A DNA stretch of 64,000 bases, from positions 1 to 64,000 of the forward strand of contig NZ_LLXV01000033.1 of assembly GCF_001431665.1 (NCBI RefSeq), given 5' to 3'. The DNA is from Stenotrophomonas beteli. Its GTDB lineage: Bacteria; Pseudomonadota; Gammaproteobacteria; Xanthomonadales; Xanthomonadaceae. The notes beneath the pieces were generated by a model. The model was not told where the DNA came from. It did no database searches and was given only the letters and a program-made list of their open reading frames with translations. How positions within the stretch are numbered: position 1 is the stretch's first letter; every line of letters starts with the position of its first letter. The position numbers were made by a program, and so were the translations under genes. Positions 1 through 64,000 of this stretch are shown here, piece after piece.

Positions 1-255
1 CAGCCACGAGGGGCTCCGCCGATGGCCGCCGACCGCGCGCAGCGCCGCTTTCCGCCCAAATCCCCGAACCATGCGCTTGCTCACGGATTGACCACGCAAT
101 TGATGACAACGTTGTCCCTACCTGGTGCCGGACTCTCTCCCCGGCCTCCCAGGTGCCTCCGTCCGGCCCCTCCGTCGTCTTCCCGGGCGACGCCCGGACC
201 TGCGTCACGCGCGGCGCCATCGGGGCCCGCGCGCCCTTTGATCGGAGACTTACCC

Positions 256-2355
256 ATGTACGACCCGATTGTGCGCAGTGCCGAACGTGCGACCCGAAGC
301 TGTCGTCCCCGCCGCCTGGCCTGGCTGCTTGCCGTGGCCGCCGGTGCCGCTGCCCTGCCCGGCCTGGCGCAGGCCGCCAGCTGTGCCGGGGTGGCCCAGT
401 GGGACCAGGCCAAGATCTACCGGGCCGGCGATACCCTGCAGAAAGGAGGCGTCCTCTATCGGGCGAACCAGGACATCTGGAACGCGCCGCCGGACCATCC
501 GGCCGGCGCGCCCTACTACACCAACCTCGGCGCCTGTGATGGCAGCGGCAGCAACCAGCCGCCGGTGGTCAGCCTGACCTCGCCGGCCAATGGCGCCACC
601 TTCAGTGCCGGCAGCACGGTCAACGTGACCGCCTCCGCCAGTGATCCGGACGGCAGCGTCGCCAAGGTCGAGTTCTTCCGCGACGGCAGCACGCTCGGCG
701 TCGCCACCAGTGCACCGTATGCGGCCAGCTGGGCCAATGCCAGCGCCGGCAGCCACACCCTGCGCGCAGTGGCCACCGACAACAACAACGCCACTACCAG
801 CACCGCGACGATCACCATCACCGTCAACGCCGCCGGTGGCGACACCACCGCACCAAGCGTGCCGGGCGGGCTGGCGGTCGGCACCCGTACCGCCAACAGC
901 ATCGCGCTCAGCTGGAGCCCGTCAACCGATAACACCGGCGGCAGCGGCGTGGCCGGCTATGACGTGTACCGCAATGGCAGCCTGGTCGGTTCACCATCCA
1001 GTGCCAGCTACGTCGATGGCGGGCTGACGGCGTCGACCACCTACCGTTACCGCGTACGTGCCCGCGACAACGCCGGCAATGCGTCGGCGCAGGGCACCGA
1101 GATCAGCGCCACCACGCTGGCCGGTGACGGCGGCACCACCGGCAAGCGGGTCATCGGCTACTTCACCCAGTGGGGCATCTACGGGCGCAACTACCGGGTC
1201 AAGAACATCGACAGCAGCGGTTCGGCCGCACGCCTGACCCACATCAACTACGCGTTCGGCAACGTGCGCAACAACCGTTGCGAGGTGGGCATCACCCAGC
1301 CGTCGGATCCGAACAGCGGTGCCGGTGGCGATGCCTTCGCCGATTACACCAAGGCCTTCAGCGCCGCCGAGAGTGTCAGCGGCAGCGCCGATACCTGGGA
1401 CCAGCCGCTGCGCGGCAACTGGAACCAGCTCAAGCAGCTCAAGGCCAAATATCCGGGCATGAAGGTGCTGATCTCGCTGGGCGGCTGGACCTGGTCGCGT
1501 GGCTTCTCCAGCGCGGCGCGCCCGGAAAACCGCCAAGCGTTCGTCGCCTCGTGCATCGACGCCTACATCAAGGGCAACCTGCCGGTGACCGACGGTGCCG
1601 GTGGTGCCGGTGCCGCGCTGGGCGTGTTCGACGGCATCGATATCGACTGGGAATACCCGGTGGCGTGCGGTATTGAATGCGGCAAGCCGGAAGACAACGC
1701 CAACTTCACCGCGCTGATGGCCGAGTTCCGCCGCCAGCTCGATGCGGTGCGTCCGGGCCTGTTGCTGACGGTGGCGGTGGGTGCGGGCATCGACAAGATC
1801 CGCGTCACCGATCCGGCCGCGTACCACCCGTACCTGGACTACATCAACGTGATGACCTACGACTTCCACGGCGCGTGGGATGCGAAGACCAACCACCAGT
1901 CGGCGCTGTTCGATTCGCCGAATGACCCGTCCACCGGCGACCAGAAGCTGTACAACAGCAACGACGCCATCGAGGCCTTCATCAGCCGTGGCGTGCCGGC
2001 GGCCAAGCTCAACCTGGGCATCGGCTATTACGGGCGTGGCTGGACCGGGGTGGCCAACGCCAACAACGGCCTCTACCAGACCGCCACCGGCGCCGCTCCG
2101 GGCACGTATGAAGCCGGCATCGAAGACTGGAAGGTGCTGAAGAACCTGGCGTGGCCGGGCTACACCGACAATACCGCCGGTGCCACCTGGATCTACAACG
2201 GCAGCACGCTGTGGAGCTTCGATACCCCGGCCAACATCACCCGCAAGATGGGTTACGTGAAGACCCAGGGCCTGGGCGGTGCATTCGTCTGGGAGTTCAG
2301 CGGTGACGATGCGCAGGGCACGCTGACCAAGGCGGTCAGTGATGGCCTGAAGTAA
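256..2355 (+). CDS. chiA: Secreted multidomain GH18 chitinase
   Basis: Endo-acting chitin hydrolase, exported. The 699-residue protein has an Arg-rich N-terminus and hydrophobic core ending ALPGLAQA (signal peptide, about 1-40), then a Trp-rich carbohydrate-binding module of the ChiC/CBM5-12 type (about 45-95), an Ig-like domain (about 100-190), a fibronectin type III domain (about 195-290) and a C-terminal GH18 barrel. The GH18 signature DGIDIDWEYP is present with the catalytic Glu at residue 466. The frame is open further upstream, but the ATG at 256 has GGAG eight bases before it and starts a clear signal peptide. Family assignment is firm; the substrate is inferred from the family. Confidence 0.95.
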   Translation: MYDPIVRSAERATRSCRPRRLAWLLAVAAGAAALPGLAQAASCAGVAQWDQAKIYRAGDTLQKGGVLYRANQDIWNAPPDHPAGAPYYTNLGACDGSGSNQPPVVSLTSPANGATFSAGSTVNVTASASDPDGSVAKVEFFRDGSTLGVATSAPYAASWANASAGSHTLRAVATDNNNATTSTATITITVNAAGGDTTAPSVPGGLAVGTRTANSIALSWSPSTDNTGGSGVAGYDVYRNGSLVGSPSSASYVDGGLTASTTYRYRVRARDNAGNASAQGTEISATTLAGDGGTTGKRVIGYFTQWGIYGRNYRVKNIDSSGSAARLTHINYAFGNVRNNRCEVGITQPSDPNSGAGGDAFADYTKAFSAAESVSGSADTWDQPLRGNWNQLKQLKAKYPGMKVLISLGGWTWSRGFSSAARPENRQAFVASCIDAYIKGNLPVTDGAGGAGAALGVFDGIDIDWEYPVACGIECGKPEDNANFTALMAEFRRQLDAVRPGLLLTVAVGAGIDKIRVTDPAAYHPYLDYINVMTYDFHGAWDAKTNHQSALFDSPNDPSTGDQKLYNSNDAIEAFISRGVPAAKLNLGIGYYGRGWTGVANANNGLYQTATGAAPGTYEAGIEDWKVLKNLAWPGYTDNTAGATWIYNGSTLWSFDTPANITRKMGYVKTQGLGGAFVWEFSGDDAQGTLTKAVSDGLK

Positions 2356-2391
2356 GAAAAAAGCCGGGGATGCGACACGCATCCCCGGCTT
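2356..2391 (-). terminator. Rho-independent terminator of the dsbC-like gene
   Basis: A perfect 13-bp stem, AAGCCGGGGATGC/GCATCCCCGGCTT, with a 5-base loop. On the minus strand it is followed by a run of T, so it suits the gene ending at 2477; the same stem may also stop the convergent chitinase transcript. Confidence 0.75.
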
Positions 2392-2398
2392 CCCACCT

Positions 2399-2457
2399 GT
2401 AGAGCCGAGCCCATGCTCGGCTGATGGTTGCGCAGCCGAGCATGGGCTCGGCTCTAC
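2399..2457. repeat. SMAG repeat dimer (inverted pair)
   Basis: Two GTAG-headed stem-loops face each other: GTAGAGCCGAGCCCATGCT at the left and its inverse ending CTAC at the right. This is the REP-like family known in S. maltophilia as SMAG. It sits between convergent genes. Confidence 0.85.
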
Positions 2458-2476
2458 AGGAAAAGGTCGGCGGCGA

Positions 2477-3262
2477 TCAGCGCTTGGCCGACAGCTTTTC
2501 CAGCGCCGCACGCAGCTGTGCCGGCGGCAGGTAACCGCCCAGCTGGGTACCGTCCGGCGCGAAGATCGCCGGCGTGCCGTTCACGCCCAACTGCTGGCCC
2601 AGTGCGTACTGCATCGCCACCGGGTTGGTGCAGTTCCTGGCCGGCACATTGCCACCACGCTTGGCATTGGTCAGCGCCTGGCGGCGATCCGCTGCACACC
2701 AGACCGAGATCATGTCGGTGTAGTCCTTGCTGCCCAGCCCCATGCGCGGGAACGCCAGGTACTCGACGGTGATGCCGTTGCGGTTGAGCTCGGCGATGTC
2801 CTGGTGCAGCTTGCGGCAGTAGCCGCATTCGATATCGGTGAACACACTGATGGTGTACTTGGCATTCGGCGCGGCAAACACGATGCGGTCACCGTGGTTG
2901 GCCTTGGCCAGCAGGCTGCGACGATAGCCCAGCAGGCCCTCGCTGTTGGCCGGGCCCTTGGCACGGGTGTCGTAGGGCTGCGACTGGAACAGGTAGCGGC
3001 CATCATCGGATACGTACAGCAACTGGCCGGAGACCACCACCTCGCGGAAACCGGGGAACGGCGCGGCCCCGATGTAGTCCACCTCGAAGCCGGGGTTGAG
3101 CGCAGTCAGCGCGGCACGCACGGCCTGTTCGGCCGAACCGTTGGCGGCCGGAGCGACCTTGGCTGCGGCAGCAGCAGGCGCCTGGGGGGCGGGCGGGGCC
3201 GGCTGGGCACACGCGGTCAGGCTGAGCGCGCCGAACACGGCGGCGATGGCAAATCGGAGCAT
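2477..3262 (-). CDS. dsbC: DsbC-like thiol:disulfide interchange lipoprotein
   Basis: Predicted disulfide isomerase of the cell envelope. The 261-residue product starts with a lipoprotein signal (lipobox LTAC at about residues 15-18) and an Ala/Pro linker. A DsbC N-terminal dimerisation region follows, then a thioredoxin fold with the active-site motif CGYC in FTDIECGYCRKLH. The cis-Pro motif GTPAIF is visible near the C-terminus. The ATG at 3262 is chosen because it begins the signal sequence. The xerD gene next door matches the xerD-dsbC order of enterobacteria. Lipid anchoring differs from the soluble E. coli DsbC. Confidence 0.88.
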   Translation of the reverse strand: MLRFAIAAVFGALSLTACAQPAPPAPQAPAAAAAKVAPAANGSAEQAVRAALTALNPGFEVDYIGAAPFPGFREVVVSGQLLYVSDDGRYLFQSQPYDTRAKGPANSEGLLGYRRSLLAKANHGDRIVFAAPNAKYTISVFTDIECGYCRKLHQDIAELNRNGITVEYLAFPRMGLGSKDYTDMISVWCAADRRQALTNAKRGGNVPARNCTNPVAMQYALGQQLGVNGTPAIFAPDGTQLGGYLPPAQLRAALEKLSAKR

Positions 3263-3361
3263 GGAACGATCCGCGACAGAAGAAGACCCCGGATTCTGAC
3301 ACAGCCTCCCGTGCCGGACCGCGATGCCGCGCACGGCGCAAGGCAAGGTTCAGGCCCTCGC

Positions 3362-4339
3362 TCAGCCGCGCGGATGATGCCGGGCGTGCAGTTTCTGCAG
3401 GTGTTCGCGCGCCACCAGGGTGTAGATCTGGGTGGTGGACAGCGAGCTGTGCCCAAGCAGCATCTGCAACGCACGCAGGTCGGCGCCGCGGTTGAGCAGA
3501 TGGGTGGCGAAGCTGTGGCGCAGGCCATGCGGGCTGATCCGCGCAGGATCGATACCGGCCACCTGCGCGTGGCGCTTGACCAGGTGCCAGAAGGCCTGGC
3601 GGGTCAGCGCATGCAGCGTCGGCTCGATGAACAACGGCGTCTGCCCATCGGCCAATGCCTGCACCTTGCCCTTGCCGACCAGCTGCGGCCGCGACTGCTG
3701 CAGGTAACGCTCCAGCCAGTGCTGTGATTCCTCACCCAGCGGCACCAGCCGTTCCTTGCTGCCCTTGCCGGTGACCCGCAGCACGCCCTGGCGCAGGTTG
3801 ACCGCAGTGGCCGGCAGCAGCACCAGCTCGCTCACGCGCAGGCCGGCGGCGTACATCAGCTCCAGCATGGCGCGGTCGCGCAGGCCCAGCGGGCTGTCGA
3901 TGTCCGGCGCCGCCAGCAGCGCGTCGATCTGGCTTTCGGCCAGCGCCTTGGGCAGCAATCGTGGCAGCTTGGGCGGATCCAGCAGCGCGCTGGGATCCTC
4001 GCTGCGTTCGCCGCGGCGCACGCCATCGGCGAAGAACGCGCGCAAGGCGGAGAGCAGCCGTGCATTGCTGCGCGGCGACCAGCCATGGCGGGTGCGCCAG
4101 GCCAGGTAGTCGAACAATCCCGGGCGCTCGATGCCGGCCAGGCCACCGTCACGCCCGTCCAGCCAGCGCGCCAGCCCTTCCAGGTCACGCCGGTAGCTGT
4201 CGAGGGTGGCGCGGGCCAGGCCGTTCTCGGCCCAGATCGCATCGAGGAAACGCTGGATGCGCGTGCAGTCGTCGGCGCGCAGTTCCGGCAGCTGCTGCAC
4301 CAGCTGGCGGCGTTCGGCGGGGGTGGAAACAGGAGCCAT
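3362..4339 (-). CDS. xerD: Site-specific tyrosine recombinase XerD
   Basis: Chromosome-dimer resolution recombinase acting with XerC at dif. The 325-residue protein has an N-terminal SAM-like core-binding domain (about 20-110) and the C-terminal catalytic domain. It shows the first Arg in [12 protein letters not shown], the [12 protein letters not shown] box with His and Arg, [12 protein letters not shown] with the nucleophilic Tyr, and the usual short tail. Start ATG at 4339 follows a plausible ribosome site; the family is usually about 300 residues, so the N-terminus is slightly long. It is adjacent to the dsbC-like gene. Confidence 0.95.
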
Positions 4340-4395
4340 GCGTGCAGGATACGAGCGTGACTGCGGACGCGGCCAGCATTGCGTATGCTCGGCGC

Positions 4396-4887
4396 ATGCC
4401 CCGCCCTGCCACCGAGGCCGCCGCTGCGGCCACCACCGAGATGCCCCGCCCACGTGCGTTGCTGCTGTGGCGCCTGCTGGCGATGGTCTATGACGCGCTG
4501 CCGGTGCTGGCGTTGTGGATGCTGGCCGGTACGCTGTTCACCCTGGGCTACACCTTCAGCGGGCACGCGCAGCGCGAGAACATCGCACCGTTCAGCGCAT
4601 GGCAGTGGCTGCTGTGGGCGGTGTGCTGGATGATCACGGGGTGGTACGCCACGGCCAGCTGGCGCCGTGGTGGGCAGACCTTGGGCATGCGGCCATGGCG
4701 GTTGAAGCTGCAATCCAGCGATGGCGCCCCGCTGCAGCATAGGCAGCTGTGGCTGCGCTTCGCGGTGGGCACGTTGTCGCTGCTGCTGGGCGGGCTGGGA
4801 TTCTGGTGGGCGTGGGTCGATCGCCAACGCCTGACCTGGCACGACCGCGCCAGCGGCACCCGCCTGGTGCGCACGCCGAAGCGGTGA
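4396..4887 (+). CDS. RDD family membrane protein
   Basis: A 163-residue inner-membrane protein with three to four hydrophobic segments, divergent from xerD with 56 bases between starts. The RDD hallmark is partly visible: an Arg followed by Asp in the first helix ([14 protein letters not shown]), [12 protein letters not shown] after the second helix, and a final [14 protein letters not shown] proteins are thought to be small transport-related membrane proteins, but no specific role can be inferred. ATG 4396 or 4441 are both possible starts. Confidence 0.8.
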
Positions 4888-4897
4888 TGCACGACCT

Positions 4898-4966
4898 GTA
4901 GGGCCGAGCCCATGCTCGGCTGGCAGGCGGTCCGTAAAAAGCAGCCGAGCATGGGCTCGGCTCTAC
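4898..4966. repeat. SMAG repeat dimer (inverted pair)
   Basis: GTAGGGCCGAGCCCATGCTC at the left faces an inverse copy that ends CTCTAC at the right, with a spacer containing TAAAAA. Same family as 2399-2457; convergent intergenic position. Confidence 0.8.
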
Positions 4967-4996
4967 AGGATCCAGCACGCTGGGCCGGGCGGCTGG

Positions 4997-5021
4997 TCGC
5001 CCGGGCATGGCCCGGCGCTAC
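4997..5021 (-). repeat. Single REP/SMAG-like stem-loop
   Basis: On the minus strand it reads GTAGCGCCGGGCCATGCCCG, a GTAG-headed hairpin six bases after the lptG stop codon. It may act as its 3' stabiliser or terminator. Confidence 0.6.
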
Positions 5022-5026
5022 CAGAA

Positions 5027-6133
5027 TCAGCCCGATTTGCGCCGGAACAACAGTCCGGACACCGCCAGCATCACGATCGGCGGCAGCGCATAGGCAATGC
5101 GGTAATCGAATTTCAGCGCGCCGGCCATGCGGCCGAAGAACAGCTGCAGCAACCAGAAGCCCAGCGCGAACAGGATGCCAAGGAACAGGCGCTTGCCCAT
5201 GCCGCCACTGCGCAGCGAACCGAACGCGAACGGCACGGCGGCCAGGCACAGCGCCAGCACGTTCACCGGGTAGAACCAGCGACTCCAGTACACGTCCTCG
5301 AAATCGCGCGCGTCCAGCCCGTTGCGCTGCCGGTAGGCGATGCTGGTACTGAGCTCGGCCACACTGAGGTTGCGCGGCTTGGCGATGCCGGTCGCCAGCG
5401 CGGCCGGGTCCAGCGTCGAGTTCCAGGGTTCACGTGCCACTTCCTGGCGGGTGGCCGAGCGTTCACCGAACGTATCGCGGCGCACCCCGGTCAGCACCCA
5501 GCCATCCTTGTCGTGCTCGACCGTGGCGGCGTGGGTCAACGAGGCGATCTGGCCATCCTCAGCGACGCGGTACAGGCGCACGTCGCGCAGGATCAACCGG
5601 GTTCCCTTGTCGCCCACCAGCTGCTCCTCACCGCTCTGCGCATTGAGGAAGGTATCGCCCTCGCGTGCCCACAGCCCGGAATAACGGGTGGTCGAGATAT
5701 CCAGCCCCCACTTGGCGCTGGTCTTCAGTGCATCGGCGCGGTCCTGGCCCCACGGCCCCAGCGTCTCGGCACTGAGCACCATCACTGCGGTCAGCAGCGA
5801 CAGGGCGATTGCCACCGATACGCTCAGGCGCTTGCGCGACAGGCCCAGCGCGCGCAGCGCGGTCAGCTCCGAGGTCGCCGCCAGCTGGCCCAGGCCCATC
5901 AGTGAGCCGATCACCGCAGCGGTCGGGAAGAAGGTGTAGGCACGGCGCGGCACGGTGTACAGCACCCAGGCAGCAGCGTGGCCCAGCGTGTAGCCGTTCT
6001 TGCCGATGTCCTTGAACTCGCCGGAGAAGGCCATCACCACGTCCAGGCCCACCAGCACCGCCCAGGTCAGCAGCACGGTGGTGAACACCGAACGCCCCAG
6101 GTACAGGTCGAAACGCATCGGGCGCAGCCTCAT
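5027..6133 (-). CDS. lptG: LPS export permease LptG
   Basis: Inner-membrane half-permease of the LptB2FG ABC transporter that extracts lipopolysaccharide from the inner membrane. The 368-residue protein has three hydrophobic helices at the N-terminus, a central beta-jellyroll periplasmic domain (about 140-270) and three C-terminal helices, the LptF/LptG architecture. The ATG at 6133 overlaps the lptF stop as ATGA, which implies translational coupling; an internal Met five residues on (6118) is an alternative. Confidence 0.95.
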   Translation of the reverse strand: MRLRPMRFDLYLGRSVFTTVLLTWAVLVGLDVVMAFSGEFKDIGKNGYTLGHAAAWVLYTVPRRAYTFFPTAAVIGSLMGLGQLAATSELTALRALGLSRKRLSVSVAIALSLLTAVMVLSAETLGPWGQDRADALKTSAKWGLDISTTRYSGLWAREGDTFLNAQSGEEQLVGDKGTRLILRDVRLYRVAEDGQIASLTHAATVEHDKDGWVLTGVRRDTFGERSATRQEVAREPWNSTLDPAALATGIAKPRNLSVAELSTSIAYRQRNGLDARDFEDVYWSRWFYPVNVLALCLAAVPFAFGSLRSGGMGKRLFLGILFALGFWLLQLFFGRMAGALKFDYRIAYALPPIVMLAVSGLLFRRKSG

Positions 6134-7212
6134 GCGCGGGCTCCCTTCGGGCGGCCCAGGCGGCCATCACGTGCATACATCCAGATCGCCAGCGCCAGCA
6201 GCGGCAGGGTCAGCCACCACAGGCCGAGCGCGGCCGGAATCTTGCCGTTGGCGATCCAGCCGCTGCCGATGAACATCAGGTTGGTGCCCACCATGTAGGC
6301 CATCAGGGCCAGCATCATGCGTCCATAGCGCTGCTGGCGCGGCGAGCTTCGACCCAGCGGCACGGTCAGCAGGGCAAAGGCCAGCGCGATCAGCGGCGGC
6401 GCCAGGCGGCGGTGCAGCTGTGCCTGCGCCTGCGGGCGTGCATCGCCGATCAGCTTCAGGGTCGGCATCAGTTCGGGATCATCCTCGGTGCGGGCCTGTG
6501 CGCCATCGGGCAGGGCCACGTCGTTGCGGGCGAAGGTCGCCAGCCGGTAATCCAGCGCGCCGGCCACCGGCCCTTCCACCTGGTGGCCGTCATCCAGCTC
6601 CAGGAAGCGCTGGCGGGTGCCCTCGAAGTACATGCGGCCGCTGTTGGCCGACACCACTTCCAGGCGGTCGTCCTTCTGCCGCTGCAGGAACACCTTGCCC
6701 AGCTGGGTGCCGTCGGGCGAGATCGAGGACAGGTAGACCACGCCGCCATTGGGCAGCGGGGTGAAACGGCCCGGCTCCAGCCCGGCCATCAGCACGCTGC
6801 GGTTGGCCTCGATGATCATCTGCTCGGCCACCCGGCCGGCCCACGGCCCCAGCCACAGCGAGCAGGCGCCGACCAGCAGCACCACCGGAACCACCAGCAT
6901 CAGCAGCGGCCGCAGCAGGCGCTTGGGGCCGACCCCGATCGCGGTGATGACCGCCATTTCCGAGTCGCGGTACAGGCGGGCGATGGCCAGCAGCAGGCCC
7001 AGCATCAGCGCCAGCGGCAGGATCAGCGGCAGATAGGCGATGAACTGCAGGCCCAGCTGCGAGAACAGCAGCTTGGCCGGCAGGCGCCCGTCGGCGATGT
7101 TGCCGAGGATGTCCACCAGCACGCCGCCCACGCTGACCACCAGCAGGACGATCAGGGTAGCCAGGAAACTCTGGACGAAATCGCCCAGCAGGTATCGGTC
7201 GAGCTTCAGCAT
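6130..7212 (-). CDS. lptF: LPS export permease LptF
   Basis: Partner permease of LptG in the LPS transport bridge. It has 360 residues, with six predicted membrane helices split by a periplasmic jellyroll domain. The start [12 protein letters not shown] is the typical LptF N-terminus, so ATG 7212 is preferred over the longer frame. Its stop overlaps lptG. Divergent from pepA with 104 bases between starts, as in other gammaproteobacteria. Confidence 0.95.
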
Positions 7213-7316
7213 GGGGCGGTGGTTTAAACTCTGGGGTTCGTTCGCGTTGCCGCCCAGTCTACTGTCTGGGCGTAAACGGCCTGCGATTGTACGGACTCGC
7301 CAATGGAATCTGCTCA

Positions 7317-8795
7317 ATGGCCCTCGAATTCACCCTGAACCACCTCGCTCCGGCGGCCGCCAGCGTTGACTGCCTGGTGGTCGGCGCGTACGCCGACCAT
7401 ACCCTGACCCCGGCCGCGCAGGCCCTGGACGCCGCCAGCGGTGGCCGCCTGGCCGCCCTGGCCCAGCGCGGCGACCTGTCCGGCAAGACCGGCGCCACCA
7501 CCCTGCTGCACGACCTGCCGGGCGTGAGCGCCCCGCGCGTGCTGGTGGTCGGCCTGGGCGATGCGGCCCGCTTTGGCGTGCCGCAGTACCTGAAGGCCGT
7601 CGGCGACGCCGTGCGTGCGCTGAAGGCCGGCGCCACCCGCAGCGCGCTGTTCACCCTGTCCGAGGTGGCCATCAAGGACCGCGATGCGGCCTGGGCGATC
7701 CGCCAGGCGGTGATCGCCGCCGATCACGCCGCCTACCGCTACACCGCCACCCTGGGCAAGAAGAAGGCCGATGACGCCGGCCTTGCCCAGTTGGCCATCG
7801 CCGGTGACGACGCCCAGGCGCTGGCCCAGGGCCAGGCCATCGCCGCCGGTGTCGAGTTCGCCCGCGAGCTGGGCAACCTGCCGCCGAACTATTGCACCCC
7901 GGCCTACCTGGCCGAGGTGGGCGTGAAGTTCGCCGCCGAGCACGACGGTGCCGACGCCGAGATTCTCGACGAGCACCAGATGGAAGCGCTGGGCATGGGC
8001 TCGCTGCTGGCCGTGGCCCGCGGTTCGGCCAACCGCCCGCGCCTGGTCGTGCTGAAGTGGACCGGTGCCGGCGACGCCAGGCCCTACGTGCTGGTCGGCA
8101 AGGGCATCACCTTCGATACCGGTGGCGTCAACCTGAAGACCCAGGGCGGCATCGAGGAGATGAAGTACGACATGTGCGGTGGCGCCAACGTCATCGGCAC
8201 CTTCGTCGCGGCGGTCAAGGCCAGGCTGCCGCTGAACCTGGTGGTGGTGGTCCCGGCGGTGGAAAACGCCATCGATGGCAATGCCTACCGTCCGTCCGAC
8301 GTGATCACCTCGATGTCGGGCAAGACCATCGAAGTGGGCAACACCGACGCCGAAGGCCGCCTGATCCTGTGCGACGCGCTGACCTACGCACAGCGCTTCG
8401 AGCCGGCCGCGCTGGTCGACGTCGCCACCCTCACCGGTGCCTGCATGGTCGCCCTCGGCCACCAGACCGCCGGCCTGATGAGCAAGCACGACGACCTGGC
8501 CAGCGAGCTGCTGGCCGCCGGCGAGCAGGTGTTCGACCGCGCCTGGCGCCTGCCGCTGTGGGACGAGTACCAGCCGATGCTCGATTCGACCTTCGCCGAC
8601 GTCTACAACATCGGCGGCCGCTGGGCCGGCGCGATCACCGCCGGCTGCTTCCTGTCGCGCTTCACCGAAGGCCAGCGCTGGGCCCACCTGGACATCGCCG
8701 GCGTCGCCAGCGATGAAGGCAAGCGTGGCATGGCCACCGGCCGCCCGGTCGGCCTGCTGAGCCAGTGGCTGCTGGACCAGGCCGCCCGCGCCTGA
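7317..8795 (+). CDS. pepA: Leucyl aminopeptidase (M17)
   Basis: Cytosolic metallo-aminopeptidase; the E. coli homologue also binds DNA as an accessory factor of Xer recombination. The 492-residue protein carries the M17 signature NTDAEGRL and the two-metal/substrate motif [17 protein letters not shown] 7317 (MALEFTLN) fits the family; a TTG 30 bases upstream keeps the frame open but is less likely. It is the first gene of pepA-holC-valS. Confidence 0.96.
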
Positions 8796-8811
8796 TGCCG
8801 TACCCGACCCT

Positions 8812-8854
8812 GGCCGGCCCCCGCCGGCCGGGGCCTCGCCCGGCAATGCCGGGC
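8812..8854. repeat. Two tandem GC hairpins between pepA and holC
   Basis: GGCCGGC-CCCC-GCCGGCC (8812-8829) and GCCCGGC-AAT-GCCGGGC (8838-8854). They may be REP-like stem-loops or mRNA processing/attenuation structures inside the operon. No T tract follows, so a classic terminator is unlikely. Confidence 0.5.
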
Positions 8855-8877
8855 CCCTGCCTGACCCGGACCCTGCC

Positions 8878-9303
8878 ATGCCCCGCGCCGACTTCTACCT
8901 GATCGCCAAGCCCCGCTTCCTGACCGAGCCGTTGCGCCTGGTCTGCGAGCTGGCGCGCAAGGCCAACGACGCCGGGTTGTTCACCCTGGTGCTGGCCCGC
9001 GACCAGGCCCAGGCCGAGGAACTGGACGAGCTGCTGTGGGCGTTCGACAACGATGCCTACATCCCGCACCAGATCGCCGGCGAAGACATGGACGAGGATG
9101 AAGCCCTGGTGCTGATCGCCGTGCCCGGCACCGAGGCACCGGCACGCCCGCTGGTGATCAACCTGCGCGACGCGCCCTGGCTGGGCCAGTGCGAACGCGT
9201 GCTGGAAGTGGTGCCGGCTGATCCGGAAGCGCGCGAACCGCTGCGCGAACGCTGGCGCCAGTACAAGGCCGCCGGTTACGACCTGAACAAGCACGACATG
9301 TAA
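8878..9303 (+). CDS. holC: DNA polymerase III chi subunit
   Basis: A 141-residue clamp-loader accessory protein linking SSB to the tau/gamma complex through psi. The N-terminus ADFYLIAKPRFLTEPLRLVCELARKA fits chi, as does the acidic middle with FDNDAYIPHQI. Position between pepA and valS is the conserved location of holC. A candidate psi subunit lies at 13729-14238. Confidence 0.93.
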   Translation: MPRADFYLIAKPRFLTEPLRLVCELARKANDAGLFTLVLARDQAQAEELDELLWAFDNDAYIPHQIAGEDMDEDEALVLIAVPGTEAPARPLVINLRDAPWLGQCERVLEVVPADPEAREPLRERWRQYKAAGYDLNKHDM

Positions 9304-9375
9304 GCGCGGCCCGGCCCCCTTGATGGGCCGCCGCCGCGCCCTGATCCTTCAACGATTGCCTCCTGGTTCCCCCGC

Positions 9376-12204
9376 ATGACCCAACTCGCCTCCAGCTACG
9401 ACCCGACGTCCTTCGAGACCGACCTCTACGAGGCCTGGGAGAAGGCCGGCCACTTCAAGCCGTCCGGCACGGGCGAGCCGTACACCATCCTGCTGCCGCC
9501 GCCGAACGTGACCGGCACCCTGCACATGGGCCACGCGTTCCAGCAGACGCTGATGGACGCACTGGTGCGCTACCACCGCATGCGCGGCTACGACACGCTG
9601 TGGCAGGTCGGTACCGACCACGCCGGCATCGCCACCGAAATGGTGGTCAGCCGCAACCTGGCGCTGGAAGGCAAGGGCGAGACCCGCGATTCGCTGGGCC
9701 GCGAAGGCTTCATCGGCAAAGTCTGGGAGTGGAAGCAGCAGTCCGGCGACACCATCGAGCGCCAGATGCGCCGCCTCGGCACCTCCGCCGACTGGTCGCG
9801 CAGCACCTTCACCATGGACCCGCAACCGTCGGCGGCGGTCAACGAAGCCTTCGTGCGCTGGTACGAGCAGGGCCTGATCTACCGCGGCCAGCGCCTGGTC
9901 AACTGGGACCCGGTGCTGAAGACCGCCATTTCCGACCTGGAAGTGGAGAGCGCCGAGGAAGACGGCTTCCTGTGGTCGATCGCCTACACGCTGGATGAGG
10001 GCCTGAGCTACGAACACGTCGAGCGCGATGCCGACGGCGTGGAAACCCTGCGCGAAACCCGCGACTACCTGGTGGTGGCCACCACCCGCCCGGAAACCCT
10101 GCTGGGCGATACCGCGGTGATGGTGCACCCGGAAGACGAGCGCTATTCGCACCTGATCGGCAGGAACGTGGTGCTGCCGCTGACCGGCCGCCGCGTCCCG
10201 GTGATCGCCGACGACTACGTGGACCGCGCGTTCGGCACCGGCGTGGTCAAGGTCACCCCGGCGCATGACTTCAACGACTATGCAGTCGGCGTGCGCCACA
10301 ACCTGCCGATGATCAACCTGTTCACCCCGGTGGCGGCGCTGAACGAGAACGCGCCGGAGCGATTCCAGGGCCTGGACCGCTACGCCGCGCGCAAGGCCGT
10401 GCTGGCCGAGCTGGAAGACCTGGGCATCCTGGTCGAGACCAGGGCGCACAAGCTGCAGGTGCCGCGCGGCGACCGTACCGGCCAGGTGATCGAGCCGTAC
10501 CTGACCGACCAGTGGTTCGTGAAGATGGACGACCTGGCCAAGCGCGGCCTGGAACTGGTCGAGGATGGAAGCATTTCCTTCGTGCCGCCGAACTGGATCA
10601 ACACCTACCGCCACTGGATGAACAACATCCAGGACTGGTGCATCAGCCGCCAGCTGTGGTGGGGCCACCGCATTCCGGCATGGTTCGATGCCGCCACCGG
10701 CAGCTGCTACGTCGGTCGCAGCGAAGCGGAAGTGCGCGCGAAGCACAACCTGGGCAGCGACGTGGTGCTGAACCAGGAAAGCGACGTGCTGGAGACCTGG
10801 TTCTCCTCGCAGCTGTGGCCGTTCTCCACCCTGGGCTGGCCGAACGAACAGGCGATGGCCGAGCGCGGCTTCGACCGCTACCTGCCGTCGTCGGTGCTGA
10901 TCACCGGCTTCGACATCATCTTCTTCTGGGTGGCACGCATGATCATGGCCACCGACAACCTGGTCGGGAAGATCCCGTTCAAGGACGTCTACTTCACCGG
11001 CCTGATCCGCGACGGCCAGGGCCAGAAGATGTCCAAGAGCAAGGGCAACGTGCTCGACCCGCTGGACATCATCGACGGCATCAGCATCGACGACCTGGTT
11101 GCCAAGCGCACCGGCGGACTGATGCAGCCGAAGATGGTGGAGAAGATCGAGAAGGCCACCCGCAAGGAATTCCCGGACGGCATTGCGGCACACGGCGCCG
11201 ATGCGCTGCGCTTCACCATCGCTGCGCTGGCCACCCATGGCCGCGACATCAAGTTCGACATGAACCGCGCCGAGGGCTACAAGAACTTCTGCAACAAGCT
11301 GTGGAACGCCAGCCGCTTCACCCTGATGAACACCGAGGGTGCCGCGTTCACCGGCGCGCCGACCCCGCGTACCGATGCCGAGCGCTGGATCCTGGCGCGC
11401 CTGGCCGCGGTGTCCGCCGAGGCGCAGGGCCACTACGCCAACTACCGCTTCGACCTGCTGGCGCAATGCCTGTACGAATTTGCGTGGAATGAGTTCTGCG
11501 ACTGGTTCCTGGAACTGAGCAAGCCGGCACTGAACGGCGGCGACCCGGCTGATGCCGAAAGCACCCGCCACACCCTGCTGTACGTGCTGGAAGCGCTGCT
11601 GCGCCTGCTGCACCCGCTCACGCCGTTCATCACAGAACAGCTGTGGCAGCAGCTGGCGCCGCGCCTGGGCCTGGCCGAAACAACGCTGTCGCTGCGCCCT
11701 TACCCGACCGCCGCCGAATTCGCCGGCGACTTCGCCCAGGCCGAGGCCGACGTGGAATGGCTGAAGGCGGTGATCAGTGCGGTGCGCCGCGTGCGCAGCG
11801 AACTGAACGTCGCGCCATCCAGGCTGGTGCCGCTGCGCCTGCAGGCCGGCCTGGAGCAGGACCGCGTGCGCATCGAACGTTTCAGTGCCTCGCTGTCGTT
11901 CCTGCTGAAGCTGGACAGCATCCAGTGGCTGGCCGAGGGCGAAAGCGCGCCGCCGGCCGCCGCCGCGATCGTGGGCGAGCTGAAGCTGCTGGTGCCGCTG
12001 GAAGGCCTGGTCGATCTTGATGCCGAGCGCGCGCGCCTGGACAAGGAAATCGCCCGCGTCGAAGCGGAGAAGGAGAAGAGCGAGACCAAGCTGGCCAGGT
12101 TCACCGACAAGGTGCCACCGGCGGTGGTCGAGCAGGAACGCGTTCGCCTGGCCGACTGGAATACCCAGCTGGCCGGCCTGCGCGAGCAGCGCGCGAAGCT
12201 GTAA
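9376..12204 (+). CDS. valS: Valyl-tRNA synthetase
   Basis: Class I aminoacyl-tRNA synthetase of 942 residues. The HIGH-type motif appears in [15 protein letters not shown] and the KMSKS motif in [14 protein letters not shown]. The CP1 editing domain has [13 protein letters not shown]. The C-terminal coiled coil that binds tRNA, rich in Glu/Lys/Ala, covers about 870-942. Length matches bacterial ValRS. It is the last gene of the pepA-holC-valS block. Confidence 0.97.
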
Positions 12205-12218
12205 CGCCGCGCTCTGGT

Positions 12219-12244
12219 GCGTGCCAATCAAGGTTGGCACCTAC
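12219..12244 (-). repeat. GTAG-headed REP stem-loop
   Basis: Minus-strand reading GTAGGTGCCAACCTTGATTG then GCAC forms a stem GTGCCAACC/GGTTGGCAC-type hairpin. This is a second SMAG sequence class with the same GTAG head, 15 bases after valS. Confidence 0.7.
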
Positions 12245-12283
12245 CACGGCGGGAGAGGTTGGCACCCACCGAAGCGGAATCGG

Positions 12284-12308
12284 AAACGCCGGGCGATGCC
12301 CGGCGTTT
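12284..12308 (+). terminator. Putative valS terminator hairpin
   Basis: Perfect 11-bp stem AAACGCCGGGC/GCCCGGCGTTT with loop GAT. Only three T follow, so termination strength is uncertain; it lies between valS and the next gene. Confidence 0.45.
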
Positions 12309-12337
12309 CCATTTGCCGCGCATGGCATCATCACCGG

Positions 12338-13159
12338 ATGCCGCTTTCCATTTTCCTGCTGGTTCTCGTGGCCGCGGCACTGCATGCCAGCTGGAATGCG
12401 ATCGTCAAGCGCGGGCCGGACAAGTTCCTCGGCACCGTGCTGGTCACCGGCAGCGCGGCGCTGCTGTCGGCCGCCGCCCTGCCCTTCCTGCCGGTTCCGG
12501 CCGCGCACAGCTGGCCCTGGCTGGGTGCATCGGTGCTTCTGCAGGTGACCTACTACGGCCTGGTCGCCCGCTGCTACCAGCGGGTCGATATGAGCCTGGC
12601 CTATCCACTGATGCGCGGCAGTGCGCCGATCCTGGTCGCGCTGGCGGGCACCGTGCTCGGCGAGCGGCTGCCACCGGCGGCCTGGCTGGGCGTGCTGCTG
12701 GTCAGTACCGGCATCCTGTGCATGGCATGGGGTGCGCGCGGCGGCCAACTGCGACTGCCCATGCTGACCGCCGCGATGATCGCCACCTACACCCTGGTCG
12801 ATGCGCAGGGCGCACGCCAGTCCGGCAACGCGCTCAGCTACACGTTGTGGCTGTTCCTGCTGTCGGGTATTCCGTTGCCGTTGTGGGCCCTGCATACCCG
12901 GCGCACAGCGCTGCTGGACTATGCGCGCCAGCACTGGCGGCTGGGTCTGGCCGGCGGCATCGGCACCACGGCGTCCTATGCAATGGCGCTATGGGCGATG
13001 ACCCAGGCGCCGGTGGCGATGATCTCGGCGCTGCGTGAATCCTCGATCCTGTTCGCGCTGCTGAACTCGGTGTTGGTGCTGCGCGAACGCATTCCGCGCG
13101 CACGCTGGGTGGCGGCGGCCCTGATCGTGGCGGGCGTGCTGGCGTTGCGGTTGGCGTGA
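12338..13159 (+). CDS. EamA/DMT-family transporter
   Basis: A 273-residue inner-membrane protein of the drug/metabolite transporter superfamily with about ten hydrophobic helices in two five-helix repeats. EamA-like features include the N-terminal LLVLVAAALHASWNAIVKR and the repeat-ending LGERLPPAAWLGVLLVSTGI and LRERIPRARWVAAALIVAGV. Substrate is unknown. ATG 12338 starts directly at the first helix; the frame is open upstream only because it overlaps the valS end. Confidence 0.85.
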   Translation: MPLSIFLLVLVAAALHASWNAIVKRGPDKFLGTVLVTGSAALLSAAALPFLPVPAAHSWPWLGASVLLQVTYYGLVARCYQRVDMSLAYPLMRGSAPILVALAGTVLGERLPPAAWLGVLLVSTGILCMAWGARGGQLRLPMLTAAMIATYTLVDAQGARQSGNALSYTLWLFLLSGIPLPLWALHTRRTALLDYARQHWRLGLAGGIGTTASYAMALWAMTQAPVAMISALRESSILFALLNSVLVLRERIPRARWVAAALIVAGVLALRLA

Positions 13160-13200
13160 GCAGCGTCAGGCGATGTGTCGACGGCAGCGGAGATCCATCG

Positions 13201-13225
13201 ATAGTGCCGGCCGCTGGCCGGCAAC
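13201..13225 (+). repeat. REP-like stem-loop
   Basis: ATAGTGCCGGCCGCTGGCCG then GCA: stem TGCCGGCC/GGCCGGCA. A SMAG variant with ATAG in place of GTAG, located between convergent genes. Confidence 0.55.
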
Positions 13226-13234
13226 CCGCTTCGG

Positions 13235-13732
13235 TTACAGGGGCGGCATCGCCTGCAGGTCGTCGCCGACCAGTTCGATGGCCATCACCACCGCGTCCTC
13301 CCGCCCCTGTGCGGCCGGGTAATAGCGAGGACGGCGACCGATCTCGTTGAAACCTTCGCTGTGGTACAGCGCCAGCGCCGGCGTGTTCGACGGGCGCACC
13401 TCAAGGAACACCCGCTGCGCGCCCCGGTCGCGGGCCAACTGGACCAGCGCGCGCAGCAGCTGGCGGCCAAGGCCACGCGACTGCGCCAGCGGATCGATGC
13501 AGATGTTCAGCACATGTGCCTCATCGGCGGCAAGGCTGATCACGCCATAGCCGATCAGCTGACCGTCGCGCTCCATCGCCAGGCCCGGATAGCCGGCCCG
13601 CAGGCAGTCGATGAAGATGCCACGGGTCCACGGGAACGGATAGCCCCGCAGCTCGATCGCCATCACCGCGTTGAGATCGCTCTCGCGCAGCGCGCGCAGG
13701 CGCACCGGCCCCGGCTGGCTGACCGCGCTCAT
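13235..13732 (-). CDS. rimI: Ribosomal protein S18 alanine N-acetyltransferase
   Basis: A 165-residue GNAT acetyltransferase. It has the acetyl-CoA loop QSRGLGRQLLRALV (Q/RxxGxG/A) and the RimI C-terminal pattern YHSEGFNEIGRRPRYY. ATG 13732 overlaps the stop of the upstream gene as ATGA, suggesting coupling. The rimI-holD pairing is the classical arrangement, which supports the neighbour call. Confidence 0.93.
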   Translation of the reverse strand: MSAVSQPGPVRLRALRESDLNAVMAIELRGYPFPWTRGIFIDCLRAGYPGLAMERDGQLIGYGVISLAADEAHVLNICIDPLAQSRGLGRQLLRALVQLARDRGAQRVFLEVRPSNTPALALYHSEGFNEIGRRPRYYPAAQGREDAVVMAIELVGDDLQAMPPL

Positions 13733-14238
13733 GCTGTGCCCCGCTTGCGCAGCGCACGCAGCTGTGGCCACAGCGCGCGCTTGGCTGCCGGATCGCGGCG
13801 CAGCTGTTCCAGCGGCCAGCTGTCCATCAGCGCCTGGGTGGCCGGGTCGTTCGGGTTGCAGCCGGACGCACGCAGCAAGGCGATCTGCAGCCGGTCCGGC
13901 AGGCGCACCGCGGGTTGCCGCGCGTTGCCACTGGGCAAGGGACGTGCCGTCGCCGGTGCGGTATCCGGGGCGGTGACCGGAGGCTCGCGGCGCGGCGGTG
14001 CCGGACGTTCCGGCCGCGCCACAGGTGCGGCGCCGCCAGGGCGTTCGTGCACGGCGCTGGCGTCTACGCGCGCCGGCGCGGCCGGCGGCGCAGCATGGGC
14101 TTCGGCGTTGGCCACGCTCAGCTGCAGCGCGGCATCCAGCTCGGCAGCCAGCTGGCCGTCGTGGTAGACGGTGTAGCCCATGGCCTGCAGCCAGGCCTGC
14201 TGGGCCGGCGACCACAGCACGGGCAGGTCCTGGCTCAC
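13729..14238 (-). CDS. holD: Probable DNA polymerase III psi subunit
   Basis: A 169-residue protein. The N-terminus (AQQAWLQAMGYTVYHDG) resembles the start of psi (WQLQQLGITQW type). A Pro/Ala/Arg-rich disordered linker of about 60 residues follows, and the C-terminus LEQLRRDPAAKRALWPQLRAL resembles the LTDLRANPTARAALWQQI segment of E. coli HolD. It lies immediately upstream of rimI, as holD does in E. coli and Pseudomonas (same neighbourhood). The GTG start at 14238 overlaps the pssA stop (GTGA). The psi assignment is an inference from weak similarity and synteny; psi subunits diverge quickly. Confidence 0.6.
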   Translation of the reverse strand: MSQDLPVLWSPAQQAWLQAMGYTVYHDGQLAAELDAALQLSVANAEAHAAPPAAPARVDASAVHERPGGAAPVARPERPAPPRREPPVTAPDTAPATARPLPSGNARQPAVRLPDRLQIALLRASGCNPNDPATQALMDSWPLEQLRRDPAAKRALWPQLRALRKRGTA

Positions 14239-15011
14239 GCGGCCTCGGGCTTCTTGCGCAGGCGTTGCACGGCCCACATCACCGGGCCGGACAGGGCGTA
14301 CAGGATGCCGACCGCGAACAGCACGCGCGGCAGGTCGATCACCGCGATGGCGATGGCCACCGGCACCAGCGCCAGCACCAGGAACGGCACACGGTCAGGA
14401 CGGCCGTCCTTGGCGGCACCGCCCTTGAAGCTCCAGAAGCGGATGCGGCTGACCATCAACAGCGCGGCCACCAGGGTCACCGCCAGCGCGACGTAGCGCA
14501 GCTGGTTGCCGTCCCAGCCCAGATTGCCGTCGGCGAAGGCCCAGACAAAGGACATCATCAGGCCGGCCGCAGCCGGGCTGGCCAGGCCGACGAACCAGCG
14601 CTTGTCGACCACCGCCACCTGGGTGTTGAAGCGGGCCAGGCGCAGGGCCGCGCACGCGGCATACAGGAATGCCACCGCCCAGCCGACGCGGCCCAGCAGC
14701 GGGTCATCGAACTTCAACCACGACAGCGACCAGTGATACATCACCAGCGCCGGCGCCATGCCGAAGCTGACCAGGTCGGCCAGCGAGTCGTACTGCACGC
14801 CGAACTCGCTGCTGGTACCGGTCAGGCGCGCCACGCGCCCGTCCAGCCCGTCCATCACCGCGGCCACGAACACCGCAATGCTGGCGTTGACGAAATCGCC
14901 GTTGGCGGCAGCGATGATCGCGTAGAAGCCCGCGAACAGGCCGGCCGTGGTGAACAGGTTGGGCAGCAGGTAAATCGTGCGCGAGCGCGGCGGCGGTGTG
15001 ATCGGGTCCAT
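14235..15011 (-). CDS. pssA: CDP-diacylglycerol-serine O-phosphatidyltransferase
   Basis: Makes phosphatidylserine, the precursor of phosphatidylethanolamine, at the inner membrane. The 258-residue protein has about eight hydrophobic segments and the CDP-alcohol phosphotransferase motif DG..AR(8)G...D...D, seen as MDGLDGRVARL...EFGVQYDSLADL. It is therefore the type II (membrane) enzyme. ATG 15011 (MDPITPPP) is preferred. First gene of an overlapping pssA-holD-rimI unit. Confidence 0.93.
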   Translation of the reverse strand: MDPITPPPRSRTIYLLPNLFTTAGLFAGFYAIIAAANGDFVNASIAVFVAAVMDGLDGRVARLTGTSSEFGVQYDSLADLVSFGMAPALVMYHWSLSWLKFDDPLLGRVGWAVAFLYAACAALRLARFNTQVAVVDKRWFVGLASPAAAGLMMSFVWAFADGNLGWDGNQLRYVALAVTLVAALLMVSRIRFWSFKGGAAKDGRPDRVPFLVLALVPVAIAIAVIDLPRVLFAVGILYALSGPVMWAVQRLRKKPEAA

Positions 15012-15091
15012 GGAATCCAGTTTAATCGACTTGCCAGCTGTCGGCGCCAATGCTGCAATCGGCGTTCTACGCCCATTCTGCGGAGTTTGCC

Positions 15092-15466
15092 ATGCGTGCC
15101 CTGTCCAGCCTTGGATGCCTGCTGCTGTTGGCCAGTGCCAACGCCGTGGCCGGCCCGGTGTACAAGTGGAAGGACGCCAATGGCGTTACGCAGTACTCGG
15201 AGACCCCTCCGGCGGGCAGGAAGTACGAGACCCGCGAGCAGGCGCGCACCCCGCAGGCCGCAGCCAGCAGCGAGGCCCCGGCCGCGCCGGTCCCCGAGCA
15301 GTGCAGCACGGCCCGGGCCAACCTGGCCCTGCTGGACGGCGGTGGCCAGGTGATGCAGGACACCGATGGCGATGGCAAGGCCGATACCCCGTTGACCCCG
15401 GAACAGCGCAGCGCGCAGAAGGGATTGGCGGAAGCGGCCATCAAGGCGTACTGCCCGGCGGAGTGA
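15092..15466 (+). CDS. DUF4124 periplasmic protein
   Basis: A 124-residue exported protein. The signal peptide (MRALSSLGCLLLLASANAVA) is followed by the DUF4124 core VYKWKDANGVTQYSETPP. An Ala/Pro-rich linker and a short C-terminal part with one Cys pair complete it. DUF4124 proteins are common in Xanthomonadaceae; function unknown. ATG 15092 has CGGAG upstream. Divergent from pssA. Confidence 0.8.
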   Translation: MRALSSLGCLLLLASANAVAGPVYKWKDANGVTQYSETPPAGRKYETREQARTPQAAASSEAPAAPVPEQCSTARANLALLDGGGQVMQDTDGDGKADTPLTPEQRSAQKGLAEAAIKAYCPAE

Positions 15467-15543
15467 GGGTATCGGCAGGGCTGCGCCCTGCACCTGCTTC
15501 AAGCAACGGCAACGTCAAATGCCAAAGCGGCGTCCTGAGGGAT

Positions 15544-15645
15544 GGCAGGGCACTGTGGGTTTGCGGGGCCGCCGTGAACCCATCCATGGGGGCTTGGTCG
15601 CCGCATCCATGCGGCTCACACCCCGCAAACCCACAGTGCCCTGCC
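15544..15645 (+). repeat. 102-bp three-way palindromic element, copy 1
   Basis: Perfect 25-bp inverted arms (starting GGCAGGGCACTGTGGG and ending CCCACAGTGCCCTGCC) enclose a 52-base core. The core contains two further hairpins, CCCAT-CC-ATGGG and CCGCAT-CC-ATGCGG. Copy 2 at 15796-15897 is the same length in inverted orientation. Aligned without gaps, the paired parts differ by compensatory changes and the unpaired parts (GCCGTGAA, GGCT.GGTCG, GCTCAC) are kept. Confidence 0.8.
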
Positions 15646-15667
15646 TTCGACAGTTGGCCGGTGGCCA

Positions 15668-15690
15668 GTAGATCCACGCCATGCGTGGAT
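15668..15690 (+). repeat. SMAG repeat (single)
   Basis: GTAGATCCACGCCATGCGTG then GAT: a GTAG head and stem ATCCACGC/GCGTGGAT. Lies between the two 102-bp elements. Confidence 0.75.
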
Positions 15691-15718
15691 GAAATCGGTC
15701 AGATCTCGAATTGAATCC

Positions 15719-15759
15719 GGGGTCAGATCCGTTTTCCTGCGGAAAACGGATCTGACCCC
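15719..15759. repeat. GGGGTCAG-ended palindrome
   Basis: Perfect 19-bp arms GGGGTCAGATCCGTTTTCC and inverse, with loop TGC. The terminal GGGGTCAGATCC is shared with the pair at 60459-60541, so this is a separate repeat family. Confidence 0.75.
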
Positions 15760-15795
15760 AGGAGCCATTCCGACGACTCGCAGGAAACTGTCGAA

Positions 15796-15897
15796 GGCGG
15801 GGTGGGTCCGGTTGCGGGGGCGTGAGCGCCATGGATGGCGCGACCGAGCCTACAGGGACGTATTCACGGCGTCCCCCGCAACCGGACCCACCCCGCC
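15796..15897 (-). repeat. 102-bp three-way palindromic element, copy 2
   Basis: Perfect 25-bp arms (left arm starts GGCGGGGTGGGTCCGG) around a 52-base core. Reverse-complemented, it aligns end to end with copy 1. Inner hairpins are GCGCCAT-CC-ATGGCGC and TACG-TCCC-TGTA, at the same places as in copy 1. Confidence 0.8.
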
Positions 15898-15975
15898 AAT
15901 CCACGGATAGCGCGCTTCGGCTGTTGCAGTTGCCTCTGCGGGTGCAGGGCTGCAAGCCCTGCAAACCAAATCCCC

Positions 15976-17175
15976 TCAGTGAGCAGCAGGCCGCGACGGC
16001 GGCAGCCACGCCGCCACGATGCCCAGCAGCGGCAGGAACGCGGTCAGCTGATAGACGTATTCGATGCTGGTCTCGTCTGCCAGCAGGCCCAGCACGGCCG
16101 CGCCCAGCCCGCCCATACCGAAGGCAAAGCCGAAAAACAGGCCGGACACCATGCCAATGCGGTGCGGCATCATCTCCTGCGCATACACCACGATGGCCGA
16201 GAACGCCGAGGACAACACGAAGCCGATCAGCACCGCCAGTACCGTGGTCCACAGCAGATCGGCATGCGGCAGCATCAGCGCGAACGGTGCCACGCCCAGG
16301 ATCGAGGTCCAGATGATCGGCTTGCGGCCGATGCGGTCACCCAGCGGGCCACCCAGGAAACCACCGGCTGCGGAGGCCACCAGGAATGCGAACAGGTGCA
16401 GCTGCGCCTGCGCCACCGGAATGCCGAAGTGGTGAATCAGGTAGAAGGTGAAGTAACTGCCGATGCTGGCCATGTAGAAGTACTTGCTGAAGATCAGCAC
16501 CAGCAGGATCGCCAGCACCTTGGCCACGGTGCGCGGCGGATGCCTCGGCGCCATCGACGCGGTGCTGGCCGGACGCGGCGTACCCAGGTGCAGCGCATAC
16601 CAGCGCCCGACATAGGTCAGCAGTGCGATGCCGATCAGGGCGGCGCCGGCGAACCACGACGCGGCGTGCTGGCCATACGGCACGATCACTGCCGCGGCAA
16701 TCAGCGGGCCGAGCGCGGTACCGAAATTGCCACCCACCTGGAACACCGACTGCGCGAAGCCGTGACGGCCGCCCGAGGCCAGTCGCGCGATGCGCGAGGC
16801 CTCCGGATGGAAGATGGCCGAACCGATGCCGACCATCGCCGCTGCCATCAGCACCACCGCGTAGTTCGGTGCGAAGCCGAGCAGCAGCATGCCGCACAAG
16901 GTCGAGGCCATGCCGATCGGCAGCGAGTACGGCGCCGGGCGGCGGTCGGTGGCCATGCCGATCAACGGCTGGAAGATCGAGGCGGTGAGCTGGTAGGTCA
17001 GCGTGATCAGGCCGATCTGGGTGAAGCTGAGATTGAAGCCGCCCTTGATGACCGGATAGATGGCCAGGATCAGCGACTGCATCATGTCATTGACGACATG
17101 CGAGGTGGAAATGGCAGCCAGCACGCCGGGGGCCACCGGGCGTGAGGTGGTTGCGGGAGAAGCCAGGGTCGACAT
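15976..17175 (-). CDS. fsr: MFS exporter, fosmidomycin-resistance (Fsr) type
   Basis: A 399-residue major facilitator with 12 hydrophobic helices. The Fsr subfamily pattern is visible: STSHVVNDMMQSLILAIYP in helix 1, GIGSAIFHPEASRIAR after helix 4, and GGPLGDRIGRKPIIW between helices 8 and 9. E. coli Fsr exports fosmidomycin; the natural substrate here is unknown. It is divergent from an AraC-type regulator (73 bases between starts), which probably controls it. Confidence 0.82.
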   Translation of the reverse strand: MSTLASPATTSRPVAPGVLAAISTSHVVNDMMQSLILAIYPVIKGGFNLSFTQIGLITLTYQLTASIFQPLIGMATDRRPAPYSLPIGMASTLCGMLLLGFAPNYAVVLMAAAMVGIGSAIFHPEASRIARLASGGRHGFAQSVFQVGGNFGTALGPLIAAAVIVPYGQHAASWFAGAALIGIALLTYVGRWYALHLGTPRPASTASMAPRHPPRTVAKVLAILLVLIFSKYFYMASIGSYFTFYLIHHFGIPVAQAQLHLFAFLVASAAGGFLGGPLGDRIGRKPIIWTSILGVAPFALMLPHADLLWTTVLAVLIGFVLSSAFSAIVVYAQEMMPHRIGMVSGLFFGFAFGMGGLGAAVLGLLADETSIEYVYQLTAFLPLLGIVAAWLPPSRPAAH

Positions 17176-17248
17176 GGATACAGTCAGGTTGGGGGCGAGC
17201 CACGCATGCTACGGTTGCCTCCCCCCTCCCTTCTGCCGCGTTCGGGTC

Positions 17249-18046
17249 ATGGCCTATCGCAAAAAGGACATTGCCAGCGACGTCGATCCTGCGGCGCCCT
17301 GGCGCGAAGTCCCGCAGCACCGCCCGGTCACCTATCGGGTCACCCAGTACCCGGCCGGTACCCACATCGCAGGCCACAAGCACCAGCGCCACCAGCTGGT
17401 GTATGCCATCTCGGGGCTGATGGTGGTGCGCTCGGAAGTGGGCCGCTGGGTGGTGCCCTCGACCCGTGCGATCTGGATGCCGGCCGGCATGGTGCACGCG
17501 GTGGACTGCATCGCGGCCGTGCACATGCGCAGCCTGTACATCGATCCGTTGTTCGCGCCGCAGTTGCCGGCCGAACCGTTCGCGGTGCAGGTGGCGCCGC
17601 TGCTGCGCGAGCTGCTGCAGGCGGCCACGCTGATCAAGGGCGAGCACATCGAAGACAGCCGCGATGGCCGCGTAGTGCGCCTGCTGCTGGATGAGCTGCA
17701 TCGCATGGACGTGCTGCCACTGCATCTGCCTGCGGCGACCGACCCGCGCCTGCAGCGGATCTGCCAGCACATCCAGAAGCACCCCGGCGATGACGCCACG
17801 CTGCAGGACTGGGCGCAGGCGCTGGAGGTGGACGTGAAAACCATCCAGCGCCACTTCGCCAGCGAACTGGGCATGACCTTCGGCCAGTGGCGGCAACAGG
17901 CGCGGCTGCTGGCCGCACTGGAACGGCTGGCGGTCGGCGAGAAGGTCATCGATGTGGCACTGGCGATGGGGTATGACAGCCCCAGTGCGTTCACCAGCAT
18001 GTTCAAGCGCCAGCTGGGACAGACGCCAGCGGCGTTTTTCCGCTGA
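17249..18046 (+). CDS. AraC-family regulator with cupin sensor domain
   Basis: A 265-residue transcription factor. The N-terminal cupin (about 35-110) includes GTHIAGHKHQRHQLVYAISG and the C-terminal part is a two-helix-turn-helix AraC domain (about 165-262) ending DVALAMGYDSPSAFTSMFKRQLGQTPAAFF. ATG 17249 begins a compact N-terminus. It faces the Fsr-type exporter across 73 bases, so regulation of that gene is likely but inferred from position. Confidence 0.88.
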   Translation: MAYRKKDIASDVDPAAPWREVPQHRPVTYRVTQYPAGTHIAGHKHQRHQLVYAISGLMVVRSEVGRWVVPSTRAIWMPAGMVHAVDCIAAVHMRSLYIDPLFAPQLPAEPFAVQVAPLLRELLQAATLIKGEHIEDSRDGRVVRLLLDELHRMDVLPLHLPAATDPRLQRICQHIQKHPGDDATLQDWAQALEVDVKTIQRHFASELGMTFGQWRQQARLLAALERLAVGEKVIDVALAMGYDSPSAFTSMFKRQLGQTPAAFFR

Positions 18047-18055
18047 GCGCAAACG

Positions 18056-18080
18056 AAAACGCCGGGCATGGCCCGGCGCT
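18056..18080 (-). terminator. Terminator of the dnaJ operon
   Basis: On the minus strand, AGCGCCGGGCCATGCCCGGC then GTTTTCG: a 7-9 bp GC stem followed by four T. A second weak stem TTCAACG-CTTC-CGTTGAA (18085-18102) lies between it and the dnaJ stop. The hairpin itself looks REP-derived. Confidence 0.6.
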
Positions 18081-18106
18081 AACGTTCAACGCTTCCGTTG
18101 AAAAAC

Positions 18107-19231
18107 TCAGGACGTCATCCGGTCCCAGAAGCCCTTCACGCCATCCATGAAGGTGGCCGACTTCGGCGAATGCTTGCGCGCTTCCTCGCCGACGAAGGTG
18201 GCTTCGAACTGCTCCAGCAGCTTGCGCTGCTCGTTGGTGAGGTTGACCGGCGTCTCCACCACCACGCGGCAGTACAGGTCGCCCTCGCTGCGGCTGCGCA
18301 CCGAACGCACGCCCTTGCCGCGCAGGCGGAACAGCTTGCCGGTCTGGGTCTCGGCCGGAATGCGGATTTCCGCTTCGCCGCCGAGCGTGGCAACGCGCAC
18401 GGTGTCGCCCAGTGCCGCCTGCGAGATGCGGATCGGCACTTCGCAGTGCAGGTCGTCGCCATCGCGCTGGAAGATGGCGTGCTCGCGCACACGCACTTCC
18501 ACGTACAGGTCACCCGGCGGCGTACCGGCCGGGCCGGCTTCACCCTCGCCCTGCAGGCGGATGCGGTCGCCGGTATCGACGCCCGCCGGCACCTTCACCG
18601 ACAGCACCTTGTCTTCCTCGACACGGCCGTTGCCGTGGCAGGTCTTGCACGGCTTGGCGATGATCTGGCCCCGGCCGCCGCAGTTGTGGCAGGCCTGTTG
18701 CATGGCGAAGATGCCGCGCTGGATGCGCACCTGGCCGCGGCCATGGCACACATTGCAGGTTTCGACCTTGCCGTCTTCCGAGCCACTGCCATCGCAGTCG
18801 CCGCACTCGGCCAGGGTCGGGATCTCGATGCGGCGCTCGACGCCGCGTACCGCTTCTTCCAGGTCCAGCTCCATCACGTAGCCGATGTCGGCGCCGCGAC
18901 GGGCCTGGCGCGGCCCGCCGCCGGCACCGCCAAAGATGTTGCCGAAGATATCGCCGAAGATATCGTTCATGTCCGGGCCGCCCGGACCGCCACCGCCCAT
19001 GCCGTGCTCGAACGCGGCGTGGCCATGGCTGTCGTACATGCGGCGCTTGTTGCCGTCGGACAGCACTTCGTAGGCTTCCTTGCACTCCTTGAAGGAGGCT
19101 TCGGCGGCCGTATCGCCCGGGTTGCGGTCCGGGTGGAACTTCATCGCGCAACGACGGTAGGCCTTCTTCAGTTCTTCGTCGCTGGCGGTGCGGGCAACGC
19201 CCAGCACTTCGTAGTAATCGCGCTTGCTCAT
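18107..19231 (-). CDS. dnaJ: Chaperone DnaJ (Hsp40)
   Basis: Co-chaperone that stimulates DnaK ATPase and delivers substrates. The 374 residues comprise the J domain with HPD ([13 protein letters not shown]), a Gly/Phe-rich linker, four CxxCxGxG zinc repeats ([32 protein letters not shown]) and the C-terminal substrate domains. Full length, last gene of hrcA-grpE-dnaK-dnaJ. Confidence 0.97.
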
Positions 19232-19349
19232 ATCGTGGATCGCATTCCGGAAAGTCGGGATTCGTCAAAGCGGAAGAGCGGAACCAGGTCCGCTCTTGCG
19301 TCGGGCGCCCCGACACGCCGGGTGGCGGTCAGGACCCTGATGCGACAAC

Positions 19350-19372
19350 GGGACGCTGCCAGGCAGCGTCCC
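19350..19372 (-). terminator. Hairpin between dnaK and dnaJ
   Basis: Palindrome GGGACGCTGCC-A-GGCAGCGTCCC starting 14 bases after the dnaK stop. No T tract follows, so it is more likely a partial attenuator or a 3' stabiliser that sets the DnaK:DnaJ ratio. Confidence 0.45.
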
Positions 19373-19385
19373 GTGTCGGTCCGGA

Positions 19386-21308
19386 TCAGGACTTCTTGTC
19401 GTCCTTGACTTCGGTGAACTCGGCATCCACCACGTCGTCGTTGCCCTTGCCAGCGGTGCCGGCGTCGGCACCCGGGGCACCGCCCTGGTCGGCCGAAGCG
19501 GCAGCGAACAGCGACTGGCCGGCTTCTTCCAGCACCTTCGACTTGGCTTCGATCTGTGCCTTGTCGTCGCCCTTCATCGCGGTTTCCAGGTCGGCCAGCG
19601 CCGCCTCGACCTTGCCGATGACATCACCGCCGACCTTGCTGCCGTGCTCGGTGATGGCGCTGCGGGTGCCGTGGATCAGGGCGTCGGCCTGGTTGCGGGC
19701 CTGCACCAGCTCCTGGAACTTCTTGTCTTCTTCGCGGTTGGCTTCCGCGTCGGCGACCATGCGTGCGATCTCTTCCTCGGACAGGCCCGAACCGGCCTTG
19801 ATCTCGACCTTCTGTTCCTTGTTGGTCTTCTTGTCCTTGGCCGACACGTGCAGGATGCCGTTGGCGTCGATGTCGAAGGACACTTCCACCTGCGGCAGGC
19901 CGCGCGGGGCCGGCTCGATGCCGGACAGGTCGAACTTGGCCAGCGACTTGTTGAAGCGGGCCTGTTCGCGCTCACCCTGCAGCACGTGCACGGTCACGGC
20001 CGACTGGTTGTCCTCGGCGGTGGAGAACACCTGCGAGGCCTTGGTCGGGATGGTGGTGTTCTTCTCGATGATCTTGGTGAACACGCCGCCCATGGTCTCG
20101 ATGCCCAGCGACAGCGGGGTCACGTCCAGCAGCAGCACGTCCTTGACGTCGCCGCCCAGCACGCCGCCCTGGATCGCCGCACCCAGTGCCACGGCTTCGT
20201 CCGGGTTGACGTCCTTGCGCGGTTCCTTGCCGAAGAACTCGGTCACCGCCTGCTGCACCTTCGGCATGCGGGTCTGGCCACCGACCAGGATCACTTCGCT
20301 GATGTCGCTCGAACGCAGGCCGGCATCGTTCAGGGCAACGCGGCACGGCTCGATCGACTTCTTGATCAGGTCTTCCACCAGCGCTTCCAGCTTGGCGCGG
20401 GTCAGCTTGATGTTCAGGTGCTTCGGGCCCGACGCGTCAGCGGTGACGTACGGCAGGTTCACTTCGGTCTGCTGGGCGCTGGACAGCTCGATCTTGGCGC
20501 GCTCGGCAGCATCCTTCAGGCGCTGCAGGGCCAGCGGATCCTTGCGCAGGTCGATGCCCTGGTCCTTGTTGAACTCTTCAACCAGGTACTCGATGACGCG
20601 GTTGTCGAAGTCTTCGCCGCCCAGGAAGGTGTCACCGTTGGTGGCCAGCACTTCGAACTGCTTTTCACCATCAACGTTGGCGATCTCGATCACCGAGACG
20701 TCGAAGGTGCCGCCGCCCAGGTCGTACACCACGATCTTGCGATCCTTGTTGTCGCCCTTGTCCAGGCCATAGGCCAGCGCGGCCGCGGTCGGCTCGTTGA
20801 TGATGCGCTTGACGTCCAGGCCGGCGATGCGGCCGGCGTCCTTGGTCGCCTGGCGCTGGCTGTCGTTGAAGTAGGCCGGCACGGTGATGACCGCTTCGGT
20901 GACCTTCTCACCGAGGAAGTCCTCGGCGGTCTTCTTCATCTTCTCCAGCACCTTGGCCGAGATTTCCTGCGGGGCCATCTTCTTGCCGTCGCTGGTGGCC
21001 ACCCAGGCATCGCCATTGTCATGGGCCAGGATGCTGTACGGGACGTGCGCGATGTCCTTCTGCACTTCGGCGTCGGTGAACTTGCGGCCGATCAGGCGCT
21101 TCACCGCGTAGAAGGTGTTCTTCGGGTTGGTGACGGCCTGGCGCTTGGCCGAGGCGCCGACCAGGACTTCGCCGTCCTTGGTGTAGGCGACGATTGACGG
21201 GGTGGTGCGATCGCCTTCCGAATTCTCGATGACGCGGGCCTTGCCGCCGTCCATGATCGCCACGCACGAGTTGGTGGTGCCGAGGTCGATACCAATGATC
21301 TTGCCCAT
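19386..21308 (-). CDS. dnaK: Chaperone DnaK (Hsp70)
   Basis: A 640-residue ATP-driven chaperone. The N-terminus [20 protein letters not shown] is the Hsp70 phosphate-1 motif. [16 protein letters not shown] and the linker [15 protein letters not shown] are intact. The substrate-binding domain and a lid ending in [14 protein letters not shown] complete it. Full length; downstream of grpE with its own heat-shock-type promoter. Confidence 0.98.
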
Positions 21309-21371
21309 GGGGGAGACTCCTGAGGATGCTTGTTGGGGTCAGTCCGGCCGTTCGGCCGGTGGATGAATACG

Positions 21372-21400
21372 ATGTGGGGGAGGCCCGTGGAACATTCAAG
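21372..21400 (-). promoter_or_regulatory. Sigma-32-type promoter of dnaK
   Basis: On the minus strand, CTTGAA (21400-21395), a 15-base spacer, then CCCCACAT (21379-21372). This fits the heat-shock consensus CTTGAA-N13 to 15-CCCCATNT closely. It lies 64 bases upstream of the dnaK start, inside the grpE-dnaK gap of 181 bases. Confidence 0.65.
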
Positions 21401-21489
21401 CCATCCCCCGAACGCTGTGTTTCCGGTCGCCCGGCGCGTTCAGCGTCGGGCCGGGTCGCAGGTCATTCCCGCCGCCCGGCCCGGCAGGG

Positions 21490-22005
21490 TCAGTCGGCGG
21501 CCACCACCACCAGCGCCGGCCGCAGCAGGCGCTCGTTGAGCAGGTAGCCCTTCTGGAACACGGTCACCACGGTGCCCGGTGCGGCGCCCGGGGCCGGCAC
21601 CTGGCTGATGGCCTGGTGGTGTTCCGGGTTGAACGGCTGGCCGGTCGGGTCGAGCAGGACCAGCCCGTTGTCGGCGGCAACCTTCAGCAGCTGCTTGTAG
21701 GTCAGCTCCAGGCCCTCGCGCAGCGGGTGCGGGTCGTCACCGGCAGCCTTCAGGCCGGCATCCAGGCTGTCGAACACCGGCAGCAGCTCGCCCAGCAGCT
21801 TCTCGTTGGCAAACTTGCGGGCCTGCTCGATGTCGCGGGCGACGCGCTTGCGCTGGTTTTCCAGGTCGGCGCGCTCACGCAGGGCGTCGGCCTTGACCTG
21901 CTCGATCTCGGCGCGCAGGCGCTCCACTTCGTCACTGACGCCGGCCGCAGCCGCTGCATCGGCCGCGCTCTGCTGGGATTCGATATCGGGGTTTTCGTGG
22001 TTCAT
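21490..22005 (-). CDS. grpE: Nucleotide exchange factor GrpE
   Basis: A 171-residue co-chaperone that releases ADP from DnaK. A long N-terminal coiled coil (about 30-80, [20 protein letters not shown]) and the C-terminal beta domain with [21 protein letters not shown] are clear. ATG 22005 (MNHENPD) is chosen over an upstream in-frame ATG. Between hrcA and dnaK. Confidence 0.95.
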
Positions 22006-22068
22006 GTCTGGGTCCCTGGCGGTCACAGCCCGCCTCCACCCACCCTAGTGTGGGCGGGATGCTGCGTT

Positions 22069-23133
22069 TCAAGCGTCGGATGTTCCAGGAGTTCGACCGG
22101 CCGGCGAAAAGGCCGCGCCGAGCACGTCGGCGGTGGCCTGCACCAGCGGGATCATGCGGTCGTAGGCCATCCGCTTGGGGCCGATCACGCCCAGCACGCC
22201 CAGCACCTGGCCGTTGGCGGTATAGGGCGCAGTGACCAGCGAGACCCCCTGCAGCGGCATCATCCCGGTCTCCTCGCCGATGAAGATGCGCACGCCCGGG
22301 GCCTGGATGGTCCGCTCCAGCAGCTGCAGGATCTCGCGCTTGCTGGAAAACAGCTCGAACAGTTCGCGCAGGCGCTCCAGGTCGGACAGGTCCTGTACCC
22401 CCATCAGCCGGGTCTGCCCGGCCACCAGCATGTCATCGGCCGGCGGCTGCAGGGCCTGCTCGGCCAGCTCGATGCTGTGCGCCAGCAGCTGCTCCAGCTC
22501 GGAGCGGGCATCGCGCAGCTCCAGCAGCAGGCGGGTGCGGATCTCGACCATCGGCAGGCCGGCGAAATGGGCGTTGAGGTAGTTGGCGACCTGCTCCAGC
22601 TGCCCCGGCGCGAACTCCTGGCGGGTCTCGATGACCCGGTTCTGCACCTCGTTGTCGGCAAATACCAGGATCGCCAGCACCCGGCGCCCGTCCAGCGCCA
22701 CGAAATCGATCTGGCGGAAGGCGAACTGCTCACGCCGCGGCGCACTGACCACGCCGACGAAGTGGCTCATCGCCGACAGCAGCTCCGAGGCGCTGCCGAG
22801 CAGGGCCTGGGTGCTGCCGCCGCCGGCCAGCTCCTGGCGCAACCGGGCCAGCTCGCCCTCGCCCGGCGGCTGCATCTGCAGCAGGCTGTCGACGAACACC
22901 CGGTAGCCATGCGCGGTCGGGACGCGCCCGGCCGAGGTATGCGGCGACGCCAGCAGGCCCAGGTCTTCCAGGTCGCCGAGGATGTTGCGGATGGTCGCCG
23001 GGCTGACCTCCAGGCCGGCCACGCGCGCCAGCGTCTGCGAGCCGACCGGCTCACCATCCTGGATGTAGCGCGCGATCAGCGTGCGCAGCAGATGGCGCGC
23101 ACGTGGGGCAAGCTGGTCGGGAGAACCGTGCAT
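22069..23133 (-). CDS. hrcA: Heat-inducible repressor HrcA
   Basis: A 354-residue repressor of heat-shock genes that binds CIRCE operators. The winged helix (about 1-90) contains PATIRNILGDLEDLGLLASPHTSAGRVPTAHGYR-type residues (LEDLGLL, HTSAGRVPT), followed by the GAF-like core and inserted dimerisation domain. No complete CIRCE pair is visible in this window, so its target operator may be at groESL elsewhere. First gene of the operon; ATG 23133 fits the family. Confidence 0.95.
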   Translation of the reverse strand: MHGSPDQLAPRARHLLRTLIARYIQDGEPVGSQTLARVAGLEVSPATIRNILGDLEDLGLLASPHTSAGRVPTAHGYRVFVDSLLQMQPPGEGELARLRQELAGGGSTQALLGSASELLSAMSHFVGVVSAPRREQFAFRQIDFVALDGRRVLAILVFADNEVQNRVIETRQEFAPGQLEQVANYLNAHFAGLPMVEIRTRLLLELRDARSELEQLLAHSIELAEQALQPPADDMLVAGQTRLMGVQDLSDLERLRELFELFSSKREILQLLERTIQAPGVRIFIGEETGMMPLQGVSLVTAPYTANGQVLGVLGVIGPKRMAYDRMIPLVQATADVLGAAFSPAGRTPGTSDA

Positions 23134-23162
23134 GGAATCAACCTGTGAGACACGGACACTAG

Positions 23163-23189
23163 ATAATGGCGACGCATCACCTTGGCAAG
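23163..23189 (-). promoter_or_regulatory. Possible promoter of hrcA
   Basis: Minus strand: CTTGCCA (23189-23183) and CGCCATTAT (23171-23163), 11 bases apart, resembling a weak sigma-32 site. TTGCCA could also serve as a sigma-70 -35 box. Thirty bases upstream of the hrcA start. Confidence 0.35.
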
Positions 23190-23248
23190 TCATTGGACCT
23201 CCCCCGCGCGCGTGCTAGCGTTGCGCGGCTGCTGATACCCCCTTACCC

Positions 23249-24910
23249 ATGCTCAGACATCTTTCGATCAAGGATTTCGCCGTCGTCCGCGCCACCGAAC
23301 TGGAGTTCGGGCCCGGCATGACCGTCGTTTCAGGCGAGACCGGCGCCGGCAAGTCGCTGATGGTCGACGCGCTGGGCTTCCTGTCCGGTCTGCGCGCCGA
23401 TAGCGGCGTGGTCCGCCACGGCGCCGCCCGCGCCGAACTTTCCGCCGAATTCGCACTGGACCAGTTGCAGGCCGCGCGCCAGTGGCTGGCCGACAACGAG
23501 CTGGACGACGAGGAACAGTGCCAGCTGCGCCGCGTGATCCGCGCCGACGGCGGTTCGCGGGCCTGGATCAATGGCCGTCCGGTCACCCTGGCGCAGCTGG
23601 CCGACCTGGCCGCGCTGCTGGTGGAGATCCACGGCCAGCACGAGCAGCAGGCCCTGCTGACGCGCCCGTCACAGCTGGCCCTGCTCGACGCCTATGCCGG
23701 CAACGAGGACGCGCGCCGCCAGGTACGCCGCGCCGCCGCGGCCTGGCAGGCGCTGGTCGATGAGTCGCTGGCGCTGTCGCAACAGGGCGACGTGAGTGAC
23801 CGGATCGGCTTCCTGGAGCACCAGCTGCGCGAACTGGACCGCGAGGACCTGGAACCGGAGTCGATCGCCGCACTGGGTGCCAGCCACCGCCGCCAGGCCC
23901 ACGCCAGCGCCCTGCTGAGCGCCTGCCAGGCGGCCAGCAACCAGCTCAACGGTGACGACGGCAGCTCCGCGCTGGACCTGCTGCAGCAGGTGCGCCACGA
24001 GCTGTCGCGGCTGGTCGAGCACGACCCGCGCCTGGGCGAGGTGGACGGCCTGATCGAGAACGCCTCGATCCAGCTGCATGAAGCCCTGTCGCTGCTGGAC
24101 CGGGTGCATGACGACCTCGACGCCGACCCGGAGCAGTTCGAGGAGAACGAGCGCCGCCTCGGTCGCCTGCACGACCTGGCCCGCAAGCATCGCGTGCCGA
24201 TGGACGAGCTGGGCGCGCAACGCGAGCGCATGCATGCCGAAGTGGAGCAACTGCGCGGTGCCGATGAGCGCCTGCAGCGCCTGGCCGGCGAGATCGACAA
24301 GGCCGCCGCCGCCTGGCGCGTGCAGGCTGAAGTGCTGACCGCCAGCCGCCGCAGCGCCGCCGCCGAACTGTCGGCCACCACCACCAGCATCATCGCCGAG
24401 CTGGGCATGGGCGGCGGCCAGTTCCTGATCGAGCTGGAACCCCAGGACGCCGGCAAGCCCGACCCGCAGGGCGCCGAACGCGTGGAGTTCCTGGTCGCCG
24501 CCAACGCCGGCCAGCCGCCGCGCGCCCTGCGCAAGGTGGCCTCGGGCGGTGAACTGTCACGCATCTCGCTGGCCATTGAAGTGGCCGCGCTGGATCTGGA
24601 CGCGGTGCCGACGATGGTGTTCGACGAAGTGGATTCAGGCATCGGTGGCGCGGTGGCCGACATCGTCGGCCAGAAGCTGCGCGCACTGGGCGAGAAGCGC
24701 CAGGTGCTGTGCGTGACCCATCTGCCGCAGGTCGCCTCCAAGGGCCATGCCCATTACCGGGTCAGCAAGGCGCCGGTGGAAGGCATGACCCAGAGCGCCG
24801 TGGAAAAGCTGGACAGCAAGGCGCGCGAAGAAGAGCTGGCGCGCATGCTCGGCGGCGTGGAAGTCAGCAAGGAAGCGCGCGCCGCCGCGCGCAAGCTGCT
24901 GCAGGCCTGA
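23249..24910 (+). CDS. recN: DNA repair protein RecN
   Basis: A 553-residue SMC-like ATPase for double-strand-break repair. The Walker A motif is GETGAGKSLMVDAL (about 32-45), a long coiled-coil middle (about 170-370) follows, and the ABC signature VASGGELSRISLAIE with Walker B TMVFDEVDSGIGG and CVTHLPQVA lie at the C-terminus. Divergent from hrcA. No clear LexA box was seen upstream. Confidence 0.96.
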   Translation: MLRHLSIKDFAVVRATELEFGPGMTVVSGETGAGKSLMVDALGFLSGLRADSGVVRHGAARAELSAEFALDQLQAARQWLADNELDDEEQCQLRRVIRADGGSRAWINGRPVTLAQLADLAALLVEIHGQHEQQALLTRPSQLALLDAYAGNEDARRQVRRAAAAWQALVDESLALSQQGDVSDRIGFLEHQLRELDREDLEPESIAALGASHRRQAHASALLSACQAASNQLNGDDGSSALDLLQQVRHELSRLVEHDPRLGEVDGLIENASIQLHEALSLLDRVHDDLDADPEQFEENERRLGRLHDLARKHRVPMDELGAQRERMHAEVEQLRGADERLQRLAGEIDKAAAAWRVQAEVLTASRRSAAAELSATTTSIIAELGMGGGQFLIELEPQDAGKPDPQGAERVEFLVAANAGQPPRALRKVASGGELSRISLAIEVAALDLDAVPTMVFDEVDSGIGGAVADIVGQKLRALGEKRQVLCVTHLPQVASKGHAHYRVSKAPVEGMTQSAVEKLDSKAREEELARMLGGVEVSKEARAAARKLLQA

Positions 24911-24919
24911 GGCCGGGGG

Positions 24920-24943
24920 AGCCGAGCGTGGGCTCGGCTCTAC
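24920..24943 (-). repeat. SMAG repeat (single)
   Basis: Minus strand GTAGAGCCGAGCCCACGCTC then GGCT. Between the convergent ends of recN and the LysR gene. Confidence 0.75.
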
Positions 24944-24982
24944 AGGAACATCCCGAACGAAACCGGCATGTAGAATGCCAGC

Positions 24983-25900
24983 TCACCCCAGCGGCCGCGC
25001 CAGGTCGACGTTCTCCACCAGGAAATCGAGGAAGGCGCGTACCCGCAGCGGCAGGTAGCCGCCCTGCCCCAGGAACACCGCGTGCACCTCTTCCAGGTCA
25101 CCCGGATTGGCCGCTTCCAGCACCGGCAGCAGGCGTCCGGCGGCGATGTCGGCCTGCACCTGGAACGCTGCCAGCCGTGCCAGTCCCAACCCGCCCAGCA
25201 CCAGCTGGCGCAGCGCATCGCCATTGCTGGCGCGGGCGTTGCCACTGGGCAGCAGCATCCGCTCGCGTCCATCCTGCAGCAGCGGCCAGCCCTGCATCGC
25301 CCGCGCATGGCCGATATCCAGCCGGTTGTGCGAGTGCAGCGCCTCGACGTCGGCCGGCAGGCCGTGACGCTGCGCATAGGCCGGTGCGGCCACGATCATC
25401 ATCCGCGTCGCCCCAAGCCGCCGCGCCACCAGGCTGGAACTCTTCAACGGGCCGGCCCGCACTGCCACATCGGTGCGCTGCTCCAGCAGGTCGATCACCT
25501 CGTCGTTCAAGGTCAGGTCCACGCCCACCTGCGGGTTGCCGCCAAGGAAGCGCGGCAGCAGCGGCAGCAGGAAATGCTGGCCAAACGGCACGTTGGAATT
25601 GACCCGCAGCCGCCCACGTGGCTCGGCATGGGCGCTGGCGCAGCGCTCGGCCTCGTCCAGATCAGCCAGCACACGCAACCCACGCTCGTAGAACGCGCAG
25701 CCTTCCGGGGTCAGTTGCAGCTGGCGGGTGGACCGCTGCAGCAGGCGCGTGCCCAGCCGCTGCTCCAGCCGCGCCACCAGCTTGCTGACCGCCGACGGGG
25801 TCATGTCCAGCGTTCGGGCGGCGGCGGAGAAGCCACCGGTCTCGATCACGCGCACGAACACTTCCAGTTCGCCGGATCGGTTGATGTCGGAGCGTGCCAT
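24983..25900 (-). CDS. LysR-family transcriptional regulator
   Basis: A 305-residue regulator. The N-terminal winged helix is FVRVIETGGFSAAARTLDMTPSAVSKLVARLEQRLGTRLL (the LTTR motif, about 14-55), followed by a type 2 periplasmic-binding-like effector domain. It is divergent from the SGNH hydrolase gene (96 bases between starts) and probably controls it; the effector is unknown. Confidence 0.9.
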   Translation of the reverse strand: MARSDINRSGELEVFVRVIETGGFSAAARTLDMTPSAVSKLVARLEQRLGTRLLQRSTRQLQLTPEGCAFYERGLRVLADLDEAERCASAHAEPRGRLRVNSNVPFGQHFLLPLLPRFLGGNPQVGVDLTLNDEVIDLLEQRTDVAVRAGPLKSSSLVARRLGATRMMIVAAPAYAQRHGLPADVEALHSHNRLDIGHARAMQGWPLLQDGRERMLLPSGNARASNGDALRQLVLGGLGLARLAAFQVQADIAAGRLLPVLEAANPGDLEEVHAVFLGQGGYLPLRVRAFLDFLVENVDLARPLG

Positions 25901-25914
25901 GGCGGTGAATTCAC

Positions 25915-25955
25915 TTCACAGATGATTGTCTCTGCGCAGTCTAGTTCACAGGTGA
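25915..25955. promoter_or_regulatory. Candidate LysR binding region: direct repeats
   Basis: TTCACAGATGA (25915-25925) and TTCACAGGTGA (25945-25955), 10 of 11 bases alike and 30 bases apart (about three helical turns). They lie in the divergent gap between the LysR gene and the hydrolase. Confidence 0.35.
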
Positions 25956-25996
25956 GTCTGGAATCACCATGCCGCCACTCCACCCGGGATCGCCCG

Positions 25997-27241
25997 ATGA
26001 ACCGCCTCTGCCAGCTCACTGCCACCACCCTGCTCACCCTGTCCGGCGCCACCCGTGCCGCCCCTGCCCCGCACTGGGTCACCAGCTGGCAAGCCAGCCC
26101 ACAACCGGTCTGGGACGCCGATTTCCTGTTCCCGACGCTGGTGCCGGCCACACTGCAGGACCAGACCTTCCGCCAGACCGCACGCATCAGCCTGGGCGGG
26201 CCCCGGCTGCGGGTGCGGCTGAGCAATGCCTATGGCACGCAGCCGTTGCGCGTCGGGGCGGCCAGCGTGGCCGCACAGGCCGGCGCCACACCGCAGGCGC
26301 TCAGTTTCGACGGCCAGCCCGGGGTGTTGATCAGCCCCGGCCAGGAACGGCTGAGCGACCCGCTGGCACTGGCCACGGACCACCGCCAGGCGTTGCAGGT
26401 CAGCGTCTTTGTGCCTGGGCCGACAGCGGTTCGGACGTTCCATTGGGATGGCCGCCAGACCAGCTGGGTCGCCCCCGGTGACCAGAGCAGGTCGCCCGGG
26501 CTGGATCGGGCCTCTCCCACGACCGCCCGCTTGTTCCTGAGTGGTATCGAGGTTGAAGCGGCCCCCGGCGCGCGCAGCGTGGTGGTGATCGGCGATTCGA
26601 TCACTGACGGCGCAACCGCCAGCCTGGACCAGGACCAGCGCTGGACCGACCATCTCGCCGCGCGGCTGGCACCGCATGGCGTGGCAGTGGTCAACGCGGG
26701 CATCTCCGGCGGCCGCCTGCTGCGCGACGGCATGGGCGAGTCGGTTCTGGCCCGCCTGCAGCGTGACGCACTGGATCAGCCCGGCGTGGGCAGCGTGATC
26801 GTGCTGATCGGCATCAACGACATCAGCTGGCCCGGTACGGCCTTCGCCCGTAACCAGGCCCGGCCCACGCTGGCGCAGCTGCAGGCCGGCTACCGCGCCT
26901 TGGCCGAGCAGGCACATCAGCGGGGCCTGCGTATTCTGGGTGCGACCCTGCCACCGTTCGCCGGCGCCCTGCCCGGCACGCCACTGGACGACTACTACCA
27001 CCCGGACAAGGACGCGCTGCGCCAGCAGCTCAATGCGTGGCTGCGCGTGGGCAGCCCGTTCGATGCGGTGGTCGACTTCGATGCTGCCCTGCGCGACCCG
27101 GCCGATCCGTCGCGGATGGCCGCCGCCTATGACTCCGGCGACCACCTGCATCCTGGCGACGCCGGCAACCGGGCGATGGCCGAGGCGGTAGATCTGGAGG
27201 CGCTGATGGGGCCATCCACGCATGGCGTGGATCTACCGTAA
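25997..27241 (+). CDS. Secreted SGNH/GDSL hydrolase
   Basis: A 414-residue exported esterase. The signal peptide MNRLCQLTATTLLTLSGATRA is followed by a beta-sandwich region (about 25-185) and an SGNH domain. Block I is VVVIGDSITDG with Ser201, a Gly and Asn come from GISGG and GIND, and block V is SGDHLHPGD with Asp382/His385. This resembles the rhamnogalacturonan-acetylesterase-like secreted lipases of soil bacteria; substrate unknown. The last codons (GPSTHGVDLP) are encoded by a SMAG repeat, so the C-terminal tail is repeat-derived. ATG 25997 begins the signal peptide. Confidence 0.85.
   Translation: MNRLCQLTATTLLTLSGATRAAPAPHWVTSWQASPQPVWDADFLFPTLVPATLQDQTFRQTARISLGGPRLRVRLSNAYGTQPLRVGAASVAAQAGATPQALSFDGQPGVLISPGQERLSDPLALATDHRQALQVSVFVPGPTAVRTFHWDGRQTSWVAPGDQSRSPGLDRASPTTARLFLSGIEVEAAPGARSVVVIGDSITDGATASLDQDQRWTDHLAARLAPHGVAVVNAGISGGRLLRDGMGESVLARLQRDALDQPGVGSVIVLIGINDISWPGTAFARNQARPTLAQLQAGYRALAEQAHQRGLRILGATLPPFAGALPGTPLDDYYHPDKDALRQQLNAWLRVGSPFDAVVDFDAALRDPADPSRMAAAYDSGDHLHPGDAGNRAMAEAVDLEALMGPSTHGVDLP
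27213..27236 (-). repeat. SMAG repeat inside the 3' end of a gene
   Basis: Minus strand GTAGATCCACGCCATGCGTG then GATG. It overlaps the last ten codons of the SGNH hydrolase gene and ends five bases before the end of its stop codon. Confidence 0.8.
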
Positions 27242-27245
27242 GCAA

Positions 27246-27272
27246 TGAAAAACCCCGGGCAAGCCCGGGGTT
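27246..27272 (-). terminator. Terminator of fur
   Basis: Palindrome AACCCCGGGCAAGCCCGGGG then TT; on the minus strand the stem is followed by TTTTTC. It starts 28 bases after the fur stop and may also serve the convergent hydrolase gene. Confidence 0.75.
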
Positions 27273-27299
27273 CCGTCGTATCCAGCTGGCCGGAACGGC

Positions 27300-27707
27300 T
27301 TACTTGCGCTTCTTGCGCACGTACAGCACCAGCGAGTGTTCTTCCAGCTCGTAGCCGTGATCTGCCGCGATCTTGCGCTGCAGCTCCTCGATCTCGTGGC
27401 TTTCGAACTCGATGATCTTGCCGCTGTCCACGTCCACCATGTGGTCGTGGTGGCCGCCACGGTCCAGCTCGTAGACGGCCTGGCCGCCTTCGAAATTGTG
27501 CTTGAGCACGAGGCCGGCGGCCTCGAACTGGGTCAGCACCCGGTAGACCGTCGCCAGACCGATCTCGTCGCCATGCTCGAGCAGCTGGCGGTAGATGTCT
27601 TCGGCAGTCATGTGGTGCTGGGCATTGCGCTGCTCGAGCAGCGCCAGGATCCGCATCCGCGGATGGGTCACCTTCAGGCCGACTTTACGCAGGTCGTGGG
27701 TTTCCAT
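27300..27707 (-). CDS. fur: Ferric uptake regulator
   Basis: A 135-residue iron-responsive repressor. The winged helix contains LKVTHPRMRILALLEQ and EIGLATVYRVLTQFEAAGLV. The metal-binding His cluster GGHHDHMVDVDSGKIIEF is typical of Fur, including the regulatory HHDH. There is no CxxC pair near the middle, as in many Xanthomonadaceae Fur proteins. Divergent from bamE, the conserved arrangement in this family. Confidence 0.96.
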   Translation of the reverse strand: METHDLRKVGLKVTHPRMRILALLEQRNAQHHMTAEDIYRQLLEHGDEIGLATVYRVLTQFEAAGLVLKHNFEGGQAVYELDRGGHHDHMVDVDSGKIIEFESHEIEELQRKIAADHGYELEEHSLVLYVRKKRK

Positions 27708-27810
27708 AGGTCTCCGTTCATTGGCGATTTAGCGCCAGCTGCCTCGGATTGGGTCGCGGTGGCACGCCGGGAGTGTATCATCGGTTTGATTTCCCCAACC
27801 GCCAGTCCCG

Positions 27811-28203
27811 ATGCGCAATCTCCTGTTGGTCGCCGCCGTCGCCCTGTCCACCACCGGGTGCGGCATCATCTACAAGCAACCCATCTATCAGGGCAACCTG
27901 ATCCGGGAAGATGCCGTGGCCAAGCTGCAGGTCGGGCAGAGCAAGCAGCAGGTCACTGCGCTGCTGGGCACCCCGTCCATTCCCGACCCGTTCCACGCCC
28001 AGCGCTGGGACTACACCTCCAGCCAGCGCGTGAACCGCCTGGGCCGTACCGAGGTGAAGAACTTCACCGTTTTCTTCGAGAATGACAACGTGACCCGCTG
28101 GGAAGGCGATTACTTCCCGGGCAACGACAAGGCCCTGGCCCAGCAGACCGTGCGCCAGTTCGGCCGCAACCTGCCGAAGGACAAGAAGAAGAAGGGCCGC
28201 TGA
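27811..28203 (+). CDS. bamE: Outer-membrane assembly lipoprotein BamE
   Basis: A 130-residue lipoprotein of the BAM complex that inserts outer-membrane beta-barrels. The signal [17 protein letters not shown] ends in a lipobox. The SmpA/OmlA domain contains [35 protein letters not shown] and RWDY. The C-terminus is Lys-rich. It is divergent from fur, as described for omlA in Xanthomonas. Confidence 0.95.
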
Positions 28204-28211
28204 GGCGCCTG

Positions 28212-28229
28212 CCCGTCCGCAAGGACGGG
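28212..28229 (+). terminator. Weak hairpin after bamE
   Basis: CCCGTCC-GCAA-GGACGGG, eight bases after the stop codon. No T run follows. Confidence 0.35.
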
Positions 28230-28238
28230 GTGTGGCAA

Positions 28239-28496
28239 TCAACCGCCGAGCGCGCGACGCCGGCGGTTGTCCTTGGGGTCGGCCAGCAACGGGCGCAGCA
28301 GCTCGATGCGGTCCCCATCCAGCAGCGGCTGCTGCGGACGCGCCAGCACGCCATGTACGGCCACCGCCGGGCAATCGGCACTGCCGTCCAGCCCAGCCGC
28401 CGCGATGGCATCGGCCACGGTCGCGCCCTCGTCCAGCTGCAGACGGCGCGAGAGCACCTGCTTTGGCCACGCCAGCACCACCTCGACCTCGATCAT
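28239..28496 (-). CDS. rnfH: RnfH family protein
   Basis: An 85-residue ubiquitin-like beta-grasp protein ([28 protein letters not shown], then [22 protein letters not shown]). The final DPKxxRRxRA is the family signature. It is three bases downstream of ratA, the same pair as in E. coli. Biochemical role not established. Confidence 0.9.
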
Positions 28497-28499
28497 CGC

Positions 28500-28925
28500 T
28501 CAACCTTCGTCGGCAACGCGGACGAAATCGTTGACCATGCGATCGGCCAGGCCCTGGAAACCGATCGCCAGCGCCGGACCAAGCAGGCGCGAGCTGGGTT
28601 CGAACTCCAGGGTCAGGGTGACCTTGCAGGCGTCTTCGGCCAGCGCATGGAATTCCCAGCGGCCGTGCAGCTGCTTGAACGGGCCATCGCGCAGCTGCAT
28701 GTCGATGCTGTGCGGGCGCCGCAGGGTGTTTTCGGTCTGGAACCAGGTACTGAACGAGCCCAGGCCCAGGTCCAGGCGCGCCACCAGCCGGTCCTCGCCC
28801 TGCTCCAGGATCTGGGCAGCCGAGCACCAGCGGAAACGGTGCGGATAGGCCTGGACGTCGTTGACCAGGTCGAACATGCGCGCGGCCGAATGTTCGACCA
28901 GGGCGCTGCGGCGGATAGTAGGCAT
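28500..28925 (-). CDS. ratA: Ribosome-association/START-domain protein RatA
   Basis: A 141-residue polyketide-cyclase/START-like protein, beginning [20 protein letters not shown], the classic N-terminus of the RatA/Coq10 family. E. coli RatA was reported to block 70S formation; related eukaryotic Coq10 proteins bind ubiquinone, so the role is debated. ATG 28925 faces smpB across 57 bases. Likely operon with rnfH. Confidence 0.9.
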
Positions 28926-28982
28926 GAATACAGGACGTTTCGGCAATCGACCGGGCGGGCCCGAATCGGAGACAATACGGAA

Positions 28983-29486
28983 ATGAGCAAGAACAGCGGC
29001 AAGGATAAAGCAAAGAACGCGACGGCCACCAAGACCATCGCGCTGAACAAGCGTGCCCGCCACGAGTACCACATCGAAGAGCGCTTCGAGGCCGGCCTGG
29101 CCCTGCAGGGCTGGGAGGTGAAATCGATCCGTGCCGGCCGCGGCAACATCATCGACGCCTACGCCTACGTGAAGCGCGGCGAGATCTACCTGATCGGTGC
29201 CCAGATCACTCCGTTGATCCAGGCCTCCACCCACGTGGTGGCCGAAGACCGCCGCGAGCGCAAGCTGCTGCTGCACCGGAACGAGATCGACAAGCTGATC
29301 GGCAAGGTCGAGCGCGATGGCTACACGATCGTGCCCACGGCGATGTACTGGAGCAAGAACAAGATCAAGCTCGAGATCGCGCTGGCCAAGGGCAAGCAGA
29401 ACCACGACAAGCGCGATGCCGCCAAGGACCGCGACTGGGCAATCGAGAAGCAGCGCGTGATGCGTCGCGGCAACCGCGACGCGTAA
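28983..29486 (+). CDS. smpB: SsrA-binding protein SmpB
   Basis: A 167-residue partner of tmRNA in trans-translation. The N-terminal region [34 protein letters not shown] is diagnostic and the basic C-terminal tail ([20 protein letters not shown]) enters the ribosomal mRNA channel. The tmRNA gene lies 900 bases downstream on the same strand. Confidence 0.97.
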
Positions 29487-29495
29487 GGCTGCAAT

Positions 29496-29512
29496 GCCGG
29501 GCCATGCCCGGC
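29496..29512 (+). repeat. REP-like hairpin after smpB
   Basis: GCCGGGC-CAT-GCCCGGC ten bases after the smpB stop. It may end the transcript; no T run follows. Confidence 0.45.
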
Positions 29513-29526
29513 TGCCCTGGCTTTCT

Positions 29527-29544
29527 GTAGAGCCATGCTCGGCT
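29527..29544 (+). repeat. Short SMAG repeat
   Basis: GTAGAGCCATGCTCGGCT: GTAG head with a shortened stem. Confidence 0.55.
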
Positions 29545-29594
29545 TCGGAAATAGCCGCCGGGCGCAGGCTCGGCGCCATGGGCGCGCACGCCGG

Positions 29595-30167
29595 TCAGCC
29601 GACCAGCATGCCCTGCCCGCGCAGGCGCGGCGCCAGCGCGGCATGCATCACCGCCAGATGCATCACCACCGCCAGTTCCGGCGCATGGCGGTCATCGCCG
29701 GCACGCCACCGCTGCGCCAGCTGGGCCGCGTCGGCCGGGAGCAGGGCCAGCAACTGGGCGTCATCCAGCGAGTCGGCCGCGCCCTGCAGCTGCCGCGCCA
29801 GTTGCCGCGACTGCCACACATGCACGCCGATGCTGAGGCTGGCCAGCGACATCAGGACCACAGCCAGGCCATGCTCGAACCACTGCGACAGCACTTCCGG
29901 CCCCCACAGCAGGGCCGCCAACACTGCCAGGCCCGGCAGGCGCCACCCCAGCCAATGGATGCGACCGCGCTGCGACCAGTGCACCACCACCGCACTGGCG
30001 ACCAGCGCCGCGGCCGCCGTGGCCGGCAGTTCGGTCAGGCCGGTGGCCGCAAGCAACACCGCCAGCACCGCCCAGACCCAGCCGGGCGGCAGCGCCCGCC
30101 GCTGGTAGTCAGCGCCGACGGGGCCGACCAGCTCTCGCAGGCTGCGTTGTTGGCTTGCATCGGTCAC
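29595..30167 (-). CDS. Membrane protein of unknown function
   Basis: A 190-residue protein not recognised as a named family. After a polar N-terminus of about 30 residues there are about four hydrophobic segments (WVWAVLAVLLAATGL, ATAAAALVASAVVV, LPGLAVLAALLWG, LAVVLMSLASLSIGVHVW), then a soluble Ala-rich C-terminus. Codon use matches neighbours. It sits between smpB and ssrA on the opposite strand; nothing suggests a link to trans-translation. Confidence 0.65.
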   Translation of the reverse strand: MTDASQQRSLRELVGPVGADYQRRALPPGWVWAVLAVLLAATGLTELPATAAAALVASAVVVHWSQRGRIHWLGWRLPGLAVLAALLWGPEVLSQWFEHGLAVVLMSLASLSIGVHVWQSRQLARQLQGAADSLDDAQLLALLPADAAQLAQRWRAGDDRHAPELAVVMHLAVMHAALAPRLRGQGMLVG

Positions 30168-30386
30168 CCACAGTCTCCGTGTCTGTCCTGGCCTGGATCG
30201 TGATGGCCAGTGTGTCGCAAATTCGTGCCAGGGAGGTTAGCAATCCGCTATGACCATGGCTCTACAACGAGTTGTGGATTGCCAAGGTGACTGTTCAGGT
30301 ATTTTGCCGTAGCATTGCAACCGTTGGGCAGGCCCTGCCCGTGGTGACACGGATTCGGCCCTGTACCTTGCAGCACTGTAGAAACC

Positions 30387-30740
30387 GGGGGTGCATTGGT
30401 TTCGACGGGGGTTGTGAAGTCGCCTGGCGCATGCCGAGGGGGTAGCTTTCCTCGTAAATCCAGCTGCAAAACTCTAGTTGCCAACGACGACAACTACGCT
30501 CTGGCCGCTTAAGGCCTAAGCCTCGAAACCGCTTGTGTCCATGCTCGCGGTGTAGAGTCACTATCATGGAATCGCGCTGGACGGCTGCCTGTCAGTCCGG
30601 CACTAGAACACAACAGGCTGGTTCCCGGATGCGCTTTGCGCGCCGTGCTGTTCGGGGACGAGATCCAACGGCGAGCTAAGCATGTAGTGCTGGGGATGGA
30701 GTGCCTTCGGACGGCGGTTCAATTCCGCCCACCTCCACCA
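30387..30740 (+). ncRNA. ssrA: tmRNA (SsrA)
   Basis: One-piece tmRNA of 354 bases. The 5' end GGGGGTGCATTGGTTTCGAC and 3' end GCCCACCTCCACCA pair as the acceptor stem, with CCA encoded. The T arm GGCGGTTCAATTCCGCC is intact. The tag reading frame at 30480-30512 reads ANDDNYALAA followed by TAA, the tag form expected for this genus. Works with SmpB to rescue stalled ribosomes. Its 3' end serves as an attachment site for the island that follows. Confidence 0.95.
30727..30740 (+). other. Left attachment-site candidate (attL) in ssrA
   Basis: GCCCACCTCCACCA, the last 14 bases of tmRNA. The same 14 bases recur at 33553-33566, with a decayed integrase next to this copy. Confidence 0.6.
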
Positions 30741-30765
30741 ACGAACGGTCCGTCAAGGGCCGGAG

Positions 30766-30809
30766 AAGCCCGGAAACCCCCGCATCACAAGGGTTTCCGG
30801 GCTTTTTTA
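30766..30809 (+). terminator. Strong terminator after ssrA
   Basis: AAGCCCGGAAACCC and GGGTTTCCGGGCTT form a 14-bp stem with an 11-base loop, followed by six T. It is 26 bases after the tmRNA 3' end. Confidence 0.85.
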
Positions 30810-30896
30810 CTTTCCGGCCTGGTTCGCGTCAATTCGTTGCAGGCCGTGAGACGGTGGGGACATATTTTGGGACAGAAGCCCGGACCTGAAAGACAC

Positions 30897-31297
30897 ATGC
30901 CCCACTGACCGATTTGGCCATTCGCAAGGCCAAAGCAACGGAGCGCACCCAGAAGATCTTCGATGGCGGCGGCCTCTACCTGGACATCTCCCCAAGGACA
31001 GCCGCTGGTGGCGGCTCAAGCAGCGCTTCGGCGGAAGGGAGAAACGGCTCGCCCTGGGCGTCTATCCGGACGTGCCCTTGGCTCTCGCCCGACAGCGACG
31101 AGACGACGCGCGGCAGCTGCTGGCGCGTGGGGTAGATCCGGCCGAGCCTAAAAAGGCGGCGGCCGTGGCTCGGGCGGAGCTGGGCGCCAACACGTTCGAG
31201 GTCATTGCGCGGGAATGACTGGCGAAGCGCGACTGGGTTCCAAAGTACCGCGCAATGGTCGAAGCGTGGTTCAGCAATGACGTGTTCCCCTGGATCG
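30897..31297 (+). pseudogene. Decayed P4-type integrase (N-terminal part)
   Basis: Remnant of a tyrosine integrase with the DUF4102 arm-binding domain, of the type that inserts into tmRNA/tRNA 3' ends. Readable pieces are LTDLAIRKAKATERTQKIFD and GGGLYLDISP; then after a one-base loss RWWRLKQRFGGREKRLALGV, YPDVPLALARQRRDDARQLL and ANTFEVIARE; then WVPKYRAMVEAWFSNDVFPW. There is a shift just after the ATG, a shift near 30993, and a TGA at 31216 in place of a conserved Trp codon. The catalytic domain is missing. Plainly non-functional. Confidence 0.85.
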
Positions 31298-31662
31298 CCA
31301 TCGCGCGTGACGTTGGCCGTCTCGCGGCCGTTGTACCAGAGCGCCCAGCGCTCACCCGTCTGGACCCAGCCAGAGGGAATTGGGGGCGGTGCGGAAGCTG
31401 TGGGACGAATACATGGCCGGAAGAACACGACCGGCTGTCGCAGATCCTGCGAACACGGCGGCGACCTGGATTAATCGTTCGGACGTGGTGCCGGCGCGGC
31501 GCTGCTCACGCCTCCCCGGGTCGAGATGCCTGCGGCCCCGGATCCAGCCCACCCATTCACCGGGAGCCAATACGAGAGCGATAATCTTCACGGATTCTTG
31601 ATGCATCGCCTCGTATACGGGGCACTTGTGCCAGGAGGCCACCACGCCGCCGGTAAGGAGAA
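31298..31662. other. Island stretch with no intact gene
   Basis: About 365 bases between the integrase wreck and the small secreted protein gene. Frames are open on both strands but none looks like a complete protein; one minus-strand piece (GERWALWYNGRETANV, near 31310-31375) looks protein-like and may be a fragment. Treated as decayed mobile DNA. Confidence 0.4.
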
Positions 31663-31671
31663 ATGACGATC

Positions 31672-31959
31672 ATGAAAATGGCATCTTCGAAATGGCTGCT
31701 GAGCGTCGCTTCACTCATCGCCCTTGCGCTGCCTGGAGCAGTCCTCGCAAGCGACCCTGACCCCGAAGTCGATCCGGATTCCGCATCCGACAAAATCCGA
31801 GAAACAGTACGAAAAACGCCAGAGGCACAGGCGTTGTACAAGAAATATACGGATTGCGAAGCATCTGGCGCCGATGCCGATTGTTCTGAGCATCTGCTCG
31901 ACTATCTGAGTTACGTGGACAGGGAAGTGAGCAAGGCGCTCACCAGCTACCTCAAATAG
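31672..31959 (+). CDS. Small secreted protein of unknown function
   Basis: About 95 residues with a clear signal peptide (KWLLSVASLIALALPGAVLA) and an acidic mature part (DPDPEVDPDSASDKIRE) with two Cys (TDCEASGADADCSEHL). AAGGAG at 31655-31660 precedes three in-frame ATGs (31663, 31672, 31678); the middle one has the better spacing. Lower GC than the flanks, so likely acquired with the island. A good terminator follows at 32026. Family not recognised. Confidence 0.65.
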   Translation: MKMASSKWLLSVASLIALALPGAVLASDPDPEVDPDSASDKIRETVRKTPEAQALYKKYTDCEASGADADCSEHLLDYLSYVDREVSKALTSYLK

Positions 31960-32025
31960 CGACGCAACCAACTTCAGGCGTGCCGTCGGCACAGCTCGGC
32001 AACACTCATCTAACGTACCAATGAC

Positions 32026-32060
32026 AAAGGCCCCGACCAAACGCAGGGGCCTTTCTCTTT
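32026..32060 (+). terminator. Terminator of the small secreted protein gene
   Basis: AAAGGCCCC and GGGGCCTTT stem with an 11-base loop, then CTCTTT. Confidence 0.75.
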
Positions 32061-32173
32061 GCTCCATGTCTGTCTCCACCGGGGCTGAGCTGCCTGCGGC
32101 CCCTGATCTGGCAAGGTCAGGATGCCTCGCCCTGGTCGTCCGCCACCATCGGGCAAAGCTGGACTATCCCGTC

Positions 32174-32206
32174 AGAAAAAGAGGACCCGGCGTCCGCCGG
32201 GACCTC
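32174..32206 (-). terminator. Terminator of the second small secreted protein gene
   Basis: 12-bp stem GAGGACCCGGCG/CGCCGGGACCTC (one mismatch-free block with a 2-base centre); on the minus strand it is followed by TTTTTC. Nine bases after the stop of the gene at 32215-32559. Confidence 0.75.
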
Positions 32207-32214
32207 CTGCATTG

Positions 32215-32559
32215 CTATCGACACTCAGCGGGAACCTTTCGAGCCTTCTTGTCCCGAGTGACGACCCCAGCCTTCGTTGTGCAGACAACCGTGTATTCAA
32301 GGATCTGAGTAGCGGACTGTACTCGCGGCGCTTCGCAATGCGGAATATCCGGGACGCTCTGGCAAACGGTTCCGTCAGGACTAGTATCGGACCAACGCTT
32401 CATCGTGCTGTGGGGAACAGGCTCCATTTCAAAGAACTTCTTGATCTGCTCCCTCTCCTTCGCATCCGCCTCTTCGTTCGGATCGGCACTTTGTGCCAGT
32501 GCACTGCCCGCTAAAGCACACAATGCCGCAGCAACCAGCATATTCTTGATCAACTTCAT
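32215..32559 (-). CDS. Small secreted protein of unknown function
   Basis: 114 residues with a clean signal peptide (MKLIKNMLVAAALCALAGSALA) and a mature domain of about 92 residues containing four Cys (TVCQSVPDIPHCEAP, TVVCTTKAG, VPAEC), probably two disulfides. It has an acidic N-terminus (ADPNEEADAKERE) and its own terminator. Resembles other small island-borne periplasmic proteins but no family is recognised. Confidence 0.7.
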   Translation of the reverse strand: MKLIKNMLVAAALCALAGSALAQSADPNEEADAKEREQIKKFFEMEPVPHSTMKRWSDTSPDGTVCQSVPDIPHCEAPRVQSATQILEYTVVCTTKAGVVTRDKKARKVPAECR

Positions 32560-32700
32560 CGTTGTTCACCGTTGGGCTACTTGTATCGATGATCTACGTC
32601 GATGCGCCAGCATCACGCCACCTGGCACCGCCGACGGCCAGCCAGGCGGACGTCGCCGGGCCGCAAATATCTACCGGCCAAGGTGCCACGGCTGAGTGAA

Positions 32701-33015
32701 CTAAGCCCATTCAGGATTCGGCGTTCCGATGCGGCTCTCCAATGACGTCCGCAGGATGAAGGCGATCTTGTTCTTGTTGATCCGCGACGCCTCGATAACG
32801 GGAACCCAGGCAGGAACAACCCGGGCCTGCATGCCGCGCATGACCCTCCTCACCGAGACAACCTCTCGTTCTTTGTAGAGCATCGCGAGACGTGAATCTG
32901 CGCGTTTCACCGCATAGGCCCGGTCATTGCAGTAGACGCTTGCATAGGCATATGCCGCCACGGGCGCCCCTTCGAGGCTCCTCAGCTCGACCACCACCAC
33001 GTATACGCACGGCAT
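32701..33015 (-). CDS. Hypothetical protein in the island remnant
   Basis: 104 residues, no signal peptide, with a beta-rich start (MPCVYVVVVELRSLEGAPVA) and a basic middle (KREVVSVRRVMRGMQARVV-like). Composition looks like a real protein, but there is no recognisable domain and no strong ribosome site. It could be an intact cargo gene or a fragment. Confidence 0.4.
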   Translation of the reverse strand: MPCVYVVVVELRSLEGAPVAAYAYASVYCNDRAYAVKRADSRLAMLYKEREVVSVRRVMRGMQARVVPAWVPVIEASRINKNKIAFILRTSLESRIGTPNPEWA

Positions 33016-33276
33016 CGACTACACCCCATGGTTGAGGAAGCAGTAGCCGAAATACTCGCGAGGTCAAAAAAGTGAATCTGAGACGCCCATCCCGAAATAG
33101 CCCGCAGATGGCCGGCCAACGGTTCATCTGCACGAGCCTGGGCGGCGTCATGGCAATGCTGCTGGCAAGCGAACCGCCGGCCCCATCGTCACGCCGCCAA
33201 CCGGGAAGGTATTGCTGATCAGGGTCTGCTGGACCGTCTGCAATGGGCTGCGCTGGCGCTGGCGGAGGGTCGCCGC

Positions 33277-33505
33277 ATGATCCACGTCGGAGATTGCCTG
33301 GAAGTGATGCGCGGGATGGCCGACAACTCGGTCGATGCATCGTGACCGATCCGCCCCACGGCCTGTCCTTCATGGGCAAGCGCTGGGACTACGACGTGCC
33401 CAGCACCGAGGTGTGGGTCGAGTGGCTGCGTGGGTTGAAGCCGGGCGGGCGCGACCAGACGGGCGAAACCGGGGGTATGGATGGGGGTATCGCCGACGCT
33501 GCATA
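33277..33505 (+). pseudogene. Decayed DNA methyltransferase fragment
   Basis: N-terminal piece of a phage/island-type DNA (adenine- or cytosine-N4) methyltransferase. It reads MIHVGDCLEVMRGMADNSVD, then a one-base loss near 33341, then IVTDPPHGLSFMGKRWDYDV and LRGLKPGG. Motif IV DPPY is changed to DPPH. The rest of the protein is missing, and the frame ends just before the right attachment copy. Non-functional. Confidence 0.75.
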
Positions 33506-33552
33506 GGCTGGAGACTACGTCGTGCAAAGGCATAAGGCTCAACTACGGTAGA

Positions 33553-33566
33553 GCCCACCTCCACCA
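33553..33566 (+). other. Right attachment-site candidate (attR)
   Basis: GCCCACCTCCACCA, identical to the tmRNA 3' end at 30727-30740. It is preceded by a T-arm-like GGCTC-loop-GAGCC. Bounds a 2.83-kb remnant. Confidence 0.55.
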
Positions 33567-33580
33567 TCTGTATGGCCTGT

Positions 33581-33635
33581 CGAGGCCGCAAGAAGGCGGA
33601 TCTCCTCTTCAATCAGGAGCTTCGGCTTTTTTGTG
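33581..33635 (+). terminator. Terminator, perhaps the original ssrA terminator
   Basis: Nested stem: GCCGCAAG...CTTCGGC around CTCCT-CTTCAATC-AGGAG, followed by six T. It lies just outside the attR copy, where the pre-island ssrA terminator would be. Confidence 0.55.
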
Positions 33636-33724
33636 CCTGCACGCCTGGGAGCTTTAACTCCAGGCCCTTTTCATTGCATCATTCCGGCCATCGAGACCCC
33701 GATCTCCGCCAAGGAAGAACTGTG

Positions 33725-34171
33725 ATGAAGCCACGGCTCGTCCCTGCCCTGCTGATTGCCGCACTGTCCGGCTGCATGCCCACCAAGCAGGCGTCGCCCG
33801 AGCAGATCAAGGACGCACCGGCCGCGCGCATTTTCCCGATCGATGCCCAGGGTGAACCCACCGGTACCGTCACGGTCACCCGCGACGTCGGATTCGTGGG
33901 CAGCGGCTGCTACTTGGGCGTCATGGTCGACGGGAAGATGGCCGCACATCTCGACCCCGCTGAGCGCCTGTCCCTGGCTCTGGCCGAGGGGCGCCACGTA
34001 CTGACCGCCACGCCTGTCCAGGGGCGGGGCCTGTGTGGCGTGCTGCAATCGGAGAAGACCAACAATACCCGCCGGCGATCGACTGAAATCAACGTCCGCG
34101 CCGGCGCCACGCAGGCGTATCGCCTCTACTCCTCCGCTGAAGAGTTCCCGGTAATCGAACCGGCGTTCTGA
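33725..34171 (+). CDS. Putative lipoprotein
   Basis: 148 residues with a lipoprotein signal (MKPRLVPALLIAALSGC, lipobox LSGC). The mature part is beta-rich, including FVGSGCYLGVMVDGKMAAHLD, then LSLALAEGRHVLTATP and a C-terminal INVRAGATQAYRLY. This pattern (ligand-like, inhibitor-like beta sandwich) recalls DUF2846-type lipoproteins, but the match is only an impression. First chromosomal gene after the island remnant. Confidence 0.7.
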   Translation: MKPRLVPALLIAALSGCMPTKQASPEQIKDAPAARIFPIDAQGEPTGTVTVTRDVGFVGSGCYLGVMVDGKMAAHLDPAERLSLALAEGRHVLTATPVQGRGLCGVLQSEKTNNTRRRSTEINVRAGATQAYRLYSSAEEFPVIEPAF

Positions 34172-34437
34172 TTCCTGCTCCCATCAGAAGGCCGGGACGA
34201 ATTTCAGTGCGGCCGAAGCCATCGATGCGCTGCAGGCGGCCAACCCGGCCAAGAAGCCAGGCGGCACGTTCGAGCCTCTTCGTGTACTTGAACGGTGTCG
34301 ATTCCAAGCGCCTGGCCAAGGCTTGGTCGGTGACCGAGGACAACGAGCATGCCGACACCGAAGGGCTATTCGGCTACGGTGAAGTGCCAGTTCAGCCGGT
34401 AATGGGGTGACCTGAACTGCAGCCAGCGGCGCTGACT
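34172..34437 (+). pseudogene. Possible gene fragment
   Basis: Between two genes, protein-like pieces appear in different frames: SAAEAIDALQAANPAKKPGG (from about 34205), then VDSKRLAKAWSVTEDNEHAD (about 34308-34368). They could be one frameshifted gene. No domain recognised. Confidence 0.25.
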
Positions 34438-35232
34438 CTAGTGAGCCATCGGCACGGTGGCTACGATGGCACCCGTCTTCTCGTTCTGCACCGAAACAGC
34501 AATCAACCGCGCAGGGAACAGCGTCTGTTGATCTACACTTTCGAATGGGCTGCTGAGCAAGGGCGGTGTCCAGCGGCGGGAGGCAAGCACGAAAGGTTCG
34601 ATCAGCTCGATCTGGTAGACCAACGAGGTGTTGTTATTAAGCGATCGCGCCAGCTCCGGGCTGGCATCGAGCTCCAACCGTAACGCGGCGCCAGTATTGA
34701 TGACTTCTTCACTGGAGGCTAATGCGTCTATATCCTTCTTGGAGAACGCGACGTTGACCGTCTGGAGTACCGTTTTATCCACCATCGCCCCGGCCCCGAA
34801 TGCGTTTTCGGCCCGATACTTCTCGCGCTTCAGAATTTTCCGAGTAAGCGGCATTGCATAGTAGATCTTGCTGTCGTTTTTGGCACCAGTGAGATTCAAC
34901 GACTTGTTGATGAGATACACGGTCAGGCGCTGCCGGTCCGCATCGTATAACGTGGTGACCGCCGAATCCTGCCTGAAACAGATCATGCCGTTGGCAATCG
35001 GGCTCGCCTGCAGCACCTTGTCCGCGCGCTGCTGGTAGGCGGCATTGCTCTCGAACTCATCCTTGGGCCCCAGTGACGCTGCGAGCATATCGGTGACAGA
35101 CAGGACATTTCCCTGTAACCGTATCGAACCAACACCCTCGAGCTGCAGGTCACATGTTTCCCGCGATCTGTTGTCGGCCGCAGAGCACGTGAACGCAGCG
35201 GTGATGGCGATGGTGAGCAAGATGCTGCGCAT
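34438..35232 (-). CDS. Exported protein of unknown function
   Basis: 264 residues with a signal peptide (MRSILLTIAITAAFTCSA). The mature protein has no recognised domain: an early QGNVLSVTDMLAASLGPKDEFE, a middle with LTVYLINKSLNLTGAKNDSK and YYAMPLTRKILKREKY, and a C-terminal beta-rich part with LARSLNNNTSLVYQIELIEP. Codon use is visibly less GC3-rich than the neighbours, which suggests transfer. ATG 35232 has AGGGGG upstream. It may be a small-molecule or protein-binding periplasmic domain; not assignable. Confidence 0.65.
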   Translation of the reverse strand: MRSILLTIAITAAFTCSAADNRSRETCDLQLEGVGSIRLQGNVLSVTDMLAASLGPKDEFESNAAYQQRADKVLQASPIANGMICFRQDSAVTTLYDADRQRLTVYLINKSLNLTGAKNDSKIYYAMPLTRKILKREKYRAENAFGAGAMVDKTVLQTVNVAFSKKDIDALASSEEVINTGAALRLELDASPELARSLNNNTSLVYQIELIEPFVLASRRWTPPLLSSPFESVDQQTLFPARLIAVSVQNEKTGAIVATVPMAH

Positions 35233-35459
35233 GGATATCCCCCTAACGGTGGAGCACATTATCAGGGCAGACAGCTCCGCGGAATCGTCGCGTGGCCCCG
35301 GTGTGACGACCACGGCAGAGCCCCCCCATTCACCCAGTGTCACACGGAAGCACCTGAATCGCCCTTCTGGCGACAGTCTCGTGCCCCAAACCGACCGCCC
35401 GGGATATTCCGCTTTGACAGGCCGGCCGCTACAGTGGCGCCAGCGCGCAGGAGGATCGT

Positions 35460-37439
35460 ATGGCTACCACGGGCTTGGGCTTCATCGGCCGCACGACCCT
35501 CATCATCACCGTGCTGCTCGGCCTGGGCGGCTGCGCGACGCTGCGCCAGTTCGGGCCATCGGTGCAGGTCGCCTCGGTCACGCCGGGCCAGTACATCGCA
35601 CTCAAGCGCGGCGACATCCTCACCACTGGCAAGCTCAGTTCGGCAACGATGGAAACGCTGCGCGTGGCCGGGCTCGATGAGGGCGTCTGTGCCAAGCCCG
35701 GCCTGCCCTGCATCGAGGCGATGGAAGGCAGCATCGTGGTGCGCGAGGAAGACAAGCGCTCCAGCCTGGCCGAGCTGTGGCTGCAGTACGCCATGACCCT
35801 GCCCGCGCCGAAACGCGAGTACTCGGCCTCGGGCCGCGCCAAGACCGCCGTCACTGAACTGGATGCCGAGTTCCAGCCGCGCCTGGATGCCTGGATGCAG
35901 GTTGCGCGGCAGGCCTACGCGTACCTGTTTTTCACCGAGCGCACGGCCAACCAGCGCGGCTTCGAAGACCGCCAGACCCAGGTACGCGACTACTACAACC
36001 TGGCCGTGCAGGAAGCCTCGGTGCAGTTGTACAACGCCTATGCCACCGGCCGCGTGCGCAACGATGCCAGCCATTTCCAGCTGGGGCGCTGGACCTTCGT
36101 CCTGGCGCCGGCGGATGACGCCTCGCCGCTGGATACCCGCACCCCGACCGAGCTGGTACCGGCCGCGTCGTTGTCCTTCACCGGCACCCTGCGCAGCGTG
36201 CACCGGCGCGATGGCTTCGGTGCCGAGCTGGTGGCGGTGATGGAAGATCCCGATGCCAGCACCGCGCCGGCCGCCGGGTCTTCGACAGCGCCGGCACAGC
36301 GCAGCTGGAGCGAGATGCCCTCGCCGTCGATGAGCGTGCTGCTGCGCTTCTCGGGGAAGAACCTGTGGGAAGTGCTGCATGATGATTCGCCGGAGCTGGA
36401 AATCCACGATCCCTACCAGGTCTCGGAAGTCACCCTGCATGGCCAGCAGGTGCCGCTGGCGGCCAACTTCACCGCAGGCTACGCATTGTGGCTGGCACGC
36501 TCCAACTTCAGCCACCAGTCGCTGCGCTCGCTGTTCGGTGGCAAGGGTGGCATCGATTCGCCGCATCTGTACATGATGCAGCCGTACGACCCGAACCGCC
36601 GCGTGCTGCTGATGATCCACGGCTTGGCCAGCAGCCCGGAAGCCTGGGTGAATGTTGCCAATGAACTGATGCGCGACGATGAGATCCGCCGCGACTTCCA
36701 GGTCTGGCAGTTCTACTACCCGACCAACATACCCATCGCGATGAGCCACGATGCGATGCGCCACACCCTGGCCGAAGTGTTCAAGCACTTCGACCCCAGC
36801 GGCAAGGCGCAGGCCTCGCATGACATGGTGCTGGTCGGGCACAGCATGGGCGGGGTGATCGCGCGGTTGATGGTGTCCTCTTCCGGCGACCACCTGGTCG
36901 ACACCCTGCTGGCCACCGCGCAGATGACGCCTGCCCAGCGCGAGCTTCTGCGCACCAAGGGCGCGCCGGTGCTGACCTTCGTGCCGGAGCCGGAGGTATC
37001 GCGGGTGGTGTTCATCGCCACGCCGCATCGCGGCACCGACGTGGCCGGTACCCGCCTGGGCCGTTGGATCGGCCGCCTGGTACGGCTGCCGCTGACCGTG
37101 CTGGAGGACGTGGCGACACTGGCCAACGAGGGCCAGATCGATCGCAGTGATGGCAAGCACGGCTACCAGATGAACAGCATCCAGAACCTGGACAAGGACG
37201 ACCCGTTCGTGCGCGCGGTCGCCGATCTGCCGATGTCACCAAAGGTGCGCTACCACTCGATCATCGCCCGCGCCAGCGCGGAGGGCCCGCTGGAGAAGAC
37301 CGATGATGGACTGGTGCCGTACTGGAGCTCGCACCTGCCGCGTGCGGATTCGGAAAAGGTGATCGTGTCCGGCCACAGCGTGCAGGAAGCCACGCCAGCC
37401 ATCGTCGAGCTGCGCCGCATCCTGCATGAGGACATGTAG
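35460..37439 (+). CDS. Large lipase-like alpha/beta-hydrolase lipoprotein
   Basis: 659 residues anchored as a lipoprotein (lipobox LGGC, Cys25). The first 360 residues are an unassigned domain; the C-terminal half is an alpha/beta hydrolase. It has the oxyanion motif MIHGLASSPEAW, nucleophile box GHSMGG (Ser462), TPHRGTDVAG and a candidate catalytic His in SGHSVQEATPAIVELRR. PGAP1/EST-lipase-like folds share this pattern. Function in Stenotrophomonas is unknown; envelope esterase or phospholipase is a reasonable inference. Confidence 0.8.
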   Translation: MATTGLGFIGRTTLIITVLLGLGGCATLRQFGPSVQVASVTPGQYIALKRGDILTTGKLSSATMETLRVAGLDEGVCAKPGLPCIEAMEGSIVVREEDKRSSLAELWLQYAMTLPAPKREYSASGRAKTAVTELDAEFQPRLDAWMQVARQAYAYLFFTERTANQRGFEDRQTQVRDYYNLAVQEASVQLYNAYATGRVRNDASHFQLGRWTFVLAPADDASPLDTRTPTELVPAASLSFTGTLRSVHRRDGFGAELVAVMEDPDASTAPAAGSSTAPAQRSWSEMPSPSMSVLLRFSGKNLWEVLHDDSPELEIHDPYQVSEVTLHGQQVPLAANFTAGYALWLARSNFSHQSLRSLFGGKGGIDSPHLYMMQPYDPNRRVLLMIHGLASSPEAWVNVANELMRDDEIRRDFQVWQFYYPTNIPIAMSHDAMRHTLAEVFKHFDPSGKAQASHDMVLVGHSMGGVIARLMVSSSGDHLVDTLLATAQMTPAQRELLRTKGAPVLTFVPEPEVSRVVFIATPHRGTDVAGTRLGRWIGRLVRLPLTVLEDVATLANEGQIDRSDGKHGYQMNSIQNLDKDDPFVRAVADLPMSPKVRYHSIIARASAEGPLEKTDDGLVPYWSSHLPRADSEKVIVSGHSVQEATPAIVELRRILHEDM

Positions 37440-37483
37440 GCGCACGGGCGGGGCAGCAACCAGCCGGCCCCTGCCCCCTGCGC

Positions 37484-38707
37484 TCAGGCGGCCGGTGCGC
37501 GGCGCGAGAACGTGCCGTGCAACGCGGCCGGAATCGCGAAGCCCTCCATGCGCACCTCCGGCCGGTAGCCGCTGCCTGGCGTGAAGCGGTACTCGCGCGC
37601 CAGCAACGCGCACAGCAGCACCAGCTGCGCATTGCCCACCGCCGAACCGACACACGAACGCGTGGGAAAACCGTAGGGCACGTAGATGCCGGCGGTACGC
37701 TTGCGCCGTTCGGGCAGCCAGCGGTCCGGGTCGAACCGCAGCGGGTCGTCCCAGTACTTGGCCGAACGATGCTGGATGAACGAGCTCAGTTCGAACACGG
37801 TGCCTTCGGCGATCACCTGCCCTTCCACTTCAAGATCACAGGCGGCAACCCGGCGGTTGTTGAACGGCGTGGAGTACAGCCGCATCACCTCTTTCAGGAA
37901 CCGCATGGTGCAGGGAATACGCGCCATCGGCAGTGCGTGGATCTCGGCATCGGACAGCGCCGCAAACTCGTCTTCGATGCGCTGCCGCCATTGCGGGTGC
38001 ATCTGCAATGCCAGCAGCAGGCAGGCCGCCATCATGCCTGGCACGCCGGAAATGGCGATCAACTGCACGGTGACCAGGTAGGTGACTTTGTCCAGGCCGA
38101 TGCGTTCATGCAGCGACAGCAGCGACTGTGCGTAATCCAGATGGGAATGGCCCGCGCGCACGCGCCGTTTCAGCTCGGCGTGGATCACGCGCGACTCGGC
38201 GCGGTTGATGAGGAAATTGCGCAGCAGGTCGCGGCGATGGATGACCTGCTCGACCTGGATGCGGTAGCGAAGATGCAGTGCGCGCTCGATGGCGGCCACG
38301 CCCCGCGCATCCAATCCGTCGATGACCATTGGAACCAACGGATGGGCCATCACCTTCCAGATGGCCGGCGTCGCGTCCTGTTCGACATCACAGAGTGCGT
38401 CCAGTGCCAGCCGCATGCGCGACTGCAGCACCTGCAAGGTGCCCGCCCCGGTGAGTTCAGCACTGCGCGTAGCGATCAGGCTGCGCACCTCGGTCCAACG
38501 CACGCGCTCATGCCGCCGGAACAGGTCCGCCAGCGATTCGATCACGAACAGATGCTCGGAATTTTCCTTGTCGATCTTTCCGGCCAGCTCAGGGCAGAAT
38601 ACCCCGACCCCGCCCGTGTCCAGCTTCAGCACCGGTCCCTCGCGCTCCACGCGTGCGGCCAAGCGCTCGGCAGCGACGGTGCTGCCTTCATTCGACGTCC
38701 CTTGCAT
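37484..38707 (-). CDS. Cytochrome P450, probable RiPP-modifying enzyme
   Basis: 407-residue heme monooxygenase. It shows ExxR in FLKEVMRLY (Glu273/Arg276), the FDPDRWLPERR segment and the heme-ligand loop VPYGFPTRSCVGSAVG with Cys352. The I-helix reads AISGVPGMMAACLLL (about 218-232) and lacks the usual acid-Thr pair for oxygen activation, as in some P450s that couple aromatic rings. GGAGG eight bases before ATG 38707 sets the start. A 32-codon Trp-rich peptide gene lies 83 bases upstream, which suggests that peptide is the substrate. No ferredoxin or reductase gene is adjacent. P450 identity is firm; the substrate is inferred. Confidence 0.85.
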   Translation of the reverse strand: MQGTSNEGSTVAAERLAARVEREGPVLKLDTGGVGVFCPELAGKIDKENSEHLFVIESLADLFRRHERVRWTEVRSLIATRSAELTGAGTLQVLQSRMRLALDALCDVEQDATPAIWKVMAHPLVPMVIDGLDARGVAAIERALHLRYRIQVEQVIHRRDLLRNFLINRAESRVIHAELKRRVRAGHSHLDYAQSLLSLHERIGLDKVTYLVTVQLIAISGVPGMMAACLLLALQMHPQWRQRIEDEFAALSDAEIHALPMARIPCTMRFLKEVMRLYSTPFNNRRVAACDLEVEGQVIAEGTVFELSSFIQHRSAKYWDDPLRFDPDRWLPERRKRTAGIYVPYGFPTRSCVGSAVGNAQLVLLCALLAREYRFTPGSGYRPEVRMEGFAIPAALHGTFSRRAPAA

Positions 38708-38726
38708 GAAGTACGCCTCCGGCAAG

Positions 38727-38750
38727 AAGGGACTCGAAGACGAGTCCCTT
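38727..38750 (-). terminator. Hairpin between peptide gene and P450
   Basis: Perfect 10-bp stem AAGGGACTCG/CGAGTCCCTT with loop TCTT (minus strand). It ends 19 bases before the P450 start, with a second hairpin CCGGG-TTTCGG-CCCGG at 38771-38786. Such structures usually make precursor transcript exceed enzyme transcript. Confidence 0.55.
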
Positions 38751-38790
38751 CGTCCTGCTGCAGATCAGATCCGGGCCGAAACCCGGGGAA

Positions 38791-38889
38791 TCAGAACTCT
38801 ACCCAGATCTGCCAGACCGTCCACACACTGCTCTTTTCGGTCGGATGGATGTTGAGGCTGACGCGCAATGCTCGGGCGAATCTTTTCAT
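38791..38889 (-). CDS. Trp-rich precursor peptide candidate (RiPP)
   Basis: A 32-codon frame, too short for ordinary gene calling. AAAGGAG lies five bases before the ATG at 38889, a near-perfect ribosome site. The N-terminal leader is basic (MKRFARALRVSLNIHPTEK) and the tail SVWTVWQIWVEF has three Trp spaced WxxWxxW. It is directly upstream of the P450 on the same strand. This is the layout of P450-modified RiPPs (biarylitide, cittilin, tryptorubin/atropopeptide and cihunamide groups), in which a P450 cross-links aromatic residues of a short core. The product is inferred; translation and modification are untested. Confidence 0.65.
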   Translation of the reverse strand: MKRFARALRVSLNIHPTEKSSVWTVWQIWVEF

Positions 38890-39091
38890 GATCACTCCTT
38901 TGATTGTGCTTGCGGTGTGGTTATGCCGGGATTATCCGGCCCGGGTTAGATAACACGACATAATCGCGCTGTCCAATCCGCACCGGTGGCGCGGTGCAGC
39001 ATGCTGCAGCGTGAATACCGCAGGCAAACCCTCATCCTGCTTGTGCAGGCGCACCTTTATGCTGGCCGCACATTGCCACACGGAGACAGCC
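38890..39091. promoter_or_regulatory. Divergent promoter region of the peptide-P450 unit and hchA
   Basis: A 202-base gap that is relatively A/T-rich around 38920-38975. On the minus strand TTGGAC followed 17 bases later by TTATCT is a possible weak promoter for the peptide gene. A palindrome CCGGGATTATCCGG lies near 38925-38938. No confident operator. Confidence 0.3.
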
Positions 39092-39964
39092 ATGAATGCG
39101 CAGGATTCCAGCCGCCAGCCCCGTCCCGATCCGGCCGAGCGCGATGCCTTTTTCCCCTCGCCTTATTCGCTTTCACAGTTCACCTCGGCACTGAGCAATC
39201 TGTCCGGCGCCGATTATCCCGACGCGCGCCGCGATGGACGCTGGAAAGTGCTGATGATCGGTGCTGATGAGCGCTACCTGCCCACGGCCAATGGTCATCT
39301 GTTCTCCACCGGCAATCATCCGGTGGAAACACTGCTGCCCATGTATCACCTGGACAAGGCCGGGCTGGATATCGATGTGGCGACGCTGTCCGGCAACCCC
39401 GTCAAGTTCGAGTGGTGGGCGTTTCCGCACGAGGACAGGGAGATCGGCGGGCTGTATGAACGCTACCAGGCGCGGTTCCGCCAGCCGCTGTGCCTGGATG
39501 ACGTGGTGGCGGCCCTCGGCGCGGACTCGGACTATGCCGCGGTGTTCATTCCCGGCGGCCATGGCGCGCTGCTCGGCCTGCCCGACAGCCGCGCAGTGAA
39601 AGCCACCCTGCACTGGGCGATGGCCCAGCAGCGGCACATCATCACTCTGTGCCATGGCCCCGCCGCGCTGCTGGCGGCAGGCGTCGACGAAGCCGATGGT
39701 GGCTCACTGTTCCGTGGCTACCGTATCTGCGCCTTCCCCGACGCCATGGACAGGCAGACACCGGAGATCGGCTACATGCCGGGACAGCTGCGCTGGTTCT
39801 TCGGCGAGCGCCTCGCGCAGCAGGGGGTGCAGGTCGTCAACGCTGGTATCGATGGCAGCGTGCTGCAGGACCGCCTGCTGCTGACCGGCGACAGTCCGCT
39901 GGCCGGCAATGCGCTGGGCAAACTGGCCGCACGCACGCTGCTGGACACATTGGCCGGGCGCTGA
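39092..39964 (+). CDS. hchA: DJ-1/PfpI family glyoxalase III / deglycase (Hsp31)
   Basis: 290 residues matching HchA: a long N-terminal extension with FFPSPYSLSQFTS, VLMIGADERYLPTANGHLFS, the Glu-bearing FIPGGHGALLGLPDS and the nucleophile elbow ITLCHGPAALLAAG with the catalytic Cys. HchA converts methylglyoxal to lactate and has chaperone activity under stress. ATG 39092 has CGGAGA upstream. It lies between the intact P450 and a broken P450 copy; a functional tie to them is not evident. Confidence 0.92.
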   Translation: MNAQDSSRQPRPDPAERDAFFPSPYSLSQFTSALSNLSGADYPDARRDGRWKVLMIGADERYLPTANGHLFSTGNHPVETLLPMYHLDKAGLDIDVATLSGNPVKFEWWAFPHEDREIGGLYERYQARFRQPLCLDDVVAALGADSDYAAVFIPGGHGALLGLPDSRAVKATLHWAMAQQRHIITLCHGPAALLAAGVDEADGGSLFRGYRICAFPDAMDRQTPEIGYMPGQLRWFFGERLAQQGVQVVNAGIDGSVLQDRLLLTGDSPLAGNALGKLAARTLLDTLAGR

Positions 39965-40001
39965 ACACGGCCGCTGACGCGCTGCATGCGGCGCGCGCGG
40001 C

Positions 40002-40283
40002 TCAGCCGCGCGGGATCAGCCGGCCGACGAAGTCGGCCGGATACGCAAAATGGGCCTGCACCTGCAACTCGAAGTCACGCGTGACCAGCGCGCAGAACAG
40101 CAGCAGCTGGGCGTGCCCGACCGCGCTGCCGACGCAGGCGCGGGAGGACTATCCGAACGGGACACAGGCGCCCTTGCTGGACTGCCGACGCTCGGGCAAC
40201 CCGCGGTCCGGGTCGAAGCTGCCCGGCGCCTCCCAGAAGTCGGGGGAGTGATGCTGGAAGAACGCACGAATCAGTCGTGTCAT
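40002..40283 (-). pseudogene. C-terminal remnant of a second cytochrome P450
   Basis: The frame reads FFQHHSPDFWEAPGSFDPDR, GLPERR, then VPFG-stop-SSRACVGSAVGHAQLLL, clearly the heme-loop end of a paralogue of the 37484-38707 P450 (FIQHRSAKYWDDPLRFDPDR, CVGSAVGNAQL). TAG sits in the heme loop and the first two thirds are gone. The remnant opens with AAGGAG and ATG coding MTRLIRA, similar to the MKRFARA start of the peptide gene. This suggests a deletion that joined a peptide leader to the P450 tail. Confidence 0.8.
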
Positions 40284-40515
40284 GGCACGTCTCCTTGTGG
40301 TTCCATCATGGATTGACGGTTGCGACTGCCCGGGCAAAGGCCCGCGCACCGCCGTTCCAGCACGCAGCCGCGCGCGCCCGGGTCAAGGCGCGATGAAGAC
40401 CGGCCTGAATGCGCCGGAGGCAAGCCGCCGATACCGCCAGTGCAGGCACATCCGCCCCCGCCCGATTCGTGCGATGCTGCATGAAACCGTTTTCATGGAA
40501 TGGAGGGATTCCACG

Positions 40516-41370
40516 ATGTTGTCGCGTTTCCGTTGCCCGGCACTGGTCGCGTTGCTGGCCTTTGCTCTACCTGCCATCAGCTGGGCCGCAGCCCCGGCGC
40601 CGCTGAAGGTGATGTCGTTCAATGTCCGCACGCCAGCCGATACCGAGCCGGGCAAGCGCTGGCCGGACCGCCGCGACGCGATGGTCAAGGTCATTCTCGA
40701 TGCCCATCCTGCGGTGATCGGCACCCAGGAACTGGTGCAGGAACAGGCCGAGTACCTTGCCCGGCATCTGCCGGGCTATCGCTGGTTCGGCGAAGGTCGC
40801 CGCGGTGGCAAGGGCGATGAACACATGGGCGTGTTCTACGACAGCACGCGCCTGAGCGTGGAATCGTCAGGCAACTTCTGGCTGTCGGATACTCCCGAGG
40901 TTGCCGGCAGCATCACCTGGGGCAACCTGTACCCGCGCATGGTCACCTGGGCGGTGTTCCGCCGCCTTGACGACGGTCGCCGCTTCTACTTCATGAATAC
41001 CCACCTGCCCTATCGCGCCGAGGACGAGCCACGCCGCGTGAAGGGGGCCGAGCTGATCGCAGCGCGCCTGGCGACGCTGCCGCCGGATCTGCCGGTGGTA
41101 CTGACCGGCGACTTCAACAGCGAACCGGGAGGCGAGACCTACAAGGCGTTCACCCGCGTGCTGCAGGACACCCGGACCCAGGTGGCAACGCCCCAGGGTC
41201 CGCGCCTGACGTTCCATGATTTCACCGGCACGCCCACCGTGCAGCTTGACTGGGTACTGGCGCGTGGCTTCCACGCACGCAGCTTCCTCACCGATGACCG
41301 CCGCATCAAGGGCGTGCTGCCTTCGGACCACTTCCCGCTGGTGGTGGAACTGGACTGGCCGAACCATTGA
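40516..41370 (+). CDS. Secreted endonuclease/exonuclease/phosphatase family protein
   Basis: 284 residues with a signal peptide (CPALVALLAFALPAISWA) and a full EEP fold: VMSFNVRTP, VIGTQELVQEQAEYL (metal-binding Glu), FYFMNTHLPYRAE, VVLTGDFNSEPGG and a final PSDHFPLVVELDW. This subgroup includes secreted phosphodiesterases/sphingomyelinase-like and inositol-phosphatase-like enzymes; the substrate cannot be read from sequence. ATG 40516 has GGAGG nine bases upstream. Confidence 0.88.
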   Translation: MLSRFRCPALVALLAFALPAISWAAAPAPLKVMSFNVRTPADTEPGKRWPDRRDAMVKVILDAHPAVIGTQELVQEQAEYLARHLPGYRWFGEGRRGGKGDEHMGVFYDSTRLSVESSGNFWLSDTPEVAGSITWGNLYPRMVTWAVFRRLDDGRRFYFMNTHLPYRAEDEPRRVKGAELIAARLATLPPDLPVVLTGDFNSEPGGETYKAFTRVLQDTRTQVATPQGPRLTFHDFTGTPTVQLDWVLARGFHARSFLTDDRRIKGVLPSDHFPLVVELDWPNH

Positions 41371-41387
41371 ACCTGCTGTCACGGCGG

Positions 41388-41651
41388 CTACAGCGGTGGC
41401 CGCCGCGACAACAGCCGGTACAGTGCCTGGTGCTGATCGCGGGCCTGGCAGATCCGGGCGCCGATGGCCAGGAACACGGCGATCCCGATCAGGCCCAGGC
41501 CCAGCATCGAGTCGACCAGCCGCAGGAAGCCGACCGCCGCAGCCAGCGTCGCCAGCACCATCAACGCCACGACCGCCACCGACAGCCCGGCGCCGGGCAG
41601 CCCGGGATCGCCGAACAACATGCGCTGGGTGTCTCGCTTTTCGTCTGCCAT
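41388..41651 (-). CDS. Small two-helix membrane protein
   Basis: 87 residues with two hydrophobic helices (LSVAVVALMVLATLAAAVGFL, LGLGLIGIAVFLAIGARI) and a basic tail. ATG 41651 follows GGAGG at a good distance. It is downstream of smeX on the same strand after a 150-base gap. Family not recognised. Confidence 0.6.
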   Translation of the reverse strand: MADEKRDTQRMLFGDPGLPGAGLSVAVVALMVLATLAAAVGFLRLVDSMLGLGLIGIAVFLAIGARICQARDQHQALYRLLSRRPPL

Positions 41652-41801
41652 TGCCTTTCCTCCCAAGGGCCGTCCCACTAGTTACACGGGGTGGCGGCGT
41701 TTCGGCAGAGTCAGAAGCGACACGACTGTGAACTGCACCACGGCCCGGGACATCGGGCCGGGCTCGAAGGGGCGACGGCCTCGGCCACCGCCCCTCCCGG
41801 C

Positions 41802-43223
41802 TTACTGCACCTGCGCCACACGGGGCGGCTGCGGCGACTGCCCCCAGCCGCCCAGCGCCTTGTACACGCCGACCACACTGACGTTGACTTCGGCTTCGGC
41901 CGCAGCCAACGCGTCATCAGCGGCCAGCTGCGTGCGTTGCGCGTCCAGCAGGGTCAGGAAGTCTTCCGAGCCCTCGCGATAGCGGATCTGCGCCAGTGAC
42001 TCGGCCCGCCGCGCCGCCTGCGCCTGTTCAACCACGATCGCCAACCGGGCCTGCTGCTTGGAGTAACGGGTCAGTGCATTCTCGGTGTCCTCCAGCGCCA
42101 GCAGCACGGCCTGCTCGTACTGTGCGGCCACGCCTTCGGCTTCGGCCTTGCTGGCCCGCAGCCGCGCGCGCACGGTGCCGAAATCGAAGGCCGCCCAGCT
42201 CAGCGAGGGCGTCAGCGACCACGCCTTGTTGTTGCCGTTGACCAGGCCGCTGGCATCGCCGCCGAGGAAGCCGACAAAGCCGGACAGCGACAGCCGCGGG
42301 AACAGATCGGCGGTAGCCACACCCACGCGTGCCGTGGCAGCCGCCAGGCGACGCTCGGCCACACGCACGTCGGCGCGCTGGCGCAGCAGTTCGCGGGTAT
42401 CACCCAGCGGCAGTGCCTTGGCGAAAGCGGGCACCTCATGCGGTGCCAGCATGTCGGCCAGGACTTCCGGGCGTTGGCCCAGCAGCACCGCCAGGCGGTT
42501 GCGTGACTGCGTCTCGGCCACTTCCAGCAGCGGGATGTCGGCCTCGATCGCCTTCAAGCGGGCACGGCTGCTCTGCACATCCAGCTCGCTGCCAGCGCCC
42601 AGCTCCCAGCGCGCCTCGGTCAGCTTCTGCGTATCGCGCAGGTTGACCAGCGTGTGCTGGGCCACCGCGATGCGCTTCTGCGTACCGCGCAGCTCGAAGT
42701 AGTTGCGTGCCACTTCGGCGGCGACCAGCACCTGTGCATCGGCCAGGTTGGCCTGTTCGGCGTCGAGGTCGGCGCGCGCGGCTTCGGCGGCACGGCGCTT
42801 GCGGCCGAACAGATCCAGCTCCCAGCCGGCGTCGAAGCCGAGCTGGTAGCTTTCACTGAACACCCGCTGCCCACCCAGCTGCGGATCGGGTTGCTTGCGG
42901 CGATCGTAGCTGCCGCCGGCGGTGATGTGCGGGGCTTGGTCGAAACGGCTTTCGACAAACACCGCACGGGCCTGGCTGACGCGGGCCACGGCCACGCGCA
43001 GGTCGAGGTTGTCCGACAGTGCACCGTGTACCAGTTCTTCGAGCACCGGATCATCGAACTGTGCCCACCAGCTGGCTACCGGCGAGGCGGTGCTGAACAC
43101 CGGCTGCTGGGCCCCCTGCAGGACCACCGGCTCCTGCACGGGTGCCTTGTAATTGGGGCCGACGCTGACACAGCCCGCCAGCACCAGGCTGGAGACGGCC
43201 ACCGCCAACGTGCGGATCACCAT
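41802..43223 (-). CDS. smeX: Outer-membrane efflux lipoprotein SmeX
   Basis: TolC/OprM-type channel, 473 residues, lipobox LAGC (Cys18), two OEP repeats of coiled alpha-helices (about 60-250 and 270-460). Last gene of the smeU1-V-W-U2-X operon; its start overlaps the end of smeU2 by seven bases. It completes the tripartite pump with SmeV and SmeW. Confidence 0.92.
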   Translation of the reverse strand: MVIRTLAVAVSSLVLAGCVSVGPNYKAPVQEPVVLQGAQQPVFSTASPVASWWAQFDDPVLEELVHGALSDNLDLRVAVARVSQARAVFVESRFDQAPHITAGGSYDRRKQPDPQLGGQRVFSESYQLGFDAGWELDLFGRKRRAAEAARADLDAEQANLADAQVLVAAEVARNYFELRGTQKRIAVAQHTLVNLRDTQKLTEARWELGAGSELDVQSSRARLKAIEADIPLLEVAETQSRNRLAVLLGQRPEVLADMLAPHEVPAFAKALPLGDTRELLRQRADVRVAERRLAAATARVGVATADLFPRLSLSGFVGFLGGDASGLVNGNNKAWSLTPSLSWAAFDFGTVRARLRASKAEAEGVAAQYEQAVLLALEDTENALTRYSKQQARLAIVVEQAQAARRAESLAQIRYREGSEDFLTLLDAQRTQLAADDALAAAEAEVNVSVVGVYKALGGWGQSPQPPRVAQVQ

Positions 43224-43954
43224 GGCAGCACCTCGCCCAGGTAGGTGAAGCTGCCGCTGGCACCGGCTTCACCGATCAACGCCATTTCCACGCTGGAACG
43301 TGCGCCTTCGCTGATTTCGATTTCGCCGTTGCCACCGTTCATGTCGGTCTTCACGTAACCCGGGTGCACGGTGTTGACCTTGATCGGCGTGTTGCGCAGT
43401 TCGTAGGCCAGGCTCAGGGTCCAGCTGTTCACTGCGGCCTTGGACGCGTTGTACGCCGGGATCTTGAAATCGTAGATGCCCGACGCCGGGTCGGCATGCA
43501 GGGTCTGCGAGCCGAGCATGCTCGAGACGTTGACGATGCGCCCGGACTTGGCCTGCTTGATCAGCGGCAGGAAGGCCTGGGTGACCGCCACCAGTGCGTA
43601 CACGTTGGTGTCGAAGGTGCGCTTCCAGGTTTCCAGCGACTGCTCCGACGGCGCCTGGGCCGGGTTCTCGATCATGATGCCGGCGTTGTTGACCAGGATG
43701 TCGAGGCGGCCATGGCGCTGGCGCACCTGCTCGACCGCCTCGGTGATGCTGGCTGCGTCGGTCACGTCCAGTTGCAGGGCTTCGACCGGCAGGCCCTCAG
43801 CCTGCAGCTTCAGTGCCAGCTCCACCGCCGTATCGCGCTTGCGACCGGCCAGCAGCGTGTGCACGCCCGCCTGGGCCAGCTGGCGCACGGTTTCCAGGCC
43901 GATGCCACGGGTGGCGCCGGTGACCAGCGCGATCTTGTTCTGATGGGTATTCAT
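43217..43954 (-). CDS. smeU2: Short-chain dehydrogenase/reductase SmeU2
   Basis: 245-residue SDR. It shows the cofactor motif VTGATRGIGLE, NNAG, the catalytic Ser in VNVSSMLG and YNASK, and a PGYVKTD segment. It is embedded between the RND pump and its outer-membrane channel, which is unique to the smeVWX locus. Probably NADPH-dependent (Arg after the Gly motif). Substrate unknown; may detoxify reactive inducers of the pump. Confidence 0.9.
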   Translation of the reverse strand: MNTHQNKIALVTGATRGIGLETVRQLAQAGVHTLLAGRKRDTAVELALKLQAEGLPVEALQLDVTDAASITEAVEQVRQRHGRLDILVNNAGIMIENPAQAPSEQSLETWKRTFDTNVYALVAVTQAFLPLIKQAKSGRIVNVSSMLGSQTLHADPASGIYDFKIPAYNASKAAVNSWTLSLAYELRNTPIKVNTVHPGYVKTDMNGGNGEIEISEGARSSVEMALIGEAGASGSFTYLGEVLPW

Positions 43955-44020
43955 GGATGCATGCCTTGTGAGGGGGGGAAGCCGCCGCCGGCCATTGACC
44001 GGCGGCGACGGGGTTCCATG

Positions 44021-47000
44021 TCAGTGATGGATGGTCGGTTCACCGTGTTGTACCAGCTGGCCACCGCCGTTGCGGGTGACGAACTTGCGCAGGGCCACGT
44101 AGAACACAGGGGTGAGGAACAGGCCGAACAGGGTCACGCCCAGCATGCCGGCGAACACGGTGATGCCGGTCACCGAGCGCACTTCGGCGCCCGCGCCATG
44201 CGACAGCACCAGCGGCACGGTGCCAGCGATGAACGCGATGGAGGTCATCACGATCGGGCGCAGGCGCAGGCGGCAGGCTTCCAGCGCGGCCTCGACGATG
44301 CCCTTGCCGCCCATCTCCAGCTCTCTGGCGAACTCGACGATCAGGATCGCGTTCTTGCACGCCAGGCCCATCAGCACCACCAGGCCGACCTGCACGAACA
44401 CATTGTTGTCACCACCGGTGAGCCACACACCGAACAGCGCGGACAACAGGGTCATCGGCACGATCAGGATCACCGCCAGCGGCAGCGACCAGCTTTCGTA
44501 CAGGGCGGCCAGCACCAGGAAGGCCAGCATGATCGCCACCGGGAACACGATGAAGGCGGCCTTGCCCTGGGTGGCCTGCTGATAGCTCAGGTCGGTCCAT
44601 TCGGTGGTCATGCCCACCGGCAGTACCTTGCCGGCGATCTCGGTCAGCTTGTTCATCGCCTCGGCCGAGGACAGCAGGCGCGGGTCGGCTTCACCGGCCA
44701 GGTCCGCTGCCGGGTAGCCGTTGAAGCGCAGCACCGGGTCCGGGCCGAAGGTCTGCTTGATGGTGACCATCGAACCGATCGGCACCATTTCGCCGCGGTC
44801 GTTGCGGGTACGCAGCTTGCCGATGTCTTCGACCGTCTCGCGGAACGGACCGTCAGCCTGCGCGATCACCTGCCAGGTACGGCCGAACTGGTTGAAGTCG
44901 TTGACGTAGGCCGAGCCCAGGTAGGTCTGCAAGGTGTCGAACAGCTCGGTGAGCTGCACGCCCTGTGCCTTGGCCTTGACGCGGTCCACCTCGGCATCCA
45001 GTTGCGGCACGTTGGCCTGGTAGCTGGAAATCGGGAAGGCCATGCCCGGCGTCTGCGCAACGGTGCCCTGCATGGCCTGCACGGCATTCTGCAGTGCGCC
45101 GTAGCCCAGGTTGCCGCGGTCCTCGATGAACATCTGGTAGCCGTTGCCGTTGCCCAGGCCGAGGATCGGCGGCGGCATCATCGCGAAGGCAAAGCCTTCC
45201 TGCAGGCCCGCGATCTTCTGGTTGATCTCGGCATTGATCTGCGCGGCGGTACGGCCATGACGCTCGGCGAACGGCTTGAGCGGAATGAACGCCACACCGG
45301 TATTGGGCGTATTGGTGAACTGCAGCGCGTTCAGGCCCGGGAACGAGATGGTGTGGGCCACGCCGTCGGTTTCCTGGGCGATCTTGGCCACCTTGCGCAG
45401 CATTTCATCGGTGCGCGCGATCGACGAGCCCTCCGGCAGCTTCACGCCGGCGATCAGGTACAGCTTGTCCTGGGTCGGGATGAAGCCCGGCGGCACCAGC
45501 TTGAAGATCACGCCGGTACCGACCAGCAGGATCGCGTAGACCACGAACACCGCACCGCGACGGCCGAGGATGCGGGCCACGCCACGCTCGTACTTCTCCG
45601 AGCTGGACTTGAAGAAGCGATTGAACGGACGGAACACCCAGCCGAACAGGCGGTCGATCAGGCGGCTCGGGCCGTCCTTCGGCGCACCATGGGCCTTCAG
45701 CAGGCGCGCGGCCAGGGCCGGCGACAGGGTCAGCGAGTTGATCGCCGAGATCACCGTGGAGATCGCGATGGTGACGGCGAACTGCTTGTAGAACTGGCCC
45801 GTGACCCCGGACAGGAACGCCATCGGCACGAACACGGCACACAGCACCAGCGCGATCGCCACGATCGGGCCGGACACTTCACGCATGGCCTGGTGGGCCG
45901 CGGCGGTGGGCGACAGCCCTTCTTCGATGTTGCGCTCGACGTTCTCCACCACCACGATCGCATCGTCGACCACGATGCCGATCGCCAGCACCAGGCCGAA
46001 CAGGCTCAGCGTGTTGATCGAGAAGCCCAGCAGGTACAGCGCGGCGAAGGTACCCACCACCGACACCGGCACCGCGATCAACGGAATGATCGAGGCACGC
46101 CAGGTCTGCAGGAACAGGATCACCACCAGCACCACCAGCGCGATGGCTTCCAGCAGCGTGGAGACCACGGCCTTGATCGAGTCGCGCACGAAGATGGTGG
46201 TGTCATACACCGCTTCGTACTTCACGTCGGCCGGCATCGTCTTCTGCATCTCGTCCATCGTCGAGATGACCTGGTCGCGGATTTCCAGCGCGTTCGCACC
46301 CGGCGACTGGAAGATACCGATACCGACTGCGTTCTTGCCGTCCAGCTGCGAGCGCAGAGTGTAGTCGCCCGCACCCAACTCCAGGCGGGCCACATCGGAC
46401 AGGCGCACGATCTCGCCATCGGTGCCGCTCTTGAGCACGATGTCGCCGAATTCCTTCTCGGTCTTCAGCCGGCCCTGGGCGTTGATCAGGGTCAGGAACT
46501 TGCTGTCCGGCAGCGGTTCGGCGCCAAGCTGGCCGGCCGACACCTGCACGTTCTGCTCGCGCATGGCGCGCACCACGTCGCTGGCGGTCAGGCCGCGCGA
46601 AGCCACCTTGTCCGGGTCCAGCCAGGCACGCATGGCGTAGTCGCCGCCACCGAAGATCTGCGCGTCACCCACCCCCGGAATACGCGCCAGCGCATCCTTG
46701 ACATGCAGGCGGGCGTAGTTGCGCAGGTACAGGGTGTCGTACTTGCCTTGCGGCGAGGTCAGGTGCACCACCATCAGGAAGGTCGGCGACTGCTTCTGCG
46801 TAGTCACGCCCTGGCGGCGCACGTCCTCGGGCAGGCGTGCCTGCGCCTGCGCCACGCGGTTCTGCACCTTCACCGCCGCCGCGTCCGGATCGGTGCCCGG
46901 GCGGAAGGTGACGGTCATCTGCAGCACGCCGTCCGAGCCGGCCACCGACTTCAGGTACATCATGCCTTCGACGCCGTTGATCGCCTCTTCAAGCGGCGTG

Positions 47001-47191
47001 GCAACGGTCTCGGCAATGACCTTGGGGTTGGCGCCCGGATAGACCGTGCGCACGACCACCGACGGCGGCACCACTTCCGGGTACTCGCTGATCGGCAGGA
47101 TGGGAATCGTGATCAGGCCTGCGGCGAAGATCACGATCGACAGCACCGCCGCGAAGATCGGCCTGTCGATGAAGAAACGGGAAAAGTCCAT
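44021..47191 (-). CDS. smeW: RND multidrug efflux pump SmeW
   Basis: 1056-residue proton-driven inner-membrane transporter of the HAE1 family. Start MDFSRFFIDRPIFAAVLSI is typical. The proton-relay pair Asp-Asp is in GIVVDDAIVVVENVER (helix 4), and the second half repeat has ILIVEFARELEMGGKG. Full length. In S. maltophilia, overproduction of SmeVWX is linked to high-level quinolone, chloramphenicol and tetracycline resistance. Confidence 0.95.
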   Translation of the reverse strand: MDFSRFFIDRPIFAAVLSIVIFAAGLITIPILPISEYPEVVPPSVVVRTVYPGANPKVIAETVATPLEEAINGVEGMMYLKSVAGSDGVLQMTVTFRPGTDPDAAAVKVQNRVAQAQARLPEDVRRQGVTTQKQSPTFLMVVHLTSPQGKYDTLYLRNYARLHVKDALARIPGVGDAQIFGGGDYAMRAWLDPDKVASRGLTASDVVRAMREQNVQVSAGQLGAEPLPDSKFLTLINAQGRLKTEKEFGDIVLKSGTDGEIVRLSDVARLELGAGDYTLRSQLDGKNAVGIGIFQSPGANALEIRDQVISTMDEMQKTMPADVKYEAVYDTTIFVRDSIKAVVSTLLEAIALVVLVVILFLQTWRASIIPLIAVPVSVVGTFAALYLLGFSINTLSLFGLVLAIGIVVDDAIVVVENVERNIEEGLSPTAAAHQAMREVSGPIVAIALVLCAVFVPMAFLSGVTGQFYKQFAVTIAISTVISAINSLTLSPALAARLLKAHGAPKDGPSRLIDRLFGWVFRPFNRFFKSSSEKYERGVARILGRRGAVFVVYAILLVGTGVIFKLVPPGFIPTQDKLYLIAGVKLPEGSSIARTDEMLRKVAKIAQETDGVAHTISFPGLNALQFTNTPNTGVAFIPLKPFAERHGRTAAQINAEINQKIAGLQEGFAFAMMPPPILGLGNGNGYQMFIEDRGNLGYGALQNAVQAMQGTVAQTPGMAFPISSYQANVPQLDAEVDRVKAKAQGVQLTELFDTLQTYLGSAYVNDFNQFGRTWQVIAQADGPFRETVEDIGKLRTRNDRGEMVPIGSMVTIKQTFGPDPVLRFNGYPAADLAGEADPRLLSSAEAMNKLTEIAGKVLPVGMTTEWTDLSYQQATQGKAAFIVFPVAIMLAFLVLAALYESWSLPLAVILIVPMTLLSALFGVWLTGGDNNVFVQVGLVVLMGLACKNAILIVEFARELEMGGKGIVEAALEACRLRLRPIVMTSIAFIAGTVPLVLSHGAGAEVRSVTGITVFAGMLGVTLFGLFLTPVFYVALRKFVTRNGGGQLVQHGEPTIHH

Positions 47192-47303
47192 GGAGGAATT
47201 CCTGGGAAAGGCGTTCGGCGGGCAACAGCCACCCTGCCCCTCGCCGGGATGACGAAGGCAGGGACGGCTGCCGCTGGCGCCGGCAGCTAAGCGGGGACGC
47301 GGA

Positions 47304-48527
47304 TCAGTGCTTCAAGGCAGCGGTGGCATCGCGGCCCGGTGCCGGCGCCGGCTGTGGCTGCATCGCCACCGCCTTGGCCTGCACCGGCATGCCCGGCATG
47401 AAGACCTTCTGCACGCCGTCGATGATCACCTTGTCACCGGCGGCCAGGCCGTGCTCGACAATGCGCAGGCCCTCGGCAGTGCGGCCGAGCTGGATGTCGC
47501 GGCGCTGCGCCTTGCCATCCTTGTCGACCACGTACACGTACTTGCGGTCCTGGTCGGTCAGCACGGCCTTGTCGTCGATCAGCAGGGCCTGGAACTGGCC
47601 GCTGCCGAGCAGCTGCACACGGGCGAACAGGCCCGGCGTGAACTGGCGGTCGGCGTTGTCCAGCAGTGCGCGGACGCGGATGGTGCCGGTGCTGCGGGCC
47701 ACCTGGTTGTCGAGGAAGTCGACCTTGCCCGCGTGCGGGTAGCCTTCTTCACCGGACAGGCCGACCTTCACCGGCAGTGCGCTGTCACGCTCGCTCGGGC
47801 GCTCGCCCTTGCGCGCCATCTGGGCATAGCGCAGGAAGGTGCTTTCGTCGGCATCGAAGTAGACGAACACGGTATCCAGCGAGACCAGCGTGGTCAGCAC
47901 GCTGGCGCTGTCGCCGGCGGTGACCAGGTTGCCGGCGGTGACCATCGCGCGGCCGGCACGGCCATCGATCGGTGCACGCACCTTGGTGAACTCCAGGTTG
48001 AGGCGGGCCGCGTCCAGCGCCGCCTGCGCGGCCTGCACGGCGGCACCGGACTGGTCGGCGGCCGCGCGACGCTGTTCGGCGGTCTCGGTGGAGATCGCCT
48101 GCTGCTCGGATAGCCGCTTGGCGCGCTCGGACTCGCTGCGCGCCAGCGTGGCCTGGGTGCGGGCCCGGGCCAGTTCAGCGGCCGCGCGATCGTACTCGGC
48201 CTGGTAGCTGCGCGCGTCGATGGTGAAGAGCACTTCGCCCTTCTTCACTTCCTGGCCTTCGACATAGTTGACCTTGTCGATGTAGCCGGACACGCGCGGA
48301 CGCAGCTCAACGCTCTGTACCGCTTCGACGCGGCCGCTGAACTCGTCCCACTGGCTGACCTGCTTGACCAGCACCGGCGCGGCGCTGACCTGCGGCGGCG
48401 GCGGCGCACCGGCTTCTTCGGCATGGCCGCCGCTGCAGGCCGCCAGCACGGCCGCGGCGAGGATCGACACGCCGACCATCGCGATGCGATGGCCGAAACG
48501 ATGTGGGGTGGTATTGGGGGAAGTCAT
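47304..48527 (-). CDS. smeV: Periplasmic adaptor lipoprotein SmeV
   Basis: Membrane-fusion protein linking SmeW to SmeX; about 407 residues with lipobox LAAC, beta-barrel and lipoyl halves (YIDKVNYVEGQEVKKGEVLFTID, VRAPIDGRAGRAMVTAGNLV) around an alpha-helical hairpin (about 105-165). A second in-frame ATG nine bases upstream (48536) is possible; 48527 has a better-placed GGA. 112 bases before smeW. Confidence 0.93.
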   Translation of the reverse strand: MTSPNTTPHRFGHRIAMVGVSILAAAVLAACSGGHAEEAGAPPPPQVSAAPVLVKQVSQWDEFSGRVEAVQSVELRPRVSGYIDKVNYVEGQEVKKGEVLFTIDARSYQAEYDRAAAELARARTQATLARSESERAKRLSEQQAISTETAEQRRAAADQSGAAVQAAQAALDAARLNLEFTKVRAPIDGRAGRAMVTAGNLVTAGDSASVLTTLVSLDTVFVYFDADESTFLRYAQMARKGERPSERDSALPVKVGLSGEEGYPHAGKVDFLDNQVARSTGTIRVRALLDNADRQFTPGLFARVQLLGSGQFQALLIDDKAVLTDQDRKYVYVVDKDGKAQRRDIQLGRTAEGLRIVEHGLAAGDKVIIDGVQKVFMPGMPVQAKAVAMQPQPAPAPGRDATAALKH

Positions 48528-48618
48528 GGCATGCATCCGTACGGAGGGGTGGTACAGCTATATGAGAACGTGTTGCAGAAATCGGCGGCGAATACTGCGA
48601 CCTCAACCATGGTCGAGG

Positions 48619-49389
48619 TCAAGCAACGCCTGCGGTGTCGCGCCACAGTGGAGGAACTTCCAGGTGCAGCAGGCCGCGTGGCAGTTCGGCATCGCTGCTG
48701 TCGCAGCGGACGATGGCGCGGTTGTCGCGGCAACCATCCAGCAGCGAGACCACGCGGCGCCCCACCAGCAGCGAGCTGGGCCATTCAATGCAGGCGTTGG
48801 CGGCGTTGGCCGGGGTACACACCGGGCTGCACACTTCCAGCATCTGCGCACGCACACCCAGCGCCTGCGCTTCCTGGTGCACCACCTGCGCATACATGCG
48901 CAGCGCGGCGGTGGTGATCGAGGTCTCGCCGTAGCCCGCCCATGGCTTGGCGCTGGCCGGGCTGCCGATCATCACGTAGCGGCGCGCATGCACGTTGTCC
49001 TGCAGCAGCGGCAGCAGGTGACGCACCGCGTGCACGTGCGGCATCAGATCGGCCTGCATCGCCCCCAGCAGCTCATCGCCGTTGCGGTCGGTCACCCGGC
49101 CGCGACGGTAGGGGCCGCCCATTGCGGCGATCACTGCCGCCAGCGGACGCGGACGCTGCGCGATGCGTTCGGCCAAGGCACGCGCCGAGCCGTCATCGCT
49201 GAGCGAACCCAGCAGCGTCTCCAGGCCGGGCTCATCGGCGAACTGCTCGTGCAGCGCGGCCAGCCGGCCCGGATCGCGGCCCACTACCAGCACCGGACTG
49301 CCCGCTTCGAGCAGCGCGCCCACCACGCCCTGGCCGACGGCGCCGGTACCGCCCAGGACCAGGACTTCGGGCGTCAGTATCCCATTCAC
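48619..49389 (-). CDS. smeU1: SDR-fold oxidoreductase-like protein SmeU1
   Basis: 256 residues with an SDR-type N-terminal Rossmann motif (LVLGGTGAVGQGV). The catalytic Tyr-xxx-Lys is degenerate (YGETSITTAALRMYAQ), so it may be an atypical SDR. Start is GTG 49389, with GGAGG eight bases upstream; it overlaps the stop of a small upstream frame as GTGA. Heads the known part of the smeVWX operon. Confidence 0.85.
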   Translation of the reverse strand: MNGILTPEVLVLGGTGAVGQGVVGALLEAGSPVLVVGRDPGRLAALHEQFADEPGLETLLGSLSDDGSARALAERIAQRPRPLAAVIAAMGGPYRRGRVTDRNGDELLGAMQADLMPHVHAVRHLLPLLQDNVHARRYVMIGSPASAKPWAGYGETSITTAALRMYAQVVHQEAQALGVRAQMLEVCSPVCTPANAANACIEWPSSLLVGRRVVSLLDGCRDNRAIVRCDSSDAELPRGLLHLEVPPLWRDTAGVA

Positions 49390-49613
49390 GGGACATTTCC
49401 TCCCAAATCCGGGATAGTCCCAATCCGGCGCAGGCGGTCACCCTTATGTGGAGCCCGGCGGATGGCACCGCCACGCTGCTGACGCATGGGCGCGGTAAAC
49501 TCACGAAAGTCCTTGTGTACCAAGGAACTCGGACGGGCTTCGACGGTCATCGCCAGGTCCAGGGTGTTCTGGCCGGCGTTCCGGAGTCGGGCAAGAATGT
49601 TGCGCAGGCTCAT
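49386..49613 (-). CDS. Small basic protein at the head of the smeVWX operon
   Basis: 75 residues, MSLRNILARLRNAGQNTLDL at the start and a basic tail (AIRRAPHKGDRLRRIG). ATG 49613 has GGAG ten bases upstream, and its TGA overlaps the smeU1 GTG (GTGA), a sign of translational coupling. No domain recognised, and the published operon description does not include it as far as I recall. Could be a leader ORF rather than a functional protein. Confidence 0.45.
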   Translation of the reverse strand: MSLRNILARLRNAGQNTLDLAMTVEARPSSLVHKDFREFTAPMRQQRGGAIRRAPHKGDRLRRIGTIPDLGGNVP

Positions 49614-49710
49614 GGCGGACGGGCTCCAATTAACGAATGGCGCCACGATAGACCTCAAACCTTTACTTGATTAGTCCTGATTAAGGGGAATAATCATCCC
49701 GCTCCCGGTC

Positions 49711-49730
49711 CAATCGTTCTGTCACGATTG
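49711..49730. promoter_or_regulatory. Candidate SmeRv operator
   Basis: Perfect inverted repeat CAATCGT-TCTGTC-ACGATTG, 30 bases before the smeRv start, in the divergent gap with the smeVWX operon. A second AT-rich direct repeat GATTA-GTCCT-GATTA lies at 49670-49684. The T-N11-A form of LysR sites fits. Confidence 0.45.
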
Positions 49731-49759
49731 TCCCATCCCCGACGTCCAGGATCCCGACC

Positions 49760-50791
49760 ATGTCCCACGATCTCAACGAGACGCTGATCTTCGTCAAAGT
49801 GGTCGAGCAAGGCAGCTTCATTGCCGCTGCCAAATCGCTCGGCCTGCCCAAGACCACGGTCAGCCGCAAAGTGCAGGAACTGGAAACGCGCCTGGGTGCG
49901 CGCCTGCTGCACCGGACCACGCGCCGCCTCGGCCTGACCGAAGCCGGTTCGATCTACCACGAACATTGCCAGCGCATTGCGCGCGAGCTGGAAGAAGCCG
50001 AGAGCGCGGTGAGCCAGCTGCAGTCCGGCCCGCGTGGCTGGCTGCGTTTCACCGTGCCCTATTCAATCGGCATCACCTGGATCGCCCCACTGCTGGGCCA
50101 GTTCCATGCGCAGTATCCAGAGATCCGCCTGGACATGCATATGGGCAACGAGAAGCTGGACCTGATTGCAGGTGAAGCAGATCTGGCGCTGCGCGTGGGT
50201 GCCCTGCCCGATTCCAACCTGGTGGCGCGCAAGCTGGGCAGCCTGCGTACGCAGGTGTTCGCCAGCCCGGCCTACATCGAACGCTATGGCGAACCGCTGC
50301 ATCCGGAAGAACTGCAGTTCCATCGCATCCTGGCCATGCGCAAGCCGTACCACACCGGCAACTCGCCACGCTTCACCTGGCAGCTGGGCGAGAACGGCGG
50401 CGAGCTGCGCGACTTCCCGGTGACGCCGCTGATGACCGCCAACGACATGTCTGCGTTGAACGGTGCGCTGGTGTGTGGCGAAGGCCTGTTGCTGACCGGC
50501 GACGTGATGGCCAAGCCATTCGTCGAATCGGGCATGGTGCGCCGCGTGCTGGCAGGCTGGACCGGTCCGGAAGTGGACTTCAACGCGGTATTCGCCGGCG
50601 GCCGCCTGGTCTCGCCGAAGGTGCGGGCGTTCGTCGACTTCCTGGTCGAGAAGCTCAACTTTGACGCCAATTACATGCTGGCGCAGTGCCCGGGCGCGAA
50701 GCTGGCGCAGCAGCAGAAGGCGCAGGAAGACGCGGCGCTGGAAAGCAGCGGCAAGCGCATCCTGGAAAAGGTGGCCGCTTCGGCGGCGTAA
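49760..50791 (+). CDS. smeRv: LysR regulator of smeVWX (SmeRv)
   Basis: 343 residues: LTTR winged helix (FVKVVEQGSFIAAAKSLGLPKTTVSRKVQELETRLGARLL-type pattern) and a periplasmic-binding-like effector domain. Divergent from the efflux operon. Residue 266 is Gly (RRVLAGWTGP), the wild-type state at the position where substitutions are reported in SmeVWX overproducers. The tail beyond about 300 (Ala/Gln/Lys-rich) is longer than in most LTTRs. Confidence 0.9.
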   Translation: MSHDLNETLIFVKVVEQGSFIAAAKSLGLPKTTVSRKVQELETRLGARLLHRTTRRLGLTEAGSIYHEHCQRIARELEEAESAVSQLQSGPRGWLRFTVPYSIGITWIAPLLGQFHAQYPEIRLDMHMGNEKLDLIAGEADLALRVGALPDSNLVARKLGSLRTQVFASPAYIERYGEPLHPEELQFHRILAMRKPYHTGNSPRFTWQLGENGGELRDFPVTPLMTANDMSALNGALVCGEGLLLTGDVMAKPFVESGMVRRVLAGWTGPEVDFNAVFAGGRLVSPKVRAFVDFLVEKLNFDANYMLAQCPGAKLAQQQKAQEDAALESSGKRILEKVAASAA

Positions 50792-50845
50792 CCGGGAGTA
50801 TCCCCGCATGGCGTGGCTCCACCCGGGCGCGCGATGCCGGTTTCT

Positions 50846-50937
50846 GTAGAGTCGAGCCATGCTCGACTGCTTCTGCTGAGTCGAGCGTGGCTCGGCTGTA
50901 CATGCGCTATCGGCGTGCCGAGCAAGCTCGGCACCTA
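50846..50937. repeat. Cluster of three SMAG-type hairpins
   Basis: GTAGAGTCGAGCCATGCTCG (50846 on), an inverse copy around 50879-50900 ending GTAC (degenerate head), and a third GTGCCGAGCAAGCTCGGCAC followed by CTAC (50914-50937). The three have different stem sequences. They lie between smeRv and the OmpA-like gene. Confidence 0.7.
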
Positions 50938-50940
50938 CAG

Positions 50941-50968
50941 AAAATGCCGCCTGCAAGGGCGGCATTTT
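50941..50968. terminator. Bidirectional terminator
   Basis: AAAATGCCGCC and GGCGGCATTTT stem with a 6-base loop: T runs on both strands, serving smeRv and the convergent OmpA-like gene. Confidence 0.75.
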
Positions 50969-50991
50969 CGTTCCGGCCGAGGGCCGGACCA

Positions 50992-51026
50992 GCTCAAGCA
51001 ATAACGCTACGCGTTATTGCTTGAGC
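50992..51026. repeat. Palindrome over the stop codon of the OmpA-like gene
   Basis: Perfect 16-bp arms GCTCAAGCAATAACGC and inverse with a 3-base centre. The right arm encodes the last residues (LKQ-stop) of the lipoprotein. Confidence 0.7.
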
Positions 51027-51709
51027 GGAATCACCCGAATCTCGACGCGGCGGTTCTTGGCCCGGCCGGCATCGGTGCTGTTGTCGGCAATCGGGTAGGA
51101 CTTGCCGGCGCCCAGCGTTTCGATACGCACGCTCTGCACGCCCTGGCCGATCAGGTACTGCGCCACCGAGTCGGCACGTTCCTTGGACAGGCGGTTGTTG
51201 ACCGCATCGCTGCCGATGCTGTCGGTATGGCCGACCACTTCGATCATGGTCTGGTTGTAATCACGCAGGGTGCCTGCCACGCCGTTCAGCGAGCCATAGA
51301 ACTGCGGCTTCAGCGTCGACTTGCCGAAGTCGAAGGTGATGCCGTCCGGCAGGTTCAGCATGATGTTGTCACCCTGGCGCTGCACATCGATGCCGGTGTT
51401 GGCAGTGCGCTCACGCAGCGCGCGTTCCTGGCGGTCCTGGTACTGGCCGACGGCGGCGCCGCTGAGTGCGCCGATACCGGCACCGATCAGCGCGTGCTGG
51501 CGACGCTCGGTGGCGCTGTCGCCGGTCAACAGGCCGGCTGCCACGCCGATGGCGGTACCGATCAGGGCGTTGCGACCGGTGCGGTTCTGCTGCTCGGTCG
51601 GGTTGCCGTACTGGTCGCTCTGTACGTAGGAGCCGCCGGTGGCGCAGGCCGACAGGACGGCCGCACTCATCAGGGCCAGTGCGACGTTGCGGGTGGTGTT
51701 ACGGATCAT
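51014..51709 (-). CDS. OmpA-family lipoprotein with glycine zipper
   Basis: 231 residues. Lipobox LSAC; glycine-zipper segment (NALIGTAIGVAAGLLTGD, ALIGAGIGALSGAAVGQYQD, about 50-95) and a C-terminal OmpA peptidoglycan-binding domain (EVVGHTDSIGSDAVNNRLSKERADSV-type, NRRVEIRV). Resembles E. coli YiaD. AAGGAG six bases before ATG 51709 fixes the start. Likely anchors the outer membrane to peptidoglycan. Confidence 0.9.
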   Translation of the reverse strand: MIRNTTRNVALALMSAAVLSACATGGSYVQSDQYGNPTEQQNRTGRNALIGTAIGVAAGLLTGDSATERRQHALIGAGIGALSGAAVGQYQDRQERALRERTANTGIDVQRQGDNIMLNLPDGITFDFGKSTLKPQFYGSLNGVAGTLRDYNQTMIEVVGHTDSIGSDAVNNRLSKERADSVAQYLIGQGVQSVRIETLGAGKSYPIADNSTDAGRAKNRRVEIRVIPLKQ

Positions 51710-51848
51710 GAGGTTCTCCTTGGTTTCCGGTCGGCCGGCGGCCTGCGGGCGCAAAGAGAATAAACAGCCCGATGCGATGCCGGAATGATGATCGGGCACG
51801 CCGACAGGGCCGCGTTCAGCTAACTGACCAGGCCGCTCAGGTCGTCCT

Positions 51849-53270
51849 TTACCCTGCCCCCGACTGGCGGTAAGCCGCCAACGCGGCGTCGCGGCCCGCA
51901 GCCAGATCCACCAGTGGCGTGCGTGGATAGTCCGGCGCGTGTGCCGCCAGCAGCAACGGATGCTGCCAGGGAGCGAAGCGCGCCTTCACCGGCAGCGCCG
52001 CCAGTTCGGGCACCCAGCGGCTGATGTAGCGGGCCTGCGGGTCGAACTTCTCGGCCTGGGTGACCGGGTTGAACACACGGAAATACGGTGCGGCGTCGGC
52101 ACCGGTTCCCGCCACCCACTGCCAGCCCATGGTGTTGTTGGCCAGGTCGGCGTCGACCAGGGTGTCCCAGAACCAGCGTGCGCCATGCAGCCAGTGCGCG
52201 CGCAGGTGCTTGCACAGATAGCTGGCCACGATCATCCGCACCCGGTTGTGCATGTAGCCGGTGTGCCACAGCTCGCGCAGGCCGGCATCGACGATCGGCA
52301 CGCCGGTGTTGCCGCGTTGCCAGTCGTGCAGTTGCGCGTCACTCGGTGTGGCCCACGGGAAACGGTCAAAGCGCGGGTTGAGGTTGTCGGTCGGCGTTTT
52401 CGGGAAGTGATGCAGCAGGTGGTAGGCGAAATCACGCCAGCCGAGCTGGCGCAGGTAGCCGTCGATGTCGGCGTCGGTACCGGCACTGCGCAGGCCTTCC
52501 AGCGCATGGGCAATGCGCCACGGCGCGATCTCGCCGAAATGCAGGTGCGGCGACAGCCGCGAGGTACCCACGCGATCCGGCAGGTCGCGCTGCTGGCGAT
52601 AACCGCGTAGCGCGCCGTCCTCGAACACGGACAGCGCCTCCAGCGCACCGGCTTCGCCCGGCCGCCAGTGCTCCCAGAAGCCGGTGTCCCAGTCCAGCGT
52701 CGGTGCCAGCTGGAGATCATCCAGTGCGAGGCTGTCCACCGTGTGCGCCGCCAGTGCCTTCGGTGCGGCCTGCAAGGCGGGCAGGCGCCAATGACTGAGT
52801 ACGTTGCGCCAGTACGGGGTGAATACCTTGTACGGCTGCCCCTGCTGGGTCGCGACGTCCCAGGGCTCGAACAACAGGCTGCCATTGCAGCTCTGCGCGT
52901 CGATGCCCTGTTCGCGCAGCGTGCGCTTGATGCTGGCGTCGCGTGGTTGGGTGGCCGGTTCGTACTTGCGGTTCCAGTACACCGCGTCGGCGCCGGTCTG
53001 CTCGATCAGCGCCTGCAGGGTCGGCAGGCTGTCGCCACTGCGCAGCACCAGCGAAGAGCCACGTGCGCGCAGGTCGGCATCCAGCGCCGCCAGAGATCGG
53101 TGGCGCCACGCATCGGAGGCCGCACCCGGTGCCCACTCGCCTTCCTCATGCGGCGCATGGATGTAGGCCGGTACCACCTCATGGCCGGCATCGAGCGCGG
53201 CCTGCAGGGCCGGATTGTCCTGCAGCCGCAGATCGCGGCGGAACCACACCAACGCTACCGACACGTGCAT
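51849..53270 (-). CDS. phrB: Deoxyribodipyrimidine photolyase
   Basis: 473-residue class I CPD photolyase that repairs UV dimers with light. The antenna domain begins VALVWFRRDLRLQDNPAL. The FAD-binding region has TSRLSPHLHFGEI, GWRDFAYHLLHHFP, TGYMHNRVRMIVASYLCKHL and NNTMGWQWVAGTGADAAPYF. ATG 53270 fits the family. Divergent from a SUKH-domain gene. Confidence 0.95.
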   Translation of the reverse strand: MHVSVALVWFRRDLRLQDNPALQAALDAGHEVVPAYIHAPHEEGEWAPGAASDAWRHRSLAALDADLRARGSSLVLRSGDSLPTLQALIEQTGADAVYWNRKYEPATQPRDASIKRTLREQGIDAQSCNGSLLFEPWDVATQQGQPYKVFTPYWRNVLSHWRLPALQAAPKALAAHTVDSLALDDLQLAPTLDWDTGFWEHWRPGEAGALEALSVFEDGALRGYRQQRDLPDRVGTSRLSPHLHFGEIAPWRIAHALEGLRSAGTDADIDGYLRQLGWRDFAYHLLHHFPKTPTDNLNPRFDRFPWATPSDAQLHDWQRGNTGVPIVDAGLRELWHTGYMHNRVRMIVASYLCKHLRAHWLHGARWFWDTLVDADLANNTMGWQWVAGTGADAAPYFRVFNPVTQAEKFDPQARYISRWVPELAALPVKARFAPWQHPLLLAAHAPDYPRTPLVDLAAGRDAALAAYRQSGAG

Positions 53271-53374
53271 CGCCTTCGTTCTGGACGGCGCACATGATAG
53301 CCAGCGGCGGTGAAGGCATTGCACGCGGCGCGCGTCTGCTAGGCTGCCGGACCCGCTATTGGAACACCCGCGCC

Positions 53375-53959
53375 ATGGATGAGCTGCACGCTCCCTTCGC
53401 CCGCTTCGGCCTGCTGCAGGCCCAGGATGAACGTGACTGGGACGGCCCGTTCCCGCTGCCATCGGTGCTGGCGCGCTTCTACGCGCAGGTCGGGCCACTG
53501 GGGCGCGAGATCAACGCCAGGGTTGGCCATGCCGGCATCACCATCCCCGGGCTCGAGGTGTGGGTGCCACCGCTGCGACGCCTGTGGAGCCATCAGGCCG
53601 GCTATCGATGGCATGGCGTCAGCGGCGAGGCGATCAAGGACTGGCCCGCCAACTGGCTGGTGGTGGCCGATCTCGGCGCCGATCCTTTCATCCTCGACGT
53701 GAACGATGGCCGCGTGCTGTTCGCACGCCATGGCGGCGGACGATGGGAGGAGGACACACTCGTCGACGACCTGCCGACCCTGATGGCCATTCTGGCCGCG
53801 GCCGGCACCGTGTATCTGCAAGCCGGAGATGATCTCTACAACGACGACGACGAAGGCGGAATCCGCGCCGAGCACCAGGAGGCAGCCGTACAGGCGGTGG
53901 CCCGGGTACTGGGCGACCGCCTGCAGGCCGAGTCATTCATCGAGACGCTGCTGGCCTGA
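53375..53959 (+). CDS. SUKH (SMI1/KNR4) domain protein
   Basis: 194 residues with the SUKH pattern: LPSVLARFYAQVGPLG, GLEVWVPPLRRLW, WPANWLVVADLGADPFILDVNDGRVLFARHG and a helical end. SUKH proteins often act as immunity proteins for polymorphic toxins, but solitary copies occur; no toxin gene is adjacent here. ATG 53375 divergent from phrB. Confidence 0.75.
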   Translation: MDELHAPFARFGLLQAQDERDWDGPFPLPSVLARFYAQVGPLGREINARVGHAGITIPGLEVWVPPLRRLWSHQAGYRWHGVSGEAIKDWPANWLVVADLGADPFILDVNDGRVLFARHGGGRWEEDTLVDDLPTLMAILAAAGTVYLQAGDDLYNDDDEGGIRAEHQEAAVQAVARVLGDRLQAESFIETLLA

Positions 53960-53982
53960 ATCCACGCAGGGCGTGGATCTAC
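53960..53982 (-). repeat. SMAG repeat overlapping the ppa stop codon
   Basis: Minus strand GTAGATCCACGCCCTGCGTG then GAT. The TAG of the GTAG head is the stop codon of the pyrophosphatase gene. Confidence 0.8.
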
Positions 53983-54593
53983 CGGTTGAAGCGCTGCATC
54001 GCCTCGCTGATCAGCGCGCGTGCCTCGGCCGCATTGCCCCAGCCGTTGAGCTGCACCGGGTTGCGTCCGGCCGGCAGGTCCTTGTAGACGCGGAAGAACG
54101 CCTCGATACGCTGCCGTTCGATCGCCGGCAGATCGGCCAGATCGTGGATGCCGGCGTAGCTCGGATCCACCTTGTCAGTCGGCACGCCGATGATCTTCTC
54201 GTCGTGCTCGCCGCCGTCGATCATCTTCAGATAGCCGATCGGCCGGAAGCGCACGATCACGCCCGGATGCAGGGGCTCGCGGGTCAGCACCAGCGCATCC
54301 AGCGGATCGTTGTCACCGGCCAGGGTACGCGGCATCGAACCGTAGTTGGCCGGATAGGCCACCGGCATCGACTGGAAACGGTCCACATGGACCAGGCCGT
54401 CTTCCTTGATCTCGTACTTGGTGAAGCTGCCGGCCGGAATCTCCACCGCCAGATTCACCTCCTGCGGCGCCTGCGCCGGCTGGGCGACCAGGAACGGATG
54501 CAGCACGGTACCGGCGGCGGTCACCGCACTGGCCAGCAACAGCATTGCGGTACCCACGGCGGCGAGCGGAAGGATGCGGCGGGGCGTCGTCAT
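53979..54593 (-). CDS. ppa: Exported inorganic pyrophosphatase
   Basis: 204-residue family I PPase with signature DNDPLDALVL and metal/PPi ligands (KYEIKEDG, YPANYGSMPRT). An N-terminal signal sequence (MTTPRRILPLAAVGTAMLLLASAVTAA) indicates export, unlike the usual cytosolic enzyme. GAGGAG lies six bases before ATG 54593. Last gene of the phytase operon, where it could hydrolyse pyrophosphate released or taken up in the periplasm. Confidence 0.88.
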   Translation of the reverse strand: MTTPRRILPLAAVGTAMLLLASAVTAAGTVLHPFLVAQPAQAPQEVNLAVEIPAGSFTKYEIKEDGLVHVDRFQSMPVAYPANYGSMPRTLAGDNDPLDALVLTREPLHPGVIVRFRPIGYLKMIDGGEHDEKIIGVPTDKVDPSYAGIHDLADLPAIERQRIEAFFRVYKDLPAGRNPVQLNGWGNAAEARALISEAMQRFNR

Positions 54594-54603
54594 CGGCATC
54601 TCC

Positions 54604-55971
54604 TCATTCCCAGCAGCGGTCGGCGCGACCCTTGGCGGTCTGCGCGCGTGGGCAGTCGCGTGGCGTGATGCGGCCTTCTGTCAGCTCCGTGCGCTGCTTG
54701 CCACCGTTGGCATCACGGCGCAGTTCGAAAGCATCGTAGAGACGGCCGGTCACGGTGCGTGCTTCATAGCGCAGGTGCTGCGGATCGATATGCAGCACCT
54801 GGAACAGCTGGGTGTCCTCGGCCACCGGATCCATCGTCCTGCGCGCTTCGTCGGAAAGGCGGTACTGCTTCGGCCCGGCGACGGTCACCACGTACTGCGG
54901 CGTCGCAGCCTGCCCTTCACCCCGGCGACCGTAGGTGTGGTCGTGGCCCTGCAGCACCAGATCCACCTTGTGGCGGCGCACCACCGGCAGCAGCACGTCG
55001 CGCAGTGCTGCGTTCTCACGCCCTTCGCGCGGCGAGTAGAACGGCTGGTGCAGCAGCACGATGGTCCACGGCTGCCGGTTGCCGGCCAGCACCTTGTCCA
55101 GCCACTGTGCCTGTGCCTTGGCGGTGCCCAGGTCCAGTGCGGACGTGCCATCGACCACGGCCACACGCACGCCCTGCGCATCGAACCAGTAACTGGTCTG
55201 CTGCGCTGCGGCGGCGCCATTGCCTGGCAACGCGAACGTCACCGGCCAATGCCGGCCCAGTACGCGGCGTTCCTGCGGAGTGTCCTCGAACTCCTCGAAA
55301 TACTCGTGGTTGCCGATGGCCGGCGCCACCAGCGTTTCCTGCGCCAGCCAGCTGGTAGCAGCAAACCACTCGCCCCACTCGCTGTCGTCCATGTTGTCGC
55401 CGCCGCTGACCAGATCGCCCGCGAACAGGCTCATGCGCGCCTGCGGTGCTGCCTTCTGCGCGGCACGCACGATCCGGCTGACATGGCTGACGTTCTTGTT
55501 CTGGGTGTCGCCGAAGTACAACAGGGTCAGCGGCTGGTCGGGCGCAGCCAGCGTGTGCAGCTGATTCCAGGCGCTCCAGCTGCCATTGCCCTGCACGCGG
55601 TAGACATACCGGGTATCCGGCTGCAGGCCGTAGATGTCGGCGCGGTGGTGGTGCGACAGGCCATTCTCGGTCTGCAGCGTGCGGGTTGTGGCGCGCACCT
55701 GGCGGATGCCCTCGATGGCCGGTGAATCACCGGCCAGGGCAATTTCCAGCCAAGGCGCCTGCACACTGCCATCGGTGCGCCACGCCACCGCGAAACCGTG
55801 GCTGGGATCGGCTGCGGGCGAGGCGACGATACGGTCCGGCACCGCTGTTGCCGCGTAGTGGCGACTGCCCGCCGGCACCTGGGTATTCGGTTCGGCCGCC
55901 GCGAACGACAGCCACGGCAAGGCCAGCAGCAGGCCCAACGCCAGCGTGCGCGTCACGCAACGCCGGCTCAT
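54604..55971 (-). CDS. Secreted metallophosphoesterase (purple acid phosphatase-like)
   Basis: 455 residues with a signal peptide, an N-terminal fibronectin-like PAP domain (about 45-145) and a calcineurin-type phosphoesterase domain: YFGDTQNKN, FAGDLVSGGDN, IGNHEYFEEF, LLHQPFYSPREG and LQGHDHTYGR. ATG 55971 overlaps the stop of the phytase-like gene (ATGA). Probably removes phosphate from lower inositol phosphates or other esters in the periplasm. Confidence 0.88.
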   Translation of the reverse strand: MSRRCVTRTLALGLLLALPWLSFAAAEPNTQVPAGSRHYAATAVPDRIVASPAADPSHGFAVAWRTDGSVQAPWLEIALAGDSPAIEGIRQVRATTRTLQTENGLSHHHRADIYGLQPDTRYVYRVQGNGSWSAWNQLHTLAAPDQPLTLLYFGDTQNKNVSHVSRIVRAAQKAAPQARMSLFAGDLVSGGDNMDDSEWGEWFAATSWLAQETLVAPAIGNHEYFEEFEDTPQERRVLGRHWPVTFALPGNGAAAAQQTSYWFDAQGVRVAVVDGTSALDLGTAKAQAQWLDKVLAGNRQPWTIVLLHQPFYSPREGRENAALRDVLLPVVRRHKVDLVLQGHDHTYGRRGEGQAATPQYVVTVAGPKQYRLSDEARRTMDPVAEDTQLFQVLHIDPQHLRYEARTVTGRLYDAFELRRDANGGKQRTELTEGRITPRDCPRAQTAKGRADRCWE

Positions 55972-57086
55972 GCGCCGCACTCCAGCGGCAACGCCAGCTG
56001 CTTGGCGATGCTCTCCCAGTCGAAGGCCACCACGCCCTGGTCGTCATGCACCGCGTACAGCGCACCGTGCGGGAAGCGCGCGCTCGGCTGCTGCATCATC
56101 CAGATACCATCGGTGTTGGCCACGGTATTGCCCTGGAAGGCGCCCACTGGCTTCAACGTGTGGCGATCGAACAGGTGGAACACGCTGCGCTGCTTGCCCT
56201 GTTCGGTGGTGATCCACCAGCCATCCTTGCCGCAGGTACGCAGGGTCACGCCCTCGGCCTGCGCCTTGAACACATCGCGGCCGAACGTGGTGCCGGTGAA
56301 GCGGCCTGCCAGGGTATAGACCTTGAACTCGCTGGCGTAGCTCTCGTCTTCCTCGGCAATCAGCAGGCGATCATTCTCCGGATCGCCCCAGATCGACTCG
56401 ACAACGCGCAGTGCACCGGCCGCGGTGGTGTCACCGATGCTGGCCACCAGCTTCGCCTCGACCTTTGCACCGTTGCGGGTCACGTGGTACTGGCGCACGC
56501 GCTTGTCCAGCTCGGCCAGCGGCGGCAGGATGTCACGCCCCTGCGCATCCTCGCCGTTGTCCCAGGAGTCTGTGACGTAGACGCTGTAGCCATCGGCACG
56601 GCGGTCGACCCACAGCCCGTACGGCTTGCGCAGGTCGTCCGCAGCGAAGGTCGCCAGTGGCGCGAAGTCCGGCAGGCTCAGCACCTGCACGCGGTGATTG
56701 TCGCGCTCCACGATCCAGAGCAGGTCGTCGGTCACCGCGATGCCGTTTGGGCGGTCGAACTGCCCCGGTGCGGTGCCGCTGCTGCCTACATCACGCAGGT
56801 GCTGGCCGGTGCTGCCGTCGTAGACCACCAGCTTGTCGGTCGCCTTGGCGGTGGCGATCAGCCACAGCGCGCCGTCCGGCGCGCGCCAGGCCGCCGGCGA
56901 GTCGATGTTGTCGGCCGGCGTCATCGGCGAAAGGAACGCCTCGGCGATGGTGGTCACCGTGCGCTCGCCGCTGGCCTTCGCTGGCGTCGCGGCCAGGGCA
57001 GGATCGTCGCCGGCGGACGGTGCGCAGCCGGCGGCTAGTGCAACGGCCAGCGCGGCGGCCAGGGCAGTGATGCCACGCGCCATCAC
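55968..57086 (-). CDS. Beta-propeller phytase-like lipoprotein
   Basis: 372 residues with lipobox AAGC (about Cys21). The propeller repeats include SPAAWRAPDGALWLIATAKATDKLVVYD, RPNGIAVTDDLLWIVERDNHRVQVL, KPYGLWVDRR and AEGVTLRTCGKDGWWITTEQG, the pattern of BPP (3-)phytases with acidic Ca-binding positions (DNGEDAQGRD, EEDESYASEF). It hydrolyses phytate if so. It overlaps the TonB receptor end and the phosphoesterase start, so it is the centre of a four-gene operon. Confidence 0.85.
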   Translation of the reverse strand: MMARGITALAAALAVALAAGCAPSAGDDPALAATPAKASGERTVTTIAEAFLSPMTPADNIDSPAAWRAPDGALWLIATAKATDKLVVYDGSTGQHLRDVGSSGTAPGQFDRPNGIAVTDDLLWIVERDNHRVQVLSLPDFAPLATFAADDLRKPYGLWVDRRADGYSVYVTDSWDNGEDAQGRDILPPLAELDKRVRQYHVTRNGAKVEAKLVASIGDTTAAGALRVVESIWGDPENDRLLIAEEDESYASEFKVYTLAGRFTGTTFGRDVFKAQAEGVTLRTCGKDGWWITTEQGKQRSVFHLFDRHTLKPVGAFQGNTVANTDGIWMMQQPSARFPHGALYAVHDDQGVVAFDWESIAKQLALPLECGA

Positions 57087-59644
57087 AGTGCCACCTTCAG
57101 GCCGAGCGCATAGGTGCGGCCATATTCTTCCATCTGCAGGGTGCGCGAACGCGTGCCCTGGTACAGCTCCAGCGGCTTGTCCAGCAGGTTCTGCGCCTCG
57201 AAGTACATGCTCACCCGCGGGGTGAACTTGTAATCCAGCGAGAAATCGAGCTGGGTGTTGGGTGCAACATAGATGTCGAACGCGCGGCCCTTGCCGATGC
57301 TGTCCAGGTACTCGCTGCGGTATACCGCCGCCAGGCGCGTGCTCACACCGTACTTTTCATAGCCGATGTGTGCACTGTAGACATGCTTGGAGGCGCGCGG
57401 CAGTGTGAAATCCTCGCCTGCACGGTCCTTGATGCCGGCATCGAATTTGGTGTCCAGCCAGGTGCCACTGGCACCGACCAGCAGTCCATCCAGCCCGGAA
57501 GGCAGGAAGGCCAGCTGCTGCTGCCAGTTGAACTCGGCACCACGCACGGTGGCCTTGCGACCGTTGATCGGCTGGGTCACGTCGAAGCCGCCGTAAGCCG
57601 GGTCGTTGGTGCGCACGGTTTCCACGATGTAGCCGTCGATGGACTTGTGGAACAGGCCCAGCGAGACGATGCCGGTGCTTCCGATGTACTTCTCCACCGA
57701 CAGGTCGATGTTCTTCGACTCGTACGGGTCCAGTTCCGGATTGCCCAGGCGCACTTCCTCGTCACCGCGGCTGCAGCCCACGCGCGGCGAGACGTCGCCG
57801 AATGACGGGCGCGATACGGTCTTGTTGGCCGAGGCGCGCAGCACCCAGTCGTCGGCGGCGTCATAACGCAGGTGCAGGCCCGGCAGCACGTTGGTATAGC
57901 TGCTGTTGGCCACGCGCGGGGTCACGCTGAAGCTGCGGCCGTTGGCTGCCACGTCCACCTGGTTGCCAACCGCCTTGAACTGGGTGTTTTCCACGCGCAC
58001 GCCACCAATGATACGCAGCGCACCCACGTCCCAGGTACCCATCGCGTAGCTTGCAAAGATGTCTTCGCTGGCAACGTAGTCCTCTTCCAGCGATGTCATC
58101 GCGTTGCCGCCAACGTCCTGCGGGCGGGCGCTGTACTGGCCACCGTTGGCGGCCCAGAAGGCGCGCATCGCGGCCGAATCCATGCCGTCACCCAGGTTGC
58201 CGTGGCGGTGTTCGGGCGAGGAGGTGCTCCAGCTCGACAGCGCCACCTTCGGGCCGACGCGCAGTTCGCGCTCGTCCACATTCACGTCGCGGTCGCGCCA
58301 GCGTCCCAGCAGGCCGAACTTGATGCTGCTGCTGTCACCGTCGAAGCGTACGTTGACCTGCGCGCTGTGCTCCTTGTCGTTCACCTGCTTGGGCGAGAGC
58401 ACGAAGCGGTCGAACGCATAGTTGCTGTTGTCCAGCCACTGCGGGTTGTCGAAGCTGTAGCTGGGCAGGCGGCTGCGCTGGTCAAGCGTGCCGTTGAAGG
58501 CCTTGCCGTTGAGCTTGAAGCGCGCCTCCATCTCGTCGTTCACCCGCTCCTCGGTGCGGGTGTAGCCGATCCGGTAATCGACCACCGCGTTGGTCAGCTT
58601 GTTCTCGCCACCGAGACTGGCCGCGAAGGTGTTTTCCTTCTTGGTGCGGTAGCGCATGCGCTTGTCGATCGAATCCTTCGGCATGCCATCCAGGCGGTAC
58701 TGGTCGGTACCGGTCTGCACCATCTTCGCGTCGTCGAAGTTGAAGATCACGCGCTGGCGGGTCTCCGCATCGTCGAACTGGCTGTAGAGCGTGCGCAGGT
58801 AGTACTTGCTGTCGTCGTTCGGCCGCCAGTCGAGGTTGAGGTTGGCGCCGATGCGCTTGCGCTCGATCTCGTACTTGCGGTGCTGCAGATTGATCGCGGT
58901 GACATCACCGGGTGCGGCGTCATCCTCGCCGTCGTACTCCACTTCGGTGTTGTCGGACTCGAACGTGCGCTTCTGGTAGTTCACGCCCAGCGCCACGCCG
59001 AAGGTGTCGTTGAACACTTCGCTGTAGTTGAAGGCGGCCTTGGGGCTGGTCTCGCCGGACAGCTGCTGGTGGCTGCCTTCGATCTTGCCGCGCAGGCTGC
59101 GGCCGTCGCGGTCGAAGGCCGAGGCCGACTCCACCAGCACGGCACCACCGATAGCATCGCCGGGCATGTCCGGGGTCGGCGACTTGACCACGCGCAGGCG
59201 CTCGGTGGAATCGGACGGGATCACATCCAACGGAGCGGCGCGACTGGAATCCTCGGGCGTGCCCACGGCAATGCCATCCACGCTGACGCTGTTGAGATTG
59301 GCATCCAGGCCACGGATCACCACGAAGCGGCCCTCGCCCTGGTCGCGGGTCACGCTGATGCCCGGCAGGCGCTGCAGCGATTCGGCCACGTTCTTGTCGG
59401 GGTACTGTCCCAGTGCATCGGAGGATACGGCGTCCTCGATGGCGTCGCCGCTGCGCTTGAGGTCGACCGCGCGGATCTGCGATTCGAGCTGGGCGCGTAC
59501 TTCGATGCGGTCCAGGTCGACCGCGTCAGCGGCCACCGCGCCGGTGGCGGCGACCGCCTGCTGCCCGGCGGCCTGCAGCGGTGCCGCGGCGCCGATTGCC
59601 AGGGTCAGGGTGATGGCAACGGCCAACGGAGTCTTGATATGCAC
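57083..59644 (-). CDS. TonB-dependent outer-membrane receptor of the phytase operon
   Basis: 853 residues: signal peptide, TonB-box-like region (LDRIEVRAQ), plug domain (about 60-180, SLQRLPGISVTRDQGEGRFVVIRG) and a 22-strand barrel, ending RTYALGLKVAL. Start is GTG 59644. Same-strand overlaps with the phytase-like gene imply cotranslation, so the ligand is probably phytate or another organophosphate. The exact substrate is not proven by sequence. Confidence 0.9.
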   Translation of the reverse strand: MHIKTPLAVAITLTLAIGAAAPLQAAGQQAVAATGAVAADAVDLDRIEVRAQLESQIRAVDLKRSGDAIEDAVSSDALGQYPDKNVAESLQRLPGISVTRDQGEGRFVVIRGLDANLNSVSVDGIAVGTPEDSSRAAPLDVIPSDSTERLRVVKSPTPDMPGDAIGGAVLVESASAFDRDGRSLRGKIEGSHQQLSGETSPKAAFNYSEVFNDTFGVALGVNYQKRTFESDNTEVEYDGEDDAAPGDVTAINLQHRKYEIERKRIGANLNLDWRPNDDSKYYLRTLYSQFDDAETRQRVIFNFDDAKMVQTGTDQYRLDGMPKDSIDKRMRYRTKKENTFAASLGGENKLTNAVVDYRIGYTRTEERVNDEMEARFKLNGKAFNGTLDQRSRLPSYSFDNPQWLDNSNYAFDRFVLSPKQVNDKEHSAQVNVRFDGDSSSIKFGLLGRWRDRDVNVDERELRVGPKVALSSWSTSSPEHRHGNLGDGMDSAAMRAFWAANGGQYSARPQDVGGNAMTSLEEDYVASEDIFASYAMGTWDVGALRIIGGVRVENTQFKAVGNQVDVAANGRSFSVTPRVANSSYTNVLPGLHLRYDAADDWVLRASANKTVSRPSFGDVSPRVGCSRGDEEVRLGNPELDPYESKNIDLSVEKYIGSTGIVSLGLFHKSIDGYIVETVRTNDPAYGGFDVTQPINGRKATVRGAEFNWQQQLAFLPSGLDGLLVGASGTWLDTKFDAGIKDRAGEDFTLPRASKHVYSAHIGYEKYGVSTRLAAVYRSEYLDSIGKGRAFDIYVAPNTQLDFSLDYKFTPRVSMYFEAQNLLDKPLELYQGTRSRTLQMEEYGRTYALGLKVAL

Positions 59645-59814
59645 TGGGAATCCCCATTCCTGTTAAGAATGGGTCTGCACGGTATGTCCGCAAGGTTGCA
59701 TGGCCGTGACACGTGCCTGCACATTTCATGTACGACGGCAGCGGGCCCGGTTTGGGGTTGGGCACCCCAATCCGGCAAAATGGCGTCCTCTCTCCTGATT
59801 CCCCTTCCCCGACC

Positions 59815-60447
59815 ATGAAGATCGTCGAAGTGCGCCACCCGCTGGTGCAGCACAAGATCGGCCTGATGCGCAACGCTGCGCTCAGCACCAAGGATTTCCG
59901 CGAACTGGCCAACGAGCTGGGCACCCTGCTGGCCTACGAGGCCACCGCCGACCTGGACACCGAGCCGCACACCCTGCCCGGCTGGGCCGGTCCGGTCACG
60001 GTGCAGCGCATCGCGGGCGCCAAGATCACCGTGGTGCCGATCCTGCGCGCGGGCCTGGGCATGCTCAGTGGCGTGCTCTCGCTGATCCCGGCCGCCCGTG
60101 TCAGCGTGGTGGGCCTGCAGCGCGATGAGGAAACCCTGCAGCCGGTGCCCTACTTCGAGCGCCTGACCGGCCGCCTGGAAGAGCGCGACGCGCTGATCCT
60201 GGACCCGATGCTGGCCACCGGCGGCACCCTGATCGCCACCATCGACATGCTCAAGCGTGCCGGCGCCCGCCGCATCAAGGGCATCTTCCTGGTGGCCGCG
60301 CCGGAAGGCATCGAGGCGGTCAAGGCCGTGCACCCGGACGTGGAGATCTACACCGCGGCCATCGATGCCCAGCTCAACGACAAGGGCTACATCCTGCCGG
60401 GCCTGGGCGATGCCGGCGACCGCATCTTCGGTACCCGCGTCGGCTGA
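59815..60447 (+). CDS. upp: Uracil phosphoribosyltransferase
   Basis: 210-residue salvage enzyme converting uracil and PRPP to UMP. The N-terminus [18 protein letters not shown] and PRPP loop [11 protein letters not shown] are diagnostic, as is the C-terminal [15 protein letters not shown] 59815 is the family start. Divergent from the TonB receptor gene. Confidence 0.97.
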
Positions 60448-60458
60448 TCCGGCGAACA

Positions 60459-60541
60459 GGGGTCAGAGCCCTTTCTGCGAAAGGGATCTGACCCCAACAT
60501 CGCGGGGGTCGGATCCCTTTCGCAGAAAGGGCTCTGACCCC
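60459..60541. repeat. Inverted pair of GGGGTCAG palindromes
   Basis: Two 37-base imperfect palindromes (60459-60495 and 60505-60541), inverse to each other with one mismatch, 9 bases apart. Each has GGGGTC ends and a CCCTTT...AAAGGG inner stem. Same family as 15719-15759. Confidence 0.75.
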
Positions 60542-60559
60542 ACCACCCCGCATTCCGGC

Positions 60560-61039
60560 CTACAGGCCGGCCGCGAACGCTTCCAGCTGGCCGATGGCGG
60601 TGTTCCAGCCATCGAAGAAGCCCAGCTGCTCATGCTGTTCACGCAGGGCCCTGTCCGGGTGCATCACCCGTGCGGTGTAACGGCAGCCCTGGCCCTCGTC
60701 CTCCAGCGTGATGATGGCGGTGAAGCCCAGCCACGGTGCCTGCGGCCGCCAGCCCGCGCCCAGCATCGAGGTGAACACCAGGCGCTGCTGCGGCACGATC
60801 TCCAGGAAGCTGCCCGGGTTGTCACTGCTGCCGCCGTCAGGGCCCTGCATGAAGGTGTGGAAGGCCCCGCCCGGGCGCAGGTCGAACGCTCGCACCTCGG
60901 TGGTCCACGGCTTCGGGCACCACCACTGGCGCAGCAGTTCCGGATCGGTCCAGGCCCGCCACAGGGCGGCACGCGGTGCATTCAGCACGCGGCTGATGAC
61001 CAAGTCGGTGTCAGGGTTGTTGCCTGCGTCTACGGCCAT
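60560..61039 (-). CDS. AHSA1/SRPBCC-family protein
   Basis: 159-residue START-like protein (DLVISRVLNAPRAALWRAWTDPELLRQWW at the N-terminus, GWNTAIGQLEAF at the end), typical of the ArsR-linked AHSA1 group. It overlaps the ArsR gene by 29 bases. Ligand unknown. Confidence 0.88.
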   Translation of the reverse strand: MAVDAGNNPDTDLVISRVLNAPRAALWRAWTDPELLRQWWCPKPWTTEVRAFDLRPGGAFHTFMQGPDGGSSDNPGSFLEIVPQQRLVFTSMLGAGWRPQAPWLGFTAIITLEDEGQGCRYTARVMHPDRALREQHEQLGFFDGWNTAIGQLEAFAAGL

Positions 61040-61379
61040 GGGCCTGCTCCTGTTGGTGAAGGGTTTCGACGAAATTGACCATGCGGTCGGCACGCGCTTC
61101 CCATGCGGCACGCTGCCCGGCCAGCCATTGCTCGGCCTGGGCCAACCGTTCCGGCACCAGTTCGCAGGTGCGCGTGCGCCCCTGCTTGTGGCTGCGCACC
61201 ACGCCACTGCGCTCCAGCACGGCCAGATGTTTCATCAGCGAGGGCAAGGCCATGTCGAACGGCTCGGCCAAGCTGGACACCGTGCGCGGCCCCTGCCCCA
61301 GCGTGGCGACGATCGCGCATCGGGTGGGGTCGGCCAGTGCCTGGAACACGTCTTGGATGGCGGGATCATACTTACCCAT
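61011..61379 (-). CDS. ArsR-family transcriptional regulator
   Basis: 122 residues: MGKYDPAIQDVFQALADPTRCAIVATLGQGPRTVSSLA and a winged helix with LMKHLAVLERSGVVRSHKQGR. The ArsR-AHSA1 pair is a common two-gene unit. No metal-binding Cys motif is visible, so it is probably not a metal sensor. ATG 61379 is chosen over a longer frame. Confidence 0.9.
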   Translation of the reverse strand: MGKYDPAIQDVFQALADPTRCAIVATLGQGPRTVSSLAEPFDMALPSLMKHLAVLERSGVVRSHKQGRTRTCELVPERLAQAEQWLAGQRAAWEARADRMVNFVETLHQQEQAHGRRRRQQP

Positions 61380-61390
61380 ATGGCTAAGTA
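61369..61390. promoter_or_regulatory. Candidate ArsR operator over its own start
   Basis: TACTTA and TAAGTA, perfect 6-bp inverted repeat with a 10-base spacer that includes the start codon and CATATG. Fits autoregulation by a small winged-helix dimer. Confidence 0.45.
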
Positions 61391-61505
61391 ATACGCCGAT
61401 CTGAATGCCGCTGCAAGCAGGCGCGGCCGGGGCATGATTCTTCACGTGGTCTTGCTACCCGCAGGCCAATGCTCCGCGCACCCGCCACCGCTTGGAGTGC
61501 TGTCG

Positions 61506-61799
61506 ATGAAAGCTTCTTTCCTGCTGGCCGCTGTCCTGTTGGTCAGCCTGCCCCTGGCGGCCAACGCCACCACGCCGCAGCAGCAGCGCATGGCCGAGTG
61601 CTCGGCCAAGAACAAGGGCTTGAAAGGTGACGCCTACAAGACGGCGCAGAGCTCCTGCCTCAGCGGCCACGCCGCCGATACCAAGGCCGCGACAACTCCG
61701 CAGGAACGCATGCGCAAGTGCAATGCCGACGCGGGTGCCAAGAAGCTGGCCGGTGATGCGCGCAAGACCTTCATGAGCAGCTGCCTGAAAGCGTCCTAA
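61506..61799 (+). CDS. psiF: PsiF-repeat periplasmic protein
   Basis: 97 residues: signal peptide (MKASFLLAAVLLVSLPLAANA) and two PsiF repeats (QQQRMAECSAKNKGLKGDA and QERMRKCNADAGAKKLAGDA), each with a paired Cys. PsiF is phosphate-starvation-inducible in E. coli; role unknown. ATG 61506 starts the signal peptide. Confidence 0.85.
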   Translation: MKASFLLAAVLLVSLPLAANATTPQQQRMAECSAKNKGLKGDAYKTAQSSCLSGHAADTKAATTPQERMRKCNADAGAKKLAGDARKTFMSSCLKAS

Positions 61800-61813
61800 T
61801 GGCAGCGACGTGA

Positions 61814-61833
61814 AGCCGAGCCCAAGCTCGGCT
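61814..61833 (+). repeat. SMAG-related hairpin
   Basis: AGCCGAGCCCAAGCTCGGCT; the GTAG head is degraded. Faces the copy at 61870-61893. Confidence 0.6.
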
Positions 61834-61869
61834 CAGGCATCGGTAACGTGCATGACCGTTCAGAGGAGC

Positions 61870-61893
61870 AGCCGAGCGCAGGCTCGGCTCTAC
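61870..61893 (-). repeat. SMAG repeat
   Basis: Minus strand GTAGAGCCGAGCCTGCGCTC then GGCT, just downstream of the hydrolase stop at 61896. Confidence 0.75.
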
Positions 61894-61895
61894 CC

Positions 61896-62783
61896 TTACC
61901 CCAGCGCGCGGGCCTTCAGTTCACCCTGTTCGTGCAGGGTCACGAAACGTCCCTTGTCATCCCTGCCCAGTTGCGCCAACGCCACCTGCGGGTCGTGGGT
62001 GAAGAACAACCGCACGTTGCGCGCCAGCTTGTCTTCCAGGAACTGCCGCTTCTCGTCGATCAGCAGTTCGGCGTTGCGGTCGTAGCCCATGGTGATCGGT
62101 ACGTGCACCCATGAGCGGCCGGGGATCAGGTCGGCGCAGAACACCACCCCGCCGTGCGCATCTTCGCCGGCGTGCGCGTGGCCGACGATCTCGGCCAGCA
62201 TCAACCCCGGCGTGTGGCCATCGCTGTAGCTGAAGCGAACGCTGCGGCCGAGCGCCTTCGAGTACTCCCCCTCCACTACTTCCAAGCGGCCACTGGCCTG
62301 CAGCAGGCCGGGCAGCTCAGGAATGAAACTGGCCCGGTCGCGCGGATGCGGCTGCACGGCGCGCTGCCAATGCTGCGCACCGACCACATAAGTCGCATTG
62401 GGGAACAGCAGTTCCGGCTCACGCCCTTCGCTCCATGCCGCCAGCAGGCCACCGGCATGATCGAAGTGCAGGTGGCTGAGCACCACCACGTCGATATCCT
62501 CGTGCTCGAAGCCGGCTTCGCGCAGAGAATCGATCAGCACGTGCTGGCTTTCCTGCACGCCGTAGCGCTCGCGCATGCGCGGATCGAAGAACGCGCCGAT
62601 ACCGGTTTCAAACAGCACGGTCCTGCCTTCCAGCGGGCTGGCAAGCAGCGCACGGCAGGCCAGCTCGATGCGATTGAGCTCGTCCGGTGCCGCCCATTTT
62701 TCCCATAACGCGCGCGGCGCGTTGCCGAACATCGCGCCGCCATCGAGACGCTGCGAGTTTCCACGAATAGACCAGAGTTTCAT
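61896..62783 (-). CDS. Metallo-beta-lactamase-fold hydrolase
   Basis: 295 residues with the HxHxDH zinc motif in [16 protein letters not shown], a downstream GHTPG and TMGYDRN, and a final ITHDP-like FFTHDPQVA. This matches the quorum-quenching-lactonase/glyoxalase-II-like superfamily but not a specific group. No signal peptide. Substrate unknown; lactonase is one option. Confidence 0.85.
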
Positions 62784-62833
62784 GTGTCGATTATCGGCGC
62801 CGGCCCGTTAAATAATCGCTAGACGGCAACAGA

Positions 62834-62860
62834 AAACCCCGCCGGCAAAGGCGGGGTTTC
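62834..62860 (-). terminator. Terminator of ggt
   Basis: AAACCCCGCC and GGCGGGGTTT stem with loop GGCAAA; on the minus strand TTTT follows. A REP-like TGCCGGCCAGCAGCCGGCA (62875-62893) lies between it and the ggt stop. Confidence 0.75.
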
Positions 62861-62901
62861 AGTATCAACCGGATTGCCGGCCAGCAGCCGGCACGGCCGG
62901 A

Positions 62902-64000
62902 TCAGCGTGCCGGCACAACCTGGGCGCTGCCCACCGGGTTGCGCGGGTCGCTGCCGCCGAACAGCCGGTTCGCCTTGCGATCCCATTCCACGGTCTGCAG
63001 GTTGCCCCACACATGGCTGGAACCGCGGCCGCCCGCGGCCACGTTGCCGGGCAGGTCGATCCTGTGGCCCATCGCCTGCAGCTGCTTCACCGTCGCCGCG
63101 TCGAACGCATCGTCCTCGGCTTCGATCAGGTCCGGCAGCCACTGGTGGTGGTAGCGCGGCAGCGCGGCAACCTGCTGCGCATCCAGTCCGTCGTCGTAGC
63201 CGAGGATGCCCAGCAGCACCATGGTGATGATGCGGCTGCCACCCGGGGTGCCCAGCACCACCACCTTGTCGGCGTTCTCCATGAAGGTCGGCGTCATCGA
63301 GCTGAGCATGCGCTTGCCCGCCTTCGGCGCATTGGCTTCATAGCCCATCACGCCGAACGCATTGGGCGTGCCCGGCTTCAGCGCGAAGTCGTCCATCTCG
63401 TTGTTCAGCAGCACGCCGGTGCCCTTGGGAATCAGCCCCGAGCCGTACAGCAGGTTGACGGTCTGGGTGGCGCCGACGCGGTTACCGTCGCGGTCGATGA
63501 TCGAGAAATGCGTGGTCTCGTCGTCTTCCAGCGGCGTCGGGTTGCCCGACAGCAGGTCGCTGGGCGTGGCCTTCTCCGGATGGATGGTCGCGCGCAGGCC
63601 CTGTGCGTAGTCCTTGCTGGTCAACACCTTCTGCGGGATCTGCACGAAGTCCGGATCGCCGAGGAAGAACGTACGGTCGCGGTAGGCGCGGCGCATCGAT
63701 TCCACCACCAGGTGGGTGCGGTGCGCCGGGTCCATCTGCTTGATGTCCCAGCCCTCCAGGATCTGCAGCATGCTGGCCAGCGCGATGCCACCGGACGACG
63801 GCGGCGGCGCGGTGGTGATCTTCCAGCCGTTGTAGTGGAACACGATCGGCTCGCGCTGCTTGACCCGGTAACCGGCCAGTTCCTCGGCCGTCCACTTGCC
63901 ACCCGCCTGCTTCACACCGTCCAGCAGCAGTTTGCCGGTCTGGCCCTTGTAGAAGCCGTCGAAGCCGCCGGTGGCCAGGCGCTCCAGCGTCTGCGCCAGT
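62902..64000 (-). CDS. ggt: Gamma-glutamyltranspeptidase, 3' part
   Basis: The last 365 or so residues of an N-terminal-nucleophile hydrolase that cleaves glutathione; the 5' part is beyond the window. The autoprocessing site with nucleophilic Thr is in DDETTHFSIIDRDGN (near 63505). The small subunit has the usual VNLLYGSGL, NNEMDDF, SSMTPT and GTPGGSRI motifs. The frame is open to the window edge (LAQTLERLATGGFDGFYKGQ). Probably periplasmic. Confidence 0.93.
   Translation of the reverse strand, partial: LAQTLERLATGGFDGFYKGQTGKLLLDGVKQAGGKWTAEELAGYRVKQREPIVFHYNGWKITTAPPPSSGGIALASMLQILEGWDIKQMDPAHRTHLVVESMRRAYRDRTFFLGDPDFVQIPQKVLTSKDYAQGLRATIHPEKATPSDLLSGNPTPLEDDETTHFSIIDRDGNRVGATQTVNLLYGSGLIPKGTGVLLNNEMDDFALKPGTPNAFGVMGYEANAPKAGKRMLSSMTPTFMENADKVVVLGTPGGSRIITMVLLGILGYDDGLDAQQVAALPRYHHQWLPDLIEAEDDAFDAATVKQLQAMGHRIDLPGNVAAGGRGSSHVWGNLQTVEWDRKANRLFGGSDPRNPVGSAQVVPAR

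Follow-up and report, generated by a model that had tools for sequence, protein, structure and literature searches.

Cytochromes P450 join aromatic side chains of WxxW and WxxY motifs in precursors laid out much like the one described below, according to three papers (PMC11450843, PMC12352619, PMC12951456), and for P450 macrocyclases whose substrates carry WxxW or WxxY the reported target pattern is aromatic residues fixed at i and i+3 (PMC12352619). RiPPs with P450-made aryl links have been proposed as a superfamily, the cyptides, which is defined by product (PMC11450843, PMC12299652). Characterised atropopeptide clusters (PMC11450843) and biarylitide clusters (PMC12951456) are reported to contain no protease. 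Atropopeptide clusters have already been predicted in Xanthomonas (XaaA/XamA; PMC11450843), and a combinatorial expression study obtained modification of five precursors from Pseudomonadota (PMC12352619). Because P450-RiPPs have thus been predicted in Pseudomonadota and some of their precursors processed, lineage alone does not make such a peptide novel, and the first-pass annotation of the locus studied here claimed too much in resting novelty on it.

The locus lies in a 64,000-nucleotide stretch of Stenotrophomonas DNA, the whole of which we call the window. We consider it highly probable that a peptide gene and a P450 gene in this window constitute a minimal RiPP cluster, in which a single P450 couples aromatic side chains of a 32-residue precursor at a spacing of three residues.

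The precursor gene and its coupling to a P450

The 32-codon frame reported in the first-pass annotation is present on the minus strand, with AAAGGAG 5 bases 5′ of its ATG, Trp at i, i+3 and i+6 (W23, W26 and W29) and a co-directional P450 83 bases downstream (Table 1). That annotation had missed F32, which extends the every-third-residue aromatic spacing of the window core, VWTVWQIWVEF. The 64-kb window holds 26 RBS-preceded ATG frames of 20–50 aa, among which only the precursor has three or more Trp within the C-terminal 12 residues, and a simulation of 20 first-order Markov windows gave one frame with at least three Trp in the last 12 among 936. We regard the frame as a real gene because its conservation decides the question, rather than the count of Trp-rich frames against chance. 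The precursor gene is lower in G+C (53.5%) than the window as a whole (66.7%) or the P450 gene (65.1%).

Table 1. Features of the precursor–P450 pair and its surroundings, in window coordinates
Feature	Position	Strand	Basis or remark
Precursor peptide gene, 32 codons + TGA, MKRFARALRVSLNIHPTEKSSVWTVWQIWVEF	38889..38791	minus	Sequence; 19/19 clade-A loci
RBS of peptide gene, AAAGGAG	38901..38895	minus	5 nt 5′ of ATG
Presumed leader, residues 1–21	38827..38889	minus	Consensus MxRxxRAxRVxxNIHPxExSS; putative boundary
Presumed core, residues 22–32, (V/L)WxxWxxW(V/I)EF	38794..38826	minus	Aromatics at 23, 26, 29, 32
Perfect 11-bp hairpin, GAAGGGACTCG-TCTT-CGAGTCCCTTC	38726..38751	minus	Between peptide gene and P450; no T run
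Presumed P450 RBS, GGAGG	38716..38720	minus	8 nt 5′ of ATG 38707
Cytochrome P450, 407 aa	38707..37484	minus	Pfam PF00067, alignment, trees, motifs
Clade-B pair remnant	39976..40342	minus	B precursor start MTRLIRA runs into C-terminal part of P450; in-frame TAG
RND efflux operon	41802-48536	minus	~3 kb 5′ of precursor; also upstream of the remnant B pair
Outer membrane efflux protein	41802..43223	minus	
Short-chain dehydrogenase	43217..43954	minus	
AcrB-type pump	44021..47191	minus	Named via near-identical copy in L091
Fusion protein	47304-48536	minus	By eye

In the genomes searched, the window's P450 clade (clade A) comprises 19 loci, 15 in Stenotrophomonas and 4 in two further genera belonging to its family. 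We found the peptide frame upstream of the P450 at all 19, and AAAGGA is retained at 15/15 of the Stenotrophomonas loci. Across 91 Stenotrophomonas genomes, a full-length A precursor was present in 15, the same 15 that carry the clade-A P450, and always adjoined it; the link between peptide and P450, which had earlier been drawn from layout only, is now backed by this co-occurrence. Because peptides at P450 loci supplied the precursor profiles, the independent test lies in the absence of matches from the other 76 genomes for A and 80 for the paralogous clade B described below, a search that strongly diverged orphan frames could escape. Two weak matches to the A profile, in G013 and G301 (E ~1e-4), were rejected as chance: they contain an in-frame stop, come without a P450 match beyond chance-level tblastn, and sit just 5′ of a gene for an endoribonuclease L-PSP (RidA-type; Pfam, G013 copy), whose start they overlap.

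The frame also varies as a coding sequence does under constraint. Among 14 distinct DNA versions, 11, 10 and 25 of the 32 columns vary at the first, second and third codon positions, respectively, a third-position bias matched by none of 20,000 column shuffles, and pN was lower than pS in 17/17 pairs tested (11 A, 6 B). In each of the 8 pairs compared, the frame was more alike than the 100 bases before it and the 90 bases after it; between the window and the other-genus locus L031, similarity was 0.70 for the frame and 0.50 and 0.51 for the flanks. The first-pass annotation had named loss of the frame, or neutral third positions, in strains that keep the P450 as grounds for abandoning its proposal; the frame is kept at 19/19 loci and its third positions are biased. 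The frame is thus a genuine gene that is selected at the protein level and accompanies the P450 wherever the P450 was found. The identity of the peptide as a precursor and its pairing with the P450 are strongly supported.

Seven distinct A peptides share the leader residues M1, R3, R6, A7, R9, V10, N13, I14, H15, P16, E18, S20 and S21, and in the core W23, W26, W29, E31 and F32 are constant, with aromatics at every third residue to the C-terminus (WxxWxxWxxF). The residue pairs between the Trps vary (TV/QI, NT/PL, NT/PI, KV/PY and KT/PL). Two core alleles occur within one genus, WTVWQIW (L002, L029, L004 and L076) and WNTWPLW (L003, L005-L008, L030 and L077-L079), and provide natural pairs for specificity tests; the four P450s that accompany WTVWQIW cluster in a 52-row tree (90/99).

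The P450 and its relatives

The P450 of the window is assigned 407 aa, although a TTG at 38725 is also open and would give a 413-aa form; its match to PF00067 (2e-26) covers residues 193-398 of the 413-aa form only. Alignment placed ExxR at residues 273-276, the heme ligand at Cys352, and Pro223-Gly224 in the I-helix. An AlphaFold2 model based on 8 near-identical P450s had a mean pLDDT of 39.6 and was unusable, and none of the best 60 of 317 PDB sequences matching the P450 family profile is a RiPP P450 by name. A scan of named contigs, which reaches close relatives only, returned 7 Stenotrophomonas loci (S. maltophilia, S. sepilia and uncultured Stenotrophomonas, with 88-90% P450 identity) and a partial match of 33% over residues 216-401 in a Methyloceanibacter MAG. 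All 7 Stenotrophomonas contigs carry the frame 5′ of the P450, and some of them are from the same genomes as the 19-locus set. With a 13-row P450 profile at 1e-25, 15/321 genomes of the class matched, at full length only in the window's own; at 1e-35, 2/299 genomes of the phylum matched, the window's own and G987 from another family. In these class and phylum genomes, which are samples, clades A and B were met only inside the window's family.

Clade B consists of P450s ~41% identical to that of the window, with a separate precursor of 33 residues, whose C-terminus reads S(K/R)YxYWx(I/L)F, upstream at 13/13 full-length loci (L009, L015-L017, L082-L088, L035 and L036; 11 of the 13 in Stenotrophomonas). 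The B precursor was found in 11/91 Stenotrophomonas genomes, the same 11 that have the clade-B P450. In the B peptides, Y27, W30 and F33 keep the three-residue step, and Y29 is also fixed. Among the 15 Stenotrophomonas genomes with a clade-A pair, the B P450 lies 1.3-3.8 kb away in 6 and on another contig in 2, and a full-length copy was not found in 7, including the window's genome. The window retains a remnant of the B pair (Table 1), and its nearest relative, G461, has a full-length pair (L088). The remnant matches the L088 locus at 94% (40342..40261), 94% (40260..40051) and 91% (40049..39976), and most of the locus is missing.

Clade-C P450s are 29-33% identical to that of the window and have precursors ending WxWxxYHxx. 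These occur in two or three copies at 5/9 loci of the same family, and a second P450 match lies within ~1.3 kb at 8/9 of those loci. The P450 of G987, which belongs to a different gammaproteobacterial family, is of clade C, and the peptides upstream of it end SWRWVMYHHM and SWFWMLYHHM. At L095 (G068, 5641-12367), the precursor stands between two P450s, followed by a MATE exporter and then by two M16 peptidases, a gene set that resembles a biosynthetic cluster. Further clade-C loci are L037-L045 and L132. Compared with such gene sets, clades A and B seem to be reduced versions.

In a 54-row P450 tree, the precursor types fell on separate branches (A, 99/95; B, 100/100; C, 94/88), and A, B and C were united at 100/100 to the exclusion of clade D and ordinary P450s; the 4 rows of clade D and the 8 of ordinary P450s are selections, and the program issued a warning about meeting long branches. 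A 52-row tree without L040 and L088 gave 96/91 for C and was otherwise the same in kind.

In hydroxylating P450s, an acid-alcohol pair in the I-helix takes part in oxygen activation, and loss of the pair fits P450s that do not hydroxylate. All 8 ordinary P450s of the outgroup have (A/G)Gx(D/E)T at this site. Pro-Gly stands in place of the acid and Thr in 42/42 enzymes of the three clades (19 A, 13 B and 10 C; residues 220-225 in the window), and in the alignment the clade-C enzymes L038, L040, L041 and L044 read SSPG. The tandem partner P450 at L095 (5641-6780) reads AIAGSVGF at about the same place and likewise has no acid-alcohol pair. The loss of the pair is compatible with radical cross-linking that proceeds without oxygen insertion, and Pro-Gly in the I-helix is a possible enzyme signature of clades A, B and C.

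Proposed modification, gene surroundings and rival explanations

In the reading we prefer, the basic leader (~residues 1-21, MKRFARALRVSLNIHP...) would be recognised by the P450 and the core VWTVWQIWVEF would enter its active site, where oxidative coupling would link Trp23 to Trp26, Trp26 to Trp29 or both, and possibly Trp29 to Phe32, each link costing 2 H; the core would then be released by a protease whose gene lies outside the cluster. We infer that the leader docks, that cross-links form in some number and of some bond type, that the leader is removed, and that the product is exported and has a biological role. In a rough frame list inspected by eye, no peptidase was seen beside the A or B pairs. 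The RND efflux operon (Table 1) is the sole exporter seen near A or B pairs, and the same operon stands upstream of the B pair at L091. Nothing was seen that ties it to the peptide, and genes on the opposite strand separate it from the A pair.

A tentative extension, which we think possible but doubtful, is that the P450 makes the complete ladder Trp23-Trp26-Trp29-Phe32, giving a multiply bridged aromatic rod, and that the Pro-Gly I-helix common to clades A, B and C is the signature of cross-linking. If this were true, the product would have a rod shape not seen in known P450-RiPPs, and such clusters could be found by the enzyme alone.

The hairpins noted earlier between peptide gene and P450 are there, and none is terminator-like. 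Besides the perfect 11-bp repeat, the 83-base spacer contains a second, smaller hairpin. The same perfect repeat occurs in 14/15 Stenotrophomonas clade-A spacers, and L080 has it with one G-U pair; the spacer of L031 contains an unrelated 12-bp hairpin, and those of L032-L034 have no perfect repeat longer than 6 bp. We found no terminator-like hairpin with a T run in the spacer, and an Rfam search of 38400..39150 returned one match, which reached 17.6 of 123 bits with an sRNA family, far below threshold. These features bear on the proposal that the short frame is a leader peptide in a trp-operon-like attenuator, where ribosomes stalled at Trp codons would refold the spacer hairpins and thereby regulate the P450. 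Several Trp codons are indeed followed, before the P450, by a stable hairpin conserved within Stenotrophomonas. Attenuation is nevertheless highly unlikely in our judgement: the whole peptide is conserved, including non-Trp positions such as NIHPxExSS and EF; the paralogous B frame, with a single Trp, is coupled to its P450 equally; the clade-C frame is repeated at 5/9 same-family loci; the T-run terminator is missing and the single Rfam match is sub-threshold; and the peptide is kept where the hairpin is unrelated (L031) or missing (L032-L034). The spacer hairpin does not look like a trp attenuator, and it may tune the ratio of precursor to enzyme in Stenotrophomonas.

Modification by the P450 without cross-linking, as by hydroxylation, N-oxidation or another reaction, we hold to be unlikely. 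Cross-linking is unreadable from sequence, and three-Trp cores ending in EF are not among the published cores in the accessible text of the cited sources. Against this stand the aromatics fixed at i and i+3 with variable residues between them, the pattern reported for P450 macrocyclisation (PMC12352619, in part), and the replacement of the acid-alcohol pair by Pro-Gly throughout clades A, B and C while all the outgroup P450s keep it. The least probable account is that the frame is a chance occurrence, or encodes an unrelated small protein of membrane-active or toxin-like kind, beside a catabolic P450. A small, basic, hydrophobic and Trp-rich peptide would suit such a role, but its co-occurrence with two separate P450 clades and the way it tracks the P450 tree bring this account close to refutation.

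Under the preferred reading of a precursor cross-linked by its P450, Stenotrophomonas and related genera would possess a compact P450-RiPP family together with a paralogous second product line, encoded in part by precursor genes of 32-33 codons that are easily overlooked. The three-Trp core predicts a polycyclic peptide that can be tested for; the variants between the Trps and the clades with WxxWxxWxxF, YxYWxxF and WxWxxY provide material for studying how a P450 selects the aromatics that it joins; and the Pro-Gly I-helix poses a mechanistic question.

Comparison with known P450-RiPPs

Among the matches listed in literature searches, no paper described a P450-RiPP from Stenotrophomonas, Lysobacter or their family. 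Liu et al. 2024, as cited in a review, reportedly covers 1057 P450-RiPP clusters in 11 categories. The A/B family is apparently undescribed, and Liu et al. 2024, Nam et al. 2024 or the hyalucidin paper may list it.

The atropopeptides (tryptorubin, scabrirubin and kitasatide, and including the bitryptides), as portrayed in the accessible sources, resemble the A pair in combining a short precursor with a P450, in WxxW and in a leader followed by an aromatic C-terminus. The A core differs from them in its third Trp and its EF ending. None of the atropopeptide motifs KSLK, RSLK, ESLK, KSRK, KPLK and PSLK occurs in the 7 A and 7 B distinct peptides, and because KSLK-type motifs are missing, the A peptide is not an atropopeptide by the 2024 definition as given in the accessible part of PMC11450843. 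The bitryptide pattern xWxxW, with Trp at core position 2, is fitted by VWTVW provided that the core starts at V22. A search of 20 genomes for the DNA pattern of KSLK-x-W, with Thr allowed for Ser, gave one identical 27-base match in 16, presumably within a conserved gene.

Among P450 models with RiPP names, that of the aminopyruvatide enzyme ApyO (NF050147) matched best, over residues 144-381, at 61.9 bits compared with a cut-off of 525 bits, and identity with ApyO was rejected on that score. ApyO joins two Tyr in YLY (PMC13192836, in part). Loci L046-L054, in genera g26 and g37, have a 26-residue frame (e.g. MKRLFDSLSRWVQSLGGRKLGYIYTY) ~1 kb 5′ of another P450 match; the C-terminal piece of the L048 P450 matched ApyO best, at 129.6 bits, and these pairs are perhaps a separate P450-RiPP family. 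Biarylitides, known for joining aromatic side chains, resemble the A pair as minimal precursor-P450 pairs, but assignment to them was rejected because their precursor has five residues (accessible part of PMC13417212), compared with 32 here.

Faint likeness to hyalucidin appeared in searches with NF053510, the model for the hyalucidin A precursor. Three of 4 clade-C peptides matched at 10.2-21.1 bits, compared with a cut-off of 35 bits, and 2 of the 4 gave weak alignments that spanned all 29 positions of the model (E 0.0029 and 0.00025). Among A peptides, the four leaders from other genera scored 14.6-15.5 bits and B scored 16.1 bits (residues 1-20), whereas two Stenotrophomonas A peptides tested gave no match, and nothing reached the cut-off, so that membership by this precursor model was rejected. 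Over 395 genomes of the family, matches at E <=1 occurred in 189, none above the cut-off, and most of them look like chance, many covering positions 18-27 of long frames. The low matches include clade-C precursors and the four A leaders from other genera, and these give no more than a hint of an ancestry in common with the hyalucidin family. Judging by its title, the hyalucidin A paper (Yin et al. Angew. Chem. 2026) is said to concern tandem P450 catalysis. Clade C resembles hyalucidin in its paired P450 matches, whereas the A pair has one P450; joint action of the A and B P450s is possible in the 6/15 A genomes where the B pair, with its own precursor, lies 1.3-3.8 kb off. By the broad, product-based definition of the cyptides, the A family would belong among them if its cross-links exist.
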